64,000 bases of DNA from Pyxicephalus adspersus (Eukaryota; Chordata; Amphibia; Anura; Pyxicephalidae), in assembly GCF_032062135.1 (NCBI RefSeq), contig NC_092859.1:89078162-89142161 (forward strand), read 5' to 3'. The notes beneath the pieces are model-generated. The model was not told the origin of the DNA. It did no database searches and was given only the letters and a program-made list of their open reading frames with translations. A program made the translations under genes and the position numbers. Positions 1-64,000 of the stretch are shown piece after piece. Each line of letters begins with the position of its first letter. The first letter of the stretch is position 1.

Positions 1-618
1 AGATCCAGGTTTTTGTTCTTAGCAATAGATTCTGCATTTATTTTTCCATATTGCATATATTCCTAAAATGAAAAGTCTGTTTGTTGTGGGTAATAGCTAT
101 TTTGTGCAGACAGTTGTATTCCTGCTTTCCATATTGTGATAAAATACTGAAAAACTACAATAAAGGGATGCATTTCATATTTTTTTCTTTAGATGCATTC
201 TGCTTATGAATTATGGATGTTTTGTTTTGGAAGCACATAGGAAATGAATCCTGTGGTATTTCATCAGGTTAAGTTACAGTTTTCTTGCTCAGTATAGCCA
301 CAAGTAGCATCAGGTTGATAAAACGGGGCAATGGAAAAGCATGCTTTAACAATTTATGCATTTTATTGGTTTTACCCTTTTAGTTCCTCCAACCTAGAAA
401 CTAGATAACTAGATCAGGTGCTTTATAGTAAATTCAGTCCTTTGTAGAGTTTTTCTATATATTTCAGTTATTTTTAACCTGTTCTAAAATATGTTGCTCT
501 TACTAAATTTTACTGCTATTTTTTTAAGTTTAACCTCAGAATATAATTTCAATAAAATCAGTGAATTGGTAACTGATATCTTAACAGTTTAATATATATA
601 TTGTGTTTTCTTTCATAG
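1..618 (+). other. nav3: nav3 intron, 3' end only
   Basis: AT-rich intron sequence that ends with the acceptor at 617-618, before the large exon. I see no exon or recognisable repeat here. Confidence 0.85.
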
Positions 619-1588
619 AATCACCAAAAGGCCCTCAACCGTCTGCAGGCATGAATGGAAATGTGCAATATCCCACTAGCTCTGGTCAGCAAGTGGCCTC
701 TGCCATACCCTCTCCAAGTGCCAGTAAGCCTTGGCGCAGTAAATCCATGAATGTTAAACACAGTGCCACATCTACCATGCTGTCTGTTAAACAGCCTAGT
801 CCAGCAACCTCTCCCACGCCATCCCCAGACAGAGTAAAACCGCCATTGTCTGAAGGAATTAAAAGCACCTCATCTGGGCAAAAATCAATGCTTGAAAAAT
901 TTAAATTGATGAACACTAGGGCAGGTTTGAGATCTCCATCTTCCCCATCAAATGAAGTCATTATTGAAGATGACTCCCTATCAGAATGTGGAGAAAGTGA
1001 AATTGGTTCTGCAGTAAACAGTCCTAAAATATCACCAAAACTGACTCCTCCAAAGGCTGGAAGCAAAAATCTCAGCAATAAAAAGGGGTTGCCTCAGCCA
1101 AAGGAAAAGGAAGAGAAGAGCAAGGACAAAAATAAATCAAACACTGAGAAACCTGCTAAAGAAGAAAGGGAACAGACATCTGAAGGATCAAAAAAGAGCT
1201 CCAAAATTGCAAGCTTGATTCCAAAAGGAAATAAATCTGCTGCAGTTAAAAAGGAAAGTTCAATTCCTTTATCAAGTGGAATCCCTAAGCCCGGATCAAA
1301 AACGCCAGCAACAAAACAGTCTACATCCCCAGTTTCTGCAAATGTAAAAGAGTCAGAAAAAAGCAGGACTACCAAAGGCAGTCAAACTGTATGTACACAA
1401 AAACCCACCACCAGTGAAAAGCTATCTACACCCACTGAAGGAAAGGTCTCTTCTGCTTCCACTACACAGACTACAACAACATATCCTCCTGGTGCTGGTG
1501 TCCAGTTTACAGGAAATGGGATTGTACAGCTTCCTCAGCAGCAATTTACACACCCAAATACTGCAACTGTGGCACCATTTATTTACAG
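619..1588 (+). CDS. nav3: NAV3 large Ser/Pro/Lys-rich exon (window residues 1-324)
   Basis: A 970-base exon that enters in phase 1 (two bases finish a Glu codon) and leaves after two bases of an Arg codon, with donor AG|GTAAAT. The product is low-complexity and basic, rich in Ser, Pro and Lys. Visible landmarks are SKPWRSKSMNVKH near the start, GQKSMLEKFKL, an acidic patch (EVIIEDDSLSECGESE), PKAGSKNLSNKKG, a run of Glu/Lys (KEKEEKSKDKNK), and HPNTATVAPFIYR at the end. Three SxIP-type tetrapeptides (SLIP at 1212-1223, SSIP at 1257-1268, SGIP at 1275-1286) lie in 75 bases next to basic residues. Such motifs bind EB proteins at microtubule ends, so this exon probably carries plus-end tracking activity. 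It is absent from the short isoform that starts at 18927. Confidence 0.95.
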
Positions 1589-3409
1589 GTAAATGCATTG
1601 GTTTTTGTGTATATACATAGGACTAATGGATCACTGGTAAAAAGTAACTTAGAATTGTTTTAAATATCTCATGTTTTGATATGTATTATTTAAATTGTCT
1701 GATGTACAGCTGGGAAACGAAAACTGCTCTGTGGGCAACAAGATTTACACAGGGTTGCATCTGTAGTGCAGATCTTCAAAGCACAACAGCCAAGTACAAA
1801 AGTGATGTGTCCCTTATGGAAATCGTACCCCAATCTGCCTCAGCTGCAAAAAAAAAGGTTTCTCACAACTCCCATTCATGTAAATAGGAAAGATCAGGGC
1901 AGTGAATGAGCCTGTGGCAGACCACTGTGGCTCACCATTTGTCAAAAATAGCTCCAAAAATTTTTTGGGAGGTTTCAAAATTGAGGGAAAATGTTTGTTA
2001 CAATACCTAGCAAGCCTGGACGTGTTGTCATTTATCTGTGTTTCCATAAACACAAAAAACATGTATTTTGCCGAATTTGAAAAAAGACAACTGTTCCAAC
2101 CAGGGCTGTGGAGTCAGAATGGGAAGCAGTTATTGTGTAATTAATTGGAAAAAAGTCCTGGCACTGACTCATAAATAATGAAAAGATCACTTTTATCCAA
2201 GTTGTCCTTTATGCACTCCTATAAACTCCACTACATATATCCAGCAGTGTTAATGCAGAAGTAATTACCTAGATTACAGTCCGATTTGGGCACCCAGAAC
2301 TGTTGCCCATATTATGCTTATTATGCAGCCCAAGTATGCACATCATATTTGCACATTGTGTCAGATTTACTGGCCAAAAGGATTTTCTCCAGCATTGCGA
2401 AGCATCTATACTTCACCTTGACTTCTTCATGATTAGAAGTTTTTGGCCACTATCATTGGCAAAGTTGGGATGATGGAGCTAAAGAGGACAACTTTAAGTA
2501 ACTAGTAAAACAGTTTTGTTGCAATTAAAAAGTGATCTTTTACTTGTAATTTTCCCAGTGCTGTTTTAGACATAAGAACTGAACTATCTATGGCCCTCTC
2601 CTTTCAGAGGCATGGTCCCCTGCTATGTACTTTGGTTCACCTGCAGGGCCTATTCTACTAGTAGGGTTTGGCTTTGCAGTGAGAGCAGGCATCCGTCACA
2701 TCTGGAAGTGAGCTGAATGAAGAAGAGTCTTTGGCAAAATCTCTTTAATATAGCAAAGATAAAGTTGTGCAGGGAACAAAGCAAATATGTATTAAAAAGC
2801 TTTTTCACAGTCTTTTTTAGTCCCAGTTTTAACTTCAGCCAATTTTTTTAAAGTTTTTATTAAGCTTTAAATAGAGAGGAATAGAGTTAAAAGTTCTATT
2901 TTGCTTTTTTTTTTCTTTGATTCAGAAGAGAGAGAGGAAAGAGCCTGCAGTGGGGCATTAAAGCACAGACACCAGTTGTCAAAATGTGCAGACACCGCAG
3001 TGCAAGTGACCAAATAGGTGGCAAGGTGCCAGCTGCCAGGAACCATGCAGGTCCGTTTGTTCCCACTGCAGGTCTCAACCTGCCCTTACCCTACTATAAA
3101 TAATATTTTATGTAAAGAATATTGTTTATGTATCAAACCCTATAATCATCAACTATTATGTACAAACATAAAAAATACATAAAATCAAACAACACCTTAA
3201 CCACTGGACTTGACTGCCCTATCTGGAAAGGTGAGGTTGGTTGTTGAGAGATAAATAAATTATGTTTTAAATAATAGCAATGGTGATAATTCAACTTTTT
3301 CTACAAGGTTCCATGTTTTTGATATATGCTGCATAAATAAGATTGTGTACCCTGCTTCTATTGGGGCAGTCAATAATGTGGTTGGAGTGTTGTTTGGTTT
3401 GGAGTCTAA

Positions 3410-3709
3410 GGCTGCGTACCCACCTTCAAGTTTTGGTGCTGGAATTGTGATCATTTTCAGTTACAAAAAGTGACAGACAAATGAACAAGCGGTGTTCTGT
3501 ACTATGGAGAGTTGAGGGGAGAGAATGAGCAAGCAGTACCCCATTGTGCTCTCTTTCCTTGACTTTTAGAGTGGTCGTTACCCACCAGTCATTAATAGAT
3601 CTGTCCCAATGGATCCATTAGTGACGTTAAGCAACTTCTGTACACATGTTGCCCGAGACCAGCTCGCAGTTTATATTGGGCGAGAATCCTCTGATTTGTG
3701 TACATAGCC
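3410..3709. mobile_element. MITE with TAA target duplication, PIF/Harbinger-like
   Basis: A 300-base element with inverted ends. The left end reads GGCTGCGTACCCACC and the right end reads TGTACATAGCC, so the ends share a GGCT-x-x-GTAC core. TAA lies directly outside both ends (3407-3409 and 3710-3712). A three-base TWA duplication is the mark of PIF/Harbinger transposition. There is no coding capacity. A related truncated end with the same TAA-GGCT-GTAC start is at 32010. The superfamily call rests only on ends and duplication length. Confidence 0.6.
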
Positions 3710-6056
3710 TAATACAAAGGTTCAAGTCAGGAACAGATAAGTGATGGAATGAATAGGTTGTGGGACAACACATAAACAGTAGATAGGAGGGGGCTTTAGG
3801 CAGCTTGATTTAGTATAAATTATCAGGTTAAACATTAAACTTTACATATCTTTTAAACTGTTTTTGTAATATTTATTCTTGCGAAAGTCCCCCAAAAAAG
3901 ACTTTGAATAAAAACACATAAATTGCACTGTTCAATTTCATCAGTAAAGTAATCTCATCATTATCTGCAGTCAGAATTTCATGTCCCTTAGTAGCACCTG
4001 ATGCTTAATTAAGTGTATAAATCTGCATACCTGCATATTAAACCAGATTTATCAGCATACGGTGTTGAATATTTTAAATATATGCTACCAAAATCCTAAC
4101 ATTTTACGTAGGCACATTCAAATCAGTATTAAAATGTGTTTTGCAGATACACAAATACTGTATGCCAATTACAGGTTATTTGGAAGGCTGCCAGCATACT
4201 AGAATTAAAGTGAGCTATGTCAGAACATCAGTCTAGGTTAGTTACACAAATACTAAAAAAATGACAATTTATGACTATTCTGCAAAATGGAAAGGTATGA
4301 GCATGACAAAAAAAATAAAATTGTAGATTCATAATGAGGATTAGAAATGACAGATGTTAAAATATCTGCCTTCTGGAGGGAATAATCCACGTAAACTTTG
4401 AACAGTCTGCCTAGGAAATTATCTCTTTGAGAGAAGGCTTGGTAATAAACATATTTCTTACTGCTGAACCAGGTGCATGAAATGGTAACTCAGCCAGAAG
4501 TATACTTTGAGGACAGGTTCCTGCAGTTACATCCAAATAGTAAGGCTGATTGCTTGCTGTTATCTGTTCGGTTGCTGATCTAATCTGTTTACAGTTTCCA
4601 TGTTTAGCCCTCATAATTGTACCCTAAATCACATAAGGATTGGGAAATGATAATGAAGAATATTAAGTAAGCATTATCTTACATGTGATACAATAAAGGA
4701 AGACACATGATACAATAGTCTATAGGATTTTTAAAGGTTTTTTAAAAGGTTAAAATTGTTGTAATCTGGATTAGGAATTCTTTTTTTAATGGTTCTCTCT
4801 AATCATTAACACATCCTTAAGTGTTTTTTAACAATAGTAGGTATAACAAAACAATTTTTAATTTTTAATCAGAACATTAGCTTTGGCACAAGAAGTTTAC
4901 CCTATCCTTGCAAAAAAGAAAAATATTTCTACAAAGGAACCATTATATAAAAGTTAAAAGTATAAAAAATAAAGTAAAGGGTGTGTGTGCTGTTTATGTG
5001 GATCCGGGACTAGGTGAAGCGATGTGCAGACATGCTGGAGAGCATGGGGTAATGCGGAGAAGTGACTTGCAGTGTGTAGACTTGCATATTAAAATAAACT
5101 TATATGGTTATATTGTATAGAATTAGGTCAAAAAGGCAAAATCGTATCCTTCAGAGATGTGCTATATATTGAAAAGAACCAGGAAGCCTGCAGATCACAT
5201 ACTAATCAAAAAAACAAAAATTGACTGCCAAACCTGTACTTCCAAGTAAGAGTTATGTAACAAGTGAGTGTGGCCCAGATTTTAGTTTTCTCTGTAATAA
5301 AATAAGTTTATAGTGAGTCTCAATGTGGATTTTGATTACCTGAACTATCATTTACATGCTCTTCTAGCAATTCAGGTTTGAAACTGTCCTACTTAGAGCA
5401 GCGTACAATTGGAATAGGTCCAGAAATTGACACCTATTTAACCCCTATATTCTTGCTTTACGCAGAAAAAGAGGTTCGTTACTTTCATTGTACTGTGTAG
5501 AATAGTAGTAGAAATGTAGAAAAGGTAATCAGTGATCTTATATAGAGTATAGAAGAAAAACAATTGCTTTTTGGTTTGACAAAATAGTGAAACCTAAGAA
5601 AAAATAATAGTGAACAAAAAAAGCAAATCCAAATTAATGATGCCATTGACAAAATGTTTTATATAGTTTTTTTGCCTTAATAAAGTAGTACTTTGAGCTT
5701 TTTTTAATTGTATTTTTATGGGCATATATTAGAGGAAATCTGTAATGAAAGAGATACAGGGACCACAATGTGCACCACCCTCCAAGAATTCTAGTTTTTT
5801 GGCTGCCCCTGGTTTCAGTATTTCCTGTGTCACTATCTTTGAACAGAACTCCCAATCCAGAGATTTGTTCCTGGTCAGGACATTAAAATTAATGAAGCCA
5901 TTCCCTCAAAATAACAACAAGGTTATTGGCATTTTCCCATTTTTGAAATCAGCGGTGGCTGTCTCTACATTCCAAAACATGGAAGATTAAAACTAGCGGG
6001 TGTATGTATGAAGAATTGACTATTAAAATTCTTCCAGTACACAATTTTTTATTATA

Positions 6057-6337
6057 TCACATATTTATAGTGCTGGTATATTTCATACATTTTACAGATT
6101 CCATTTTCAAATCACTAACTGTCTGTCCCTCAGACAAGCCTACAATCTAATGTCCAACACTATCATTTATGTGCCTAGCATAATTTAAAGCTAATTTACC
6201 TACTAATATGTTTTTTCCTGGAAGCACATGGAAATATAAAAAAACAAACTCTAGGCAGAAAATGTCCTTTCTAAGATATGAAGCTAGGTTCTTTAGGGTG
6301 AAAGTGCTAGCCATTGAGCCACAATGTTGCCTGGTAG
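6057..6337. repeat. degenerate dispersed frog repeat
   Basis: The order of phrases (a 'tatagtgctggtat' start, 'ctgtccctcagacaagcct', 'acaatctaatgtcc', 'actaatatgtttttt', and a 'gtgctagccattgagccac' end) matches a repeat that I recall as common in frog genomes. It is heavily diverged and has no open frame. A piece of the same family (cctactaatatgtttttgga) recurs at about 20478-20560. I cannot name the family with confidence. Confidence 0.5.
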
Positions 6338-8107
6338 GTATTTGCCCAAGTATAATTCAAGGGAATCACCCACCATTTTTTTAAATGATTCCACATATTA
6401 TATTATGTTATTAGGTATTTTATTAGCTATTTCATAATACATAATATATTATATATTAGGTATTAAATGATATTTACTAGGGGAATATTGCAATATGAAT
6501 TTTGCAAGGACAGATCTTGATACTGCAGAAGTAACTATTTTTCACCTATATTGGAATGTTGGGAGGTGATTTTAAGGGGGGTTATTTAAAACAGGGATCT
6601 CTTCTAAAAACACATTACCCAACCTGGGGAAACATAGCAGAAAGGGGATTATATTCTATCTACAGAGCCATCACTGTGTCCTCTCCCTAGTTAACTGGTT
6701 GAAGAAGTCCTATAAACCCCCTAACCAGTCTACCTGTGCATTAGGGTAAGAGAAGGTAAAAAATATACCTGCAATTATCCTTTCAACTTCCATGCCCAAC
6801 TTCTGTGTCTAAAGATGTTCTTTCAACAATGGCAGGTTAGAGTCTTGGGGAGCGTTGGCCCACTCCTTTCACTGCTCAGACAAAATTTTAAAGTGTTAAA
6901 AATACAGAAGTTCCTGCCTGGTTTCTTATTTGATATGCCCAGGAAACTCTGGTAAATTGGGTTCTTCTGACATTATAGGGAAATCCTGATTACCTAACTG
7001 CCTTTTGAAGGGGACCCCAGCATTTTGGGGGAGCCTCCCCAATGCTGTAATCCTTATTTGCTTTTATTAGCACAACAGGGGGGATGCATGCACTGAGGAG
7101 ACAGCCTGCATGGTTATGGCAAGTGGGTTGGTTTGGGGAGGAGGGGGGACACTATGCATTAACAACACAGGTTCAGCACTCTCCATAGGCCCAAAATCCA
7201 CATTTTAAAGAAAACAAGCAGGATAAATGAACATTTTTGACCACCAGGAAATAGTGAGGATATTGTGCAATGCAAAAAAGGTGAAGATGATGCACATTTT
7301 AGACCAAATCTACTAGTGCTAGCTAATTGGTTAGTAGCATAAATAAAAAAATAATTTCTATTGAAGAAGAGTCATTTGGTCTTTTTAAAATCTTTTTTTT
7401 ATTTTACTTATTTAGGCCTTCTATATTTCGTAAGCAGAAAAACTTCAACTTTGTTTCCACAGGTTCCCCAAAATGAGGATGCACTCTGTGCATAATGTTT
7501 AACTGATGACCTCTAGTATTAAATGTGTTGTGTGGCTGGTTCAGGGGTAAAAAGAAGATGTTTTCCTATGAACTAAACATGTGCCTAGTACCTAGTATCT
7601 TCTCTTGGGGGTTTATCTAAGCCTTGTATTTTATTGTCATGCTGACTCATATTAAGTACCAAGGGTTATCAACAAAGAAGTCTCTGCTTCCATGGATTTA
7701 AATTTTCTGTATCAAAATAGAAACTTAAATAGCTGAGCCTTATAAGCGTCCCTTGAGATGAAATATTCTTTGATGGTAAATAGTCATCTGCTTGGGCTGA
7801 TAATAAACCTCATAAGAGACATTAAATTATGTTATAATTTTCAAGTGGTTTAGTGCTTTTGCGAGATAACAGTGTAATCTCTGGAGTGCTGTATCTCTGA
7901 CAACATGACTTCCCTTCTACATTATTTATGAAAACATTGTTTCAGATTTGTGCTTTTGTTTTGATGTAATGTAGCCACCAATGGATGGGTAATTTAGGTT
8001 AACTGGGCAAAACCATTTTTAATAGGTTCATTAATATGCAGACTGATTTTGTAATGTTATTTTGAAAACATTTGATTAAAGACAAAGATTCAATGATCTT
8101 TTTTCAG

Positions 8108-8223
8108 AACACACTCAGAAAACGAGACCACTTCTGTATCACCTGCTGATTCCTGCACTAGTCCAACGAAAAGTGAATCATCATACAGTAAGACAGCCAA
8201 ACAGTGCCTGGAAGAGATTTCTG
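8108..8223 (+). CDS. nav3: NAV3 exon, residues 324-363
   Basis: A 116-base exon with acceptor ttttcag and donor G|GTAAGT. It completes the Arg codon of the preceding exon and leaves in phase 1 with the first base of a Gly codon. The product includes THSENET, SPADSCTSPTK and SYSKTAKQCLEEISG, close to human NAV3 at the same place. The phase-1 exit is the same as that of the alternative first exon at 18927-19467, so both can splice into 24124 in frame. Confidence 0.93.
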
Positions 8224-9195
8224 GTAAGTAGATCAATTAACACATGAAACAGTTACTTTCACAAAGCTGTAGGTTAGCTTGTTACCTATTCAACGCACTA
8301 TTACCTGTTATCTGTCATAAGATTAGAAAATGGATGGTAGAAGTGCTTGTACATACATGCAGGAGCCTCCCAAAAGTTTCCATTTTTGCCCAGTCCCATT
8401 GGATGCTGACAGTCTAGGCTCAGTCACCTCTGAGTTGTGTCAGAACTTGCAGCTAAGCCCAACCTCTATAAATTCTTCTTTGTCCACTCTCCAATAGACT
8501 TGTTCAATAGGCATATGGTATGGATAAGTTTTGACACCATTTGTAATCTATATGTTTTGACACCATTTGCCCAACACATCAGGGTTTAGGAGGTTGCCAG
8601 TGGTATGCTCTAACCTGCAGCTTTTTTGTTTCAATGTTTTTTATTAGTTTTCAGAAAAATTACAACATATAACAAACATACAAAACAAACATAATTTAAC
8701 AATTTACCAATCAGGATCCAACAAGTATCTTTAAAATAGAACCAGCTGCAATCAAGAAATCTGAAGACAGTAATACAAATCAAAATGCCCCTCAGGGCTG
8801 GTAATAATTAAACACACCGTATAAATAGCAATAGCAAGAAGGTATTGCCGGCTCGTGGATATGTAAACCAGGAGCCAAGATGTGGACCCTTGATTTACAT
8901 TGACAGTTATTAACATACGGAAACAAAAATATAAAAAAATATAACAACTAACAAAGTAGCTATTTGGTGGTGGTGGGGGGGGGTGCTATGACTATCGTTT
9001 CTTTAGCGTATATGTGATTGAATTTGAGGGGATTCTTTAAACCAGTCCCATACAGACCATGTCAGTTTAAATTGTTCTGTATGGTCATTATTCTCTGCCA
9101 CCAGCATTTTAATGTGACATATTTTCTAAAGTTCAGAGACCCAATCTCTAATGGAAGGAACCGTGACTTCTTTCCAAGATCTCGGGATCAAAGCC

Positions 9196-10580
9196 CTAGC
9201 GTCTGTGAAAAAATGGCGTTTTCCTACTCACCCATTCTTTGGAGTCACCATTATGAAACCAGTCCACCACACGCACTAAAACCGATGCCCGATAGTAAAA
9301 CATGATATCGGGAACACCTACCGCCCTCCAGCTTTTGTACCAATGTACGAAATGCCAACCGGGGGCGCCTCGCCTGCCACATAAAGTGTCAAAATAGACT
9401 ATGCAATTTACGTAGATAATTGGCTGGTACAGAGATTGGGACTGTTTGAAACAGGTACAATAACTTTGGAGGTATATCCATTTTAAGAGTGTTAATACGT
9501 GCAAACCATCCCAGCGGTAGGGAGGTACATTTCTGGAGTTCAGATTGTAGTTTACTATAAAGGGGAGAATAGTTGTAAGAAAACAGATTAGAGGGATTAG
9601 AAGTTATCATGACATCTAAGTATTTAATCGCATCGTTGCATACTCTAAAAGAAGTGTTGGTTGATGTCATTTGGTTAGCGTCTAGAGTAATATTAAGAAT
9701 TTAAGATTTTGAGTAATTAACCTCAAAATTACTAAAAAGACTGAATTTATCAAATTCTGTCAAAATACCGGGAATCGTGATGTGAGGGGATGAAATATAA
9801 AGGAGCAGGTCATCTGCATATGGTGACAATTTGTAGTGTGAGTCACCCAACTCAACCCCTTTGACATCTGGATTATGATGTAAGGCAACAGCTAAATGCT
9901 CCATTACCAACGCATAGAGCAATGGGGAGAGAGGGCACCCCTGTCTTGTTCCATTATGAATATGGAAAGAGTCAGACAGGGCACCATTGACCCTCATTTG
10001 AGCCCTTGGTGAAGAGTAGAGTGCTGATATTCTCGCAATCATGTTGGGACCAAGGCCTACCTGCCATAATGAAGAGTAAATGATTTGCCAGCTTACTTTG
10101 TCAAAGGCTTTTTCTCTGCCAAACGAGAGAAGGCACAAGGGCATGTTGAGTCACTAAAATGGTTTTGATGGTAATATCCCTCACCTCTCTCCCATATATA
10201 AATCCTGTTTTAACCTTATGAATCAAAGATGGCATGTAGCGAGATAGCCTAATTGCTATTAATTTAGAGAACAATTTAGCGTCCACATTTATCAAAGATA
10301 ATGAGCTATAGTTCGAGTATGTAACATGGTCTTTGCCTGGTTTGGGGATAATGGTAGAAATTCATCAGGAGCCGTATTTTGCTTATGTACCTGCTCCAAT
10401 GAGCATACCTTATCAGACATAAGTTTGATATCTTGAGTCCTAATCTTCTTGAGTCTAGCTCCATGCTGTATTAAGATCCCCCTAAGAACTGCTTTCAAAG
10501 CCTCCCATTGTATCGGGAGAGAGGTGGTGTTCGAGGAATGAACCCTGAGAAAATTAGATATCGTGTCTAGTACTGCCATA
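9196..10580 (-). pseudogene. LINE ORF2 reverse transcriptase remnant
   Basis: Several minus-strand pieces in different frames give a reverse transcriptase. The first piece, 10579-10292, has a linker typical of Tx1/L1 (LPIQWEALKAVLRGILI). A stretch reading IPKPGKDHVTYSNYSSLSLI follows. The next piece, 10295-10101, has NVDAKLFSKLIAIRL. The piece 10144-9701 has FDKVSW, NGTRQGCPLSPLLYALVMEHLA and SPYADDLLLY; the catalytic YADD is at 9820-9809. Two further pieces run to 9196. At least four frame changes or stops make it non-functional. Confidence 0.85.
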
Positions 10581-10639
10581 GAGCAGAGTGGGTCTTTGAA
10601 TAGTTAGTCATTGCACTTCCAGGTCCGTTCACCAGGGTG

Positions 10640-11333
10640 TTGAAGAGTTACCGTTACCAAAGAGTGATCAGACCAAGGACAGGAGTTTATGAAGGCAGTC
10701 GGGTGCCTTAGTCAATGCGGGAATACATCGAATGTGGGTGGGAATAGAAGGTATAGTCCCTAGTGGTCGGGTGAAGTGTACACCAAATGTCCATCAACCT
10801 AAGCTCATACAGTTTGGATCTGAAAGAATTCACTTTAGAATAGGAAATGGGGGTTTCCCAGAGGATGTGTCAATGCGGGGGTCTAGTACAAAATTTAGAT
10901 CACCTCCTTTTATGATAGTGCCCTCAGGCACTCCTTTTAAAATTTCCAAATACGGAGTGATGGTTGTCATGGGTTGCTGATTGGGTGCATAAAACGAGGC
11001 AACAGTAAACTTCTTGTCCCAAATGGAAAGCTTGAGAATTAAATTTCTGCCCTGCGGATCAGAGTGGGTATCTATAATCTGGACTAGCAGGGATTTATGA
11101 AATGCTATAGAGGCCCCCTTTGTTTTAGAATCAGGGTTGGAGCTGTGGGACCAAGTGGGATAATAAGGGTTACAGAGATGGGATCCGGTTTGTCTAAAAG
11201 TAGCTCTCCTGCAGGAGTAAAATTTGTATTCTAGCTTTGTGTTGGGTGTATAACAATTGGAAACGCTATTAAGACCCTTAATGTTTAGAGAACCAATTTT
11301 CAAAACTTGTGGATGTGCAATGGGTGCTGACAT
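10640..11333 (-). pseudogene. LINE ORF2 endonuclease domain remnant
   Basis: The minus-strand frame 11333-10830 begins with LKIGSLNIKGLNS, the usual start of the apurinic-like endonuclease (with the catalytic Asn in LNIKGL). It continues with KFTVASFYAPNQQ and the GGDLNFVLDP motif. After a frameshift the last catalytic block WSDHSLVTVTL is readable, with the SDH triplet at 10671-10663. All main endonuclease motifs are therefore visible but not in one frame. This enzyme nicks target DNA during LINE insertion. Confidence 0.8.
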
Positions 11334-12199
11334 GAAGGCAAGGAAGGGGAAAGGGGGTCACCAGACAAGCGAGACGGGCTAGTTTCCCTATGTGGGGGGA
11401 AGTGTCGGTCTGCGGCGGGAGGAAGCAAAAAAAAGTCTAGTCCCGTCTGGGGGAATCCGTGCAACCAAATGTGTGAAAAATCAAACAAATATAATATAGA
11501 ATGTGAACAATGCCAGTAAAATACCATGAAGAAAACATAAATAAAGCCAGAGTACCGAAAAAGAGCATCCGACACTTTATATAGGTAAGTATATACCAGT
11601 CAACCTCGACCCCACCACATGTATGAAACAGGTAGGCCCAAGGCCTGCAAAAGCATGGAGGGGAGGGGGGTGGGCATATTGTGAAACATCTATCCACTGG
11701 TAACTTGGTGGTATCTGCTCAGTAAAAAGGCAGTTAAAATGCCAAATAATGGCTCTACTAAATTGCAAGGGAGCCAGTGGAGAACAACATTAAATAGCCA
11801 TACTCAAGGTTTGTACAAACATCAAAGAGAAAAAACACAGGGCTAAAAAAAAAAAAAAAAAAAAGGACCGTAAGGTACATATTTACCAGTGGAGTCCGAA
11901 TGTCCAAAAGGTAGTCGATCATGTCCACGATGTAAACTCCAATAAAGAGCTTGCTGCAAATGGTGAGGTAGGAGCAATAAAAGATTCCAATGCTGTTCAG
12001 TAGAAAAACACGTTCCTGAATGACAAACAGGGAAAGGCTTCCATCGCTGGCTACTAGTAAACTGGGTATCAGGTATATAGGGTAAAATAACAGCAAAACA
12101 TATACCAGTGAATGTCCATTGGCGGATAGTTCAATGAATTTAAGCAAGGTTGAGAAGTTTCTTCAGCAGAGTTTAGAAACGTCATGAGGAGGATGGCGC

Positions 12200-13220
12200 T
12201 TCATGGGAACTGGTACCTGCCATGTGTTCTGCTACAGCTTCTGGTGGTATAGGAGGTGCAGAAGGTGAAAGATGTTGCACAGGGTGGGAAGAAGCTGCAG
12301 AGGGGGTCCTGTGTGAAGAAGGCATTATGGATGGCTATTCTATCAGAGTAATAGGAGGAAGCTGCAAATCCAGCAGTAACTGTAGAAGATCCATAGGAGA
12401 GTGGAGAATATGATTTTTGCAGCCTTTGCGTATGATCAAATGGAACGGATACCCCCACCTATAAGGTGTATTTCGGTCTTTCAGAACAGGGAGTAGTCCC
12501 TGTTCTGAAAGACCGAAGCATCCAGTGTGATCTTAGAACAATCTGGTAGGAGTTGAAGGTGTGCGCCTGCATATTCAATGGACTCTTCATCTCTAGCTTT
12601 ACACATGATATCCTCCTTGGTTCTATAGAAATGGATCCTGCAGAGCACATCCCTAGGTCACTGAGGATCTTACTTCGTGGGCTCAATGTTCTGTAAACTC
12701 TGTCAATCTCTACGTCCACATCTGGGGCTACCCCTAACAGGAAAGCGAAAAAAAAGCAAGCTGCAGAATGGAGTTCCCAGTTAGAAACAGATTCTGGAAG
12801 CCACCGTATGCGAATATTGGTGCACCTGTTACCATTTTCTCCATTGTCATAGAGTAGGAATAATGTGTTAGGTTGGGCTTCATGTCTTTCTAGTATGGTA
12901 CTGTGGGCTGTTATTTGAGTAGTAAGATCAGAACAAGCATTTTGCAGCATAAACGTGGTAGCTGTAACCTGTTGTATAGAGCGCTGCATAGTCTGGAACT
13001 CTGATTTGCAGCTCGCTTCGAGCCTGCCAATACTTTGTTCCAAATCGTTCCTGATGGGTAAGGCCCTAAGGTGTGCCCTCCAGTCCCAGTCATCCTCACC
13101 TGTTGCAGTAGATGTTGTGAAGGAAGAGACCTCATCCATGGAAGCAGGGATAATCGTGCTGCCGATTGGAGGATTGGGGGGTGGTGGCCAGGTGAAGGTG
13201 AGCCTCTGCTGTGGTCCCAA
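12200..13220 (-). pseudogene. LINE ORF1 remnant (RNA-binding protein)
   Basis: A 253-residue frame runs from 13220 to 12459 and continues after a frame change to about 12200. The middle contains NRCTNIRIRWLPES, matching the start of the ORF1 RRM-like domain (usually '..NNLRIRGLPE'), and DVEIDRVYR matches the later conserved ORF1 motif. A predicted helical stretch with regular heptad-like hydrophobics precedes it. The C-terminal part carries a 46-base hairpin (12472-12517) that has replaced normal sequence. Such proteins bind LINE RNA as trimers. This copy cannot make a normal product. Confidence 0.75.
12472..12517. repeat. perfect 21-base inverted repeat with 4-base loop
   Basis: The left arm (12472-12492, begins TTCGGTCTTTCAG) and right arm (12497-12517, ends CTGAAAGACCGAA) are exact reverse complements, separated by GTAG. 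It sits inside the LINE ORF1 remnant. Such a young, perfect hairpin inside old decayed sequence suggests a template-switch mutation. Confidence 0.95.
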
Positions 13221-13602
13221 TATTAGCTGTAACTGTGGGGGTGCCGCTGGTCAGCTTGCCGCACAGCTTGTCAGCTTGTCACAATCGCGGCCGCAGGATT
13301 TACTGAAAGGCCGCAGCTTTGCGGCCTGGTGCCTCGTAGAGTGGGCGCCTGAGGAAAAAAGACTGGTTTTTCATTTCTGGCTCCCCTTTCCTTTGGGACC
13401 CATCAGGAGGTGAGATGAAGGCAAAAAATGTGCTGAAGATCAGTGGATTCCACTGATTAGGAAAATAATGTCCTAAGCCGCCATCTGCCGGACACGCCCC
13501 CTGCAGGTTTTTTTTTTTTTTTTAATGTGTAACTTGGTAAAGGTCAAATGTGGTAATGAAAAATGTGTACTGCCTCTCCTGAGTGTGCCAGAGTTACGAG
13601 AG

Positions 13603-13768
13603 CAGTGCTTAACCCAGGATTTTTTTTTAACTGGGTGGGAAGAAATTTTAGGCAGGTGGCAGACCTTGTATTGTGACCCAACTTATCAGTAACTACCCAA
13701 AAACAGCCGGGTGGTTAATGAAAGTGCCGGGTGGTGTGCCCAGCTAAATAGGGCTGGGGAGAACACTG
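13603..13768 (+). repeat. dispersed MITE-like repeat, copy 1
   Basis: The left end reads CAGTGCTTAACCCAGG and the right end GGCTGGGGAGAACACTG, so the ends are weakly inverted (CAGTG/CACTG). The right part (aacagccgggtggttaatgaaag and ggtggtgtgcccagc) is the reverse complement of 41738-41850. No clear target duplication (only gagag on both sides). Probably a hAT-like non-autonomous element. Confidence 0.5.
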
Positions 13769-15321
13769 GAGAGACTGCCATTTTTGCAAAAAAAAGCAAA
13801 TTAGTGAACAGTCACACAATAAAAAAATCTAACATATTATGTGATAACTAGTAGGAGTATCTTTGTTAAAGCCTTTTACAGTATAACAATAATAAGTAGG
13901 GATCTCAACAGGGAGACCAGCAATGAAAAGGGTTGGGGTCCTTCCACAACTCTGCTGGAAAACTGCTGCTTTGTGCCCAAAAGTAGTAAAGTGCACTTTA
14001 GGTAACATTTGCATGCAGCAGTGGCATGGACATTCCAAGAGCAACCATGCAACCCTTTATGTTCTGCAATCTTATGCAGCTGTTGCAAAGAAAATGATTC
14101 CCAGCTACTCCTATTCACCTGTATGGGAATGTGGTTGATTCCGTGACAGAACACTGGAGCTTACTTCGGGTTTAAAATTGCCTTTAGCAGTACTGGGCTA
14201 GGACTGGAAACCAAAACAACACTAAGGTTCTGTGCCAGATGCCCATGATAGGAAAAAGAAAATCATCTTACATATAAACATATTTAATCATTTTTTTAAA
14301 TTTTCGATCCATATCAGTCAATAAAACAAGAAAATTTGCACTTTCAATTTGAAAAATGTGAATGAAGGGATGAGGTGCTCAAACAAGAGGAAGAACATCT
14401 CTTGTTGGCCATTGGAAATAGAAATATGTAGAAAAATACAAATATGTGTAACTTGTCTTACTTTGAACATTCTTGCAAATTTTGCTTGCTGGGTTATCAA
14501 CCTGCCTCTAAAACCATAGTATGAATAATCCTAATGTCATTGCTATTTAGATTACTGTTTTTTTAAACTAAGGACCGTTTTTAATTCACAACATGAATAT
14601 CACATTTGAAACAAAAATTATTGCAGCATGTCCTAACTTAAAACATACTATTTGTTTTTTGGGCACACTAAGTAATTCTCCATTTTGTTACAGACTTTTA
14701 TATAAGTGACTTCTTTTTCCAATCTTACGCTAGTTATTTATTTTTATATTGGGCCAAAATGCTAATCAGATTCCAACCCCAACTCAGGAACATGTGCTTT
14801 CTTGAACTGCCAACAAAACACAAACAGATGGCAAATGCACAGTATCTGAAATGTATCCCAGTTACCTCAAAAATAGCATTGGATATTTGAAGACCAGATC
14901 TGACTTTGCACATTTCAGATACCATAATGGGAAAATTGAACCTATTCTGTCCATCTGCCTTAAAGAAAGCATACACATTTGAAAAACAAACATACAGCCT
15001 TATTTAATGTTTTACTAAAAATTGCTTGTAATACTTTTACAAACACTGTATATGTTTAAGTGCCAGCTTTAACAGGATTGGCTTTTTTTAATAGAGGTGT
15101 AAAAGGATAGCCTTAAAAAAAAAAAAACCCTACAATCACTATAAAATCACAAATCCATGTAGAATTAAAAGTGAAAGCAATTGTATGTGTTGGAAAACCA
15201 GCCCTGCTAGATGAAATATAGTATCTCAACAGGGGCAAAAATGTTACATGATGCAATTCACAGTTCTCTTCTTCTTCAGACTGAAATGCCTATCAGCAAT
15301 TACAAAAACTATATACTAGAG

Positions 15322-15751
15322 CAGGGGTTGGCAAACTTTTATGGCCACTAGGCCATTTATGGGGTGGGCGGGAGCACACTAGGCTGGGCCCACCCTAAAG
15401 GCTCTGCCCACCACCAGGGAATGCCCCCTGAAGTGAAATCCCTCTCCTCCTTATGCATTGCGGAGGAGAGGGATTTACCTTCAGGGAGCTTTTCCTATTT
15501 ACCGTGGCGGCAGAAATATTAACGCCGGCCGCAGTAAATAGGGCAGCAACTGCAAGGGGGCTGCACCGGAGCTCCAGTGGCTTCAGCTCCAGTAGTTTCT
15601 AAGGCCCCCTGGCCGATCCACCGGCAACCCGCGGCTTCAGAGCCGCGGGCTGCCAGCCGGCATTAGGCCAGATCGGCCAGGGGGCGTTAGGCCGGAACAA
15701 GCTACCAGCTAGGCTGTATCTGGCATAAAGGCCGGAGTTTGCCGACCCCTG
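15322..15751. mobile_element. non-autonomous hAT element with 8-base target duplication
   Basis: A 430-base GC-rich element in AT-rich surroundings. Left end CAGGGGTTGGCAAACTT and right end AGTTTGCCGACCCCTG are inverted repeats with one mismatch over 16 bases. The flanks are tactagag (15314-15321) and tactaaag (15752-15759), an 8-base duplication with one change. Eight-base duplications and CAGGG-type ends are standard for hAT transposons. It has no transposase frame, so it must have moved with help from an autonomous element. Confidence 0.85.
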
Positions 15752-16586
15752 TACTAAAGGAACAACAAAATAACATAATGTATGTCATAACAATTATATG
15801 CACACCCATAAAAGTATTAATAAATGCAACATGTATTTTTTGTCTGTGTCCTGTAAAAAGCAGGCACTCCTATTTACATGCATTTATTTTTTAACTCTTA
15901 ATGTATTTTAATACAACATATCACAGATCTCAATTTAAAACATCAACAAAACCTAGGCATGCCAACTATGTTGTGTTAAATAAAAAAAAGAGACATATTT
16001 GCAAGTTTTCCTTATTTTTGAATCCCTAATGAACTACAGATGTTTGTCTCTAATAATGTGCATCTGTCTTGTGATGTCTATTTTATTTTATTACATTAAC
16101 TAAGTTGTGATCATAACAACATATTGTGTGGTTTTATGCCCATTCCATTTGTTTCTGTTTTCCAAGATTTACTCTTTAAAGCTGAAGACCAGTCATTCGG
16201 CTAAATACTTTATAGATCTGCTTGCAAAGGATTGAGCAATTGTTTTTATCTTCACATCCAATCCCGGTTCTGTGCTCCATAAAGTGTATCTGAACTCAAG
16301 AATATTTTTAAAACCAAAACCTATAGCTGAGCTCCCCTCACAAAGACAGATTTACTCTTTATTGTATATTATGTATATCTCAAACCTTTTTTTTAGGTCT
16401 TAATGACTGTTCTCCTTGTTCATTGTTGACATATTACATTGGAAGGTCACAGCTAAGTGACCATCTTGGAGGAAACAAGTAACCCTTTAGAGTCAGTAAA
16501 AAGGTCAAAATAATTTGTTATGCAGGAGATTCTAGTTTCAGAATTTGCAGAAAGTGAGATGGCAGTTTCCATGAAACAGACACAAT

Positions 16587-16707
16587 GGACCTGATTCATT
16601 AAAGCTCTACCAGGCTGGGGAAAACACACTTTCCAGGTTTGCTGGATCACACAGGTTCACCGAAGTGTATCTTCTCCCGCCTTGGAGAGCCTTAATAAAT
16701 CAGGCCC
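16587..16707. mobile_element. palindromic MITE family A, copy 1 (short form)
   Basis: A 121-base copy. It opens GGACCTGATTCATTAAAGC and closes TTAATAAATCAGGCCC, and carries the family core (CCAGGTTTGCTGGATCAC). Compared with the other copies it lacks the central half. Flanking duplication is unclear. Confidence 0.75.
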
Positions 16708-17545
16708 ACTGCATGTGTTCCAGATCTGTACAGAGGCAATGGAACATGCAGACATAAGATCAAGTGAGGGTTTAGTTACTACACTGCCTTTCAATCTACC
16801 TACCTCTGTCTACAATCTGCCCCAGCCTGAATTTAGATAAAAAAGGAAGAACATTACACTGATGAGGTCATCCTTCTTGCAATTTCCTCCTGCTAGGAAG
16901 TTTTTACGTTAAAATCAACACCACTTTCCAATAAAGTAGAGTTTATGTGGCTTTAGTGCTTTTATTATTTTCCCATTCTGACCAGTACTGTACAGACAAA
17001 TACAAGATAGTGATATCAAGGTGTATTCAGGTTACATTTAGCTGAATGTAAAAATGTATGTATTTCAAAGTTAATGATTCCATAGCTGGATAAAATGATG
17101 ACTTTTATATCCTGGATTTCAACTTTAATGATAATGGTCTTGCCTTTATTGGTTTCCTTATTACAAAAAATAATAAAAAAGCTATACCTATAGTAATTCT
17201 TATGTAAAATAACTTATTACTTGTTACGTGTTAAAAAAGTATTCCTCTTATTATTTAGTGGGCTGATTCTACTTGATAAAGTGGATTTTTATTATGTAAA
17301 ATTGTTCCAGTGTTGTACAGTCTAGGGCTCTACAGAGCTCCAAGTTGGTGATGTAATTGCTGTGCCTCAGGCAGTGACACTACATTGAACCTCTTTTTCT
17401 CAGCACAACATTTATTTTTGGACTTTGCAGATGCTATAGGGAACATAAATGTTACAGGGATTATGAAATCATTTTTGCCATACTAGGTCAGTGCTGTGGT
17501 TTCTGATTCTTTCATTAAACTAAACTAGAAAATATTTTACATTTT

Positions 17546-17548
<3 letters not shown>

Positions 17549-17579
<31 letters not shown>
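17549..17579. repeat. AT dinucleotide microsatellite
   Basis: An uninterrupted run of about 15 AT units within the 15.9-kb intron. Confidence 0.95.
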
Positions 17580-17582
<3 letters not shown>

Positions 17583-18329
17583 CATAAATATATATCCTTT
17601 GAAATGCTGCTATCACTCTTCTTGTAGCTGTCAAGTCCCATTGACACTATATGTAAAAACACTATTTGTGTTTTTACATATATTTTAACTTCTGCTAACA
17701 TGTCCACTTTTTTTATATGCTTTCCCTTGCTCACATTATGTGGTGGTAGTGATATTCTAAAATATGTGAAATACAACAAGACACTAGATATGATTTACTA
17801 AAGGAATACAAACTCCTCACTTACCAAAGCAAATTTTCATTTAGTTTGGTCATTTTGTCAATCTGTGTTCTAAATACCCAACCATGCAATGTTAAAACTA
17901 TAACCTGATTTTTGGTTGCACATGATCGAACAGCAGTGAACACAGCTTCACTTAATTTGCAAAGTTAACAGTTGTTAATGCTTAAGTAAATGCACCTCTT
18001 TAGGAGAATAGGAGCCACAGTGTAGCTCTCAGCGTAAGGAACAATGTATTCAATAGACTGTTGATACTTTTAACTCCAACTGCACAGACAAGAATCACAA
18101 AAAGAATCATTTTTCTGTAAGGTTTAAAACTGACATTTCAGATAATTAAAAAAACACACACACACAGGTACCTTTTAGAAATGTATATGTTTTTTAGGAT
18201 GCAAGCCAAAATTGTACATAAAACAAAATGCAAATATACCTGTGACATACATGTGCTTTTGGAACATTGCAATGTGATTACACATATGTGCAGAATAAAA
18301 GCTGTATTTTACATACAAAGCTTTGTCAG

Positions 18330-18926
18330 ATTCACTGAACTTTAACCTGTCAGCAGAGGACCTGTCGCATTGGGCTGGTGGACACAGCTCAGTGTAATCA
18401 GGAGGCTGTCCGCTGCCATGGCAGCTAGCAGCGTGTACTGCAGTGCATGGGAAGAGTCAGATCTGGGGATGCAGGTTGAATACTAAAATGTTAGCAGACG
18501 ACTTGTACAGAGCTAGGCTTTACTTGTACAGAGCTCTGACGTTGCTGTACTTGCAGCACTGTGTCAGATAAAGTGGTGAAGATCTGTGTTTGGAGGAGCT
18601 GATTGCAGAAAGAGGAGACTTCACAAGGTGAATGAGACAGTATTCATTTAAATTTGGATCCTTTAAAAATGATGACTATTTCCTTGGATTCCTCCGGTTG
18701 TGAGATGGGAAGAAACAGATGGATTTTATTCTGGGGTTGGACTGCTTTATTGAAGCAGCATGCTTTACATGCATCCGTAAAGGATTTGTTACAGCATTAG
18801 GATTACCTCTGCAGTTATGGTGCAGTGATGGGTACGCACAATATAGCACACATGTATAGCCTGGAGTCTTCATTTGCTCTCCCACATGATTAAGTAAGTC
18901 TAAGAAGTGATATGCCATTGTGAAAG
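18330..18926 (+). promoter_or_regulatory. nav3: putative promoter-proximal leader of the short nav3 transcript
   Basis: This stretch is visibly less AT-rich than its surroundings and leads directly into the alternative first exon. A TGA at 18921-18923 lies in frame two codons before the ATG, as expected of an untranslated leader. It contains an upstream ATG in strong context (GCTGCCATGG, ATG at 18418) with a 22-codon frame ending at 18486. No convincing TATA box at a fixed distance was found; an AATAAAAG word at about 18293 is too common here to be counted. The transcription start is unknown, and the leader could itself be spliced. Confidence 0.4.
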
Positions 18927-19467
18927 ATGCAACGCCCAACTGAATTACCACTTGTCAAGAAGAAGGATGTGATAAAAGATGCTTCTCTAAGGAAACAAAA
19001 GTCTATGACAAATCTGTCATTTATTAGTGGAAGCACAGAAAATGGCATGCTCTTCTCTTATCAAGCAAGCTGGCATGAAGAGACCTCCAGCTCACAAGTC
19101 CACTTCCACAAGAAGGAAAAAAAAGTTGAGGCTACTACCTGTCTATCAAGGATTTTCTCCCAGTCTGTGCACTCACTGTTTCCTGCTACATCTTGGGAAA
19201 CTGAAAGTGTGGCACCCAGCTACAATGGGTTATCACGTAGGAGATCATCCTATCACTTTACAGGAAATCAGGATTTACTGACCTTTTCAGTGGCAGGTTG
19301 TCCACAGCTGGTTGACCAGCAATGCAACAACTTGGGGGATATGCGGAAAAGTTGGTCTGAGGAAGATGAGGAAAATGGCCAGCGAGAAGGAACTGCTCAT
19401 TTGGATGAGGAAGTCATTGTAACCATGCTAGCCGACCTAGAGCAGGCATTGTATTGTGGGATTCTTG
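18927..19467 (+). CDS. nav3: alternative first coding exon of a short NAV3 isoform, NAV1-like N-terminus
   Basis: The exon gives 180 codons from ATG 18927 (A at -3) plus the first base of a Gly codon, then donor G|GTGAGT at 19468. It joins in phase to 24124, giving ...LYCGIL-G-EDPETRRM. Residues 21-32 (LRKQKSMTNLSF) match NAV1 LRKQKSLTNLSF; a later SQSVHSLF resembles NAV1 KSEHSLF, and the end (EEVIVTMLADLEQALY) matches NAV1 ELVVTVLGDLEQLLF. In NAV1 this block also lies directly before the ...RQNLEETMSSLRG segment. The middle is Ser-rich and acidic near the end (SWSEEDEENGQ). The resulting protein would lack the calponin-homology domain and the large SxIP exon. That transcription starts here is inferred; the coding frame, donor and homology are seen or recalled. 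Confidence 0.85.
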
Positions 19468-20435
19468 GTGAGTTAATATTACCAAGGTGCCATATTGGAA
19501 ATTGTAGACTTGAGTGATGGGGCTAGAGCAATATAATCCTCTCCTTATGTAAAACTTCTATGCATTTTTTTCATTACAATAATTATACCTGTAAAATAAT
19601 ATCTGGTTAGGTGCTAATGTCTTTTATGGTTGTATACCAGCTTCACTTTTTCTTGCTAGCATCGGTTAGGACTTGTCAAAATTACATATAACTTCAGTAA
19701 CTGGTTTTCAAACGTACCCATATGATTAGACTTTGTCAGTATGATGCTGGATAAGGTTGGTTAGATTTCTACATATGTAATGTTGTTTTTTCTCTGTGAT
19801 TCAGTTTTCATTTCTCTTGTTCTAGTGTTGGCAGGATAAAATTCTTTACTGTTGTCTTTGGCTTATGACTGACATTTGATTTGACCATTAAAAAGGGCAA
19901 GGGTGTAGAAAATTAGAACAGTCATCAAATCACATGCAATAAAATCAAAATAGGATTGACCTACTAGCATTTTAATTGTATATTGCACATATTAGCACAT
20001 GTATTGAATGCACCACTTGCAATTAACAATTAAACCATTTGTTGTAAACATCAATGAAATGAGTAAGCTTTTAAATCTGTCAGATGATTTGCCTTTCTGA
20101 ACAACTATTCCTGAAATTTACACAGCACAGATAATCTGGGGATCTAATATTTTTCTGGTGCCATTAAGCAACAAACCTAGGACGCTTCCCAGCCTCTGGA
20201 CTGTGATTGGACAGTGATGGAACAGCAACACCCTGATGAAGTTGGTTATCTTTGTGTGCTCTTCCTCTTTTTTAGTGCTTATAAACGTTGGAAACTTGAT
20301 TGGCCTCAAGTACAGTCTCTCTACCTTACCCAGTCTAAGTGTTGCTGTACAGGGTATTACTGAGCCTGAAATGAAGTCAAATTTAAAAAAAAAAAGCAAA
20401 TAAAAGTATGCCTATAGTTATACGTTAGTGTGGTT

Positions 20436-20565
20436 ATTACCATCAACTTGGGTAGTATATACATGGAAACCAGTTATACCTACTAATATGTTTTTGGATT
20501 GTGAGAGGAAACATGGAAAAATGTACACAAACTTCATAGATATAAGGCCACTCCACAATGTCCAC
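20436..20565. repeat. fragment of the dispersed repeat also seen at 6057
   Basis: Shares 'cctactaatatgtttttgga', followed by a 'gtgagaggaaac' block and 'acaaacttcatagatat', which are the recalled central phrases of the frog repeat present at 6057-6337. Diverged and truncated. Confidence 0.4.
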
Positions 20566-22314
20566 TAATGTCCTCTGTGTGCCAGACCCTCACCTGGGGA
20601 TGTCTCCATTGTCACATCTGCATAACCTTTTACTTTTTCTTTGACATCTTCGCATTTCAGGGCTCATCGTGTCTCTCTCTTTAGTTATTCTTTAACAAGG
20701 GCCAATGTCTGGACTAGCTTTTCTTTCGTTATAGTTCCTCATTGGCATCTGTCCCCATTTAGGCTTAGCCTCTTTGTCTCTCTTGCTTTCTCAAGTCATT
20801 CTTTGGTATGGTAGTCGTTCTCTCTCTCACATGTTGTCTGTGTCACTTCTGGGTCTGCAGCCCATGCCAGTTCATATGTAACCACTGTACTGCACAGCCT
20901 CCCTGTCCTTCAGAAATGCTCCACCTTCAGAAATTTCAAGTCCATGGACTCTACTTATTCTCGCACACAAAACCTGACCTGTATGTTAAGGGATGCCATG
21001 CAAGACCCACCCTTTTCTCAGTTCAGACAGCCCTGGATTCCATAGAGTCTAAGCAGGAACACATACATCTGCTCATATTCCTCCATGATCTTCCTGTATG
21101 TCGTACAACTTACTAAGTTTGGGAATCTTACATATATTGTAGTATTAGAACCCATTGTATTTTCTTTTTAAAGCTACCATTGATTACAGCAATGTTTGTT
21201 GCATTTGTGACACTGTGACTGTGGCATTGTTTATAGGTAGATAGCTCTTTTTGTGATCAATGATTGTTATTCTGATGTGTAGTAAATACAACTTTAGTAT
21301 TTGTGATTAGACAGAAGCTCCATTATTAATAAAAATATGCTGTGCCTTCCTATTAAGAAAAATGTAAGTTTCTGCCTAATTGCAACTCGCTGGGTTCCTA
21401 AATCATTCTCGCTCTGTCAGCTGTCCATGTAAATATGCTTGCTGATGGACGCCTGCTGCAATAATTACTCATGCCAAATCACTGTATCCTTATAATATCT
21501 TTTCTAAGATGCATTTTCTTTATGTTATATATGAGAACTGATGCGGGGTCTGCAAAAAAAACATTTCTTGGTACCATCAAAGATCATTTGTAAAGCTAAG
21601 TTGTAGGTTAGCTGCTAAAAGATTTGTAATTTTATTTGGCCCTACTTGTGGTTCAGGTGGCATTGCCAGTCCTCTGATCTCCGGTGTAGTCAAGAATTAC
21701 AGTCTAGTCAAGGAACCAGCTCCAGAAAAAGTGCAGAAATGCACTGCCAACGCCACTCCTATGCATTAAAATGTTTAATATTTGATGACAGTGTTCAAAG
21801 CAATACAGCCCATTTCTAGTACAGTGTTGATGCATCCTCTTCAAGTCTGAGTTCTATTGTACAGTGGAGCACATGAAGCTGCAATAAAGACAGATATTGT
21901 AATGTACATGAACCCTTTTTACCAAAGAGCGTGGAAATAAATGCTACATATTATGGGATACGTTGTAGAAATGTAAAAGACATCATGCATTTGGGAACTG
22001 TAGAAAGAAGAGTAATACTGTGTGTAGAATTTCCCTTGTGAACAATATGTATAGTCCGTTTCCTTTAGCAGAGCGATAAACTTTAAAAGGCATGGGTAAA
22101 TAACCCCTGAGCCTGCAAGCTATGTACAGGACACAAATGCCACAGTTGTTGTACTCATCAGATGTGTAAACCTTATCACAAGAATATACAATACATTTAC
22201 TTTTCTGCACACTGAAAATAGACACATATCCAGCATTTCATCTGAGTCTTATAATATAACTTTATTTAGTCAGGGACTACTTAGACACCACCAAATGTTT
22301 AGACAATAATAGTT

Positions 22315-22890
22315 TAGTCAGGAGTATGTAATGTATAAAATAGTGTATATTCATTGTACAGGAGAGTGTAATGCACAGACTGGAGGGGTCAAGAATAACA
22401 ATAACAATGTGCAGGGATCAGGAGTATGTAAGTCATAGAGTGCAGGAGTTAGGAGTGTGTGATAAATGTAGTGCAGGTGTAGTTTATGTTCATTAAAGTG
22501 ATCAGTGGTGTAAATAACAGGAGTGCAGGTGTTAGAAGTGTCAGGCAGTGTATGCAGGGGTCAAGGGTGTGTAACACATAGAGTCTGTTTTTGTTAAGAT
22601 CTCTAGGACAAGAGAAGATAGGCCACTGTGAGTGAACCTGCGTGATCCAGCATACCTAGAATANATTTCTTTAAAAGCATTTGCTATTAGTAGGCAAATA
22701 CTTTCACTCCTGGACCAGATCCACTCCAGGTTTGCTGGTTCACTCATGTTCTCCCACAAAAGCCTAACTTCTCCAGTCTTAGAGAGCTTTAATATATCAA
22801 GCCCATAATTTGGCTCAGAGTGTAGGGGTCGGGAGTAAGAGGAAATGAAACACACGGAGTATAGGGTTCAAAGGGTATGTAACGCACACC
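22315..22890. repeat. degenerate minisatellite interrupted by a MITE
   Basis: A phrase of about 28-32 bases, roughly 'gtgcaggggtcaggagtgtgtaatgcatagag', recurs with many changes from 22315 to about 22585. It resumes at about 22808 (gagtgtaggggtcgggagtaag) and runs to 22890. The gap is filled by MITE family A copy 2. Unit order and divergence suggest an old array. Confidence 0.65.
22588..22804. mobile_element. palindromic MITE family A, copy 2
   Basis: Family phrases are readable: AGTGAACCTGCGTGATCCAG on the left, GCATTTGCTATTAG in the centre, CCAGGTTTGCTGGTTCACTC and AGAGCTTTAATATATCAAGCCC on the right. The copy holds the only ambiguous base in the window (22664). It splits the minisatellite around it. 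Confidence 0.7.
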
Positions 22891-23428
22891 ACCCAGACAT
22901 ACATTTTCTCCTCAAGCCGATATTCTTACCAAGCTAAAACTATAAATACTCCCATCACAAATCTCTTTTCTTTGCTTTAAACTTAGACCCATATCCCACT
23001 TTGTAACACAAATTAATTTTCCAATTCAGCTCCCCCAATTTCATGTATGTGGATGTGTGGCATCTGGCTTAGAAAAATTTCAACCGAGTGAACTAGCTTA
23101 AAAACTTCTAAACCATAGACCTAGAACAAGCATACAGTAAATAAAAGTCAGTGTGTCTGCATGTCTTCCAGGTTAGTGATTCAGAAGGTAGTAAAGTCAA
23201 AGCATTCACATGAACACCAAGCAACTAGCATATTCAGGAGGAGGGGAGCAATTATAACCAGTACCATCACTAGTACCAGCATCAAGGCCAGGTACCCCAC
23301 ATGTTAAACATGGTGCCCAAAGTTTCAAGGCCTAAAACAGCTAAATAATTTCAATACTGCACTTTGGTGCCACTTTTCACTTGTCAAACTTTCCGTTCAG
23401 TACATTTATTGTTTAGCTCCCCTAGTTG

Positions 23429-23442
23429 TGTGTGTGTGTGTT
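23429..23442. repeat. short TG microsatellite
   Basis: Seven GT units in intron sequence. Confidence 0.85.
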
Positions 23443-24123
23443 TTGCTAGCAGAAACAGGAACTGTTGAACCTACTTTTCCATCACCCTTGAAAAAAAAAC
23501 ACTTTTATTCAGTAGAAAGTCTTGAGCCCGGCATTCTATACCCTGTGTTGTGAATTTTACAGTCCTGGCTGCTCCACCCTATATGCAATGTTGTATGGCT
23601 GCAGAATTCTACATGCCTTGTTATGCATCATATAGACCTGACTACCGTACTGTATACACTATGTTTTACATGACATCTCTTTACTACGGAGGTAATTGCC
23701 TAAACAGTTCACAGAAATTTTTATGAAGTCCTTCTTTAGGGTAAGAAAATATGAAGTGTTAGTTGTATAGTTATATAAAAAACATGTGTAATTCAAGTTT
23801 AGTAAAGTTTAATTTAAAATTTTTGTTGTATATATCTGTGAGACTTTAACTTATGGGATGATAAAAAGTATGTTTTGTAACTACCAGGACTTTGGCATAT
23901 ATGTGTAGTGTATATAGCTTTGAGTTTAACCTACTTCTCTGAAGCCACTCTAAGTGGACAGATGCACTAATCACATTATACTTTATGTCCCCTGTGTGCT
24001 CCTGGGTGCCCCAGATCTTTCACAATCCTAGTAATTCCCTGATGACAGCCTTTATACAATTCTTATTACAGAACAGATATTTGTGTGTTGTGTTTGTATT
24101 GAATTGGAATTTCTTTGTTGTAG

Positions 24124-24232
24124 GTGAAGATCCAGAAACCCGGAGAATGAGAACAGTAAAAAATATAGCAGATCTTAGGCAAAATTTAGAAGAAACCATG
24201 TCAAGTTTACGGGGGACTCAGATAAGTCACAG
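24124..24232 (+). CDS. nav3: NAV3 exon, residues 363-399; shared by long and short isoforms
   Basis: A 109-base exon with acceptor ttgtag and donor AG|GTATGT. It reads GEDPETRRMRT, VKNIADLRQNLEETMSSLRG and TQISH, matching NAV3 almost exactly and NAV1 closely. It enters in phase 1, so it can be reached from 8223 (long form) or from 19467 (short form) without changing frame. The strong conservation makes it the best anchor for expression primers or read mapping across the two forms. Confidence 0.95.
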
Positions 24233-24971
24233 GTATGTAGGTCATGTCCCAATGGTAAAACGTTACATAAATTTGTTATGTGTGAAAGAAAAATAAGCTA
24301 GTTTAATGATTTGGGTAGGAAAATCAGTCTCAGAACTGGATATATATCTTTAGTTTCAGGTCTGTAATAGGTAATTTTTTGAAGCCAGAAAATGAGAATG
24401 ACAGCATAACAACTAGCATTTTTAGAAGTAAAGGTTAGTACTGCACATATTTCTGTCCTCTTTGAAAGCATGGTAATCATTACTACATGGTTTTACAACT
24501 TGTTCAAATGTATTATATCTAGTATGTCATATATAAAGCAGAAGTAAACCCTACCATTTCAAAATTGGGGCCCAGACAGGTCCTGTATTGCAGTAGGGAC
24601 AGTTGTTGTCCATTCTACAATAAAATATCCATAACTGCCTAATCTCACAGCAGTTTATTTAGTAATTTAGTAGTTTCATTAGTTTCAGACAATTAGAATG
24701 GTAATTTTACCAATTTTTTGGCCATGTGTAGACTACCAACTAGTATTAGATAAGCTAACCTAGGACTCGATGGATCATAGCCGTGCAAACTTCTTAAAGT
24801 GTAGAACACTTTTCACTACAAGTGTGGAGGGATTAACCACCAAAATGAATCATTCCTTAAAAAAAAACATTCTTCACCATCTATCATCTATAACTGTTAC
24901 TGAACCACCACTACACAAAGTTATCTGTACTGTATATCATTACAATCTTTTCTCCTCTTCTTATCTGACAG
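24233..24971 (+). other. nav3: nav3 intron (739 bases)
   Basis: Plain AT-rich intron without a feature that I can support. Its acceptor is ctgacag at 24971. Confidence 0.85.
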
Positions 24972-25355
24972 TACACTTGAGACAACATTTGATAGCACAG
25001 TAACGACTGAAGTAAGTGGAAGAAGTTTGCCAAGTTTGACAAGCCGATCATCTCCAGTTACATGGAGACTTGGACAAGCTAGCCCAAGGCTTCAGGCGGG
25101 TGATGCCCCCTCTTTTGTTGGTGCTTTTCCTCGAAGTAATGCTGGGCGCCTTATCCATACTGACCCATCACGGTTCATGTATACCACACCTCTTCGACGC
25201 GCTGCTGTTTCTCGCCTTGCAAACCTATCACAAGTAGAGATTTGTGAGAAGGGAAATCATGATCTGGACATGTCCTCAGAAGTGGATGTTGGAGGCTATA
25301 TGAGTGATGGTGACATACTTGGAAAAAGCTTAAGAACTGATGACATAAATAGCGG
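24972..25355 (+). CDS. nav3: NAV3 exon, residues 399-527
   Basis: A 384-base exon with donor GG|GTAAGT. It encodes STLETTFDSTVTTEV, a Ser-rich stretch SLPSLTSRSSPVTWRLGQAS, PRLQAGDAPS, DPSRFMYTTPLRRAAVSRL, and DMSSEVDVGGYMSDGDILGK followed by SLRTDDINSG. These are NAV3-specific in detail (RFIHTDPSRFMYTTPLRR in human NAV3, against HYSHTMPMR in NAV1). The basic/aromatic repeats belong to the microtubule-associated middle region. Entry is in phase 2 and exit is after two bases of a Gly codon. Confidence 0.95.
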
Positions 25356-26479
25356 GTAAGTAACATAATTACATGCATAGCAATCAATTTAAATAATATG
25401 TATTTACATATTTTATAGACACTATATTTAGGCTTCTATGACTTGTGCAATCAATTTGTTTTTGCTCCATTAATATAAATTCTGTGTGCAATTGTGCTCT
25501 GGAAAATAATTTCTTTTGCCAATTAGTAGAGGAATGCATTATGGAAAGAAACCAATTAAGCTGAAAGGCAAAAACAGCTTTAGGGGATTTTACAGTTTGG
25601 TACAGGCTTTTTACATGTGGTATTTAGAATGAATCATATACATTTGATTTCCCTTCATATTTATTCATTTTAACATCTGATTCCTCAGTGTATTAAATTG
25701 CCAAAAGCCAGAAGATTCAGGTTAGCATCAATAATTCACTTTGCTAAATGAGTAGCTTAAGCTCAACTCAATAAATTCCACCAATGTCTGCAATAAAAGA
25801 TTCCTATCTTTCTCCTTGCGAATTTACTTAGCTGTAACCTGACCTGCTCATTGCACACTCCTGGCATCTGCAGGTCCCTGGGATACCTGAACTCACATGC
25901 ATGGTAATTACATCATCCCAGCCATGCCAAAGATCCCAAAACCTAAAAAAAGCAGGTGAGAAAATGCCAATCTTAGCAAGGGAGTTTAGGTATAAGTTTA
26001 CTTTTGAAACATTTAGGATGTCTAAATCCAAAAGTTTTATTTTGAAAATGAAGGAATGATTTAAACCTTTATTTTTTTAAAATTTCAAACCTTTTTTTCA
26101 TGTCCCATTATTCCTATTCTTTTTCCTCTACTTCCTGTACACATACCAGAAAATGAGAGAAAAATCTCTCAGGTGAATGAAATCCCCTATTAGAAGATAG
26201 AAGTTAGATTACTATGACATATAACCCCATTGGAAGATATCCCCCCTATTTCTATTCTGGTGGCAATTTCAATCTATCTTAATGGCCAACAAAAAGAGTT
26301 GATTTCCTAAAATGGCAGACAACCATAAAAACCTAGAAGCATCTCTAGAAGTTTCTCACCCTATCCAAAATTATTTTTGCACACTATCAAATTTACCCTA
26401 ATTTTTAAAACATTTAAGCTTTGTAGGTTATATATGAACATAACAAATGCTTTTGTACTGCTGTTTTGTAATGTACAGT

Positions 26480-26900
26480 CATATACAAAAGTGTACACCC
26501 CTGTTGAAATGCCTTATTTTTGTGATGTAAAAAATTGTGACCAAAACATAGGATAAGCTGGCACAGGCACAGATGACTGGAAGCCGGGAGCCTATAAAGC
26601 CTCAGCAGCCAATGACAGCAAGGGATTACACAGGAAGCACTCTTCTAATCAGCTGCACACAACTCCAATTTAATCAGCTGTGCAGCCTTTGTATAGAGGA
26701 TCCCAAGGGAAAAACCCCAGCTACAGGGAAACAGGAATGCTGCAACCCTCAGGGCACTAATCCTAAAACCCCTGTGCTACCACGAGCGAAAACGCCAGGG
26801 AGGGAATAGGGTGCACGCGCCCTCCTGCGGTGGGGCATCGCCTGGGATCGTAGGCCCAAAGAGCGCCTCCTAACATGCACACCCTAAAATGAATCCTTTG
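26480..26900. repeat. Tc1-like end sequence with an inserted GC-rich segment
   Basis: The stretch 26475-26540 (cagtcatatacaaaagtgta, then cacccctgttgaaatgcc) resembles the outer ends of vertebrate Tc1-like elements. Similar AT-rich Tc1 sequence resumes at about 26880 (tgaatcctttgttgaagtac). Between them, about 26545-26875 is a GC-rich block unlike either side, including CCTATAAAG, CAGCCAATGA and a CpG-rich run near 26790-26860. I do not recognise it. A 78-codon frame in it looks like chance. Confidence 0.45.
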
Positions 26901-26929
26901 TTGAAGTACCCTTTGATTTATTTACAGCA

Positions 26930-27265
26930 TTCAGACATCTTGGGTAGAAGTCATGGCTCACCTTATTGCATTATACTTGCCCACTCTTCTTCAAAAAAGT
27001 GTTCTGAGTCAGATTGCAAGGGCATCTCTTGTGCATAGCCCTCCTCAAGTCACCCCACTGATTTTCCATTAGATTTAGGTCTGGGCCTGGCTGGGCCATT
27101 CCAATTTTTTGGATGTATGCTTGGGGTTATTGTCTTGTTGAAAAGTAAAATTCCTTTTCATCTTCAGCTTTCTAAGGTTTAGACAAAAGTCTTTTCTTAA
27201 AAGAAAAATATCCATGCCTGGGTAAAATTTGCAAAAATAATACATCAAGTCTCTCAAAAGCATGT
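26930..27265 (-). pseudogene. Tc1 transposase fragment, C-terminal half, minus strand
   Basis: The minus-strand frame 27263-27075 ends FTFQQDNNPKHTSKKLEWPS, matching the Tc1 transposase block around the second catalytic Asp (QQDNDPKHTS...LEWPSQSPDLNPIE). Further down, with frameshifts, relics of the 'ENLW...' C-terminus extend to about 26930. It is a dead fragment of a cut-and-paste transposase. Confidence 0.8.
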
Positions 27266-27490
27266 TAGAAAATGTATTATGGTCTGATCACACTATGTCT
27301 TAACTATTTGGCTACAGTTCCAAAAGCTAAGTTTGGTCCAAAAATAACTCTTTGCATCACTAAAAAAACACCATCCCAATGGTGAAGCATGGTGGTAGCA
27401 GTGTCTTGCTTTGGGGTTGCTTTTCTTCAGTTGGAACTGAAGCATCTATATCCAGCTATATCCACTGTAGCATCTATGTTGAGTTGAATT
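27266..27490 (+). pseudogene. Tc1 transposase fragment, plus strand
   Basis: On the plus strand the sequence reads, with stops, a VLWSDET-type block (MVWSDHTMS), LFGYSSKS, and then [20 protein letters not shown]. This is the part of Tc1 transposase that normally lies upstream, on the same strand, of the block found at 26930-27265. Here it lies on the opposite strand and head to head with it. Confidence 0.75.
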
Positions 27491-29366
27491 TCCTGTTCGG
27501 TCATTACTAGTCATAGCCCTTAAGGTTATAGAAAACTGCTAACTTTTTCTTTCTTTGATTGAAAATCATTAAAAAAGTTATTTGTCTGTAGTTTCAAAAC
27601 TGTGCAGTGTAAGAAATAGACTATTTTTAGTAGCTGACACAAGTAATTGGAAACATTTAAACATACATTTTCTAAATGTTCCATATATGAATGGCTTCTT
27701 TCAAACTAAGAATCCTGCAATGATGCTATGTTAATCTCTCCTCCCTTTAATATTTCTCCAGACACCTTGCAAAATGTTTCATATGTACATTTTCTGGCAT
27801 CACAGTAAATTTCCTTTATAATTTTCTGACAACTTCTTAGCCTGGTAAAGAGGATTTATCTTGCTTTAAATATTCATCCTCTTTCATATGCAATCCCACA
27901 TTGACTCTTATTCCATTTTTTAATCCCTCAACCTATTTATATTATCACCTAATTAAAGCGTTTTCTTGGCTGTTTTAACTTGATAAACAGAGGATTTATA
28001 TTCCAAAAATAGCTTCATCTCCACTGAGTATTGTTTAGTTATTTGCATAGCACTAAAATTTAACTAATGGCCAAATTATTCAAAATGCCTATGTAAATCT
28101 GATGACAGTATTATATATGTAATATGTATATTTAATTTTAAACAATAGTTTAAGTCAAGTCAAAAAACCATATGGACTGCTAGCACCATGTCTTTGGTGT
28201 TTGCCATGATAATGCAAAGACCTAAAAAAAGTTTGGCAATTTTCACTAGATAAGGGAAAGTTGATGTTGAAAGTTGATGTGTATGTAAATCCCAAACTGC
28301 TACCATATCTGTTTCCAGTCAGGGAATTTTCCATTGACTTTCTGTCCTAGACACACATCAGAAACAGAGAAACGATCACATTTTAGCAAAAGAATGTCTT
28401 CTCTTAGGCAATTGTCACCAATAAAGGTTTACCTATTGGAAGATTATCCTTTACCACTTGTTCCTGTGGTAGTTCAAAAATGTTTGTGTTATCATAAGAC
28501 CAGGTGAAAAGGGATGTTTTTTTAGTAACATACTTAAGAGGTCAGAGGGGAAAGGTTTCATGCGTACTAAAGCCACAAACATGGCTTTTGTCTACTAAAA
28601 ATACTTCAACAACCTATCATATGTTTTTTTCAGTACTTTTATCCAGAATTTTTAAAATAAAATAATAGACATACTATGAACCAAGAAACGGGACAGTGAA
28701 TACAAAGGAAATTTAAAAGAACAAGATTATTATACAAGGAAAAATACCAGTACGCCAAAGTAAATGAAGCACCACAAACCCCCCTCCAAAAACACTATAG
28801 CAAACAATAATACAGTTGTGGATAAATTAATGAAGCTAGAAGAAAAAACTTCAAAGTGTCCAAAACTACCAGGTTCCAAAATGAATAAGACGTAAAAAAG
28901 CCAAAGATCTCTGGGAACATCCTGGTGAGAAATCTCAACCTCTATTTGCAACAGGCTGCCTGGCTTACGGGTGGCAATGTATCCAAGGGGAAAGACCGAA
29001 AAGATGAATGATTAGAAAACACCAAGAAATGACATGGAGAGAAGAAGACAGAAAATAGCCAGGAAAAAGGGATGGACCTTTCAAGGAACGCCCCCAAATT
29101 TGCCCCCGTATTAAGGAGCAGAAACTCATGTAGCCCCGATAATAGTATTTTTGTTCCCCTGATTAGAAAATCAAGTAGTATGTAGTAGTAATCAGCGGGG
29201 AAGAGGTTGACATGATTTTTAGCAATTTTGCAACAGTCAATATATGTGCAGCCAGATGATTATATGATCATATAGTTTTTATGATGTTCCTCACATTGTG
29301 TAAAAAAACAAGCTGCGCTTTAATGAGAATTCTATTTTGAGCCATTATTCCTTTTATATTTTTTAG

Positions 29367-29486
29367 GTATTTAACAGATGGCGGACTTAACCTATACACC
29401 AGAAGTCTTAACAGGATACCGGATCTTGCAATGTCTCGTGATATTATTCACAGAGGAGTCCATGATGTTGCTGTAGATGCTGACAG
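29367..29486 (+). CDS. nav3: NAV3 exon, residues 527-567
   Basis: A 120-base exon with acceptor tttttag and donor AG|GTAATT. It encodes YLTDGGLNLYTRSLNRIPDL, MSRDIIHRGVHDVAVDAD. Human NAV3 has YMTDGGLNLYTRSLNRIPD at this place; Leu replaces Met here. NAV1 lacks this segment, which supports NAV3. The exon starts and ends in the same split-codon phase, so skipping it would keep the frame. Confidence 0.95.
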
Positions 29487-31109
29487 GTAATTAAGCAAAG
29501 TTTTATAGTTTGGTGTTTCTGGATGAACATGATGATGTGAGATCTTTTCTAATACTAATGTTTATTACATCCAAGGATTAAGTTTTCTTTTCTTTTACAC
29601 ACCATCGTTTAAAGAACTTGTCTCATGTTCATCATGAGTTCAAGCACATTCCATTCTCTTTGTAAATTTTTTTTTTTTTAAAAAGCCAACCAAATTACCC
29701 TCTGTTCTTAATCTGGGTGTTAGGAAATAATTTTTACTACTCCTTAAAATTTATATACAAAAAAAATGTTTAATCAATCAAACCTTTTATTTCATTATGA
29801 TGCAATGGGTCATCATATTGGTATGAATGTGTAATACTGAGTGTGTTCCTTTCATTAAAACTGCAAACTAAATTGCAAACTTTACTATTTTGTAAAAATA
29901 CATTGAATTTGATGGGAAAGGAAAAAAAATATTATTTTGTGGTTTTTATGGTTGTATATTGGTTTAAAGTTCTCTTGGACCTTTAAAGGTTATTATCTTC
30001 ACTTTGTTTTTGTTTCTCAAAAAAAGTAACAGCAACTACAATCACAAAAGCGAAAAATACTAAATTAAATAAACCTAACTACACCTCTCAGCCACAAAAA
30101 AACCCTTTAAACATTTCACAAATGTCAAAGTAATTGCCTACCTAAGTTAGTATCCCCCTAGTACACAGCAGGGTCTCTAATATTGATGCTTTGTGTCCAT
30201 ATTGTAGTCTGCATGTTGTACAACACATGCTGATAACTACCCTTTCAAATTATGTTATTGTTTTTGTGGCAAAGGTGGCGCTGGGATGATATTCCTAAAC
30301 ACCTATCATAAATTACCTCACCCTCACTCAGTTACACCCCAGAGGTTTTTAACAAATTAAAGTAAATAACTGGTATAGCTATAATATACACTTTTGTGAT
30401 GTTTGTATAATTTTCCATTGAATTGATTTAGTTATTTTAGGAATATAATTTTACCTGGAATCTATTACGTATTTAATAATAATGATTTTCTATGTGGCTT
30501 CATTAAATGTAAGATGGGTTACACATTTGGCAGTGTTTACTATTCTAATAACAGTATTAAAAACCCAGTCACAACGATCAGTTGTTAAATTCATCTTGCT
30601 TTCAGTTTTTTTTCTTTGCAGTAGATATCTGGCCCTGTTGTGATTAGCAATTCCCTGAAAATTGAAGTTCTATCTAGTGATTTGTTTGGTGTCACTGAGA
30701 TGTTTATAACTGCTCCATCACAGAAAGAAATAATGTGTATAAGGAATTACATTCAGCAGCCAGATTTCTAAAACATAAAAGATCTGCCTAAAAAAGAATA
30801 ACCATTCTAATTTACAAACAAAATGACATTCTATTTCCCTTTTTTTGTTGAGTAAAACATTGACTGCATTACACCAACCTATAAATCCCCCTACACAGTA
30901 GTTAGCGCTGTGTGAAATTACCAATTTCTCCTGCCGTAATTTAGGAACTTTGCATATTCTTTGCTATGAACGCTCGTGTTAAAAAGGGAATGAAGTTATC
31001 AGTAACAATTTCCAAGTTCATGAACCTACAGCAACCAGTAGCCCGAGTTCTATTTTCTTTTGTGACTGTAGAAGCTTTGTTTAAGAGTTTAATATTTTTT
31101 AGCTATACC

Positions 31110-31760
31110 TAACTTTACTCCTAAAAGAAAACCTAAAATGGTCAATGGAATTTGCTAACATTCTCACACTCACAAGCCACAATGCTTCCGTGAGAACATG
31201 CTTTGAATAGAATATACTAATCTATATCAACAGTATAAAATTTTCTAAGAAAAGAACATCAAACTAATATAAAACATGGAGGGTTGGTCATGTTTTGGGG
31301 ATGCTTTTCTTTGTCTGGCATGGGGTTCCTTGAATCTGTGCACGGAACCATAAATTCTCAAGCCTATCAAGACAGTCTTGAGTGAAACTAACTACCCACT
31401 ATTAGAAAGCTTTGTCTTAGTCATAGTTCATGGATTTTCTGACAGTATAGTTACACAAAACACACAGTTAAAACCACCCAAAATAGTTAAGAACAAAACA
31501 TTTGAGTATTTTGAAATGGGTCCTCTATGAGCCCTTGTGTAAATCTTAGAAAGAATATCTATAGAAAGAACTTTGCTTTGCAGTAATGCATGGTTTTGAC
31601 TTTACAACCTTCAAACCTCAAACAGTTGGAGCAGTTTGTTTAAAAAGAGTGAGCAAAACTACCTGTTGGCAAGTGCAGAAGTTTCGTTAAGAGCTACAGG
31701 AATCTCTTTTTTGTATTAGTAGTAAATGCCTCTGTGCAACAACAAAGGCTGTGCAACAAA
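31110..31760 (+). pseudogene. Tc1 transposase relic, plus strand
   Basis: With stops and frame changes, the plus strand reads a Tc1 transposase in normal order: HGGLVMFWGCFSLSGMGFLE from about 31276, VHGTINSQAYQDSLE from about 31337, then a KTFEYFEMG block near 31496 and a terminal YRN...CLCATTKAV-type block near 31700-31750. It is more intact in order than the relic at 27000 but just as dead. No terminal inverted repeats were pinned down. Confidence 0.7.
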
Positions 31761-33054
31761 AAAAGTTTACATATCCCACTATTTTGTCCTTGTCATTTTC
31801 ATTTGTGTTATTTTTTAAAATGCTTTGTTCAATCAAAATTTCAAAGCAAAGTCTGATTTCTCTTAAATCCAGGATAAAAAAATAATAGATGTAGATTTCA
31901 ATTTTTTTTAGAGACAATTGTAGGTTCTTTTTTCTTTTTTAAGGAGGAGTACTAACAAATGTGTCTATGACTGTATTTGGCATAATGTGTATGTCTCATC
32001 TCATAAGACTAAGGCTAGGTACAGACGTGCAATAATTTTTTGAAAATGAACGATCTACGATTTTTGGGGATTATTTTGAACCATCGTATTCTGCACAATT
32101 CTGTACTTGCTGTAACGATACCATCATTCAAATATTATCCACCAATAATGTACTCATCCTAAGATAGTATAGAAATTGCATCTCTGTTTTCCACTTTCTC
32201 ATTTTATTGATAGATTGTTGGTTTTCTTAGAAGGGATAAAGATGCTTTGTTTTGACTTGACTGGCAGCATATCACTTCCTTATATTGTGGTTTATTAGAA
32301 AAGTTACTTTTGGATAGCAGAACAAAGTTAAGTTGTGCAGTCTGTTTTAAATCTGATACAGTTTCTAGAATATATTTATGTAACCAGTAGCTTTGAAAGC
32401 AGTCTTTTTCCCATGTTTTCCACAGTTAGTTTTTACTTTCAGATCAGATTCCTAAAATGAGGTTTGGTTTTTGAATAAGTCCTGTAAAACTCTTACGATT
32501 GCATATATATTTTGTAACAGAAAGACAATCTTTTACAAAAACTGTCATTAAAGTGTGTAGTTTCTATATGATTGTGCCCCTATCAAAATAAGTGTGCCAC
32601 AAGCAAGATTTATATTACTCACCATCCTTACACTCATTCCCACAGTCATTAGAATGATTGTCTGCATTCCCTGTGTTTTAACCTAAACTCAAACAGTAAG
32701 AGAGCCAGACCACAATAAAGGATTTCTCAACAATCCAATCTAATGATCATCTGTATCTGGGTCTCTTCCCACCACTCAGCATTTACTTTTGATGTCATGT
32801 CCAAAGTTTTAACAGTTTGTTATTTGTGAATATATCTTATATGACTAGGTTACATACAATGTGTGTGGTGGTGATGTGTTTGAAAGTCAATCCTTTGTGC
32901 TGGACTTGCCAACTTGAAAGAAACATTTAGGATGATAAGTAAACAAGGGGTCATGGGGAGGTGGTGGTGATGGGAGGTAGGAGTGTAAGGATTATGATAT
33001 GTTTTATCACCAAAGTTCTTTACATTGTAATATTTAACAATTTCTAAGACCCCT

Positions 33055-33270
33055 TTCTGACTAGGGGGGTGAAAATCATGCTGTTAGTGACTCCCCTCTG
33101 CATGGCTAGATGTGACTTATAGTTTCCTGGAGCCACACCCCAATCCACCGCAACCACAACATAAAATGGTTCCCAACCACTCCTATTCTGTTAAATGGGA
33201 TCAGTTGGGAGTGTTGTTGAGCCTGCAGTAGAACAGTGTGGTCAACTGGAAATCTGAAATGGCCCTAAAG
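33055..33270. repeat. dispersed repeat family C, copy 1
   Basis: The right half (gttgagcctgcagtagaac, then tcaactggaaatctgaaatggccc) aligns with 50430-50487 (gttgagcctgtggttgaac, then tcaactgcaagtttgaaatggccc). The left end (ccctttctgact) is a weak inverted copy of the right end, as in a MITE. Similar weak text appears at 1860-1930 and 14090-14145. Confidence 0.5.
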
Positions 33271-35566
33271 CACTTATTATTCTTTTCATTCATTTTATTG
33301 CAACTGTAGAATGTTAGATTACCTGTCATTAAGAAGTCACTATATATATTGGTTATGCCCCCTGCTTTGACATACATTGCTTGGCAGAATATCAGTATAT
33401 TTGTAAACCCTAGAACAAAAATGTAAAGCTAAACTCTAGGATGAAAGTATTTTTTTAACACAATCTTGCCACTTCAACAGTCCTTTTATTATTGTTTTAG
33501 TTTAAATCTTAGAACAGCCCGCAGAATGCTCTTAAAAAATCCTGGAGTAGAGGAGGGACTGTAAGGAGCAGGAGGCAGATCTATGGTGCTTACTCTCTTC
33601 TTTTTTGTCAATGCCCCGACAGCTGTAAGCTTCTATATTGTAAAGACAGGAGATTTTAAAATGTAATAGGCATCTGAACTTCTTTGATAAATCAAAGTTG
33701 TTCTCTTGTAATTTTAGTGTTCCTGTACAGTACACTCAAGGTCATGGGTTCAATGATGTTCATCAATATTTTGAAGGTTGTAAAATTTGAGCCTTGGTAA
33801 AAAAAAAAAAAAAAAGTTCATAATTTGGTGACATAATATCTGCTTTTTTTTTTTTAATTGTCAAAATTGTTAATACTATTTATATGAAGCTCACACACTA
33901 TCTTATAGTGAGGGTAATACCAATTTGACGAGGGTTTCTAACCTAGGTAATGGCTTCACTTTTAACAAGTAGTCAGAGCTTGGTATTATAATATTAACCT
34001 TTATCTGATAAAGTCTGCAGCTAATAATACAAATTAGACTGTTGTCTATATACAGAAATGTTGGATGAATGCCACAACCCAAGGTGCTGTATATGGGTTG
34101 ATGGTATGTCAGTAATGTCCAACTGTGACAACTCTGTGTATATCCTTGAAAGTAATGATATATAATGCTGTGTTAACCACAAGTATAACTTGCAATCCCT
34201 TTCCTGAGTGAGTAAAGAAGAGGGCTGGCTAAATTGCCACTTCAAAATAAGTATAAAATAATTCATTTGCAGTAATGAGGTCTTCTAACAACCAAGTTGT
34301 ACATTGCAGGTCCTTACAGGCCGATAATTGGCAACAAATCATGTTAGGTCACCTTTAGATGGTGGAGGAACAAACCGAAACAAAGAAAAAGACACATTTA
34401 AAACAACCAACCATACTGTAAACCTGCCTGTTTACCCCTAAGGATCATTAAAATAATTTTAGATGTTAGCAAACCTCTACCTAAACCATTCTATTGAATG
34501 TCCTTGGGAAACAATCCTAACCCCTATTATTTGGGTGTTATTGGGGAAAAAAGCATTTTACGTTGGTGATCATTGGGAAGAGTGCCTTCCCTTGGAGGGG
34601 TGGCTAGAATTCTTTCTTTTTAGACAGATTAAAAATCATTAGTGTTTTGCAGCTGCCCCTTAGCCTCAGAATTACGTCAGGATCCTCAAATGGGAGGTCA
34701 GAACAGATTTGTTTCGGTCATGTTTTTGGCTATAGAGAAGAGTGGAGAGATGACCAATAAATACACTCAGGACTGGGGTATACATCTTTGCTGGAATTCT
34801 ACCTAATAACAATGTTTAACGATTAATATTATTAGAATGTTTCACTAGAATTTAGTTTAATATTCTCTTGCATGAGTGTATTATTTACCAAAACCAGGGT
34901 TCATAAAGAAAGGGAACTAAACTTAGATACACAAATTACAGTTAGCATTTTTGTTTTAGTTTTAGTTGTTCTACATGTGAGGGTTTATATCCCCACATAG
35001 CAGCTGAACAAAAGGCTTTTATCAATTTCTTCACATTCATCAATTACTGTAGTTTCCACTGTGTACTAAACTGTAAAACATTTGGTAAACAGTTTTAAAT
35101 ATATTTTATTTACTATTACATATGTACACTGTGGGAGCCAAATAAATATTTATTAACATTATGTTTTATTGATGCTTGTTTTGTTTTCTTGAAGCCTAAA
35201 TAATGACAAAGCAGAATTCATCAAGATAATTAAATACAGTCCAAAATGTATCCAATTAAAATGCTTGTGTATGGTATATTGTATTGTATTACATTGACAA
35301 GTGTTAAACACTCCTTATGGTTTAGATATACACATGTTGCACATCTTGGGAATGTTTGTCCTGTACTCATTGCGAACTCCATTATGGTTAACCCTCAGGC
35401 AGCTCATAAAAATCCATTGAAATAATTGGTATATAATTAGAAGGAAATGTATATTGTTCTATACTATTTTACATTTTGACATCCTCTTAATATGTGTAAA
35501 TGCGAATACAATAGCAATGTCCTATCCAGTTATTTTTCCCACAATTGGAAAAACATGGATATACAG

Positions 35567-35596
35567 TACATGTAATCCATGTAATCCATGTAATCC
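35567..35596. repeat. 10-base tandem repeat, about three units
   Basis: The unit catgtaatcc is repeated back to back three times, the first with a small change. Confidence 0.85.
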
Positions 35597-36888
35597 ACTC
35601 AACTGAAAACCAGTTGCATTAGGGATACTATTTATGGCTACAGGTAACAAAGCATTCAAAAATGTGATGATTATACTTGTTCTTTGTTACAAAGTTGGTT
35701 ACCAGTATACTGAACCCTCCAGGCCAAGTCCAGCATATAGATGCTATATAAATGAAAACAGACTCTCTACAGTCACTAATAATGTTAACAAATATCTACA
35801 GTTCCTAACATAACAGGAGAGAATTTCAAACTTTTCCATGTTTTAAGTCATATAAAGGTTCTTGGGAACAGAACTTTTTAGTAATGGCAAAAATGAGGCA
35901 TTTTACCCAAATACTTAAGATTTGTTTGTGTTGATGAGGTATGAATTTCACTTGCAGGTCCACTTTATTCACAGATTTTTGATGAAATGAAGTAAAGAAT
36001 CAAACTTTAGTGCCCTATAAGACTAGTTTTTTTGTGTATATGTGCACAGGGGCTTCACTGTTAACCACCTGTGCATTTTTGCATGTTTTTAGGAAGATTC
36101 AGTGAACAAAAAAAAGAAAAGGCAAAAATAACTCTTTCTAGAGAAAGCTAATTGGCTACTGTTGGTTACTTTACCTTGCACGTCCTCTGTTTATTGCATA
36201 TGGCAGTTTGGCTATATTTGGCCTAAATTGTATGATTTTGTCATTTTTGCTATCCACGGGTTTATTAGTGAACAGTTATTCCATAATATATGCTTTAACA
36301 TATAGGGTGTACAATGCTTGCATAGCTTACCTTGACTTTGATATATGATTATGAAATTCTACCTTAGGCTGTATGTACTGTATACAGAAATGACCCTTTC
36401 AAATGGTTTTCTATATTAAGCCAAAGGAAACACACAAGGGAAAAGAAATATGTCAAGAATTGCTTAGAGCGCTGCTGAAAAGGTATGGTCTGCAAAAATG
36501 AAGTGTACATCACAATATTCCCAAAGCAAAGGGAAAGTTAACTCCTCCATGAGTTAACTCCTAAAGACTAGATAATATATTGAATAATAAAAAAAAAAGA
36601 CAAAATGAACTAGTTTATCAAAATATTATAACCAATCAGTGATATCAATGCTCAAATACTTTGTTGCCCAGCAGCTTCTAGATAATAAAGAAAAGATGAA
36701 AAAAAACACACAGTAAAATTTCGCCTGCATTTCGTTTCAAATTTCTTTCAAAACACGTTTCTTGCTCACCTCTGTGTGATCCAGCAACAGCACTTCTCTT
36801 TCAGTTTATGTGATATCCAGCATCATTTAACACATTTACAGTGAGCCCAGAGCATTATCAACCAGTCCTGTTCTGTTGCATCACTCAT

Positions 36889-37030
36889 ACATGATTATAT
36901 ATGTACATAGAAGGACTGAAAAAAAATATGTCCATCAACTTCAGCCTCCATTATATGAACATGGTGGCTGGTCATTACTGTCAGATTAAGGACCACCCAT
37001 CACAGAATCCAGAAGAAGAGAGGAAGATAC
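36889..37030. repeat. frog interspersed repeat fragment
   Basis: The phrase 'tgtacatagaaggactgaaa' followed by 'tatgtccatcaacttcagcct' matches an interspersed sequence that I recall as frequent in frog genomes ('acatagttgaaaaaagacat...gtccatcaagttcaacct'). The family name is not certain. Confidence 0.5.
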
Positions 37031-37227
37031 TGTAATGTCATGTGAGTAGACAAAACACATCTAGATGTAGGATGCATCCATGCACAGACCCCAGCATGTA
37101 CAGTTTCAATATTTTCTTCCTAAGAAGTAAAAGGCTTTTAATACAAGCACTTGTGGATCTCTTTAGCTGCATGTACTGTGAAGTAATTCATTCTCAATAA
37201 TCACAATAAAGTCTCTAATGTTGGGTT

Positions 37228-37274
37228 TCAGTCTGTATTTGAAAGTTCTAACTGAACTTTCAAACACAGACTGA
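37228..37274. repeat. 20-base inverted repeat, one mismatch, 7-base loop
   Basis: Arms TCAGTCTGTATTTGAAAGTT (37228-37247) and AACTTTCAAACACAGACTGA (37255-37274) pair with one G-T/A difference around loop CTAACTG. Confidence 0.9.
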
Positions 37275-38249
37275 ACTAATTGAACCTGTACTATTTTCAC
37301 ATTTTTCTATTTTAAAACTTTTTTCTAACTTTTAAAAAAATAAAAAAACAAATGATTCAGGATACGTAAACTCCCATACGTATCACATACTGTTGGTGAG
37401 TAGGATGGCTAAAGGTCAACAGAAATGCAGCTCACGCAAGAAATAAATGCGGATACAGCGTACATACAAAGCAAGAAAAGGGGTGTTTTCTAAGATCTAA
37501 GATAAGTGGATCATGATATTACAAGTAACATAAGTTGTCATTAGTTGTATGCTTGTATACCTTGGTCTCCTTTGCAAGTTTGCACTAGTTCACTTAGCTC
37601 TGCATAAATGTATCAGCTAGTAACCTTACATGCCTTTATGTTGTATATATTTTCCTTTTGTATACTGTTACTCCAACCTGAGATAAGGTAGGCATGGTTG
37701 GTGTATGTTATCAGTTGCCTCTTGCATTGACATAAACAGTTGTGGCTTCAAAATAATGGATCTTCATGGTAAAACAAGAAACATTATGCTTATTCACTGT
37801 GTTCTACAATGACACATGCATTAGATTTCTAGGACATTTTATACTAGAAAATGTAAAAAGGATTGCTGCATGAACTGACAGCGACACAATCAGACGATGA
37901 ACTCTCCGTCTCGCTTATGTTTCCTTCTCTGGCTAATGTACAGTATTATCTTGGAATGTAACATACTGAGGGCACAGCAGTCAGAACAATTAAATACTAC
38001 ACTTGAGCAGTTTTTTAGATGTTTCGTTTGGGGAACAGATGAATCTGAAAAGCAGCTGCTGTTCATTTAGAACAAGTTTTTTTGGTTCAAGGAGCATAGT
38101 AAAGAAGGAAATTACACATTCAGTTGCTGTTCTAATTAATTTAAATATTCTTAAAAAACTGTGAATAGTGTTAGATATGCCATCCATAGGATCAGATGCA
38201 ACTGACTGAGGGATGGTATTATGAATATTCATTTTTTTATTAGGCTATA

Positions 38250-38377
38250 ATAATAAAACAGAGAATCTGACATTCCCTCAAACATTCCCTGGTGGAGAAT
38301 ATTCCAGATCTACATTTTTAAATTGATTCTCTAGCAAGGGATGTTTCGGGGAATGTCAGATTCACTGCTTTTTATAT
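38250..38377. mobile_element. MITE family B, copy 1
   Basis: Inverted ends: the left reads GAATCTGACATTCCCT and the right reads GGGAATGTCAGATTC, each bordered by an AT-rich 'ataaaa/tttat' tip. The central phrases (aaacattccctggtggagaa, ttgattctct) match copy 2 at 51117. The family also matches a broken piece at 38425-38465. Confidence 0.75.
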
Positions 38378-38834
38378 AGACCGCTAACTGTTTAAGCCAG
38401 AAAATGTAATCATGGGAATCTTCCTGGTCCATGTGTTTCAATGACAGTGATGAATTCCCCCGGGGGAAGGCCTCTTTCTAACGGTGGTCAGTGAGGAATA
38501 CATAACCCTATATGAAAAGTTCCTTGACATTGGTGGTCTCTGGAAAGTCCCATTCAATAAAAGCCCCCATAATACAGGTAGTCAGTGTCATTCATGTGTT
38601 TCATTGTTCAATAAAAGGAGTTGGATGCTAGAAATCATGAGTTTATATTATGAATTCGGCAATGATCATCAGCAAGTATGTTATATGGTCCTAAATAGTG
38701 TCTTCTTGCGCTTTTTTGTTCCTTTAAAGAAGCGATCTCTCCCATCACACTTGACCAGTAGAAATTAAAAGGAGCTGTGGCAGAGCACAAGGTGGTAAAG
38801 AGGCCAGTGGTTGGTGCTTGCTTAACAGAAAAAA

Positions 38835-39021
38835 GGCCTAATTTAATAAAGCTCTCCAACTCTGGAGAAAATACCTGGAATGGATTCCTTCAAACTCATT
38901 TCCTATTAGTTGGGAAATGTTTTCAATACTGACCAGATCAATTCCAGGTTTGCTGGATCCCCCAGGTTCCCCCATGATAGTCTATCTTCTCCAGCCATAG
39001 AGTGCTTTAAGAAATCAGGCA
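38835..39021. mobile_element. palindromic MITE family A, copy 3
   Basis: Left GGCCTAATTTAATAAAGCTC, centre with TCCTATTAG, right CCAGGTTTGCTGGATCCCCC and a damaged end ATCAGGCAC. About 187 bases. Confidence 0.75.
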
Positions 39022-40018
39022 CAATGTATTTTAGTGCTTGGCAATTTAAGTGTATAGACACCTGATAAGCTAATGGCATTATCACGTTTTAGGAAGGCTA
39101 CAGTTTGCTATTACCCATTTAATGATGTCGGATTAGATTTTATAAACATTTTCATTGTTAAATCCCAACATGAAGTCACATTGCCCTTGATTCTTCCTTT
39201 ATGAGTCCTCATTTTTTAACTTCAATTAATGCTACTGTCCAGGCATTTTTTAGGTTGTACAGTATGTTTTAATGATGCATAAAATTAGCTTGTAAGTAAC
39301 TTTCCCTCTCACCTAAGAAACTGTAATTTAATCATTATTGTGATTTATAGACATCAGATTATAAGTATTAGAGGCCGGAGATAATGTGATATAGCAGTAA
39401 TTTGTAATTCTGTCATATTTTTTTTTTAATCAGAGTATTACCCTTTATATTTATCAGTGTTGGCTTTTATTTAACAAATAAAATGTTTGCATTTTTAGGA
39501 AAAGCCGTTAAATGACCTATTTATTAAAAGTAATTAACCACTAGTGTTACATTTATATAGGTCTGGACACAAAAACCTAAACCAGGTCTGTCCCAAAAGA
39601 AGGATTTATTTTTTAGTTCATAGCAATTTGTATTGTTTGCTTTAAAAACCGTTACAGTTTTATTATAACTCATAAAACTCTAAAATGCAGATTGTGATAC
39701 AAACTTTTTTTTACACATACTTGAATACAAATACAAAGGGGAGTAGTCAACAAGCTTTTGGGCTTCTTCCCAACATCTACAATCTGCTATTTGGTGTCAC
39801 CAATACTAGAAATCTTCATCATACTAAAAGAATATAGTCCAATACCTACTTTGAAATGGCTGCTCCATGGAAAAAAGATGTGTCATCTGACATAACTCAC
39901 CAGCTATTCTTATATGATTTTTACCCTATTTCCCGATCTGATGCATAACCTCCCACATAACCTGAAGAAGCAATTATTGGGAAATGTGTGGGGTTTTAGG
40001 ACTTACCTGAACCTATGT

Positions 40019-40233
40019 GCCTGATTTAAGCTCTCCAAGGCTGAAGAGGATACATTTTCATCAGTGAAGCTGGGTGATCCAGCAAAACAGGAATGGATCT
40101 GCTGCAGCATTGAAAACAATTGCTAATAGAAAATGACTTTTAGGAAATCTATTACAGGTTTGCTGGATCACCCAGATTTACTAATGAAAGCGTATCCAGC
40201 ATATCCTCTCCAGAGCTTTATTAAATCAGGCCC
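40019..40233. mobile_element. palindromic MITE family A, copy 4
   Basis: A near-complete copy: GCCTGATTTAAGCTCTCCAA at the left, GAATGGATCTGCTGCAGCAT and AACAATTGCTAATAG in the centre, GGTTTGCTGGATCACCCAG and TTATTAAATCAGGCCC at the right. About 215 bases. Confidence 0.8.
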
Positions 40234-41737
40234 AATGTATCAATAATACATAATTCTAATATGTTTATGCTAATACATTTTCCTGCTCTCTTACATATCA
40301 CAGCATTCTTACATTTCTCCCACCAAGGATGCCACCCTTTATAACATAGTTAGATAAACTGTGTTTTTTCTTAATTGGCTACAAAAGAAAAACACTTGAT
40401 TTATTGGGTGGTTATATGCTCCCATGGGCACTGGTCTTGCCCCCTTTAAATTGGAAACTGCTCAAAATGTTTATAAAGCTTACACTTACTGTGTGCCAGT
40501 ATGTATCTTGTTTTACAAAATATCCTTATGTTATTACCTATGTGTGAGTGATGGATCCTATTTTCTCTGCAGTCCTTTCATTTGTCATGGTAGATAAATG
40601 CTATCTCATTCTAGGAGACCTTGGCTACAATATAATGGTTAAGTACATATTTAATGGCTTTGATAAATGTAGGCAATTTAGAAACTGTTTTCCTAGTAGT
40701 GATCAGTTTTTGTCTGGGTATCAAATCGTTTTATGCAGAAATTAGCCTTTAAACGGCATTTGAAATATTGCTGACAAAGAGGTAAAATGTGACAGCACAG
40801 CTGAATTGTGGTTCATGTGGTCAATATCTTTGAGATTTACTATGTTGTACTTTGCTAGAGTTCTAAAGTGTGAATACAAATAAGGAGATATAAACATAAC
40901 TATCTACATCAATAATGATTTATCCTTACTTTAGCTACAAGCTTGTTTCTATAATAAATCCCAAGGAGATGCAGTATATGATTGTTATGGGTTACAAACT
41001 GACACAATATAAATTTGTACTACTAGCCATGACTTCAGCAGTCTTTATCTGTACTAATGCAACATGTTCTTCTACACAACAATACATAGTTTTTTAGTGA
41101 ATTGGCATATGCTAAGGAGTTTTGTTAGCTTTTACTTATATCTAGTATAATTAACCTTTTATCTAGCACCATTACAACTACTGGTGGTACTATCAAAGCT
41201 TAGGAGGTACCTCATGACATCAATTTATTTAAAATGTTATTATCTAATGTTATTATCTTTTGTGATTAATGAAGAATTAATTTAGGGTGTTGGTAAACTA
41301 TGTGATCACTTGTTTAAGTTCAAATTGACTAACAAGTCTCCCCCCCCCCCACCTGACTAATCCTGTGCCTCAAGCGGCTTTTTGTGTGCTGCTTAGTACA
41401 TCAAGATTAAGAGTTGGAAAAGACTAATCTCCCAATATATATCCCCCCTACACTGAGATAACCTGAAAGCTCTAATAATTTCTGGGTTCAGAGTTCGAGC
41501 GATCGCAATAGCTAGGGATGTTATAGATTGGGCACTCTGTGTCCCTGATCTGAAGACAGAGGAGGAATTTTGTGCTTATTTAAACTATTGCTCTATCCTT
41601 TAAGCATACATGTCACTATCTGGGTTGACTCTTACATAAAGGTATGTCTGCCTCGTTGTTCCAAATGAAATATAAAAAGGTATATGTGAAGTCAGCACAA
41701 ACACATACATAAATAATTCCATTTATGCATACATCTT

Positions 41738-41850
41738 AGTAGTGATCTCCCCAGCTCCTTTTAGGTGGATGCATCACCTGGCACTTTTCAGTAACCACCT
41801 GGCTGTTTTTAGATGGTTACTGAAAAGTTGTGTCACAGTACAGAAGCTTT
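41738..41850 (-). repeat. dispersed MITE-like repeat, copy 2 (inverted relative to 13603)
   Basis: Reads tctccccagctccttttagg, then cctggcacttttcagtaacc and acctggctgttttt. It is the reverse complement of the right half of 13603-13768. Confidence 0.6.
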
Positions 41851-43209
41851 CATCTGCCTACAGCTGCTTTCCACCCATCTTAAAAACAAAGGATCATGAA
41901 TTTGTTTTTTTTCTACATTGATCTTTTTCATTTCACTAACACATAGGTCACTAAAGGTCCCGCTCTTTCAGAAAATATATGCCTTGTGGCATGTTTTGGT
42001 ATTTTTCTAAGTTCATTATTGAAGTTTATTTACGCATGGAAAAAATGAAAAGAAAAAAAAATATGCAACCCTAGGTCAAAATGAGAACTGGAGTCTCTCA
42101 TATCTAACTCCGTTCTTTTGAGAATCTAATTTATCATGACTTTTTTGTCTATTACAAGCTTCATTAAGTAACATACATGTTAAATGGGGAAGCAAAAAAG
42201 TCTTTGTTTTAAATATGACTTTTATAACTAGTTCCCCAGACCCCATGGACCTGGTCTGTGAGTAATTGTACCCTTGGCACCCAATTTAGTGTTGCTTGTT
42301 ACAGATGCTTGACATTGTTGTTACCAGATAATCAGGAGCTTATTAACAGTGGAGGAAGTGATCATATTTTGATCTTACACTAGTTTCACTGATGGTTTTT
42401 ATTTTCACAAAATGAAAACTGTTTACAGCACAATTTTCAGATCTATGTCCATCTGCTTTGTTCTGGTGAACACTATTTTTCTAGTGGATGTTTATAATAT
42501 AATGATATTCTCAAAATCTGATCAGGATTCATAAAACACTTACATATAGACTGATATTTGCCAAATGTAACATTTGCTGCTTTTACATTCTAAGGGTTAT
42601 AAATAATGAGAATCTGGCTGACATGAATGTTCCTGATAGGGAGCGTGAATGATCCTGATTGGGCAACTGTTCCTAGATTCCCTTTAGAATTATAAATAGG
42701 TCTCCAAGCTGCATCAGGCACAACATAATACATATAATATAATAAATAAAGTATTCTAGTATTCCGTTCATCAATTTATGACTTTATTCACTTTTGCTAT
42801 ATGTCCACTGACTATAATATTATGTTTTGCTGTCAAAGACTTAGCCTGTATGGTGCTTTTGGTCAGGCAGAAAGGAGAATAGTGTGATTACCAGCAGGGT
42901 ATATGGGACAGTGACCTGTGCAAGGTAATATTCTGTTTCCATGTTCTCGTTGTATCAGTGTTTGCTCACATTTGGAACCTTCACAACATAATATAACAAT
43001 GTTTTAACTTAGTGATAATGTATGTGTCAAGCATAGAATAAGAGGGGTCTCGGAAAACGTCCTAAAACGAAATGCTTATATTTTTATTTTTGGTATTTAT
43101 GCAAGTATAAAACAAAAGATACAGAGTTGCTCTTAGCTGATAAGATGCATTTGGCAGTCCAATCAGTGGTAACAAAGTACAACATTAATTGCATTTTCTT
43201 CTTTTGCAG

Positions 43210-43342
43210 TTGGGATGACAGCAGTTCTGCAAGTAGTGGCCTTAGTGACACACTGGACAACCTCAGCACAGATGACCTAAATACTTCCTCTCTCGGTTCT
43301 TATTCCAACACTGGCTCTCCTAGGAAAACCAATCAAGCACAA
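43210..43342 (+). CDS. nav3: NAV3 exon, residues 567-611
   Basis: A 133-base exon with acceptor tttgcag and donor CAA|GTAAGT. It completes the Ser codon from 29486 and encodes SWDDSSSASSGLSDTLDNLS, TDDLNTSSLGSYSNTGSPRK and TNQAQ. WDDSSS..SSGLSDTLDN is diagnostic of navigators (WDESSSISSGLSDASDN in NAV1). Exit is in phase 0. Confidence 0.95.
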
Positions 43343-44171
43343 GTAAGTGCAAGTACTCAAAGATGGTAAAAGCGGGAAGATATATATAAATATCTCCTGA
43401 TATGCTGCACCCTGATAGTATAGTATTTTAGCACTACCTGAAGCTCATGCAGCTAAAGCAATGCACCTTTTATTTACCAGTCTGGTGAGTGGAGTTAGCT
43501 GTGGAGTCTATTAATGGTGCCAACATCACAAATTCTACAGCAGCAAAGTTGACATTGCTTTAGTAAATTCAGTGATGTAAAATAAGAGTCTTATCATTCA
43601 ATACAAAAGATATCCAGATTAATTTACAACATGTTTGAGGGTGTATTTGGAGAGAGAGAACAATCTTACTGCTATGTGTTCTTTTATGTAAATGTTGTTA
43701 AACCCTAAGTACCCACTGACACCAGTTCACATCTTAATGTTTTAGGAACATGGAACATATGCATTATTAAAGCGCAACAGGATGAACAGGTGTGGAACCC
43801 TAATAACAATCATAACAAGCAATTCATGCATATGACAGATTCAATAGCAAGGCAAGGAAGGGGAGGAGGCATAATTTTCAGGAAATACATGATTACCCTC
43901 TACAATATCTATATTTGTATAGGCATACATACTTTTGAAACATTATGTTAATGACAGCATTTTTGATGTAGCTTAAATAAATACATTGAAATCCAAGCCT
44001 TCAAAAAGATGTTGGCCGTCATGCTTTTGCTTTGATTATATGACTCACTGTTTCATCTATTGCATCGAGACCTGGTAATTCAAGTATCTGAAAAAAAGAA
44101 TACAACAATTTGTTTACATATATGTATGTTTGTACCTACAAAAAAGACTAAAATATTTGATATTTTTGCAG
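43343..44171 (+). other. nav3: nav3 intron (829 bases)
   Basis: Plain intron; nothing that I can name. The acceptor is tttgcag at 44171. Confidence 0.85.
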
Positions 44172-44439
44172 CCTAAAACAGATGCTGAGAAACGTTCCTT
44201 GACAGGACTGGAATCATGGTCTAATGAAGAGTTAAAAAAACAAGATGATGAGTATGACCTAAGCACAGAATCTGGGAAATGGAAAGGCCTTTCGTCTGGT
44301 TTATCGGAGGATTCTGATAAAGGGGGGCAGAAATCACTTTCTATCTCCCAGACTGGATCATGGAGACGTGGTATGACTGCTCAGATTGGCACAACGTCAT
44401 CAAGACACAAATCGGGAAGTAGTTCCTTAAAAACAGCAG
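44172..44439 (+). CDS. nav3: NAV3 exon, residues 612-701
   Basis: A 268-base exon, donor G|GTATGC. It encodes PKTDAEKRSLTGLESW, an acidic EELKKQDDEYDLS, SGKWKGLSSGLSEDSDKGGQ, KSLSISQTGSWRRGMTAQ and SRHKSGSSSLKTA. This aligns with human NAV3 (TDSEKRSTTDETW ... SLSVSQTGSWRRGMSAQ). It is Ser-rich and disordered in character. Its second half is polar with scattered basic residues. It enters in phase 0 and leaves in phase 1. Confidence 0.95.
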
Positions 44440-45191
44440 GTATGCAGCACAATAAAATCAGCATTTGCCATGCAGTGTCATTAAATTCCAACCAAACCAG
44501 CAGTTTTCCCCCACAGTAATTTTATGAAAACTAGATGTCCCTAGTCTGATGGCCACATTATTTAACCTGCTTCTTCTGTGCCTAGGTCCTGGACCCACCC
44601 CCGCTTATTACTGAGCTAATGTGTCCTTCTGTTTCCCTATCCAGTAAGCAAGATTTTTGTCAGTACAGTACTTGAATGGCCCCTTGTACTGCTTCTTCCT
44701 CTCTTACTTCAGACATGCTGTACGGAGACTGTAGGAAGCTGACACCAAATCAAATTGATGTGCTTACACTGCTTACATTTAAGAAATTTGACTAATTTAA
44801 ATCAAACATATCTGTCTATAGATCTGCTTTTAGGTAATATTTCCAATTCTAAGTGTATAATGTACATTGGGTAACCGTTCTAACATTAAGCCTATGGGCC
44901 TGATTTATGAAAGCTCTCCAAGGCTGGAGAAGATACACTTTCATCAGTGAACCTGGGTGATCCAGCAAACCTGAAATAGAGCTGGTCCAGGATTAAAAAC
45001 ATTTGCTAACAAATAGCAAATGACTGATGCAATTGTATCCTCTCCAGCCTTGGAGAGCTTTCATAAATCAGGCCCTATGTGTTAAATTGCAACTTATTAA
45101 AGCCTATTCTGAACCATGTTGCTAATACCTTTTCTTGATTTCACTGTCTGGTGTAAAATGATTTCACCTTTCAATATTTATTTGTCAACAG
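44440..45191 (+). other. nav3: nav3 intron (752 bases) with MITE family A copy 5
   Basis: The MITE at 44896-45075 fills a quarter of this intron and ends only 116 bases before the acceptor. Otherwise plain intron. Confidence 0.85.
44896..45075. mobile_element. palindromic MITE family A, copy 5, best ends
   Basis: Ends are GGGCCTGATTTATGAAAGC and GCTTTCATAAATCAGGCCC, an exact inverted repeat over 19 bases. Inside, CTCTCCAAGGCTGGAGAAGA on the left is mirrored by TCTCCAGCCTTGGAGAG on the right. TAT lies just outside both ends (44893-44895 and 45076-45078), a possible 3-base duplication, which would suit a Harbinger-type element, but the other copies do not confirm it. Confidence 0.85.
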
Positions 45192-45882
45192 GCAAAACGG
45201 ATGACATTAAAGCATCGGAAAAAGTCAAAACACCACTCAAAGGCGGACCACTCCAACGATCACCCTCAGATGCAGGAAAGAGCAGTGGGGATGAAGGCAA
45301 AAAGCCACCTTCAGGAATTGCAAGACCTGCAGCCACTGGCTCATTTGGCTTTAAGAAAGCTGGGGTAGGCTCAGCAAACATAACTGCAGGAGGTGCAACT
45401 CTGACTAGTGGATCCGCAACTCTTGGGAAAATACCAAAATCGGCAGCAATTGCAGGAAAAGAGGCCGGCAGAAAAACTAGTCTTGATGGCTCACAAAATC
45501 AAGATGATGGAGTATTACTGGCCAACTCAAAAGCTACGCTCCAATATCGTAGTTTACCTCGTCCCTCTAAGTCCAGTACAAGTGGTATCCCTGGTAGAGG
45601 TGGACATAGATCCAGCACTAGTAGTATTGACTCCAATGTAAGCAGTAAATCAGCAGGGGCAGGCGGCAAGCTTAGAGAACCCTCAAAAATGGCCTCAGAG
45701 CGTTCCAGTCCTGTCAACATCAACCAAACTGACAAAGAGAAGGAAAAAGTGTCAGATTCTGAAAGTGTTTCATTGTCAGGCTCTGCTAAATCAAGTCCGA
45801 CATCAGCCAGTGCCTGTGGTGCTCAAAGCTTGAGGCAGCCAGGATCAAAATATCCTGACATTGCTTCACCAACATTCCGGAG
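45192..45882 (+). CDS. nav3: NAV3 large Ser/Gly-rich exon, residues 701-931
   Basis: A 691-base exon, acceptor tcaacag, donor AG|GTAAGA. It encodes KTDDIKASEKVKTPLKGG, LQRSPSDAGKSSGDEGKKPP, SGIARPAATGSFGFKKAG, SGSATLGKIPKSAAIAG, GRKTSLDGSQNQDDG, LQYRSLPRPSKSSTSGIPGR, GGHRSSTSSIDSNVSSKSAG, NQTDKEKEKVSDSESVSLSG and GSKYPDIASPTFRR, all close to NAV3. An SxIP tetrapeptide (SGIP, 45581-45592) sits in a basic stretch and may bind EB proteins. The many Ser-Pro sites are likely phosphorylation targets, by family knowledge. The exon is common to both isoforms. Confidence 0.95.
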
Positions 45883-47943
45883 GTAAGAATCACACTACTC
45901 ATGTTTTTATATTTTGTGTTTAACACGTTTGCAATACTTCACAATGAACACAGGTAAAACATACAATGACACAATGGGTAAATATGTGTTAGGGCAGAAT
46001 TTAGGGTTAAAGAAAGTTCCGACTAATTGTCTAACAGGACTAGTGCAAGTATTGGTTATATAATTTTGTTGTCCATGTATCTCTGTTTTTTTACAACTTT
46101 TTGCTAATTGTATTCCTGGGGCATGAAACAGCTAATTAGAGGTGTTCCTGTGTATGGTATCCAGAGATATGTTGGAAGGCATGAGAGTAGTAGTTACAGC
46201 CCAGCCATGTTGCTTTTCTAACCATATGTAAAATATATGTAAAAAGAGCACCAACAGTCCTAGTAAGTTCTTGCATGTTGACCTAACATAATAGCTTGTT
46301 ATCCACAAGTAGTTTTATTTTTTTCAGGATGGTTAGTAATCAGTCTTGCAAGATAACTTTTTTCCCAATGTGGTTAAAAAAAATGCTGCAAGCAAAATAT
46401 ATCTAAGTCGGTACTTGCAATTGATTAGGCCACCATAGACCTATTTGTAAATAGTAGCTCCATGATTAGAAAAGGTATGTTTGGTCACAGAACAACTTTA
46501 TCTGCTTAAGTATTATTGTTTCTGCGTGTGTGCTTTTTAATAACTTTAAAAATACTACCTTGAAACCAAATGCTCAAATCTTTTATTAGATCTAGACATA
46601 GTAGTTTTGTAACAAACCGTTAAAGTGCTGTTTGTTCATAACAGTGACTTGACCCAGATGAATGTCTTGGTGAGACCAGCAGCCAACCAATATCTGACCC
46701 AGACAACTTAACAGGCGGGGGGGTGGCAGGAGTGTTTAGCTTGGTCACTATGGCTCTAGAGGCTGTGATACCTTGAGACTGATTTACTAACTAATGTTCA
46801 AACAAAATGAATAAATAGGAATTTGCTTTTCCACGTTTGCTTTTTTTGGACATTTTTGACTCCTTTAATGAATCAGCCACAATATCTTGAGCGTTTACCA
46901 AGTAGAGTCTGGGTTGCATGAACTGGCAATAAATAAGTAACAAATGTAAATTCTTCATGTCTGTGAAAAACAGTTGGATGAAATTTGCTCAACTCAAATG
47001 TATAAAATTGCTTTCCTAAAGCGTGAAATATTATGTATGCATTTTGAAAAATATATTTCATACAACTTTGAGAGAAAATTAAGTAACCTAATTCTGGTTA
47101 AAGAAAAAAAGGATCAATTCTCCAAGGATAAAATGCAGTAATATCTGTAGATATAGATTAGATTTTCTACCTTCTGACAAAGGTTGCGTGCTTCTCATAT
47201 ACATCATTAAAACAGAATCTAATCTATTCCACAATTTCCCACCTGGCTTATTAGTGATAATGTGAATACTTACCATGAGATAACGTGCATGCCTTCCATG
47301 TTAATCTTACTAAGCAGTCTATCCTCAACATTACCGGCCTAAAAATCATTTTAAAATGTCTGACTCCCTCTTGTGGGTGAATGTAGAACTGTTCATCCTG
47401 AATTTATGAAAGTAGTTCTGTAACAGCAAGTGAAATTGGGTTCTGTTCACATATATGACATATACGCTATTTTTTCCTTGTTCATTTTTAATTTTTCTTT
47501 CCCAAAATGTTAGTTCTGATCAATAAATAAACCATAACTGTAATATAGTTTGCTTATATCATTAATGAGTATTTCATTATTAAAAATCATTGTTCTCATA
47601 ATTCATTATTTTATTTGAAAACAATGGTTCATTATTCTGGTCTCCTCCATAGATGCCTAAAACAATTAAAGCCAGAAGCTAGGATTACTGACATGGATAA
47701 AATATTTTATGGAGCAATATCTTTGTCTTTTACATGCTAAACTCCTTAACCAAAGCATAACTATGTCTTACATGATCTGAATTTAGTTATGCATAATAAG
47801 CCTTAAAAACAAAACTTTAAGGCTCTGGGACCAATACTGAATAATGCCCCTTACCATATTTAGACTCTTGGTTCAAAGGCTGTTCATCTTTTTAAACTTT
47901 CTTTTAATACAAACAAGTTTTTAATATGTTGTAAGCACACAGG

Positions 47944-47975
<32 letters not shown>

Positions 47976-48005
47976 CAGTGATGTGATTTTTGTCCTATTT
48001 TACAG
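45883..48005 (+). other. nav3: nav3 intron (2.1 kb)
   Basis: AT-rich intron with no named repeat apart from a TA microsatellite at 47945-47973, 32 bases before the acceptor. Confidence 0.85.
47945..47973. repeat. TA microsatellite close to a splice acceptor
   Basis: About 14 TA units, then tccagtgatgtgatttttgt and a short pyrimidine tract to the acceptor at 48005. Confidence 0.95.
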
Positions 48006-48497
48006 GTTGTTTGGTACAAAAACAGGGAGTAAACCTTCCTCGGCTGCAAGCAATGATGGCGTGAAGTCTTCTACAGTGATGCCTAGTCCCAGCAACACTT
48101 CCCTGGCTAGACAGGGCAGCTTGGATTCCCCTTCATCTGGTACAGGTAGCATGGGCAGTGCTGGTGGACAGAGCGGAAGCAGCAGTCCTCTGTTCAGCAA
48201 ACCGAATGAATTAACCCCTGATGTCATAAGCCTAGGACAGTCTTTGGCCTCCAGTCCAGCATCCGTTCACTCCTTTACATCAGGTGGCCAAGTGTGGACA
48301 ACAAATTTAAGCAGCTCATCTGCTGGAAGTAAGGATACCCCAAGCTATCAGTCCATGACAAGCCTTCACACCAGCTCAGAGTCCATTGATTTACCTCTCA
48401 GTCATCACAGTTCACTATCTGGACTGACAGCAAGTACACAAGAACTTCAAAGTATGCTGATGAGGACTGGGAGTGTTCGATCAACCTTGTCTGAGAG
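48006..48497 (+). CDS. nav3: NAV3 exon, residues 931-1095
   Basis: A 492-base exon, acceptor tttacag, donor AG|GTAAGA. It encodes LFGTKTGSKPS, SSTVMPSPSNTSLARQGSLD, SPSSGTGSMGSAGGQSGSSS, PLFSKPNELTPDVISLGQSL, ASSPASVHSFTSGGQVW, AGSKDTPSYQSMTSLHTSSE, SIDLPLSHHSSLSGL and LMRTGSVRSTLSE. It is extremely Ser-rich. Sequence and order match human NAV3. It enters and leaves in phase 2. Confidence 0.95.
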
Positions 48498-49097
48498 GTA
48501 AGAGTATTTTGCCTAAATTAAAAAAAAACTATGCTTAAACTTAGATTGTAACAAACAGAACAGATATTAGCAATAATACCTTGGGGCTGTGTGTTAAAAA
48601 TAAGAACACCGAACAATTCTGAAACTAATATAAAAGAGGTATTTCTGTATCTCTACTTCCTTCAGATTTAGGCCTCAGTGTTTAAAAAAAACACTTTTTA
48701 AAGCTCTTCAAAGACTGAAGATAAACTGTCATGGAAGAATCTGGGTTATCCAGCAAACATGGAATGGATCTGGACCAGGATTAAAAACATTTGCCAAATG
48801 CTAGCAAATGATTTCCCTTCCAGGTTTGCTGGATGACCCAGGTTCTTCCATATCAGTCTATCTTGACCAGTCTTGGGAAACATCAATCAATCAGGCCCAG
48901 TGAGTAAGAACAAATAGTAAGGACATTATCCAGAAAATGAATGCCCATTGGAATGTCTGCAAACATACTTTATGCCTTATTTTTCCCTAGCACTTTTGAA
49001 TGAATCAAAGAGGAGAAATTATGTCTTTTATGTGTTTTGTAATTTTTAATCCTAATGGTTTTTATCTTGTTTGTAGGGGTTTTCTTTATCTTAACAG
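48498..49097 (+). other. nav3: nav3 intron (600 bases) with MITE family A copy 6
   Basis: The MITE copy occupies 48670-48898; the remainder is plain intron. The acceptor is ttaacag at 49097. Confidence 0.85.
48670..48898. mobile_element. palindromic MITE family A, copy 6 (worn left end)
   Basis: Left end is damaged (aggcctcagtgtttaaaaaa) but AAGCTCTTCAAAGACTGAAG follows. Centre GGAATGGATCTGGACCAGGA and AACATTTGCCAAATGCTAGC; right CCAGGTTTGCTGGATGACCC and TCAATCAGGCCC. Confidence 0.75.
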
Positions 49098-49139
49098 TAT
49101 GCAACTTGATCGAAACACCCTGCCCAAAAAGGGACTAAG
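49098..49139 (+). CDS. nav3: NAV3 42-base exon, residues 1095-1109
   Basis: Acceptor ttaacag and donor AG|GTATAA. It encodes MQLDRNTLPKKGLR once the split codons are joined. This short block is conserved across navigators (DRNTLPKKGLRY in NAV1 too). It enters and leaves in phase 2, so omission would remove exactly 14 residues without a frameshift. The long readable frame after the exon (49140-49278) is intron. Confidence 0.93.
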
Positions 49140-50177
49140 GTATAAGGATTCCTCGCGCATGACCGCTGCCTTAGTACACTTTGGGTGCCTCTTGCTTTCT
49201 GTTAGTCTATCCAACTACCTTCTCTGTTTAGTGCTGATCAAACTGTCTTTCACCGGTATATTGTATGCAACAAGCTAGCCTTCGAAGGGTGTGTGCTCAT
49301 TGGCATTTGTACATGTATCTTTGGTGTGTTGCCCTGTGTACATGTTATGGTACATTTATGGATCACTAATCTCTGTGATAAACTCATTCAGATTAAGTCA
49401 TTAAGTAAAAAAATGTCATGTTTTATGCCGTACAATTGAGTTAGAAGGCCTATTTGACACCAACATATTGTTTTAGGTGTTACCCCAATTTCATATCTAT
49501 ATCAACCATATCCCCCATATCTATATCAACATATTATTCTATATTATGGTTTGCATTATATTGTGAAGGCCTTTGGACTTATCTAGTAAGTGATGGATTA
49601 CTAATGTACAATGTAAAACTTGTTTTAAGTCTTTAGCAGTCAATGAGATTTCTGTTTAGGTTAATAAAAGGAAGTTTCTGTTTGATTGCTTTCAGTTATT
49701 ATGCTTTGTACATCATCATTACTTTTTTTGTATAAAGTCTCATTTCACAAATCTGACTCTGTCTATCACAGAGAATACTGAACCAGGTTTGCCTTCTGTT
49801 CAAGATGCAAGCAATGTGAATGCATTTCAAATCAACACACCTTGATCTGATATAAAGCCATGCATACATACAGCTGTACCTGGCACATAATAAGTAATTT
49901 TATGTTTTTTTTAATCTAAAAGATGATTTTTTTCAAGTTATTTAAGTAAAACTCTTTTCCTTGTGTACCAATCATTGGTAATGGTCTCTGCATTCAAATA
50001 TTACTCTTTTCCATAAACTAACAAATCTTACATTTTCACTGCTTGCTTTTGTATTTAGTTCTGTTCTATTCTTCCATTAAACTTCTGTGCACAGCTTTGA
50101 TGGTCTGTTCTTCATGTTGGTTAGTTCACATAAACAAAATCATACTGTATATTTTTAATCCAAAACCAAAGAGATTT

Positions 50178-50487
50178 GAAGCCCTTTTCAGACTTACTAT
50201 TTAATAATGCTCCCAAGTGCCCCTATTAAGCTACTAAGCAAGTAATGTCACTACTAAGTTTGTAATGTCACACAAAAGTGTTGACAACTGCCCATGTCGT
50301 CAAGTTAGGTGAGGTTGGGTGCAAAGAAGGAAAAGCAACAGCACGTCCAGAAGCAACTTCTTGCTTCCAGGACCTGCGCCACAATCCTCATCAACCACAT
50401 ATCCAAATGTTTTCCAGTTGGTCCGGGGAGTGCAGTTGAGCCTGTGGTTGAACGTTACCATCAACTGCAAGTTTGAAATGGCCCATA
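50178..50487. repeat. dispersed repeat family C, copy 2
   Basis: The right end (gcagttgagcctgtggttga, then atcaactgcaagtttgaaat ggccc) aligns with 33210-33265. The left end (gcccttttcagacttact) is a weak inverted copy of the right end. Non-coding; probably an old MITE. Confidence 0.55.
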
Positions 50488-51116
50488 GAGTCTGCTGTGC
50501 AAAATACAGATAGTCCTTCCTAAGAATGTTTTATTTGAGATGGTATCCACAATACAGACGTTTGGCGTATTGTGAACAAACATGTATTTGATATGTTTGA
50601 AATGTTTAATATAATTTCAAAAAATTGATCGATTGTACAGCACAGCAATAACTAGCACTGTGCCTCTACACTTTACACAGAGGTAATAGAAACTTATGAT
50701 AATTCAATGTATTTAGTAAACCACCTAAACTTCTTCAAACCCATAAAGTCCAATACCTGAGAACACCAGACATTTAATTCTGTGTTGTATATAAATCACA
50801 GCAAGCACATATGATATACTGTAAATGTAGCATTAATGTATGTACTGAAGCTTTGGATGACATAAAATAGCTGTTCCCATTAATGCATTGTCCCAGCCAT
50901 TCTCTGTTGAATGCCTTTTACAAACAAATGAAAGCTTCTGTGTAATAATACTGCATGAATTAGGTGTATATAAATGTCTGTCTGTATAGAAAAGTGTAAT
51001 GTTGACCAGAGAGGACAAAAAAGATAAAACTTCAACAGAATAAGAAGCCTCTCAGTGACACCAATATTGCCTTTGTGTTTGGTTTAGACACTTCTGGTCA
51101 TTGGTCACAAAAGGCT

Positions 51117-51262
51117 CTATTTATAAAGCAGTGCATCTGACATTCCAAGAAACATTCCCTGGTGGATACTCTTCCAGGTTCATGTAGTTTCAATGGTGGT
51201 AATTGATTCTCTGCCAGGGAATATTTCAGGGAATGTCAGATTCACTGCTTTATAAATATACC
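51117..51262. mobile_element. MITE family B, copy 2
   Basis: Ends TATTTATAAAGCAGTGCATC and GATTCACTGCTTTATAAATA are inverted with few differences. Inside are TCTGACATTCC and AAACATTCCCTGGTGGATAC on the left, and CAGGGAATATTTCAGGGAAT on the right. Clear relative of 38250-38377 and more complete. Confidence 0.8.
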
Positions 51263-52241
51263 CCAGAAATGTTTGGGGACTTTTTAGATTCTAGAACATT
51301 AGCAAGAAGTAAAAAAGTAAAGTAGTAAAACTTTCTGAGAGTAAATAATGTCACGCAGTTTGCGATGCCCAGTTTTCCTTTAAGGCGTTTTATGGTTGTG
51401 TATATGTTGAGCAGATGTTTTAGGCTGAAACACCTTTTTTGTTGATCCAAGTTTGGAAATGTTTGGCTGCAGAATTCAAATTCCTTAAAACAAATTGCTA
51501 CTTACCTAGATAAATAGGTAACATTATTGTATAATTTTATTTGACTGTGCATTGGGATAATCTGTTCCAGCTTTGGTGCTCTTAATATTTCTTTACTGTG
51601 TAATTGTTTGTTCTGCATGCTTTTGCTAAAGCATATTGCACATATAGCAGCTTTCCGCTTTGAAGAAAAGCTTAATGCTGAAGTCATTCATTTTAATACC
51701 GCATTTGCTTGCACAAAACAGTTTAGTTACTTTGTTGTATTGTTCTTCAGTTAAATAACAGGACTTGTAAAAAATGTTCTACTTTTTTTCAAATTGTTAT
51801 TTATTACAGTTTTCTTTTGCTTTTCTTTTTATATGTTTTTTTCCCAGTAATATCACTTTGTTCAGGGGATTTTGAAATGTGTGAAATGTATCACATTCTG
51901 TTTCCGTTTTATAAGGCTTTACCTTTACTCAACATTCCTAATTATCTTCATGATAGTACTTTTTAAAATGAATGATTTTATCTAGTATCTCTTTGTTGGT
52001 AAACATATGGGTGGACTGGGCCTTATCCACAAAAACATTGCATATTCCTACAATGGTCTGTCATATCAGTTTACACAAAACTGTAGTTTTAAAGTTACGT
52101 TTAGAATGGTGTTGACAACTTTCCCCACTTTTAATGCTTTTTAACTTTGAAAACGTAAACAATGCTTTTTTCATGATTCATTTCCTGATATACACATAAC
52201 TTGGGATCTACAATCAAAGTTATATTGTTACGTGCTTACAG

Positions 52242-52402
52242 ATATACACCATCGTCTCGACAAACTAGTCAAGAAGAGGGTAAAGAGTGGCTGCGTTCTC
52301 ATTCAACAGGAGGACTACAAGATACTGGCAACCAGTCTCCTCTTGTCTCCCCATCAGGCATGTCCTCATCTACCAGTGGGAAATACCATTACTCAAATTT
52401 GG
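52242..52402 (+). CDS. nav3: NAV3 exon, residues 1109-1163
   Basis: A 161-base exon, donor G|GTAAGA. It encodes YTPSSRQTSQEEGKEWLRSH, STGGLQDTGNQSPLVSPSGM and SSSTSGKYHYSNL, close to human NAV3 (YTPSSRQANQEEGKEWLRSH). Enters in phase 2 and leaves in phase 1. The same area is covered by overlapping frames that are not coding. Confidence 0.95.
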
Positions 52403-53393
52403 GTAAGAAATATGGGAAGGATGATAAACAATACCATTGCCCTGACAATCACCATTCACAGTGCACTTCATGTCGAGCTAATTGTTTTAGATAGATTGGA
52501 ATTAGTAAAGTACCTTTCATGTTATTTTTTACTGCCTGGGTATCATTGGAAACATTTGCAAACCTCTGCCACAAAAATGTTTTAGAAATTTTGAGGAAAT
52601 CTCCTAAATTGAAAATCACCTCCTGAAGCATAGGTACACTTTCGTTGGTGTGGGTGAGCGTTGGCTATAATCCAAGAGTATGCACAGCATTCTTGCTGAT
52701 TATGACATATACCTTTTTCCAGGTGATGACAGGCCCAGGAACCTGTCACCATTGCATTCTCTGAAGTGGCCATTTTTGCCACCAAGTCTTCTGGGTCCCA
52801 TATGATTGTCTTTTTTCCATTAGATGGCAGCTGATGGTATAACACAAGATCGTCCCCAAGGTCTTACTCTGTTTGTGACAGTGTGAAAAAATGGAGCCAA
52901 GCTCTACATTGCTTGGTGCATGAGCCGTGCAGTGTGAAAAAAACCATTAGGAGCATGTCCCTGGAAGACATGTCCACATTGGAAGGTTTCCCTTCACTAT
53001 TATTTAGGGGCTAGTTCAGACAGGTAATGAGGTTGCAGTGCAATTACTTCTTCCTCATGCTGATGATTCATGTCTTATCAGTGGACGCTCATAGGAAAAG
53101 AATGGGGCAGTAGTAAGTGGTTCAATATAGCTCCCTGCCACCTGCTGTAACACGGTGAAATGCTAGCTCGAACCAGCAGATCACTTAGGGTGGCCAGGAA
53201 CTGCTGTTCCCAACTCTTATCTGAACAAGCCTTTAATCATCCATATTTACAAGAAAATAAAAATACCAATTCACTATTTTTTTTTGGAAGCTTTCATGTG
53301 GCTCAATATTCAGCAAAGTTTTCACAGGTTTTATTCATTTTACTAAATAAATAATAATATTATAATACTAAAATTTAGAAATCTCTATTGCAG
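52403..53393 (+). other. nav3: nav3 intron (991 bases)
   Basis: Mostly unnamed. The stretch from about 52990 to 53232 opens gggctagttcagacagg and closes cttatctgaacaagcctt, a weak inverted pair that suggests another old MITE. The acceptor is ttgcag at 53393. Confidence 0.75.
52988..53233. repeat. possible MITE, weak inverted ends
   Basis: The ends 'ggggctagttcagac' and 'tctgaacaagcctt' are partly inverted. No target duplication is clear and the interior is unknown. Confidence 0.35.
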
Positions 53394-53582
53394 TGAGCCC
53401 TACCAGTTTATCCCAGTTCACAATTCCCGGACCAAACATGATGCGATCCAATAGCATTCCAGCCCAAGATGCTTCCTTTGAATTATATGAAGATTCACAG
53501 CTAGGAGGAAGTGCTACTTCACTAGAGGAAAGACCAAGAGCAATCAGTCACTCAGGGTCCTTCCGAGACAGCATGGAAGAAG
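53394..53582 (+). CDS. nav3: NAV3 exon, residues 1163-1226
   Basis: A 189-base exon, acceptor ttgcag. It encodes VSPTSLSQFTIPGPNMMRSN, SIPAQDASFELYEDSQLGGS and ATSLEERPRAISHSGSFRDS before MEE. Human NAV3 runs the same way. Two donors stand six bases apart: G|GTACCG at 53583 and G|GTAATT at 53589. I chose the first, because joining it gives MEE-VHGSS as in human, but the second has the better consensus and would add Gly-Thr. Confidence 0.9.
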
Positions 53583-54223
53583 GTACCGGTAATTCATTGT
53601 ATTTACATCCCAGACATATGTTTTACATTACAGAGTCTTTTTTATCACAATATTTGCCATCTGCAGACAACACATTTACTTTATTTCTTTCGGCTATGCA
53701 GCATGGCAGTATGATTGGATGATGTGAAACACAACACAAAGTTTGACAATACAATAGATAAATAAGGGTCATTATTAGTAACATTCTTGATCATCTGTCT
53801 TAAATATTTTTTGATACACAAAGCAGTCAAAATCAAGCCTGCCTTGGAGGTCTGAATCTTATTTGTGATACTGCAAGTAGAGAGAGAGAAAGATATACAG
53901 CATTAGATTATCTCTTTTTCAGGACATGCACTTCCAATGGCCCTAATATGTGGTTTTTAGAATCAGTTTTTAGAGGTTTACACATTACTCACAAGAAGAT
54001 AAACTGAGTGGATTTCTTAAAATCCATTAGCATTGTTTAATAGATAATACATTCAGTGGTTTTACCTTTTGCCTATTATTGCTTTATAATATGGCCAGTA
54101 ATGATTTTATTTATGCACATCAACTTGTTCTATTTGCCAGTATAAATAATATTTAATGACAGTTTTTAAAATTGCTTTTCATATTTATATGTTGAAGTGC
54201 ATGTATGTTTTTTTCCTTTTTAG
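53583..54223 (+). other. nav3: nav3 intron (641 bases)
   Basis: Plain AT-rich intron. The acceptor has a long pyrimidine run (tttttttcctttttag) before 54224. Confidence 0.85.
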
Positions 54224-54276
54224 TTCATGGATCCTCCTTATCATTGGTTTCCAGCACATCATCTCTTTACTCCACT
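54224..54276 (+). CDS. nav3: NAV3 53-base exon, residues 1226-1243
   Basis: Donor ACT|GTAAGT. It encodes VHGSSLSLVSSTSSLYST, identical to human NAV3 as I recall it. It joins the Ser-rich region to the coiled coil. Exit is in phase 0. Confidence 0.94.
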
Positions 54277-56324
54277 GTAAGTCTTCATTATTTATTGTAA
54301 ATATGGTAAAGCAGGTGGTTTGACTCTTCCTTTCACATAGACAGACAGTTAAATAAATAGATTTTGTTTCCCATACAAAGAAAGGATCTAGACAACAGGT
54401 GTGTCTATTGGTACACAATGGCTTATTTTAGGCATGTCACAAAAGACATGTCACCTGGCTATCATTCACAGAAATAAAGGCAAATATACTAAATATTCCT
54501 GGAACATTTTTCAAGTTCAAATTATTTAAAATAGAAATAAATAAATTAAACATTTTTGAAAGAATAAATGTTCCAGGTCATACATAATGCATGCAGAGAA
54601 ACTGCAAATGCTTTTTGGCTTCCTGGGATTGTAATAAGCATAGGGAACATGATACTGTTTAAGTCTAATCTATTAGGGTTTTCTGGAATATGTTGTATAT
54701 TTTTGTATATATCATTCAACTTAACATACAGATACTCTGCAAAATAAGAGTGATGCTGCTGGATTAAATTTTTGACTTACTAATTGTGGGCTCATCTGTT
54801 AGACACTTAATAGTTAGTTTAACAAAACTTTGCCCACACAGTTATTTATGTGGTTCTGTCTCCAGTAGTTTGCAGATCGCCATTTGCACAGATTTTAAAC
54901 AGAATTCTCTGCAGATGGTAAATCTGCTTATTTTACTGTGGTCAGTAGATGTCAGCAGTGATTCAGTTGCATTTGGTTAGAATATCTAGCACATTAGTAT
55001 TGTTAAAATATAGTATTACTGCCAATTACTGTATTCAGTTAGCCATCTGGAAATGTTAAAATTACTTCATTCCACTATTTTCTCCACCACCCCAGATACC
55101 TTACTCTATAGACTATGCTAATAATGCAATCCTACTAAGGAGTTTTTTAAAGAAGCATAGTAACCAATGTGACTGGGTATTGTTGAATATATTACTCTGT
55201 TTTTTGGTTTGTGCAGATTTTACAGTTTAAAGCACTTGGTTCTGTAATGAACATACCAAACAGAGCAGCAATAACATCTGTGCTTCTATGTATGCGCTTT
55301 GATTTGTAATATTAAAATGTTTTTTTATACTCACAAACCTGTGTTTGTGTGTTTTTAGCTGGACTCTGTACCTCTGCATTCATTAATACATTATTTTTAC
55401 AATGCAAGTAGTGTAAGTGCTTGATTTTGCTTGGTATCAGCCTTTTGCAATGCCTGTACAGCAGAGTTCAGGGAAGGGGAGTGAGAAGCAGTGCACATAG
55501 TCAATCAACTGTGTTACAGTGCAAAGAGCATTCTGAGAAAAGTGTGCAAAGAAAGAGAAAGCTCTTGATGGTGTTGCTTTTCCATTTCTTGTCCATTCAC
55601 AGGGTGGGATATCTTTGTAGCTGTGTAGTTTGAATTTAGTTTAATGCTGGATAATTGATGTTTATGCACACAGGGTTGGTATTTGATATTTATGGTGCTT
55701 TTATTAGATACTTTGTGTTATTTTGCACATTGAAGTTTTTTTGTAATGGTCTACAAAGGTGTGTTTTGTGATAGAAGGGTGGTGTGATGGTGATGATGAT
55801 TTGCTCATGCAGATCCTAGGGGGAATTTTATAGCCTACATTTCTCTGCATTTTAGATTCCAATGAATTTGTATACTTGCAACATATTTCAACCAAAGGAA
55901 TGTATTTTAGGTGAGATTTTTGTTGAAATATAAGGTTTATTAGTTCAATCATTCAGGTAGTTATGAGGTTTGGGGCATCTAAGATTATGGTGTAGGTAGA
56001 ACGAGGGGATAATGGAATATATATATCCAGTGGGACAGATCTGCTGGACACTGACATGGCAGAAATTACCTGTTTATAGGCTGATATGTGTTCCAGCTGC
56101 TAAGCAAATGCTGGCATTTGTCCTGGTTACAATACATATTTAAACAATGGAATCCACAGATGAAGCAAACAACCTGTTAGCAAATTCCCAAATGAATTCT
56201 GTTACATTAAAATTAAGAACCTCTTTGGTGTTATGAAAACCTACATAATATAATATTTTTCTTTTAATTAATCATTAAATTATTGCATTGCTTGTTATAC
56301 TTATATATTTTTTTTTCTTTGTAG
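54277..56324 (+). other. nav3: nav3 intron (2.0 kb) with a candidate cassette exon
   Basis: A possible 54-base exon lies at 55359-55412 (separate entry). No named repeat is seen elsewhere. A long T-rich tract precedes the acceptor at 56324. Confidence 0.8.
55359..55412 (+). CDS. nav3: candidate in-frame cassette exon (18 codons)
   Basis: The sequence has an acceptor after a T-rich tract (gtgtgtttttag), 54 open bases, and a perfect donor (AGT|GTAAGT). Both neighbours leave and enter in phase 0, so it would add LDSVPLHSLIHYFYNASS between SLYST and AEEKAHSE. I do not recall this peptide in human NAV proteins. It may be a lineage-specific alternative exon or a chance pairing of sites. Confidence 0.3.
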
Positions 56325-56348
56325 GCTGAAGAAAAGGCACATTCAGAG
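56325..56348 (+). CDS. nav3: NAV3 24-base microexon, residues 1244-1251
   Basis: Acceptor after a long T-rich tract (tttttttttctttgtag), donor GAG|GTATGA. It encodes AEEKAHSE, identical to human NAV3; NAV1 has AEERMQSE at this place. It begins the coiled coil. It is phase 0 on both sides, so it can be skipped cleanly. TGC words lie at 56284-56286 and 56289-56291, in the region where neural microexon regulators can bind, but that is inference. Confidence 0.92.
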
Positions 56349-56932
56349 GTATGAATATATTAGATTAATTTATTTGTTCCCATATGTATTCTTGCTTTGC
56401 CTAAAATCCAAGTGTAATAAATAACCATAGCTAATTGGTGTTTTCAATACATTGCCCTGTATACTGTATGCAGTTTCTAAATACTTGCCCTAAAATCTCT
56501 TTATCTATTTAATGAAACTGGTATTTCTCCTAGTTTCTTGTCTATTGGCCATATAGAATGGGAAAATTCAGAACAAAAATCACAAACAGCAACAAAAATC
56601 TAACAATTTTAAACCTTTCCAGCCAAAAATTACTGTTTTTATTGCTGGTTTTGCCTTTAATGGAAAAACATATTTTCACATATTTTCACCTAAGGGCTCA
56701 ATAGCAAGTCGAGGGATATCTCTTCAGCCTTACAGGCTCCAACCCTTGCCTAATCTAAGCGAAACATGCTCTACTCTATGACAACTTCCTATTTATCTCC
56801 GTATCTATAGGTATTAAAGAGAAATGTTCAAAATTCACTGAAAACATAGCTATTTCCCTTTTAGAGCAAAATAACTAGCAAAGTGTTTCTGTTGATCTTT
56901 GAAGATCTTTGAAAAGGAATAACCAGATTAGG

Positions 56933-57277
56933 GCTGGGTTTAGATCGGCAGTATTTTTTGTGGCATTTAGCTCCCCAGGCAACTGGAAGTGGTAACATGC
57001 TGTCACTGGTAGGCTTTCACTGTGCAGGCATTTGTGGGCTTTAACCTTTTTTAACTTGTAAAAATCACTTGCAAACGCCTTAGAAAAGATTTAAATGTGT
57101 GTTTTTAACCATTTTCACTCAGCGCCAATTCAAGAATATGCAGAGAACCAAGGCGTCAAAAACAAAAAAACGCACAGCAACACTACTACCTGTCAAAAAA
57201 AGGATAATGAAATCAATGGATCATTTTAACTACATTATGCAAAAACTGCTTGAAAAAACTCCTAGTTTAAACCCAGC
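56933..57277. mobile_element. MITE with inverted GCTGGGTTTA ends
   Basis: The left end reads GCTGGGTTTAGATCGGCAG and the right end CTAGTTTAAACCCAGC; the first ten bases of the ends are inverted copies. The interior has further weak mirror text (aacgcc, gcatttg) and no coding frame. No target duplication was settled. Confidence 0.65.
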
Positions 57278-57286
57278 AGCATAAGG

Positions 57287-57393
57287 CACCTAGAGAAATC
57301 ATCATGTTTTAAACTACTGCTTTTTGTAAATATTTTAGTGTCTGCATTTTAGGCACAAGTGTGGACTTTAATCACGCCATGCAACATTGTTTT
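57287..57393. repeat. block duplicated at 58617-58723
   Basis: From cacctagagaaatc to gcaacattgttttc it matches 58617-58723 with few changes (shared run ttttaggcacaagtgtggac). It lies about 1.3 kb upstream of its partner. Confidence 0.85.
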
Positions 57394-58561
57394 CATATTA
57401 CTGACAATGGCAAAGGAACAAAAAAGGAAAAGAATAGAAAATTCTGTCTGCCTAATTATTCAAACCTAGAATATAAAAAGCAAAACATGTCGAGTAAGTG
57501 CATATAATTTTGTTTTAAAATGCACCCAATTAAAAAAAACACATATTTGGAATTAATTCTTCCCTAGAGTCTGTGTCATGCATAAAATATATCAGATTAC
57601 TTTTATTTGACTTAATCTCCCTCATATTGGTCTATGATTTTGAAAAGATGCATATAACAGATTGTAACTGAGGAAATGACAAAATGATCACCTTTTGCCC
57701 ATTTGCTAAATCTTTAATCATGGCCAGGAAATGGATTTATTTTTTCATTTTCTGTTTTCAAGAAGACCACTTTTTTCCTGTCTTGGCGACTCTATTACTT
57801 TTCTAATATGAGAGCAACATAACCTGTCTGGTAATTGCCAGATTCCGATCTCCCAATCATTCTGTGAGTGACATTTCATATCCTCAAAGCATGTGGAGGC
57901 AATCTTGCTGGAGGAAGTTATGTAACAAGTCAGTATAATATTAAAGAAATCACTTACTAAGCCTTTTCCATCTTCCCTCCTTTCTGGAGAATATCACAGG
58001 TATAATGTCACATATCTCTTAAACTATTAATATTGTTGTGTGTGTTCTGAACTATAGAACATAGATTTTCTGGATAATAAATGATACCATTTAGGCAGAA
58101 TTGAAGCCGCATAAAAAAAGCTGGCAGCACAATGTTCTTCTTGTTTGAGAAGCAGGATTAGCTTAAAGCAACCCTGTGCTAGGTCCTAGGTAGACAATGA
58201 AATCAAACAATCAAGTATTTTGAAAGCTTGCTGTGTTTAATTTTCTTTACCATTTTTATTAGCTTGTAACGTGCCCATGATTTTGCCAGGAAATTTGACC
58301 ACTTGAGGGAGAGAAAATTATTTAGCACAGCCAGAGTTTTCTCTCCCTACTACCATATCCGTCTTCTGGAAGTATATAAATATTATCCCAGCTCTTGTTA
58401 CGTTTATAGTAAGTATGTTTATCTGCATACCTAGTCCATGTGAACAGCACATTGCGGTTATCCAGTAAATGATAAACGGTCAGCGAATATATTACCTAGG
58501 CAGGTCAATTTTAAAAGAAACTCATTTCGGAAAGGCTACCTTTGCTTAAAACTTCCTCCTC

Positions 58562-58785
58562 AAAATACCAGTTCTTTGCCCATTATGCTCACTATTCAGC
58601 CTCAATACTCTTTACACCTAGAGAAATCCACAAGTTTCAAAACTACTGCTTTTTGTAAACAGTTTAGTGTCTGCATTTTAGGCACAAGTGTGGACTTTAA
58701 TCATGCCATACAACATTGTTTTCTTAAAATACCAGTTCTTTGCCCATTATGCTGACTATTCAGCTTTAATACTCATTACACATAC
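58562..58785. repeat. 164-base tandem duplication, about 1.4 units
   Basis: The start (aaaataccagttctttgccc) recurs 164 bases later at 58726, and the similarity runs on through the 'ttcagc..taatactc.ttacac' text to about 58785. The unit contains the block also found at 57287. Confidence 0.85.
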
Positions 58786-59008
58786 CTGTAACAAGCAGAC
58801 ATATCACACAAAATGTCTTTATTTATTTGAATACATCTTTTGGGTCAGTGACTTTCAATAGATTGCTTGGAACCTGTGTATTTTTCCTTTAATTTCTCTG
58901 TAGGCTTCTGTATATTTGATGGTCAAAAGCATTGTTCTTTAAAACCAGTTTATTTTAGTCCTTTTAATTATTCCATAATTACATATTTTCTTGCATATCC
59001 TTATTTAG

Positions 59009-59086
59009 CAGATACAAAAGCTGCGACGAGAGCTGATCGCTTCACAAGAAAAAGTTGCAACATTGACATCTCAGTTGTCTGCAAAT
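59009..59086 (+). CDS. nav3: NAV3 coiled-coil exon, residues 1252-1277
   Basis: A 78-base exon, donor AAT|GTGAGT. It encodes QIQKLRRELIASQEKVATLT followed by SQLSAN. The Leu/Ile/Val spacing is that of a coiled coil. Human NAV3 has QIHKLRRELVASQEKVATLT. The acceptor is TAG followed directly by CAG; the TAG is used if Gln is the first residue, as in human. Phase 0 on both sides. Confidence 0.94.
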
Positions 59087-61070
59087 GTGAGTACTGAATA
59101 AAGGCAGCTGAACCTGCAGCATAAAAAGGACTGTCATAAAGCAAATATACCCTGTGATTAGATAAAAAGAAAAGAGAAAAAAAAGCTACCCTACATTTCA
59201 TGGTGCATGTCAGCTTTGGAGCCATGACACATTGAATAGAATTGACTTCTAGTGTGTGGCATGTGAGAAAGATTGCTTATCAGAACGTAATCACACAAGT
59301 GTATCACCATGTCACAGTTTCCTTATGAGATTATTCAAAAAGTACAGATATGTCCCAGCCATGGCCAAACCACTGTATTTATAAATGGCTCTAAAACCTT
59401 AAAGAATCGTGCATGTCACATCTCCTCAGTGCTGCTTGGGGGATGTGAAATTATTATGTTCCAGATGTCTTAGGTTGTTTATAAAGCACTGCTATCTGCT
59501 TTATAATTGGTGTTCTTCGAATCTAGTGAAACCCCATTCATTAAAACGACAAATTGCCTGTATTATAAAAAAGTGTAAAGCAGGTGATATGACAAGGATT
59601 TCCTCTCTGCATGTGGATAAAATATATTTACAATGCCAACATAGTGTAGACCATTTACAACATTGTCCTGCAAGCAGGGATGAGCTGTATTTTATTTGGC
59701 AAGGTGACCAAATAATGGCAAAAACACCACTATGATGCCATTCATTGGCTATAAGTTTGGTTTGTTGTAGTGACCACTGCTAATGTGGAATACAATGATG
59801 GGAAAAAATTGTTATGCTCAGAGTAGGAAGTGAGAAGAAATCTTCCAAATTGTAAATTGTTTGGGTACCAAGAATCTAAAGCTGGCCATGCAACTTGTAG
59901 TCTGAACATGCAATTTATATTCCGTCTACTTTAGATCTTCTAACACTGAGTAGTAAAAACCCCATATTAAATACCCATTCCAGTATCTAGTATCTAGTCA
60001 GGTAGGCTTCTGTGCTAGAAAATAAAATAGGGAGACAAGTAATAAGAGGAAATCCCCCTCCATGGGACAAATATAGCAAAACAGTTACCTGACCTGGGTT
60101 TAACCCTACTATTTTAAAATCTGTACCCTTCAGTTTGTACTTATATTTTAAAAATATATCCTATATATATCTTATAAATATATGTTGCTACTGTGTTAAT
60201 TTTAAAAGGGATTGTGACAGTTTAGTATAAATGAATACAGCTAGGAAAAGTAGGAAATTATCTGGTATGTATGCACCTAACAATCTAAAAAGGAATTGCA
60301 GTAGGAATGGGTTGGATAAACGCCAGATTAGGTTGCTCTGACTCATCCCAGTCCTTCCTTTTTTCTTTCCTGCTCACACAAATATCACTGTCAGCTGAGT
60401 TTTCTTTTCTCTGACAGATTGCCCCCAGCAGCTGAATCCCCATTGCTTTATGATGTATATTATTAGGTCTCAGCAACTTGGCAAATTCTTGAATGGAGAC
60501 AGGCCTTTGATTGACGTTATAGAATGACCTAAATACAACTAAAGATATCTTGCAAAGGCAAATTAAAGGCTTGTCATAAAACAAGGTGTCTAGTCCATTC
60601 ATTTTCTTCCTATGTGCTACAGCTCTGGCAATATGTTCTTTATAATGAGTATCTGGGCAGACTTTCCCTTAATTTTTTTAGTAATGGATATAAATCGTTT
60701 TACATTAGAAGTAGTGTATTTTTTTTCTATCAAAATCAACCAGAGGGCAGAGGAACAATAATATTTATTTGTATAAAAATTGAAAGCTATTTTCTACTGG
60801 ACAATATAACAATGGTGATAAATTGTTGCCCATATTTTATAGCAAATCATGTAGCTTATACAGTTTTTTGTTCTAGGCCATGAAAAATAAGGCATTTTTC
60901 TGCTACATATGATTTTCATTTATCAGTAATTGAAGATGACCAAAATCATTGATAAGAGGAAGGGCAATCCAGCTATATATCTCTGTATATGTACTGAGTG
61001 CTGGTTTATGTACTAAAAATGTGAGCGCTTGATGCCTGTTTTATGATTTCTTTCTTTTCATTATTTCCAG
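59087..61070 (+). other. nav3: nav3 intron (2.0 kb)
   Basis: Plain AT-rich intron; nothing that I can name. The acceptor is ttatttccag at 61070. Confidence 0.85.
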
Positions 61071-61154
61071 TCTCATTTAGTGGCGGCTTTTGAAAAGAGC
61101 TTAGGAAATATGACTGGACGACTGCAAAGCCTGACAATGACAGCCGAACAAAAG
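61071..61154 (+). CDS. nav3: NAV3 coiled-coil exon, residues 1278-1305
   Basis: An 84-base exon, donor AAG|GTACGT. It encodes SHLVAAFEKSLGNMTGRLQS, LTMTAEQK. Human NAV3 has AHLVAAFEKSLGNMTGRLQS. Continues the coiled coil. Phase 0 on both sides. Confidence 0.95.
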
Positions 61155-62564
61155 GTACGTTGAGAAAGGCTCAAAAGCATTTGAACACTAAAGCTTATAC
61201 AGCAATGAAATTTGAAAAGGAATATAAACTGTAATAGCATGACAAGCTTTGATCCATCACTCTTTTTAACCAAATGCTTCCAGTAGGTTATATTTTACAT
61301 ATATATATGTTAGATGTATAATTATACATAGCAAAGGGGAGGAATGGAACCCAGGTCAAATGTTCTCCACTTTCTGCATAACCACTTGGTAGACTTATTC
61401 TCTCTGTCCTGGTGACCTTTATCAGCAAGAAAGAAAGTAATGGGAAATTCAAAATTAGTTGTCACCAGAACACAGAGGATAAATCTTTCAATGTCTAAAA
61501 AGACAAAGCTGCAAAACAATAGCTTTTAACATCAGGTCAAAACATGCCCACTTTGTTAGGGATTATAATTGCATGGAACACCTAATTGGTGTATAGATTT
61601 TGGTCACTTGGTAATCCCATGGGTGTTCTTTTTCAGTTAACCACACATTTTTACTGGTTTATTGATAGCAACTTATGTGATTTCAAAGTGACCAAGATTC
61701 TTCCACTTACCAAACCATGATATAACATAAGGTGGTCATCCTGGCATATGGTGCCATGTTTGGAATTGAGCTCATGCTCCTAGAGAGTAGCACCTTTGCT
61801 TTTCTCTAGTCTATATAAATCCTTGCATACTTGCAGTCTGTGTCTTTTTAAATGAAGACAGCTCTATAGAATTAAAGCGACATATCACTTTTAACGAAAG
61901 GGTTAAAATATGACTTCTATCTTAGAGAGCAATTACGCTTACTTTGTAGGCATTTTTCTACAGGACAATAAACGAAGGGAAGTTGCCCATACTTGGCACA
62001 GAGCAAACAAACAGAAACAGGGTTTCAGCCAATTCCTTTCCAATTTAAGCCAACTCTATTCAAAACAAGAAATGTTTTGTCTCTATGTACACTTTATTGA
62101 CAAGTTTCAAATTTTAAACCTCCTACAAGTATGAAAATATATCATTATTATGACAAAGCGACTACCATGCAACAAAAAAGCCTGTTGTGAGGCATATTAC
62201 AACAGATCAATAATAATAACATCCTGCTGTTAAATACATAGAGTTCTGTCTAGTGGCTACTACAAAGAATTATATCAAAAGACATGAACAACAAAACAAT
62301 CATCCTGCTATTACATACAAATGATTCTGCTCTCAAGAATGATTGAATGTCCTTGCTGCATTCAGACTGCTCTTTTGTAAGCCCCCATGTGATTGCAGAA
62401 ATATTACAGGGCTGCCCTTTCTACTTAAATCATATTTTGTATTCTGTCTCAGTACTGTCAGAAATCAGCAGGTCAAATACACACTACTGTAATACCATAT
62501 ACATGTATTTCTTTACATCTGCATCTGTGGTTAAAATATGTTGTCATGAGTTTCTGTGTTTCAG
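61155..62564 (+). other. nav3: nav3 intron (1.4 kb)
   Basis: Plain AT-rich intron, no named feature. The acceptor is tgtttcag at 62564. Confidence 0.85.
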
Positions 62565-62676
62565 GAGTCAGAGCTCATTGAGCTTCGAGAAACAATAGAA
62601 ATGCTGAAGACTCAGAATGCCGCAGCACAGGCTGCAATCCAAGGAGCATTGAATGGTTCTGATCACAATTACAGAG
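62565..62676 (+). CDS. nav3: NAV3 coiled-coil exon, residues 1306-1343
   Basis: A 112-base exon, donor G|GTATCT. It encodes ESELIELRETIEMLKTQNAA, AQAAIQGALNGSDHNYR. The first part is the end of the coiled coil; human NAV3 has ESELIELRETIEMLKAQN. DHNYR replaces human DHPPK. Phase 0 in, phase 1 out. Confidence 0.95.
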
Positions 62677-63524
62677 GTATCTGTTTTATTCATACCATGT
62701 TTTTAAGCAAAGTGTATCTTTAATGTATCAAATATCAATTCATAGAGCATTGAAAAATATATATTTTTTTAAAGACAAGGCCTTTATATAATGGTGCATC
62801 TTCAACACTGTATTGGTGGTTCAAGGGTGTACAGCAAACAAATGCTACCAATACAATGCCCTCTTTCAATAGATTTCTGAAGGCAAACCAATTATTTAAT
62901 TTCTGGTTGTTTGACTTGTGTATGAAGGTCACAAATGGAAATGGTAAATCTTATCCGTATTGCATAGAAATAATTCAAGATAATAAAGTACGATATTGCT
63001 CCTATGTTTTGGAGAACTCTTTGTAATAAATATAAAACCAAGATAATCCACTCAAAGCAATAACCTTACTAACTCATCAAATGCAAGTCTGAATGTGAGC
63101 ACATGAAAAAAGTAAACCGTTATAAAATATAGTTTGTCACATGGTTTTGCTGAAGATATTTTGACGTTCGCATGCACAAACATAATATGTCCCCTCCCAT
63201 AATTTAAACCATATCAAGTAGTGTTGCGTTACAATGTAAAATATAGTATATTCAATGCTTTATATATTAGAAAACAATTTATGGTATATGGTAATATAGA
63301 TACGGCCCTTCAGTAAAGCTGGCAAAATGTTTACTTGTTTAAATCTTTACTTGTAATCATCAAAATACAATTACATTAATAGAAAAATAAACACTGATTA
63401 CACAGGGGAAAACAACATCCATGTAATATTTTTCCAGGCTTTTCTCTACAGCTAACAAAGCTTTGTGCAGATGTTATGTGTGTATTGTGGACATTTATTG
63501 TATCTTGCATATACTCATTAGCAG
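62677..63524 (+). other. nav3: nav3 intron (848 bases)
   Basis: Plain AT-rich intron. It ends in a TAGCAG tandem acceptor (63519-63524). Confidence 0.85.
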
Positions 63525-63646
63525 ATATGAAGATTAAAAGGCAACATTCCTCTGAAAGTGTTTCCAGTATCAACAGTGCTGCAAGTCATTCTAGCATTGG
63601 TAGCGCTAATGATGTTGATTCCAAAAAAAAGAAGAAGAAAAATTGG
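63525..63646 (+). CDS. nav3: NAV3 Ser-rich/poly-Lys exon, residues 1343-1383
   Basis: A 122-base exon, donor TGG|GTAAGT. It encodes DMKIKRQHSSESVSSINSAA, SHSSIGSANDVDS and then six Lys followed by NW. Human NAV3 has RIRRQHSSESVSSINSATSH and the same Lys run. The start is set at the second acceptor of a TAGCAG tandem because that keeps the human spacing. The poly-Lys lies just before the next exon (outside the window), which in NAV3 continues VNSRGSELRSSF. Confidence 0.94.
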
Positions 63647-64000
63647 GTAAGTATCTTTTTTATTGCATAAAGATTAGTGGGTGACGTTATTTTATAGTAC
63701 ATTAAATGCCTTTGGTGTTTGTTCAGCAAACCTTAATGTGCACTTCAGGTCACATAGCCATACAGGAAATGTTGCAAAGGTTCTAAACATACACTCTCTA
63801 ACTCTATCCAAATCTGTTTGATGGTGTTGGTGTAATAGGGCATAGCTTTCCTACATTTGTACATGGCATAGAAGTTGGCATTTCAGAAGCACCTGATGTT
63901 GACAGTGAGGTTATGCAAAGCAGTATGGTTGGCCGGTACCATAGATGAAAAGTAGCCCTGGGCATGATACTCTCAAAATCTAGTATAAATATATATATAT
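63647..64000 (+). other. nav3: nav3 intron, 5' end only
   Basis: AT-rich intron cut by the window end. Nothing recognisable. Confidence 0.85.

Follow-up and report, generated by a model that had tools for sequence, protein, structure and literature searches.

A NAV1-type exon within frog nav3 as a probable alternative start for a short NAV3

A coding exon lying inside a 15.9-kb intron of a neuron navigator gene in the frog Pyxicephalus adspersus very probably serves as a genuine alternative first exon of that gene, homologous to the exon that encodes the N terminus of NAV1. The window, the whole stretch of 64,000 nucleotides that was analysed (G000:C2:89078162-89142161), carries this exon at positions 18,927 to 19,467. 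We take the gene to be nav3 and not nav2 on the basis of its likeness to NAV3 sequence and of the initial annotation of this DNA, the related gene models P0053 and P0051 bearing no gene name. Transcripts beginning in the intron, presumably at a promoter of their own, would be translated from the ATG at 18927 and spliced from 19467 to 24124, replacing the whole nav3 head 5′ of 24124 by a NAV1-type head.

The start exon and its 5′ end

The features of the window are as follows, all on the plus strand.

619 to 1588: the 970-base SxIP-rich coding exon of long nav3, left out of the short form (AG at 617-618, GTAAAT from 1589)
8108 to 8223: nav3 coding exon reading THSENETT..KQCLEEISG, the last of the long-form head, with a phase-1 exit (AG at 8106-8107, GTAAGT from 8224)
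8224 to 24123: long-form intron enclosing the internal start exon, set by the flanking exon borders
18294 to 18332: possible core promoter, weak and recognised post hoc, with TATA-like AATAAAAG at 18294-18301 and the initiator TCAGATT at 18326-18332
18330 to 18926: putative 5′ leader or promoter-proximal region of putative extent, marked by a GC step and upstream ATGs
18921 to 18923: in-frame TGA, two codons before the ATG, which blocks read-in from an upstream exon
18927 to 19467: probable NAV1-type start exon, coding part, 180 codons plus the phase-1 G (frame, donor and homology)
18987 to 19022: LRKQKSMTNLSF block, common to the NAV1 exon (alignments)
19401 to 19466: LDEEVIVTMLADLEQALYCGIL block, the Ranitomeya counterpart of which is a confident helix in the P0053 model (invariant columns)
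19468 to 19473: splice donor GTGAGT (Gly-Lys or Gly-Glu read-on in 46 of 51 relatives, as G/GT[AG]AG would give)
24124 to 24232: shared nav3 exon (GEDPETRRMRTVKNIADLRQNLEETMSSLRGTQISH), modelled as the second of two confident helices, with own-genome matches on C9 (90%) and C1 (74%)
24972 to 25355: next shared nav3 exon (TLETTFDSTVTTEV..), directly next in the Ranitomeya model P0053
45581 to 45592: SGIP motif, lying in ORF 45113-45886, a shared exon further downstream, and retained by the short form (motif scan)

The nav3 exons at 619-1588, 8108-8223, 24124-24232 and 24972-25355 are collinear with more beyond them, and the start exon shares their strand. Its frame opens with TGA AAG ATG, continues through 180 codons from 18927 to 19466 and leaves the G at 19467 as a phase-1 base, directly followed by the donor. 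The shared exon begins at 24124 after ..TTGTTGTAG, the junction codon G/GT encodes Gly, and the joined frame reads GEDPETRRMRTVKNIADLRQNLEETMSSLRG. An ATG behind an in-frame stop, 180 open codons ending in a G/GTGAGT donor, a phase-1 exit fitting the exon at 24124 and a 970-base exon upstream had all been described in the initial annotation, and each was recovered here; the last is 619-1588, which measures exactly 970 bases between AG and GTAAAT and contains four [ST]x[IL]P sites. From stop to stop the open reading frame of the start exon spans 197 codons and ranks fourth by length in the window. Judged by their translations, two of the three longer frames are nav3 exons and one is part of a LINE-like element, pieces of which occupy 9196-13250 on the minus strand of the same intron and include two long frames, one reverse-transcriptase-like and bearing a YADD motif (9701-10150), the other at 12459-13250. 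The start exon matched no family in Pfam, no contig among the GTDB genomes, and only two chance-level sequences in the PDB (E 0.4 and 0.54).

Around 18.3 kb the GC content climbs from about 33% to 45%, with no CpG island at the step. The TATA-like and initiator pair at 18294/18326 is one of seven such pairs on the two strands of the window, for a pattern chosen after the fact, and 18330 as the exon start is a guess. Sixteen ATGs lie between 18330 and 18926, which favours either a spliced leader or poor translation. It is a serious, somewhat less favoured possibility that the start exon is real but is transcribed from a promoter situated elsewhere, by way of a non-coding leader exon, with an acceptor just upstream of the ATG being used; 18330 would then not mark the beginning of the transcript. 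Besides the upstream ATGs, this reading draws on a pyrimidine-rich stretch at 18867-18883 followed by an AG at 18893-18894, and on the frog NAV1 exon, in which a pyrimidine tract and an AG stand 14 bases before the ATG. Against it speak the GC step and the TATA-like/initiator pair, both weak, and the nature of the richest CpG patch nearby (15.3-15.7 kb), which is a transposon-like repeat. That patch, considered as a promoter at 15301-15700, was rejected on account of its structure, that of a short element bounded by terminal inverted repeats that are nearly perfect (CAGGGGTTGGCAAACT / AGTTTGCCGACCCCTG). The element, at 15322-15751, is the CpG-richest spot of the window, and has hAT-like, near-identical flanks of 8 bases (TACTAGAG / TACTAAAG) and internal palindromes; the terminal repeats were read by eye, the repeat-finding tool having returned only the palindromes.

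Occurrence in vertebrates and relation to the NAV1 exon

A first protein search with the window exon (P0001) returned three contig proteins that are 85, 83 and 72% identical to it. Across the exon, the amphibian-type sequences P0002-P0004 are 84, 84 and 73% identical to the window and all three read G[KE] at the donor; the three contig proteins group with the frog Ranitomeya in a tree of exons. A profile built from four exons then found 51 proteins, 48 of them beyond the first three, among them sequences from Caretta caretta, koala and Scleropages formosus; matches up to E 10 were admitted and the weakest had E 1.2e-5. The protein searches covered proteins of 0.55 to 1.75 times the query length, a range that full-length short NAV3 isoforms exceed. 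Together with the window and P0053, these proteins form a nav3-type set of 53 sequences. In an alignment of 33 of 52 sequences the start Met and the K-x-K-S-x-T-N-L block are invariant in all 33, the LD..V..TML..LEQ.L block is mostly so, and conservation is poor in the middle of the exon. After five amphibian-type sequences and two fragments were removed from the 53, a profile of the remaining 46 non-amphibian exons found the window frame at E 6.9e-37 among open reading frames of at least 20 amino acids in the window and 270 kb of other loci, and this homology rules out a chance open reading frame. On this comparative evidence the start exon is coding and present in other vertebrates. A lack of protein similarity outside this species, which had been named as evidence against the exon, was not what the searches returned: similarity extends to frogs, a turtle, koala and bony fish.

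Searched against its own genome, the window exon found itself alone at E values up to 0.001. When the fish exon P0051 was used instead, the shared exon was found three times, in nav3 (C2) and in the two nav3 paralogues of this genome (C9, 90%; C1, 74%), and an open reading frame 43 kb upstream of the C1 copy was matched weakly (E 0.07). This frame is the frog NAV1 exon. It reads ..SAELRVFRG..LRRQRSLTNLSVLTD..LSRSEHSLL..KVDPELVVTVLGDLEQLLFSQML and ends in G/GTAAGG, in the same phase as the window exon, and the next NAV1 exon begins AG/AT, giving Asp at the junction. The same block occurs in proteins named NAV1 from shark, tuatara and other species, the shark sequence being MHRATELKVFKGG, and of nine proteins with NAV1 or NAV1-like names among fifteen retrieved, four (P0058, P0061, P0064 and P0118) continue into the matching DPE[ST]QRKR exon. 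The frog NAV1 exon occurs twice in the assembly within an identical block of at least 3774 bases, at G000:C1:108410848-108414621 and 5379 bases further on (L006, L007, L018), reflecting either a recent tandem duplication or an assembly error.

The likeness was measured in several ways. A single BLASTP comparison of the frog nav3 and NAV1 exons gave 25% identity over residues 16-173 (E 2e-7), and hhalign matched the 33-row alignment to the frog NAV1 exon with E 3.6e-15, covering its first half. Within the window and 270 kb of other loci, the 46-exon nav3-type profile found the frog NAV1 exon at E 9.7e-17, and a profile of 115 of 116 NAV1-type exons found the window frame at E 5.4e-14, a value to be read with the mild selection for likeness that comes from gathering the NAV1-type set with a mixed NAV1/nav3 profile. 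The NAV1-type exons came from the best 120 of 183 matches, and ten of the 115 have NAV1 or NAV1-like names. Because the own genome's exon was omitted from the NAV1-type profile that finds the window frame, the homology to NAV1, which the initial annotation had proposed, has now been tested; it is borne out by that profile match, by the aligned blocks, by the common phase and by the same seven residues between DLEQ and the donor. The two exons align in the M..AELxVF start and in the LRKQKSLTNLS, LSxSxHSL and VxTxLxDLEQ blocks, and in both, DLEQ is followed by seven residues, the phase-1 donor G and the homologous shared exon. They differ in that the NAV1 exon contains an SRIP site (S[RKQ]IP in 111 of the 116 NAV1-type exons among the matches listed), which the window exon lacks; its sole [ST]x[IL]P match is TELP, with an acidic residue, and some [ST]x[IL]P is present in 22 of the 53 nav3-type exons. 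They differ also in that the NAV1 exon heads named NAV1 proteins, several of which have a longer N-terminal extension. By these alignments the window exon is homologous to the NAV1 N-terminal coding exon, and it has no SRIP-type motif; it is a paralogue of that exon and not a NAV1 exon itself.

Of the 169 trimmed exons 49 were placed in a tree, in which nav3-type (23) and nav1-type (26) sequences are separated by one branch with an SH-aLRT value of 100; long-branch flags fall on the frog NAV1 exon and on the fish sequences of nav3 type, and the amphibian-type branch is also long (1.22). Both groups contain fish and mammals. By this tree the start exon is old, nav3-type and nav1-type exons forming separate groups that each include fish and mammals. 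A koala record of 228 amino acids labelled 'neuron navigator 1-like' (P0017) falls on the nav3 side and is, by this tree, a misnamed orphan exon, a warning that annotation can put that label on such exons.

The three frog paralogues carry complementary heads, as far as the searches see. Nav3 has the calponin-homology (CH) domain, the SxIP exon and the start exon; nav2 has the CH domain and the SxIP exon; nav1 has the start exon. The 970-base SxIP exon was matched twice in the genome, in nav3 (C2) and nav2 (C9) only. CH matches above the family cut-off include one 32 kb upstream of the window (C2:89045758) and one 40 kb upstream of the nav2 SxIP exon (C9:63365664); both are weak (26-27 bits) and were assigned by position. 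None of the 90 CH matches listed lies near nav1 (C1, 108.4 Mb), by a search that could miss a diverged nav1 CH exon. The nav2 intron that corresponds to the 15.9-kb intron of nav3 measures about 1351 bases. Neither the fish-exon search of the whole own genome nor tblastn over 250 kb found a nav2 copy of the start exon; a single profile run on 90 kb gave at best E 0.0069, to a minus-strand frame with a strong bias term, and three profiles on 250 kb gave at best E 0.06, to the same frame. These absences, in nav1 and in nav2 alike, hold for one genome and within the sensitivity of the searches. At the 3′ end of the nav2 shared exon, the exon end, donor and flank are repeated about 190 bases downstream (SLRGTQITH; G000:C9:63409892-63409921, L015), possibly as a tandem alternative 3′ end.

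Under the duplication-degeneration-complementation model, duplicated genes reciprocally partition alternative starts. The complementary head sets of three paralogues in one genome fit this model at the level of sequence and would be explained by two old starts with one loss each in nav1 and nav2. The simplest reading suggested by these data is a pre-duplication gene with two starts that were partitioned after duplication: nav1 would have kept the internal start, nav2 the distal one and nav3 both. The initial annotation had regarded the NAV1 type of start as ancestral and retained inside nav3. Its age stands, given the two exon groups; that the NAV1 type alone was ancestral does not, and two old, partitioned starts are the better reading because the CH head is common to nav2 and nav3. 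According to the accessible text of a review by Powers et al. (PMC9877351), invertebrate navigators contain a CH domain, and its absence from NAV1 is likely a secondary loss (citing Maes et al. 2002). The NAV1-type start in nav3, with none found in nav2, would turn this loosely described CH 'loss' into a specific mechanism, the partitioning of two old starts.

An improbable alternative to common descent is that the start exon reached nav3 through later copying or conversion from NAV1. Its absence from nav2 in our searches would fit such an origin, which is opposed by the separate exon groups, each with fish and mammals, and by the same position, phase and neighbouring exon in both genes, so that a copy would have had to insert at precisely that spot, no later than early in the history of bony vertebrates.

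Conservation at the donor and other uses of the exon

Among the 53 nav3-type sequences, 51 run past the exon, and 46 of these go on with Gly-Lys or Gly-Glu. The five others are P0017, P0028 and the fish-type sequences P0050-P0052 (one of them named), which diverge after DLEQ on long branches. In the mammal-like P0028, LLDLLEF stands where near relatives have LLGK or LLGE, leaving the donor unusable there through either an assembly error or loss. For the 27 of the 46 sequences with long enough tails, mean pairwise identity is 88% over the last 28 residues of the exon and 19% over the ten that follow the G[KE] pair; between two amphibian-type and the 25 other sequences it is 78% before the donor and 9% after it. 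Read from these alignments, the drop is the pattern of a protein-coding exon with a real donor. In gene models, which may be built by homology and do not prove transcription, the exon is joined to what follows. The partial product P0053 of Ranitomeya imitator, a model and not reads, runs from MQRPTELPL through ..DLEQALCCESL/GEDPEARRMRTVKNIADLRQNLEETMSSLRGTQISH/STLETTF.. in the exon order 18927-19467, 24124 and 24972 of the window, with the same 19467-to-24124 junction, and P0051 of Scleropages joins the start exon to GEDPETRRM via an extra stretch.

This evidence bears on three further readings of the exon, to each of which we attach very little probability. Were it a regular cassette exon, spliced into the long transcript between 8223 and 24124, it would have a suitable position and a matching phase-1 exit, and the relatives P0007, P0015 and P0045 have an open frame ahead of the Met. 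In the window, however, TGA AAG ATG leaves no in-frame acceptor, since the exon 8108-8223 exits in phase 1 and the sole AG between the stop and the ATG needs phase 0; the stop and the phases thus exclude cassette use in this frog, and the invariant start Met and the N-terminal place of the homologous block in named NAV1 proteins also count against it. Nor does the exon look like a stand-alone small gene within the intron. Its frame does run 50 bases beyond the donor, to 19517, and the koala record P0017 is entered as a protein of its own, but conservation collapses at the donor, the tails vary from species to species, and the donor is where the Ranitomeya model is spliced and where the Caretta product stops. 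That the exon is a relic, once used and now silent in this frog, would suit the long amphibian-type branch and a leader full of ATGs, yet a relic would break, and the frame, Met and DLEQ block are intact here and in four other amphibian-type sequences (P0002-P0004 and P0053), the first three with the high identity and the G[KE] donor reading given above.

The predicted short NAV3 and known short navigators

Long NAV3 consists of a CH domain, the SxIP exon, coiled coils and an AAA+ domain, the last two mostly outside the window. A short NAV3 would share with it all exons from 24124 on and differ in the head 5′ of that point. It would thereby have the NAV1 layout: a NAV1-type head followed by the shared exons, with no CH domain and no 970-base SxIP exon. 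This layout, as the initial annotation had drawn it, holds, except that the short form would not be free of SxIP motifs, given the SGIP in ORF 45113-45886, the one motif in a scan of twelve exon stretches of the window shared by both forms. Since the start exon has TELP and not SRIP, microtubule-end tracking of the NAV1 kind need not be expected of short NAV3.

An AlphaFold model of P0053, made with 24 sequences, has low overall scores (pLDDT 51, pTM 0.30) and contains helices at residues 162-180 and 185-212 with block mean pLDDT values of 78-95, the junction residue Gly 182 lying between them. From this model we infer that the last block of the start exon would form a helix that packs with a helix of the shared exon as a hairpin. 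In long NAV3 the exon ending in KQCLEEIS would take the place of the first helix, and the choice of start would then swap the partner of the shared-exon helix besides removing the CH head. In the widest form of the proposal there were two ancestral vertebrate starts, the CH 'loss' of NAV1 is the loss of the distal start, nav3 has both, and the start supplies the first hairpin helix, giving two differently built cores, with NAV1 and short NAV3 forming one functional class as against long NAV2 and NAV3; we put this combination just short of an even chance. The proposal predicts CH-less NAV3 across vertebrates generally.

Short navigators from an internal start are already in print for NAV2, as far as the accessible text of the sources goes. 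A short NAV2 isoform with an alternative start upstream of exon 13 is attributed to Peeters et al. 2004 in PMC2843687, which also describes a shorter Nav2 that persists when a gene trap placed between exons 7 and 8 abolishes the full-length form, and 'alternate promoter usage' of NAV2 is stated in PMC9985553. Like the proposed short NAV3, short NAV2 is a shorter navigator from an internal start, in which the CH head should be absent. The two differ in that searches of frog nav2 (intron about 1.35 kb) turned up nothing homologous to the start exon, so that short NAV2 probably starts from a different exon. For NAV3, the accessible text of PMC11262617 mentions minor short transcripts with no sequence given, that of PMC11231287, PMC7005187 and PMC11754320 describes no internal start, and an alternative first exon was not found in the accessible parts of the open-access literature, though one may already have been published or be listed in annotation databases. 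Should the exon be present in human NAV3, as it is in koala, first-exon lesions would spare the short form. A homozygous c.243+1G>T change at the NAV3 exon 1 donor, reported in the accessible text of PMC11754320, would then be such a case, like the shorter Nav2 that survives the gene trap.
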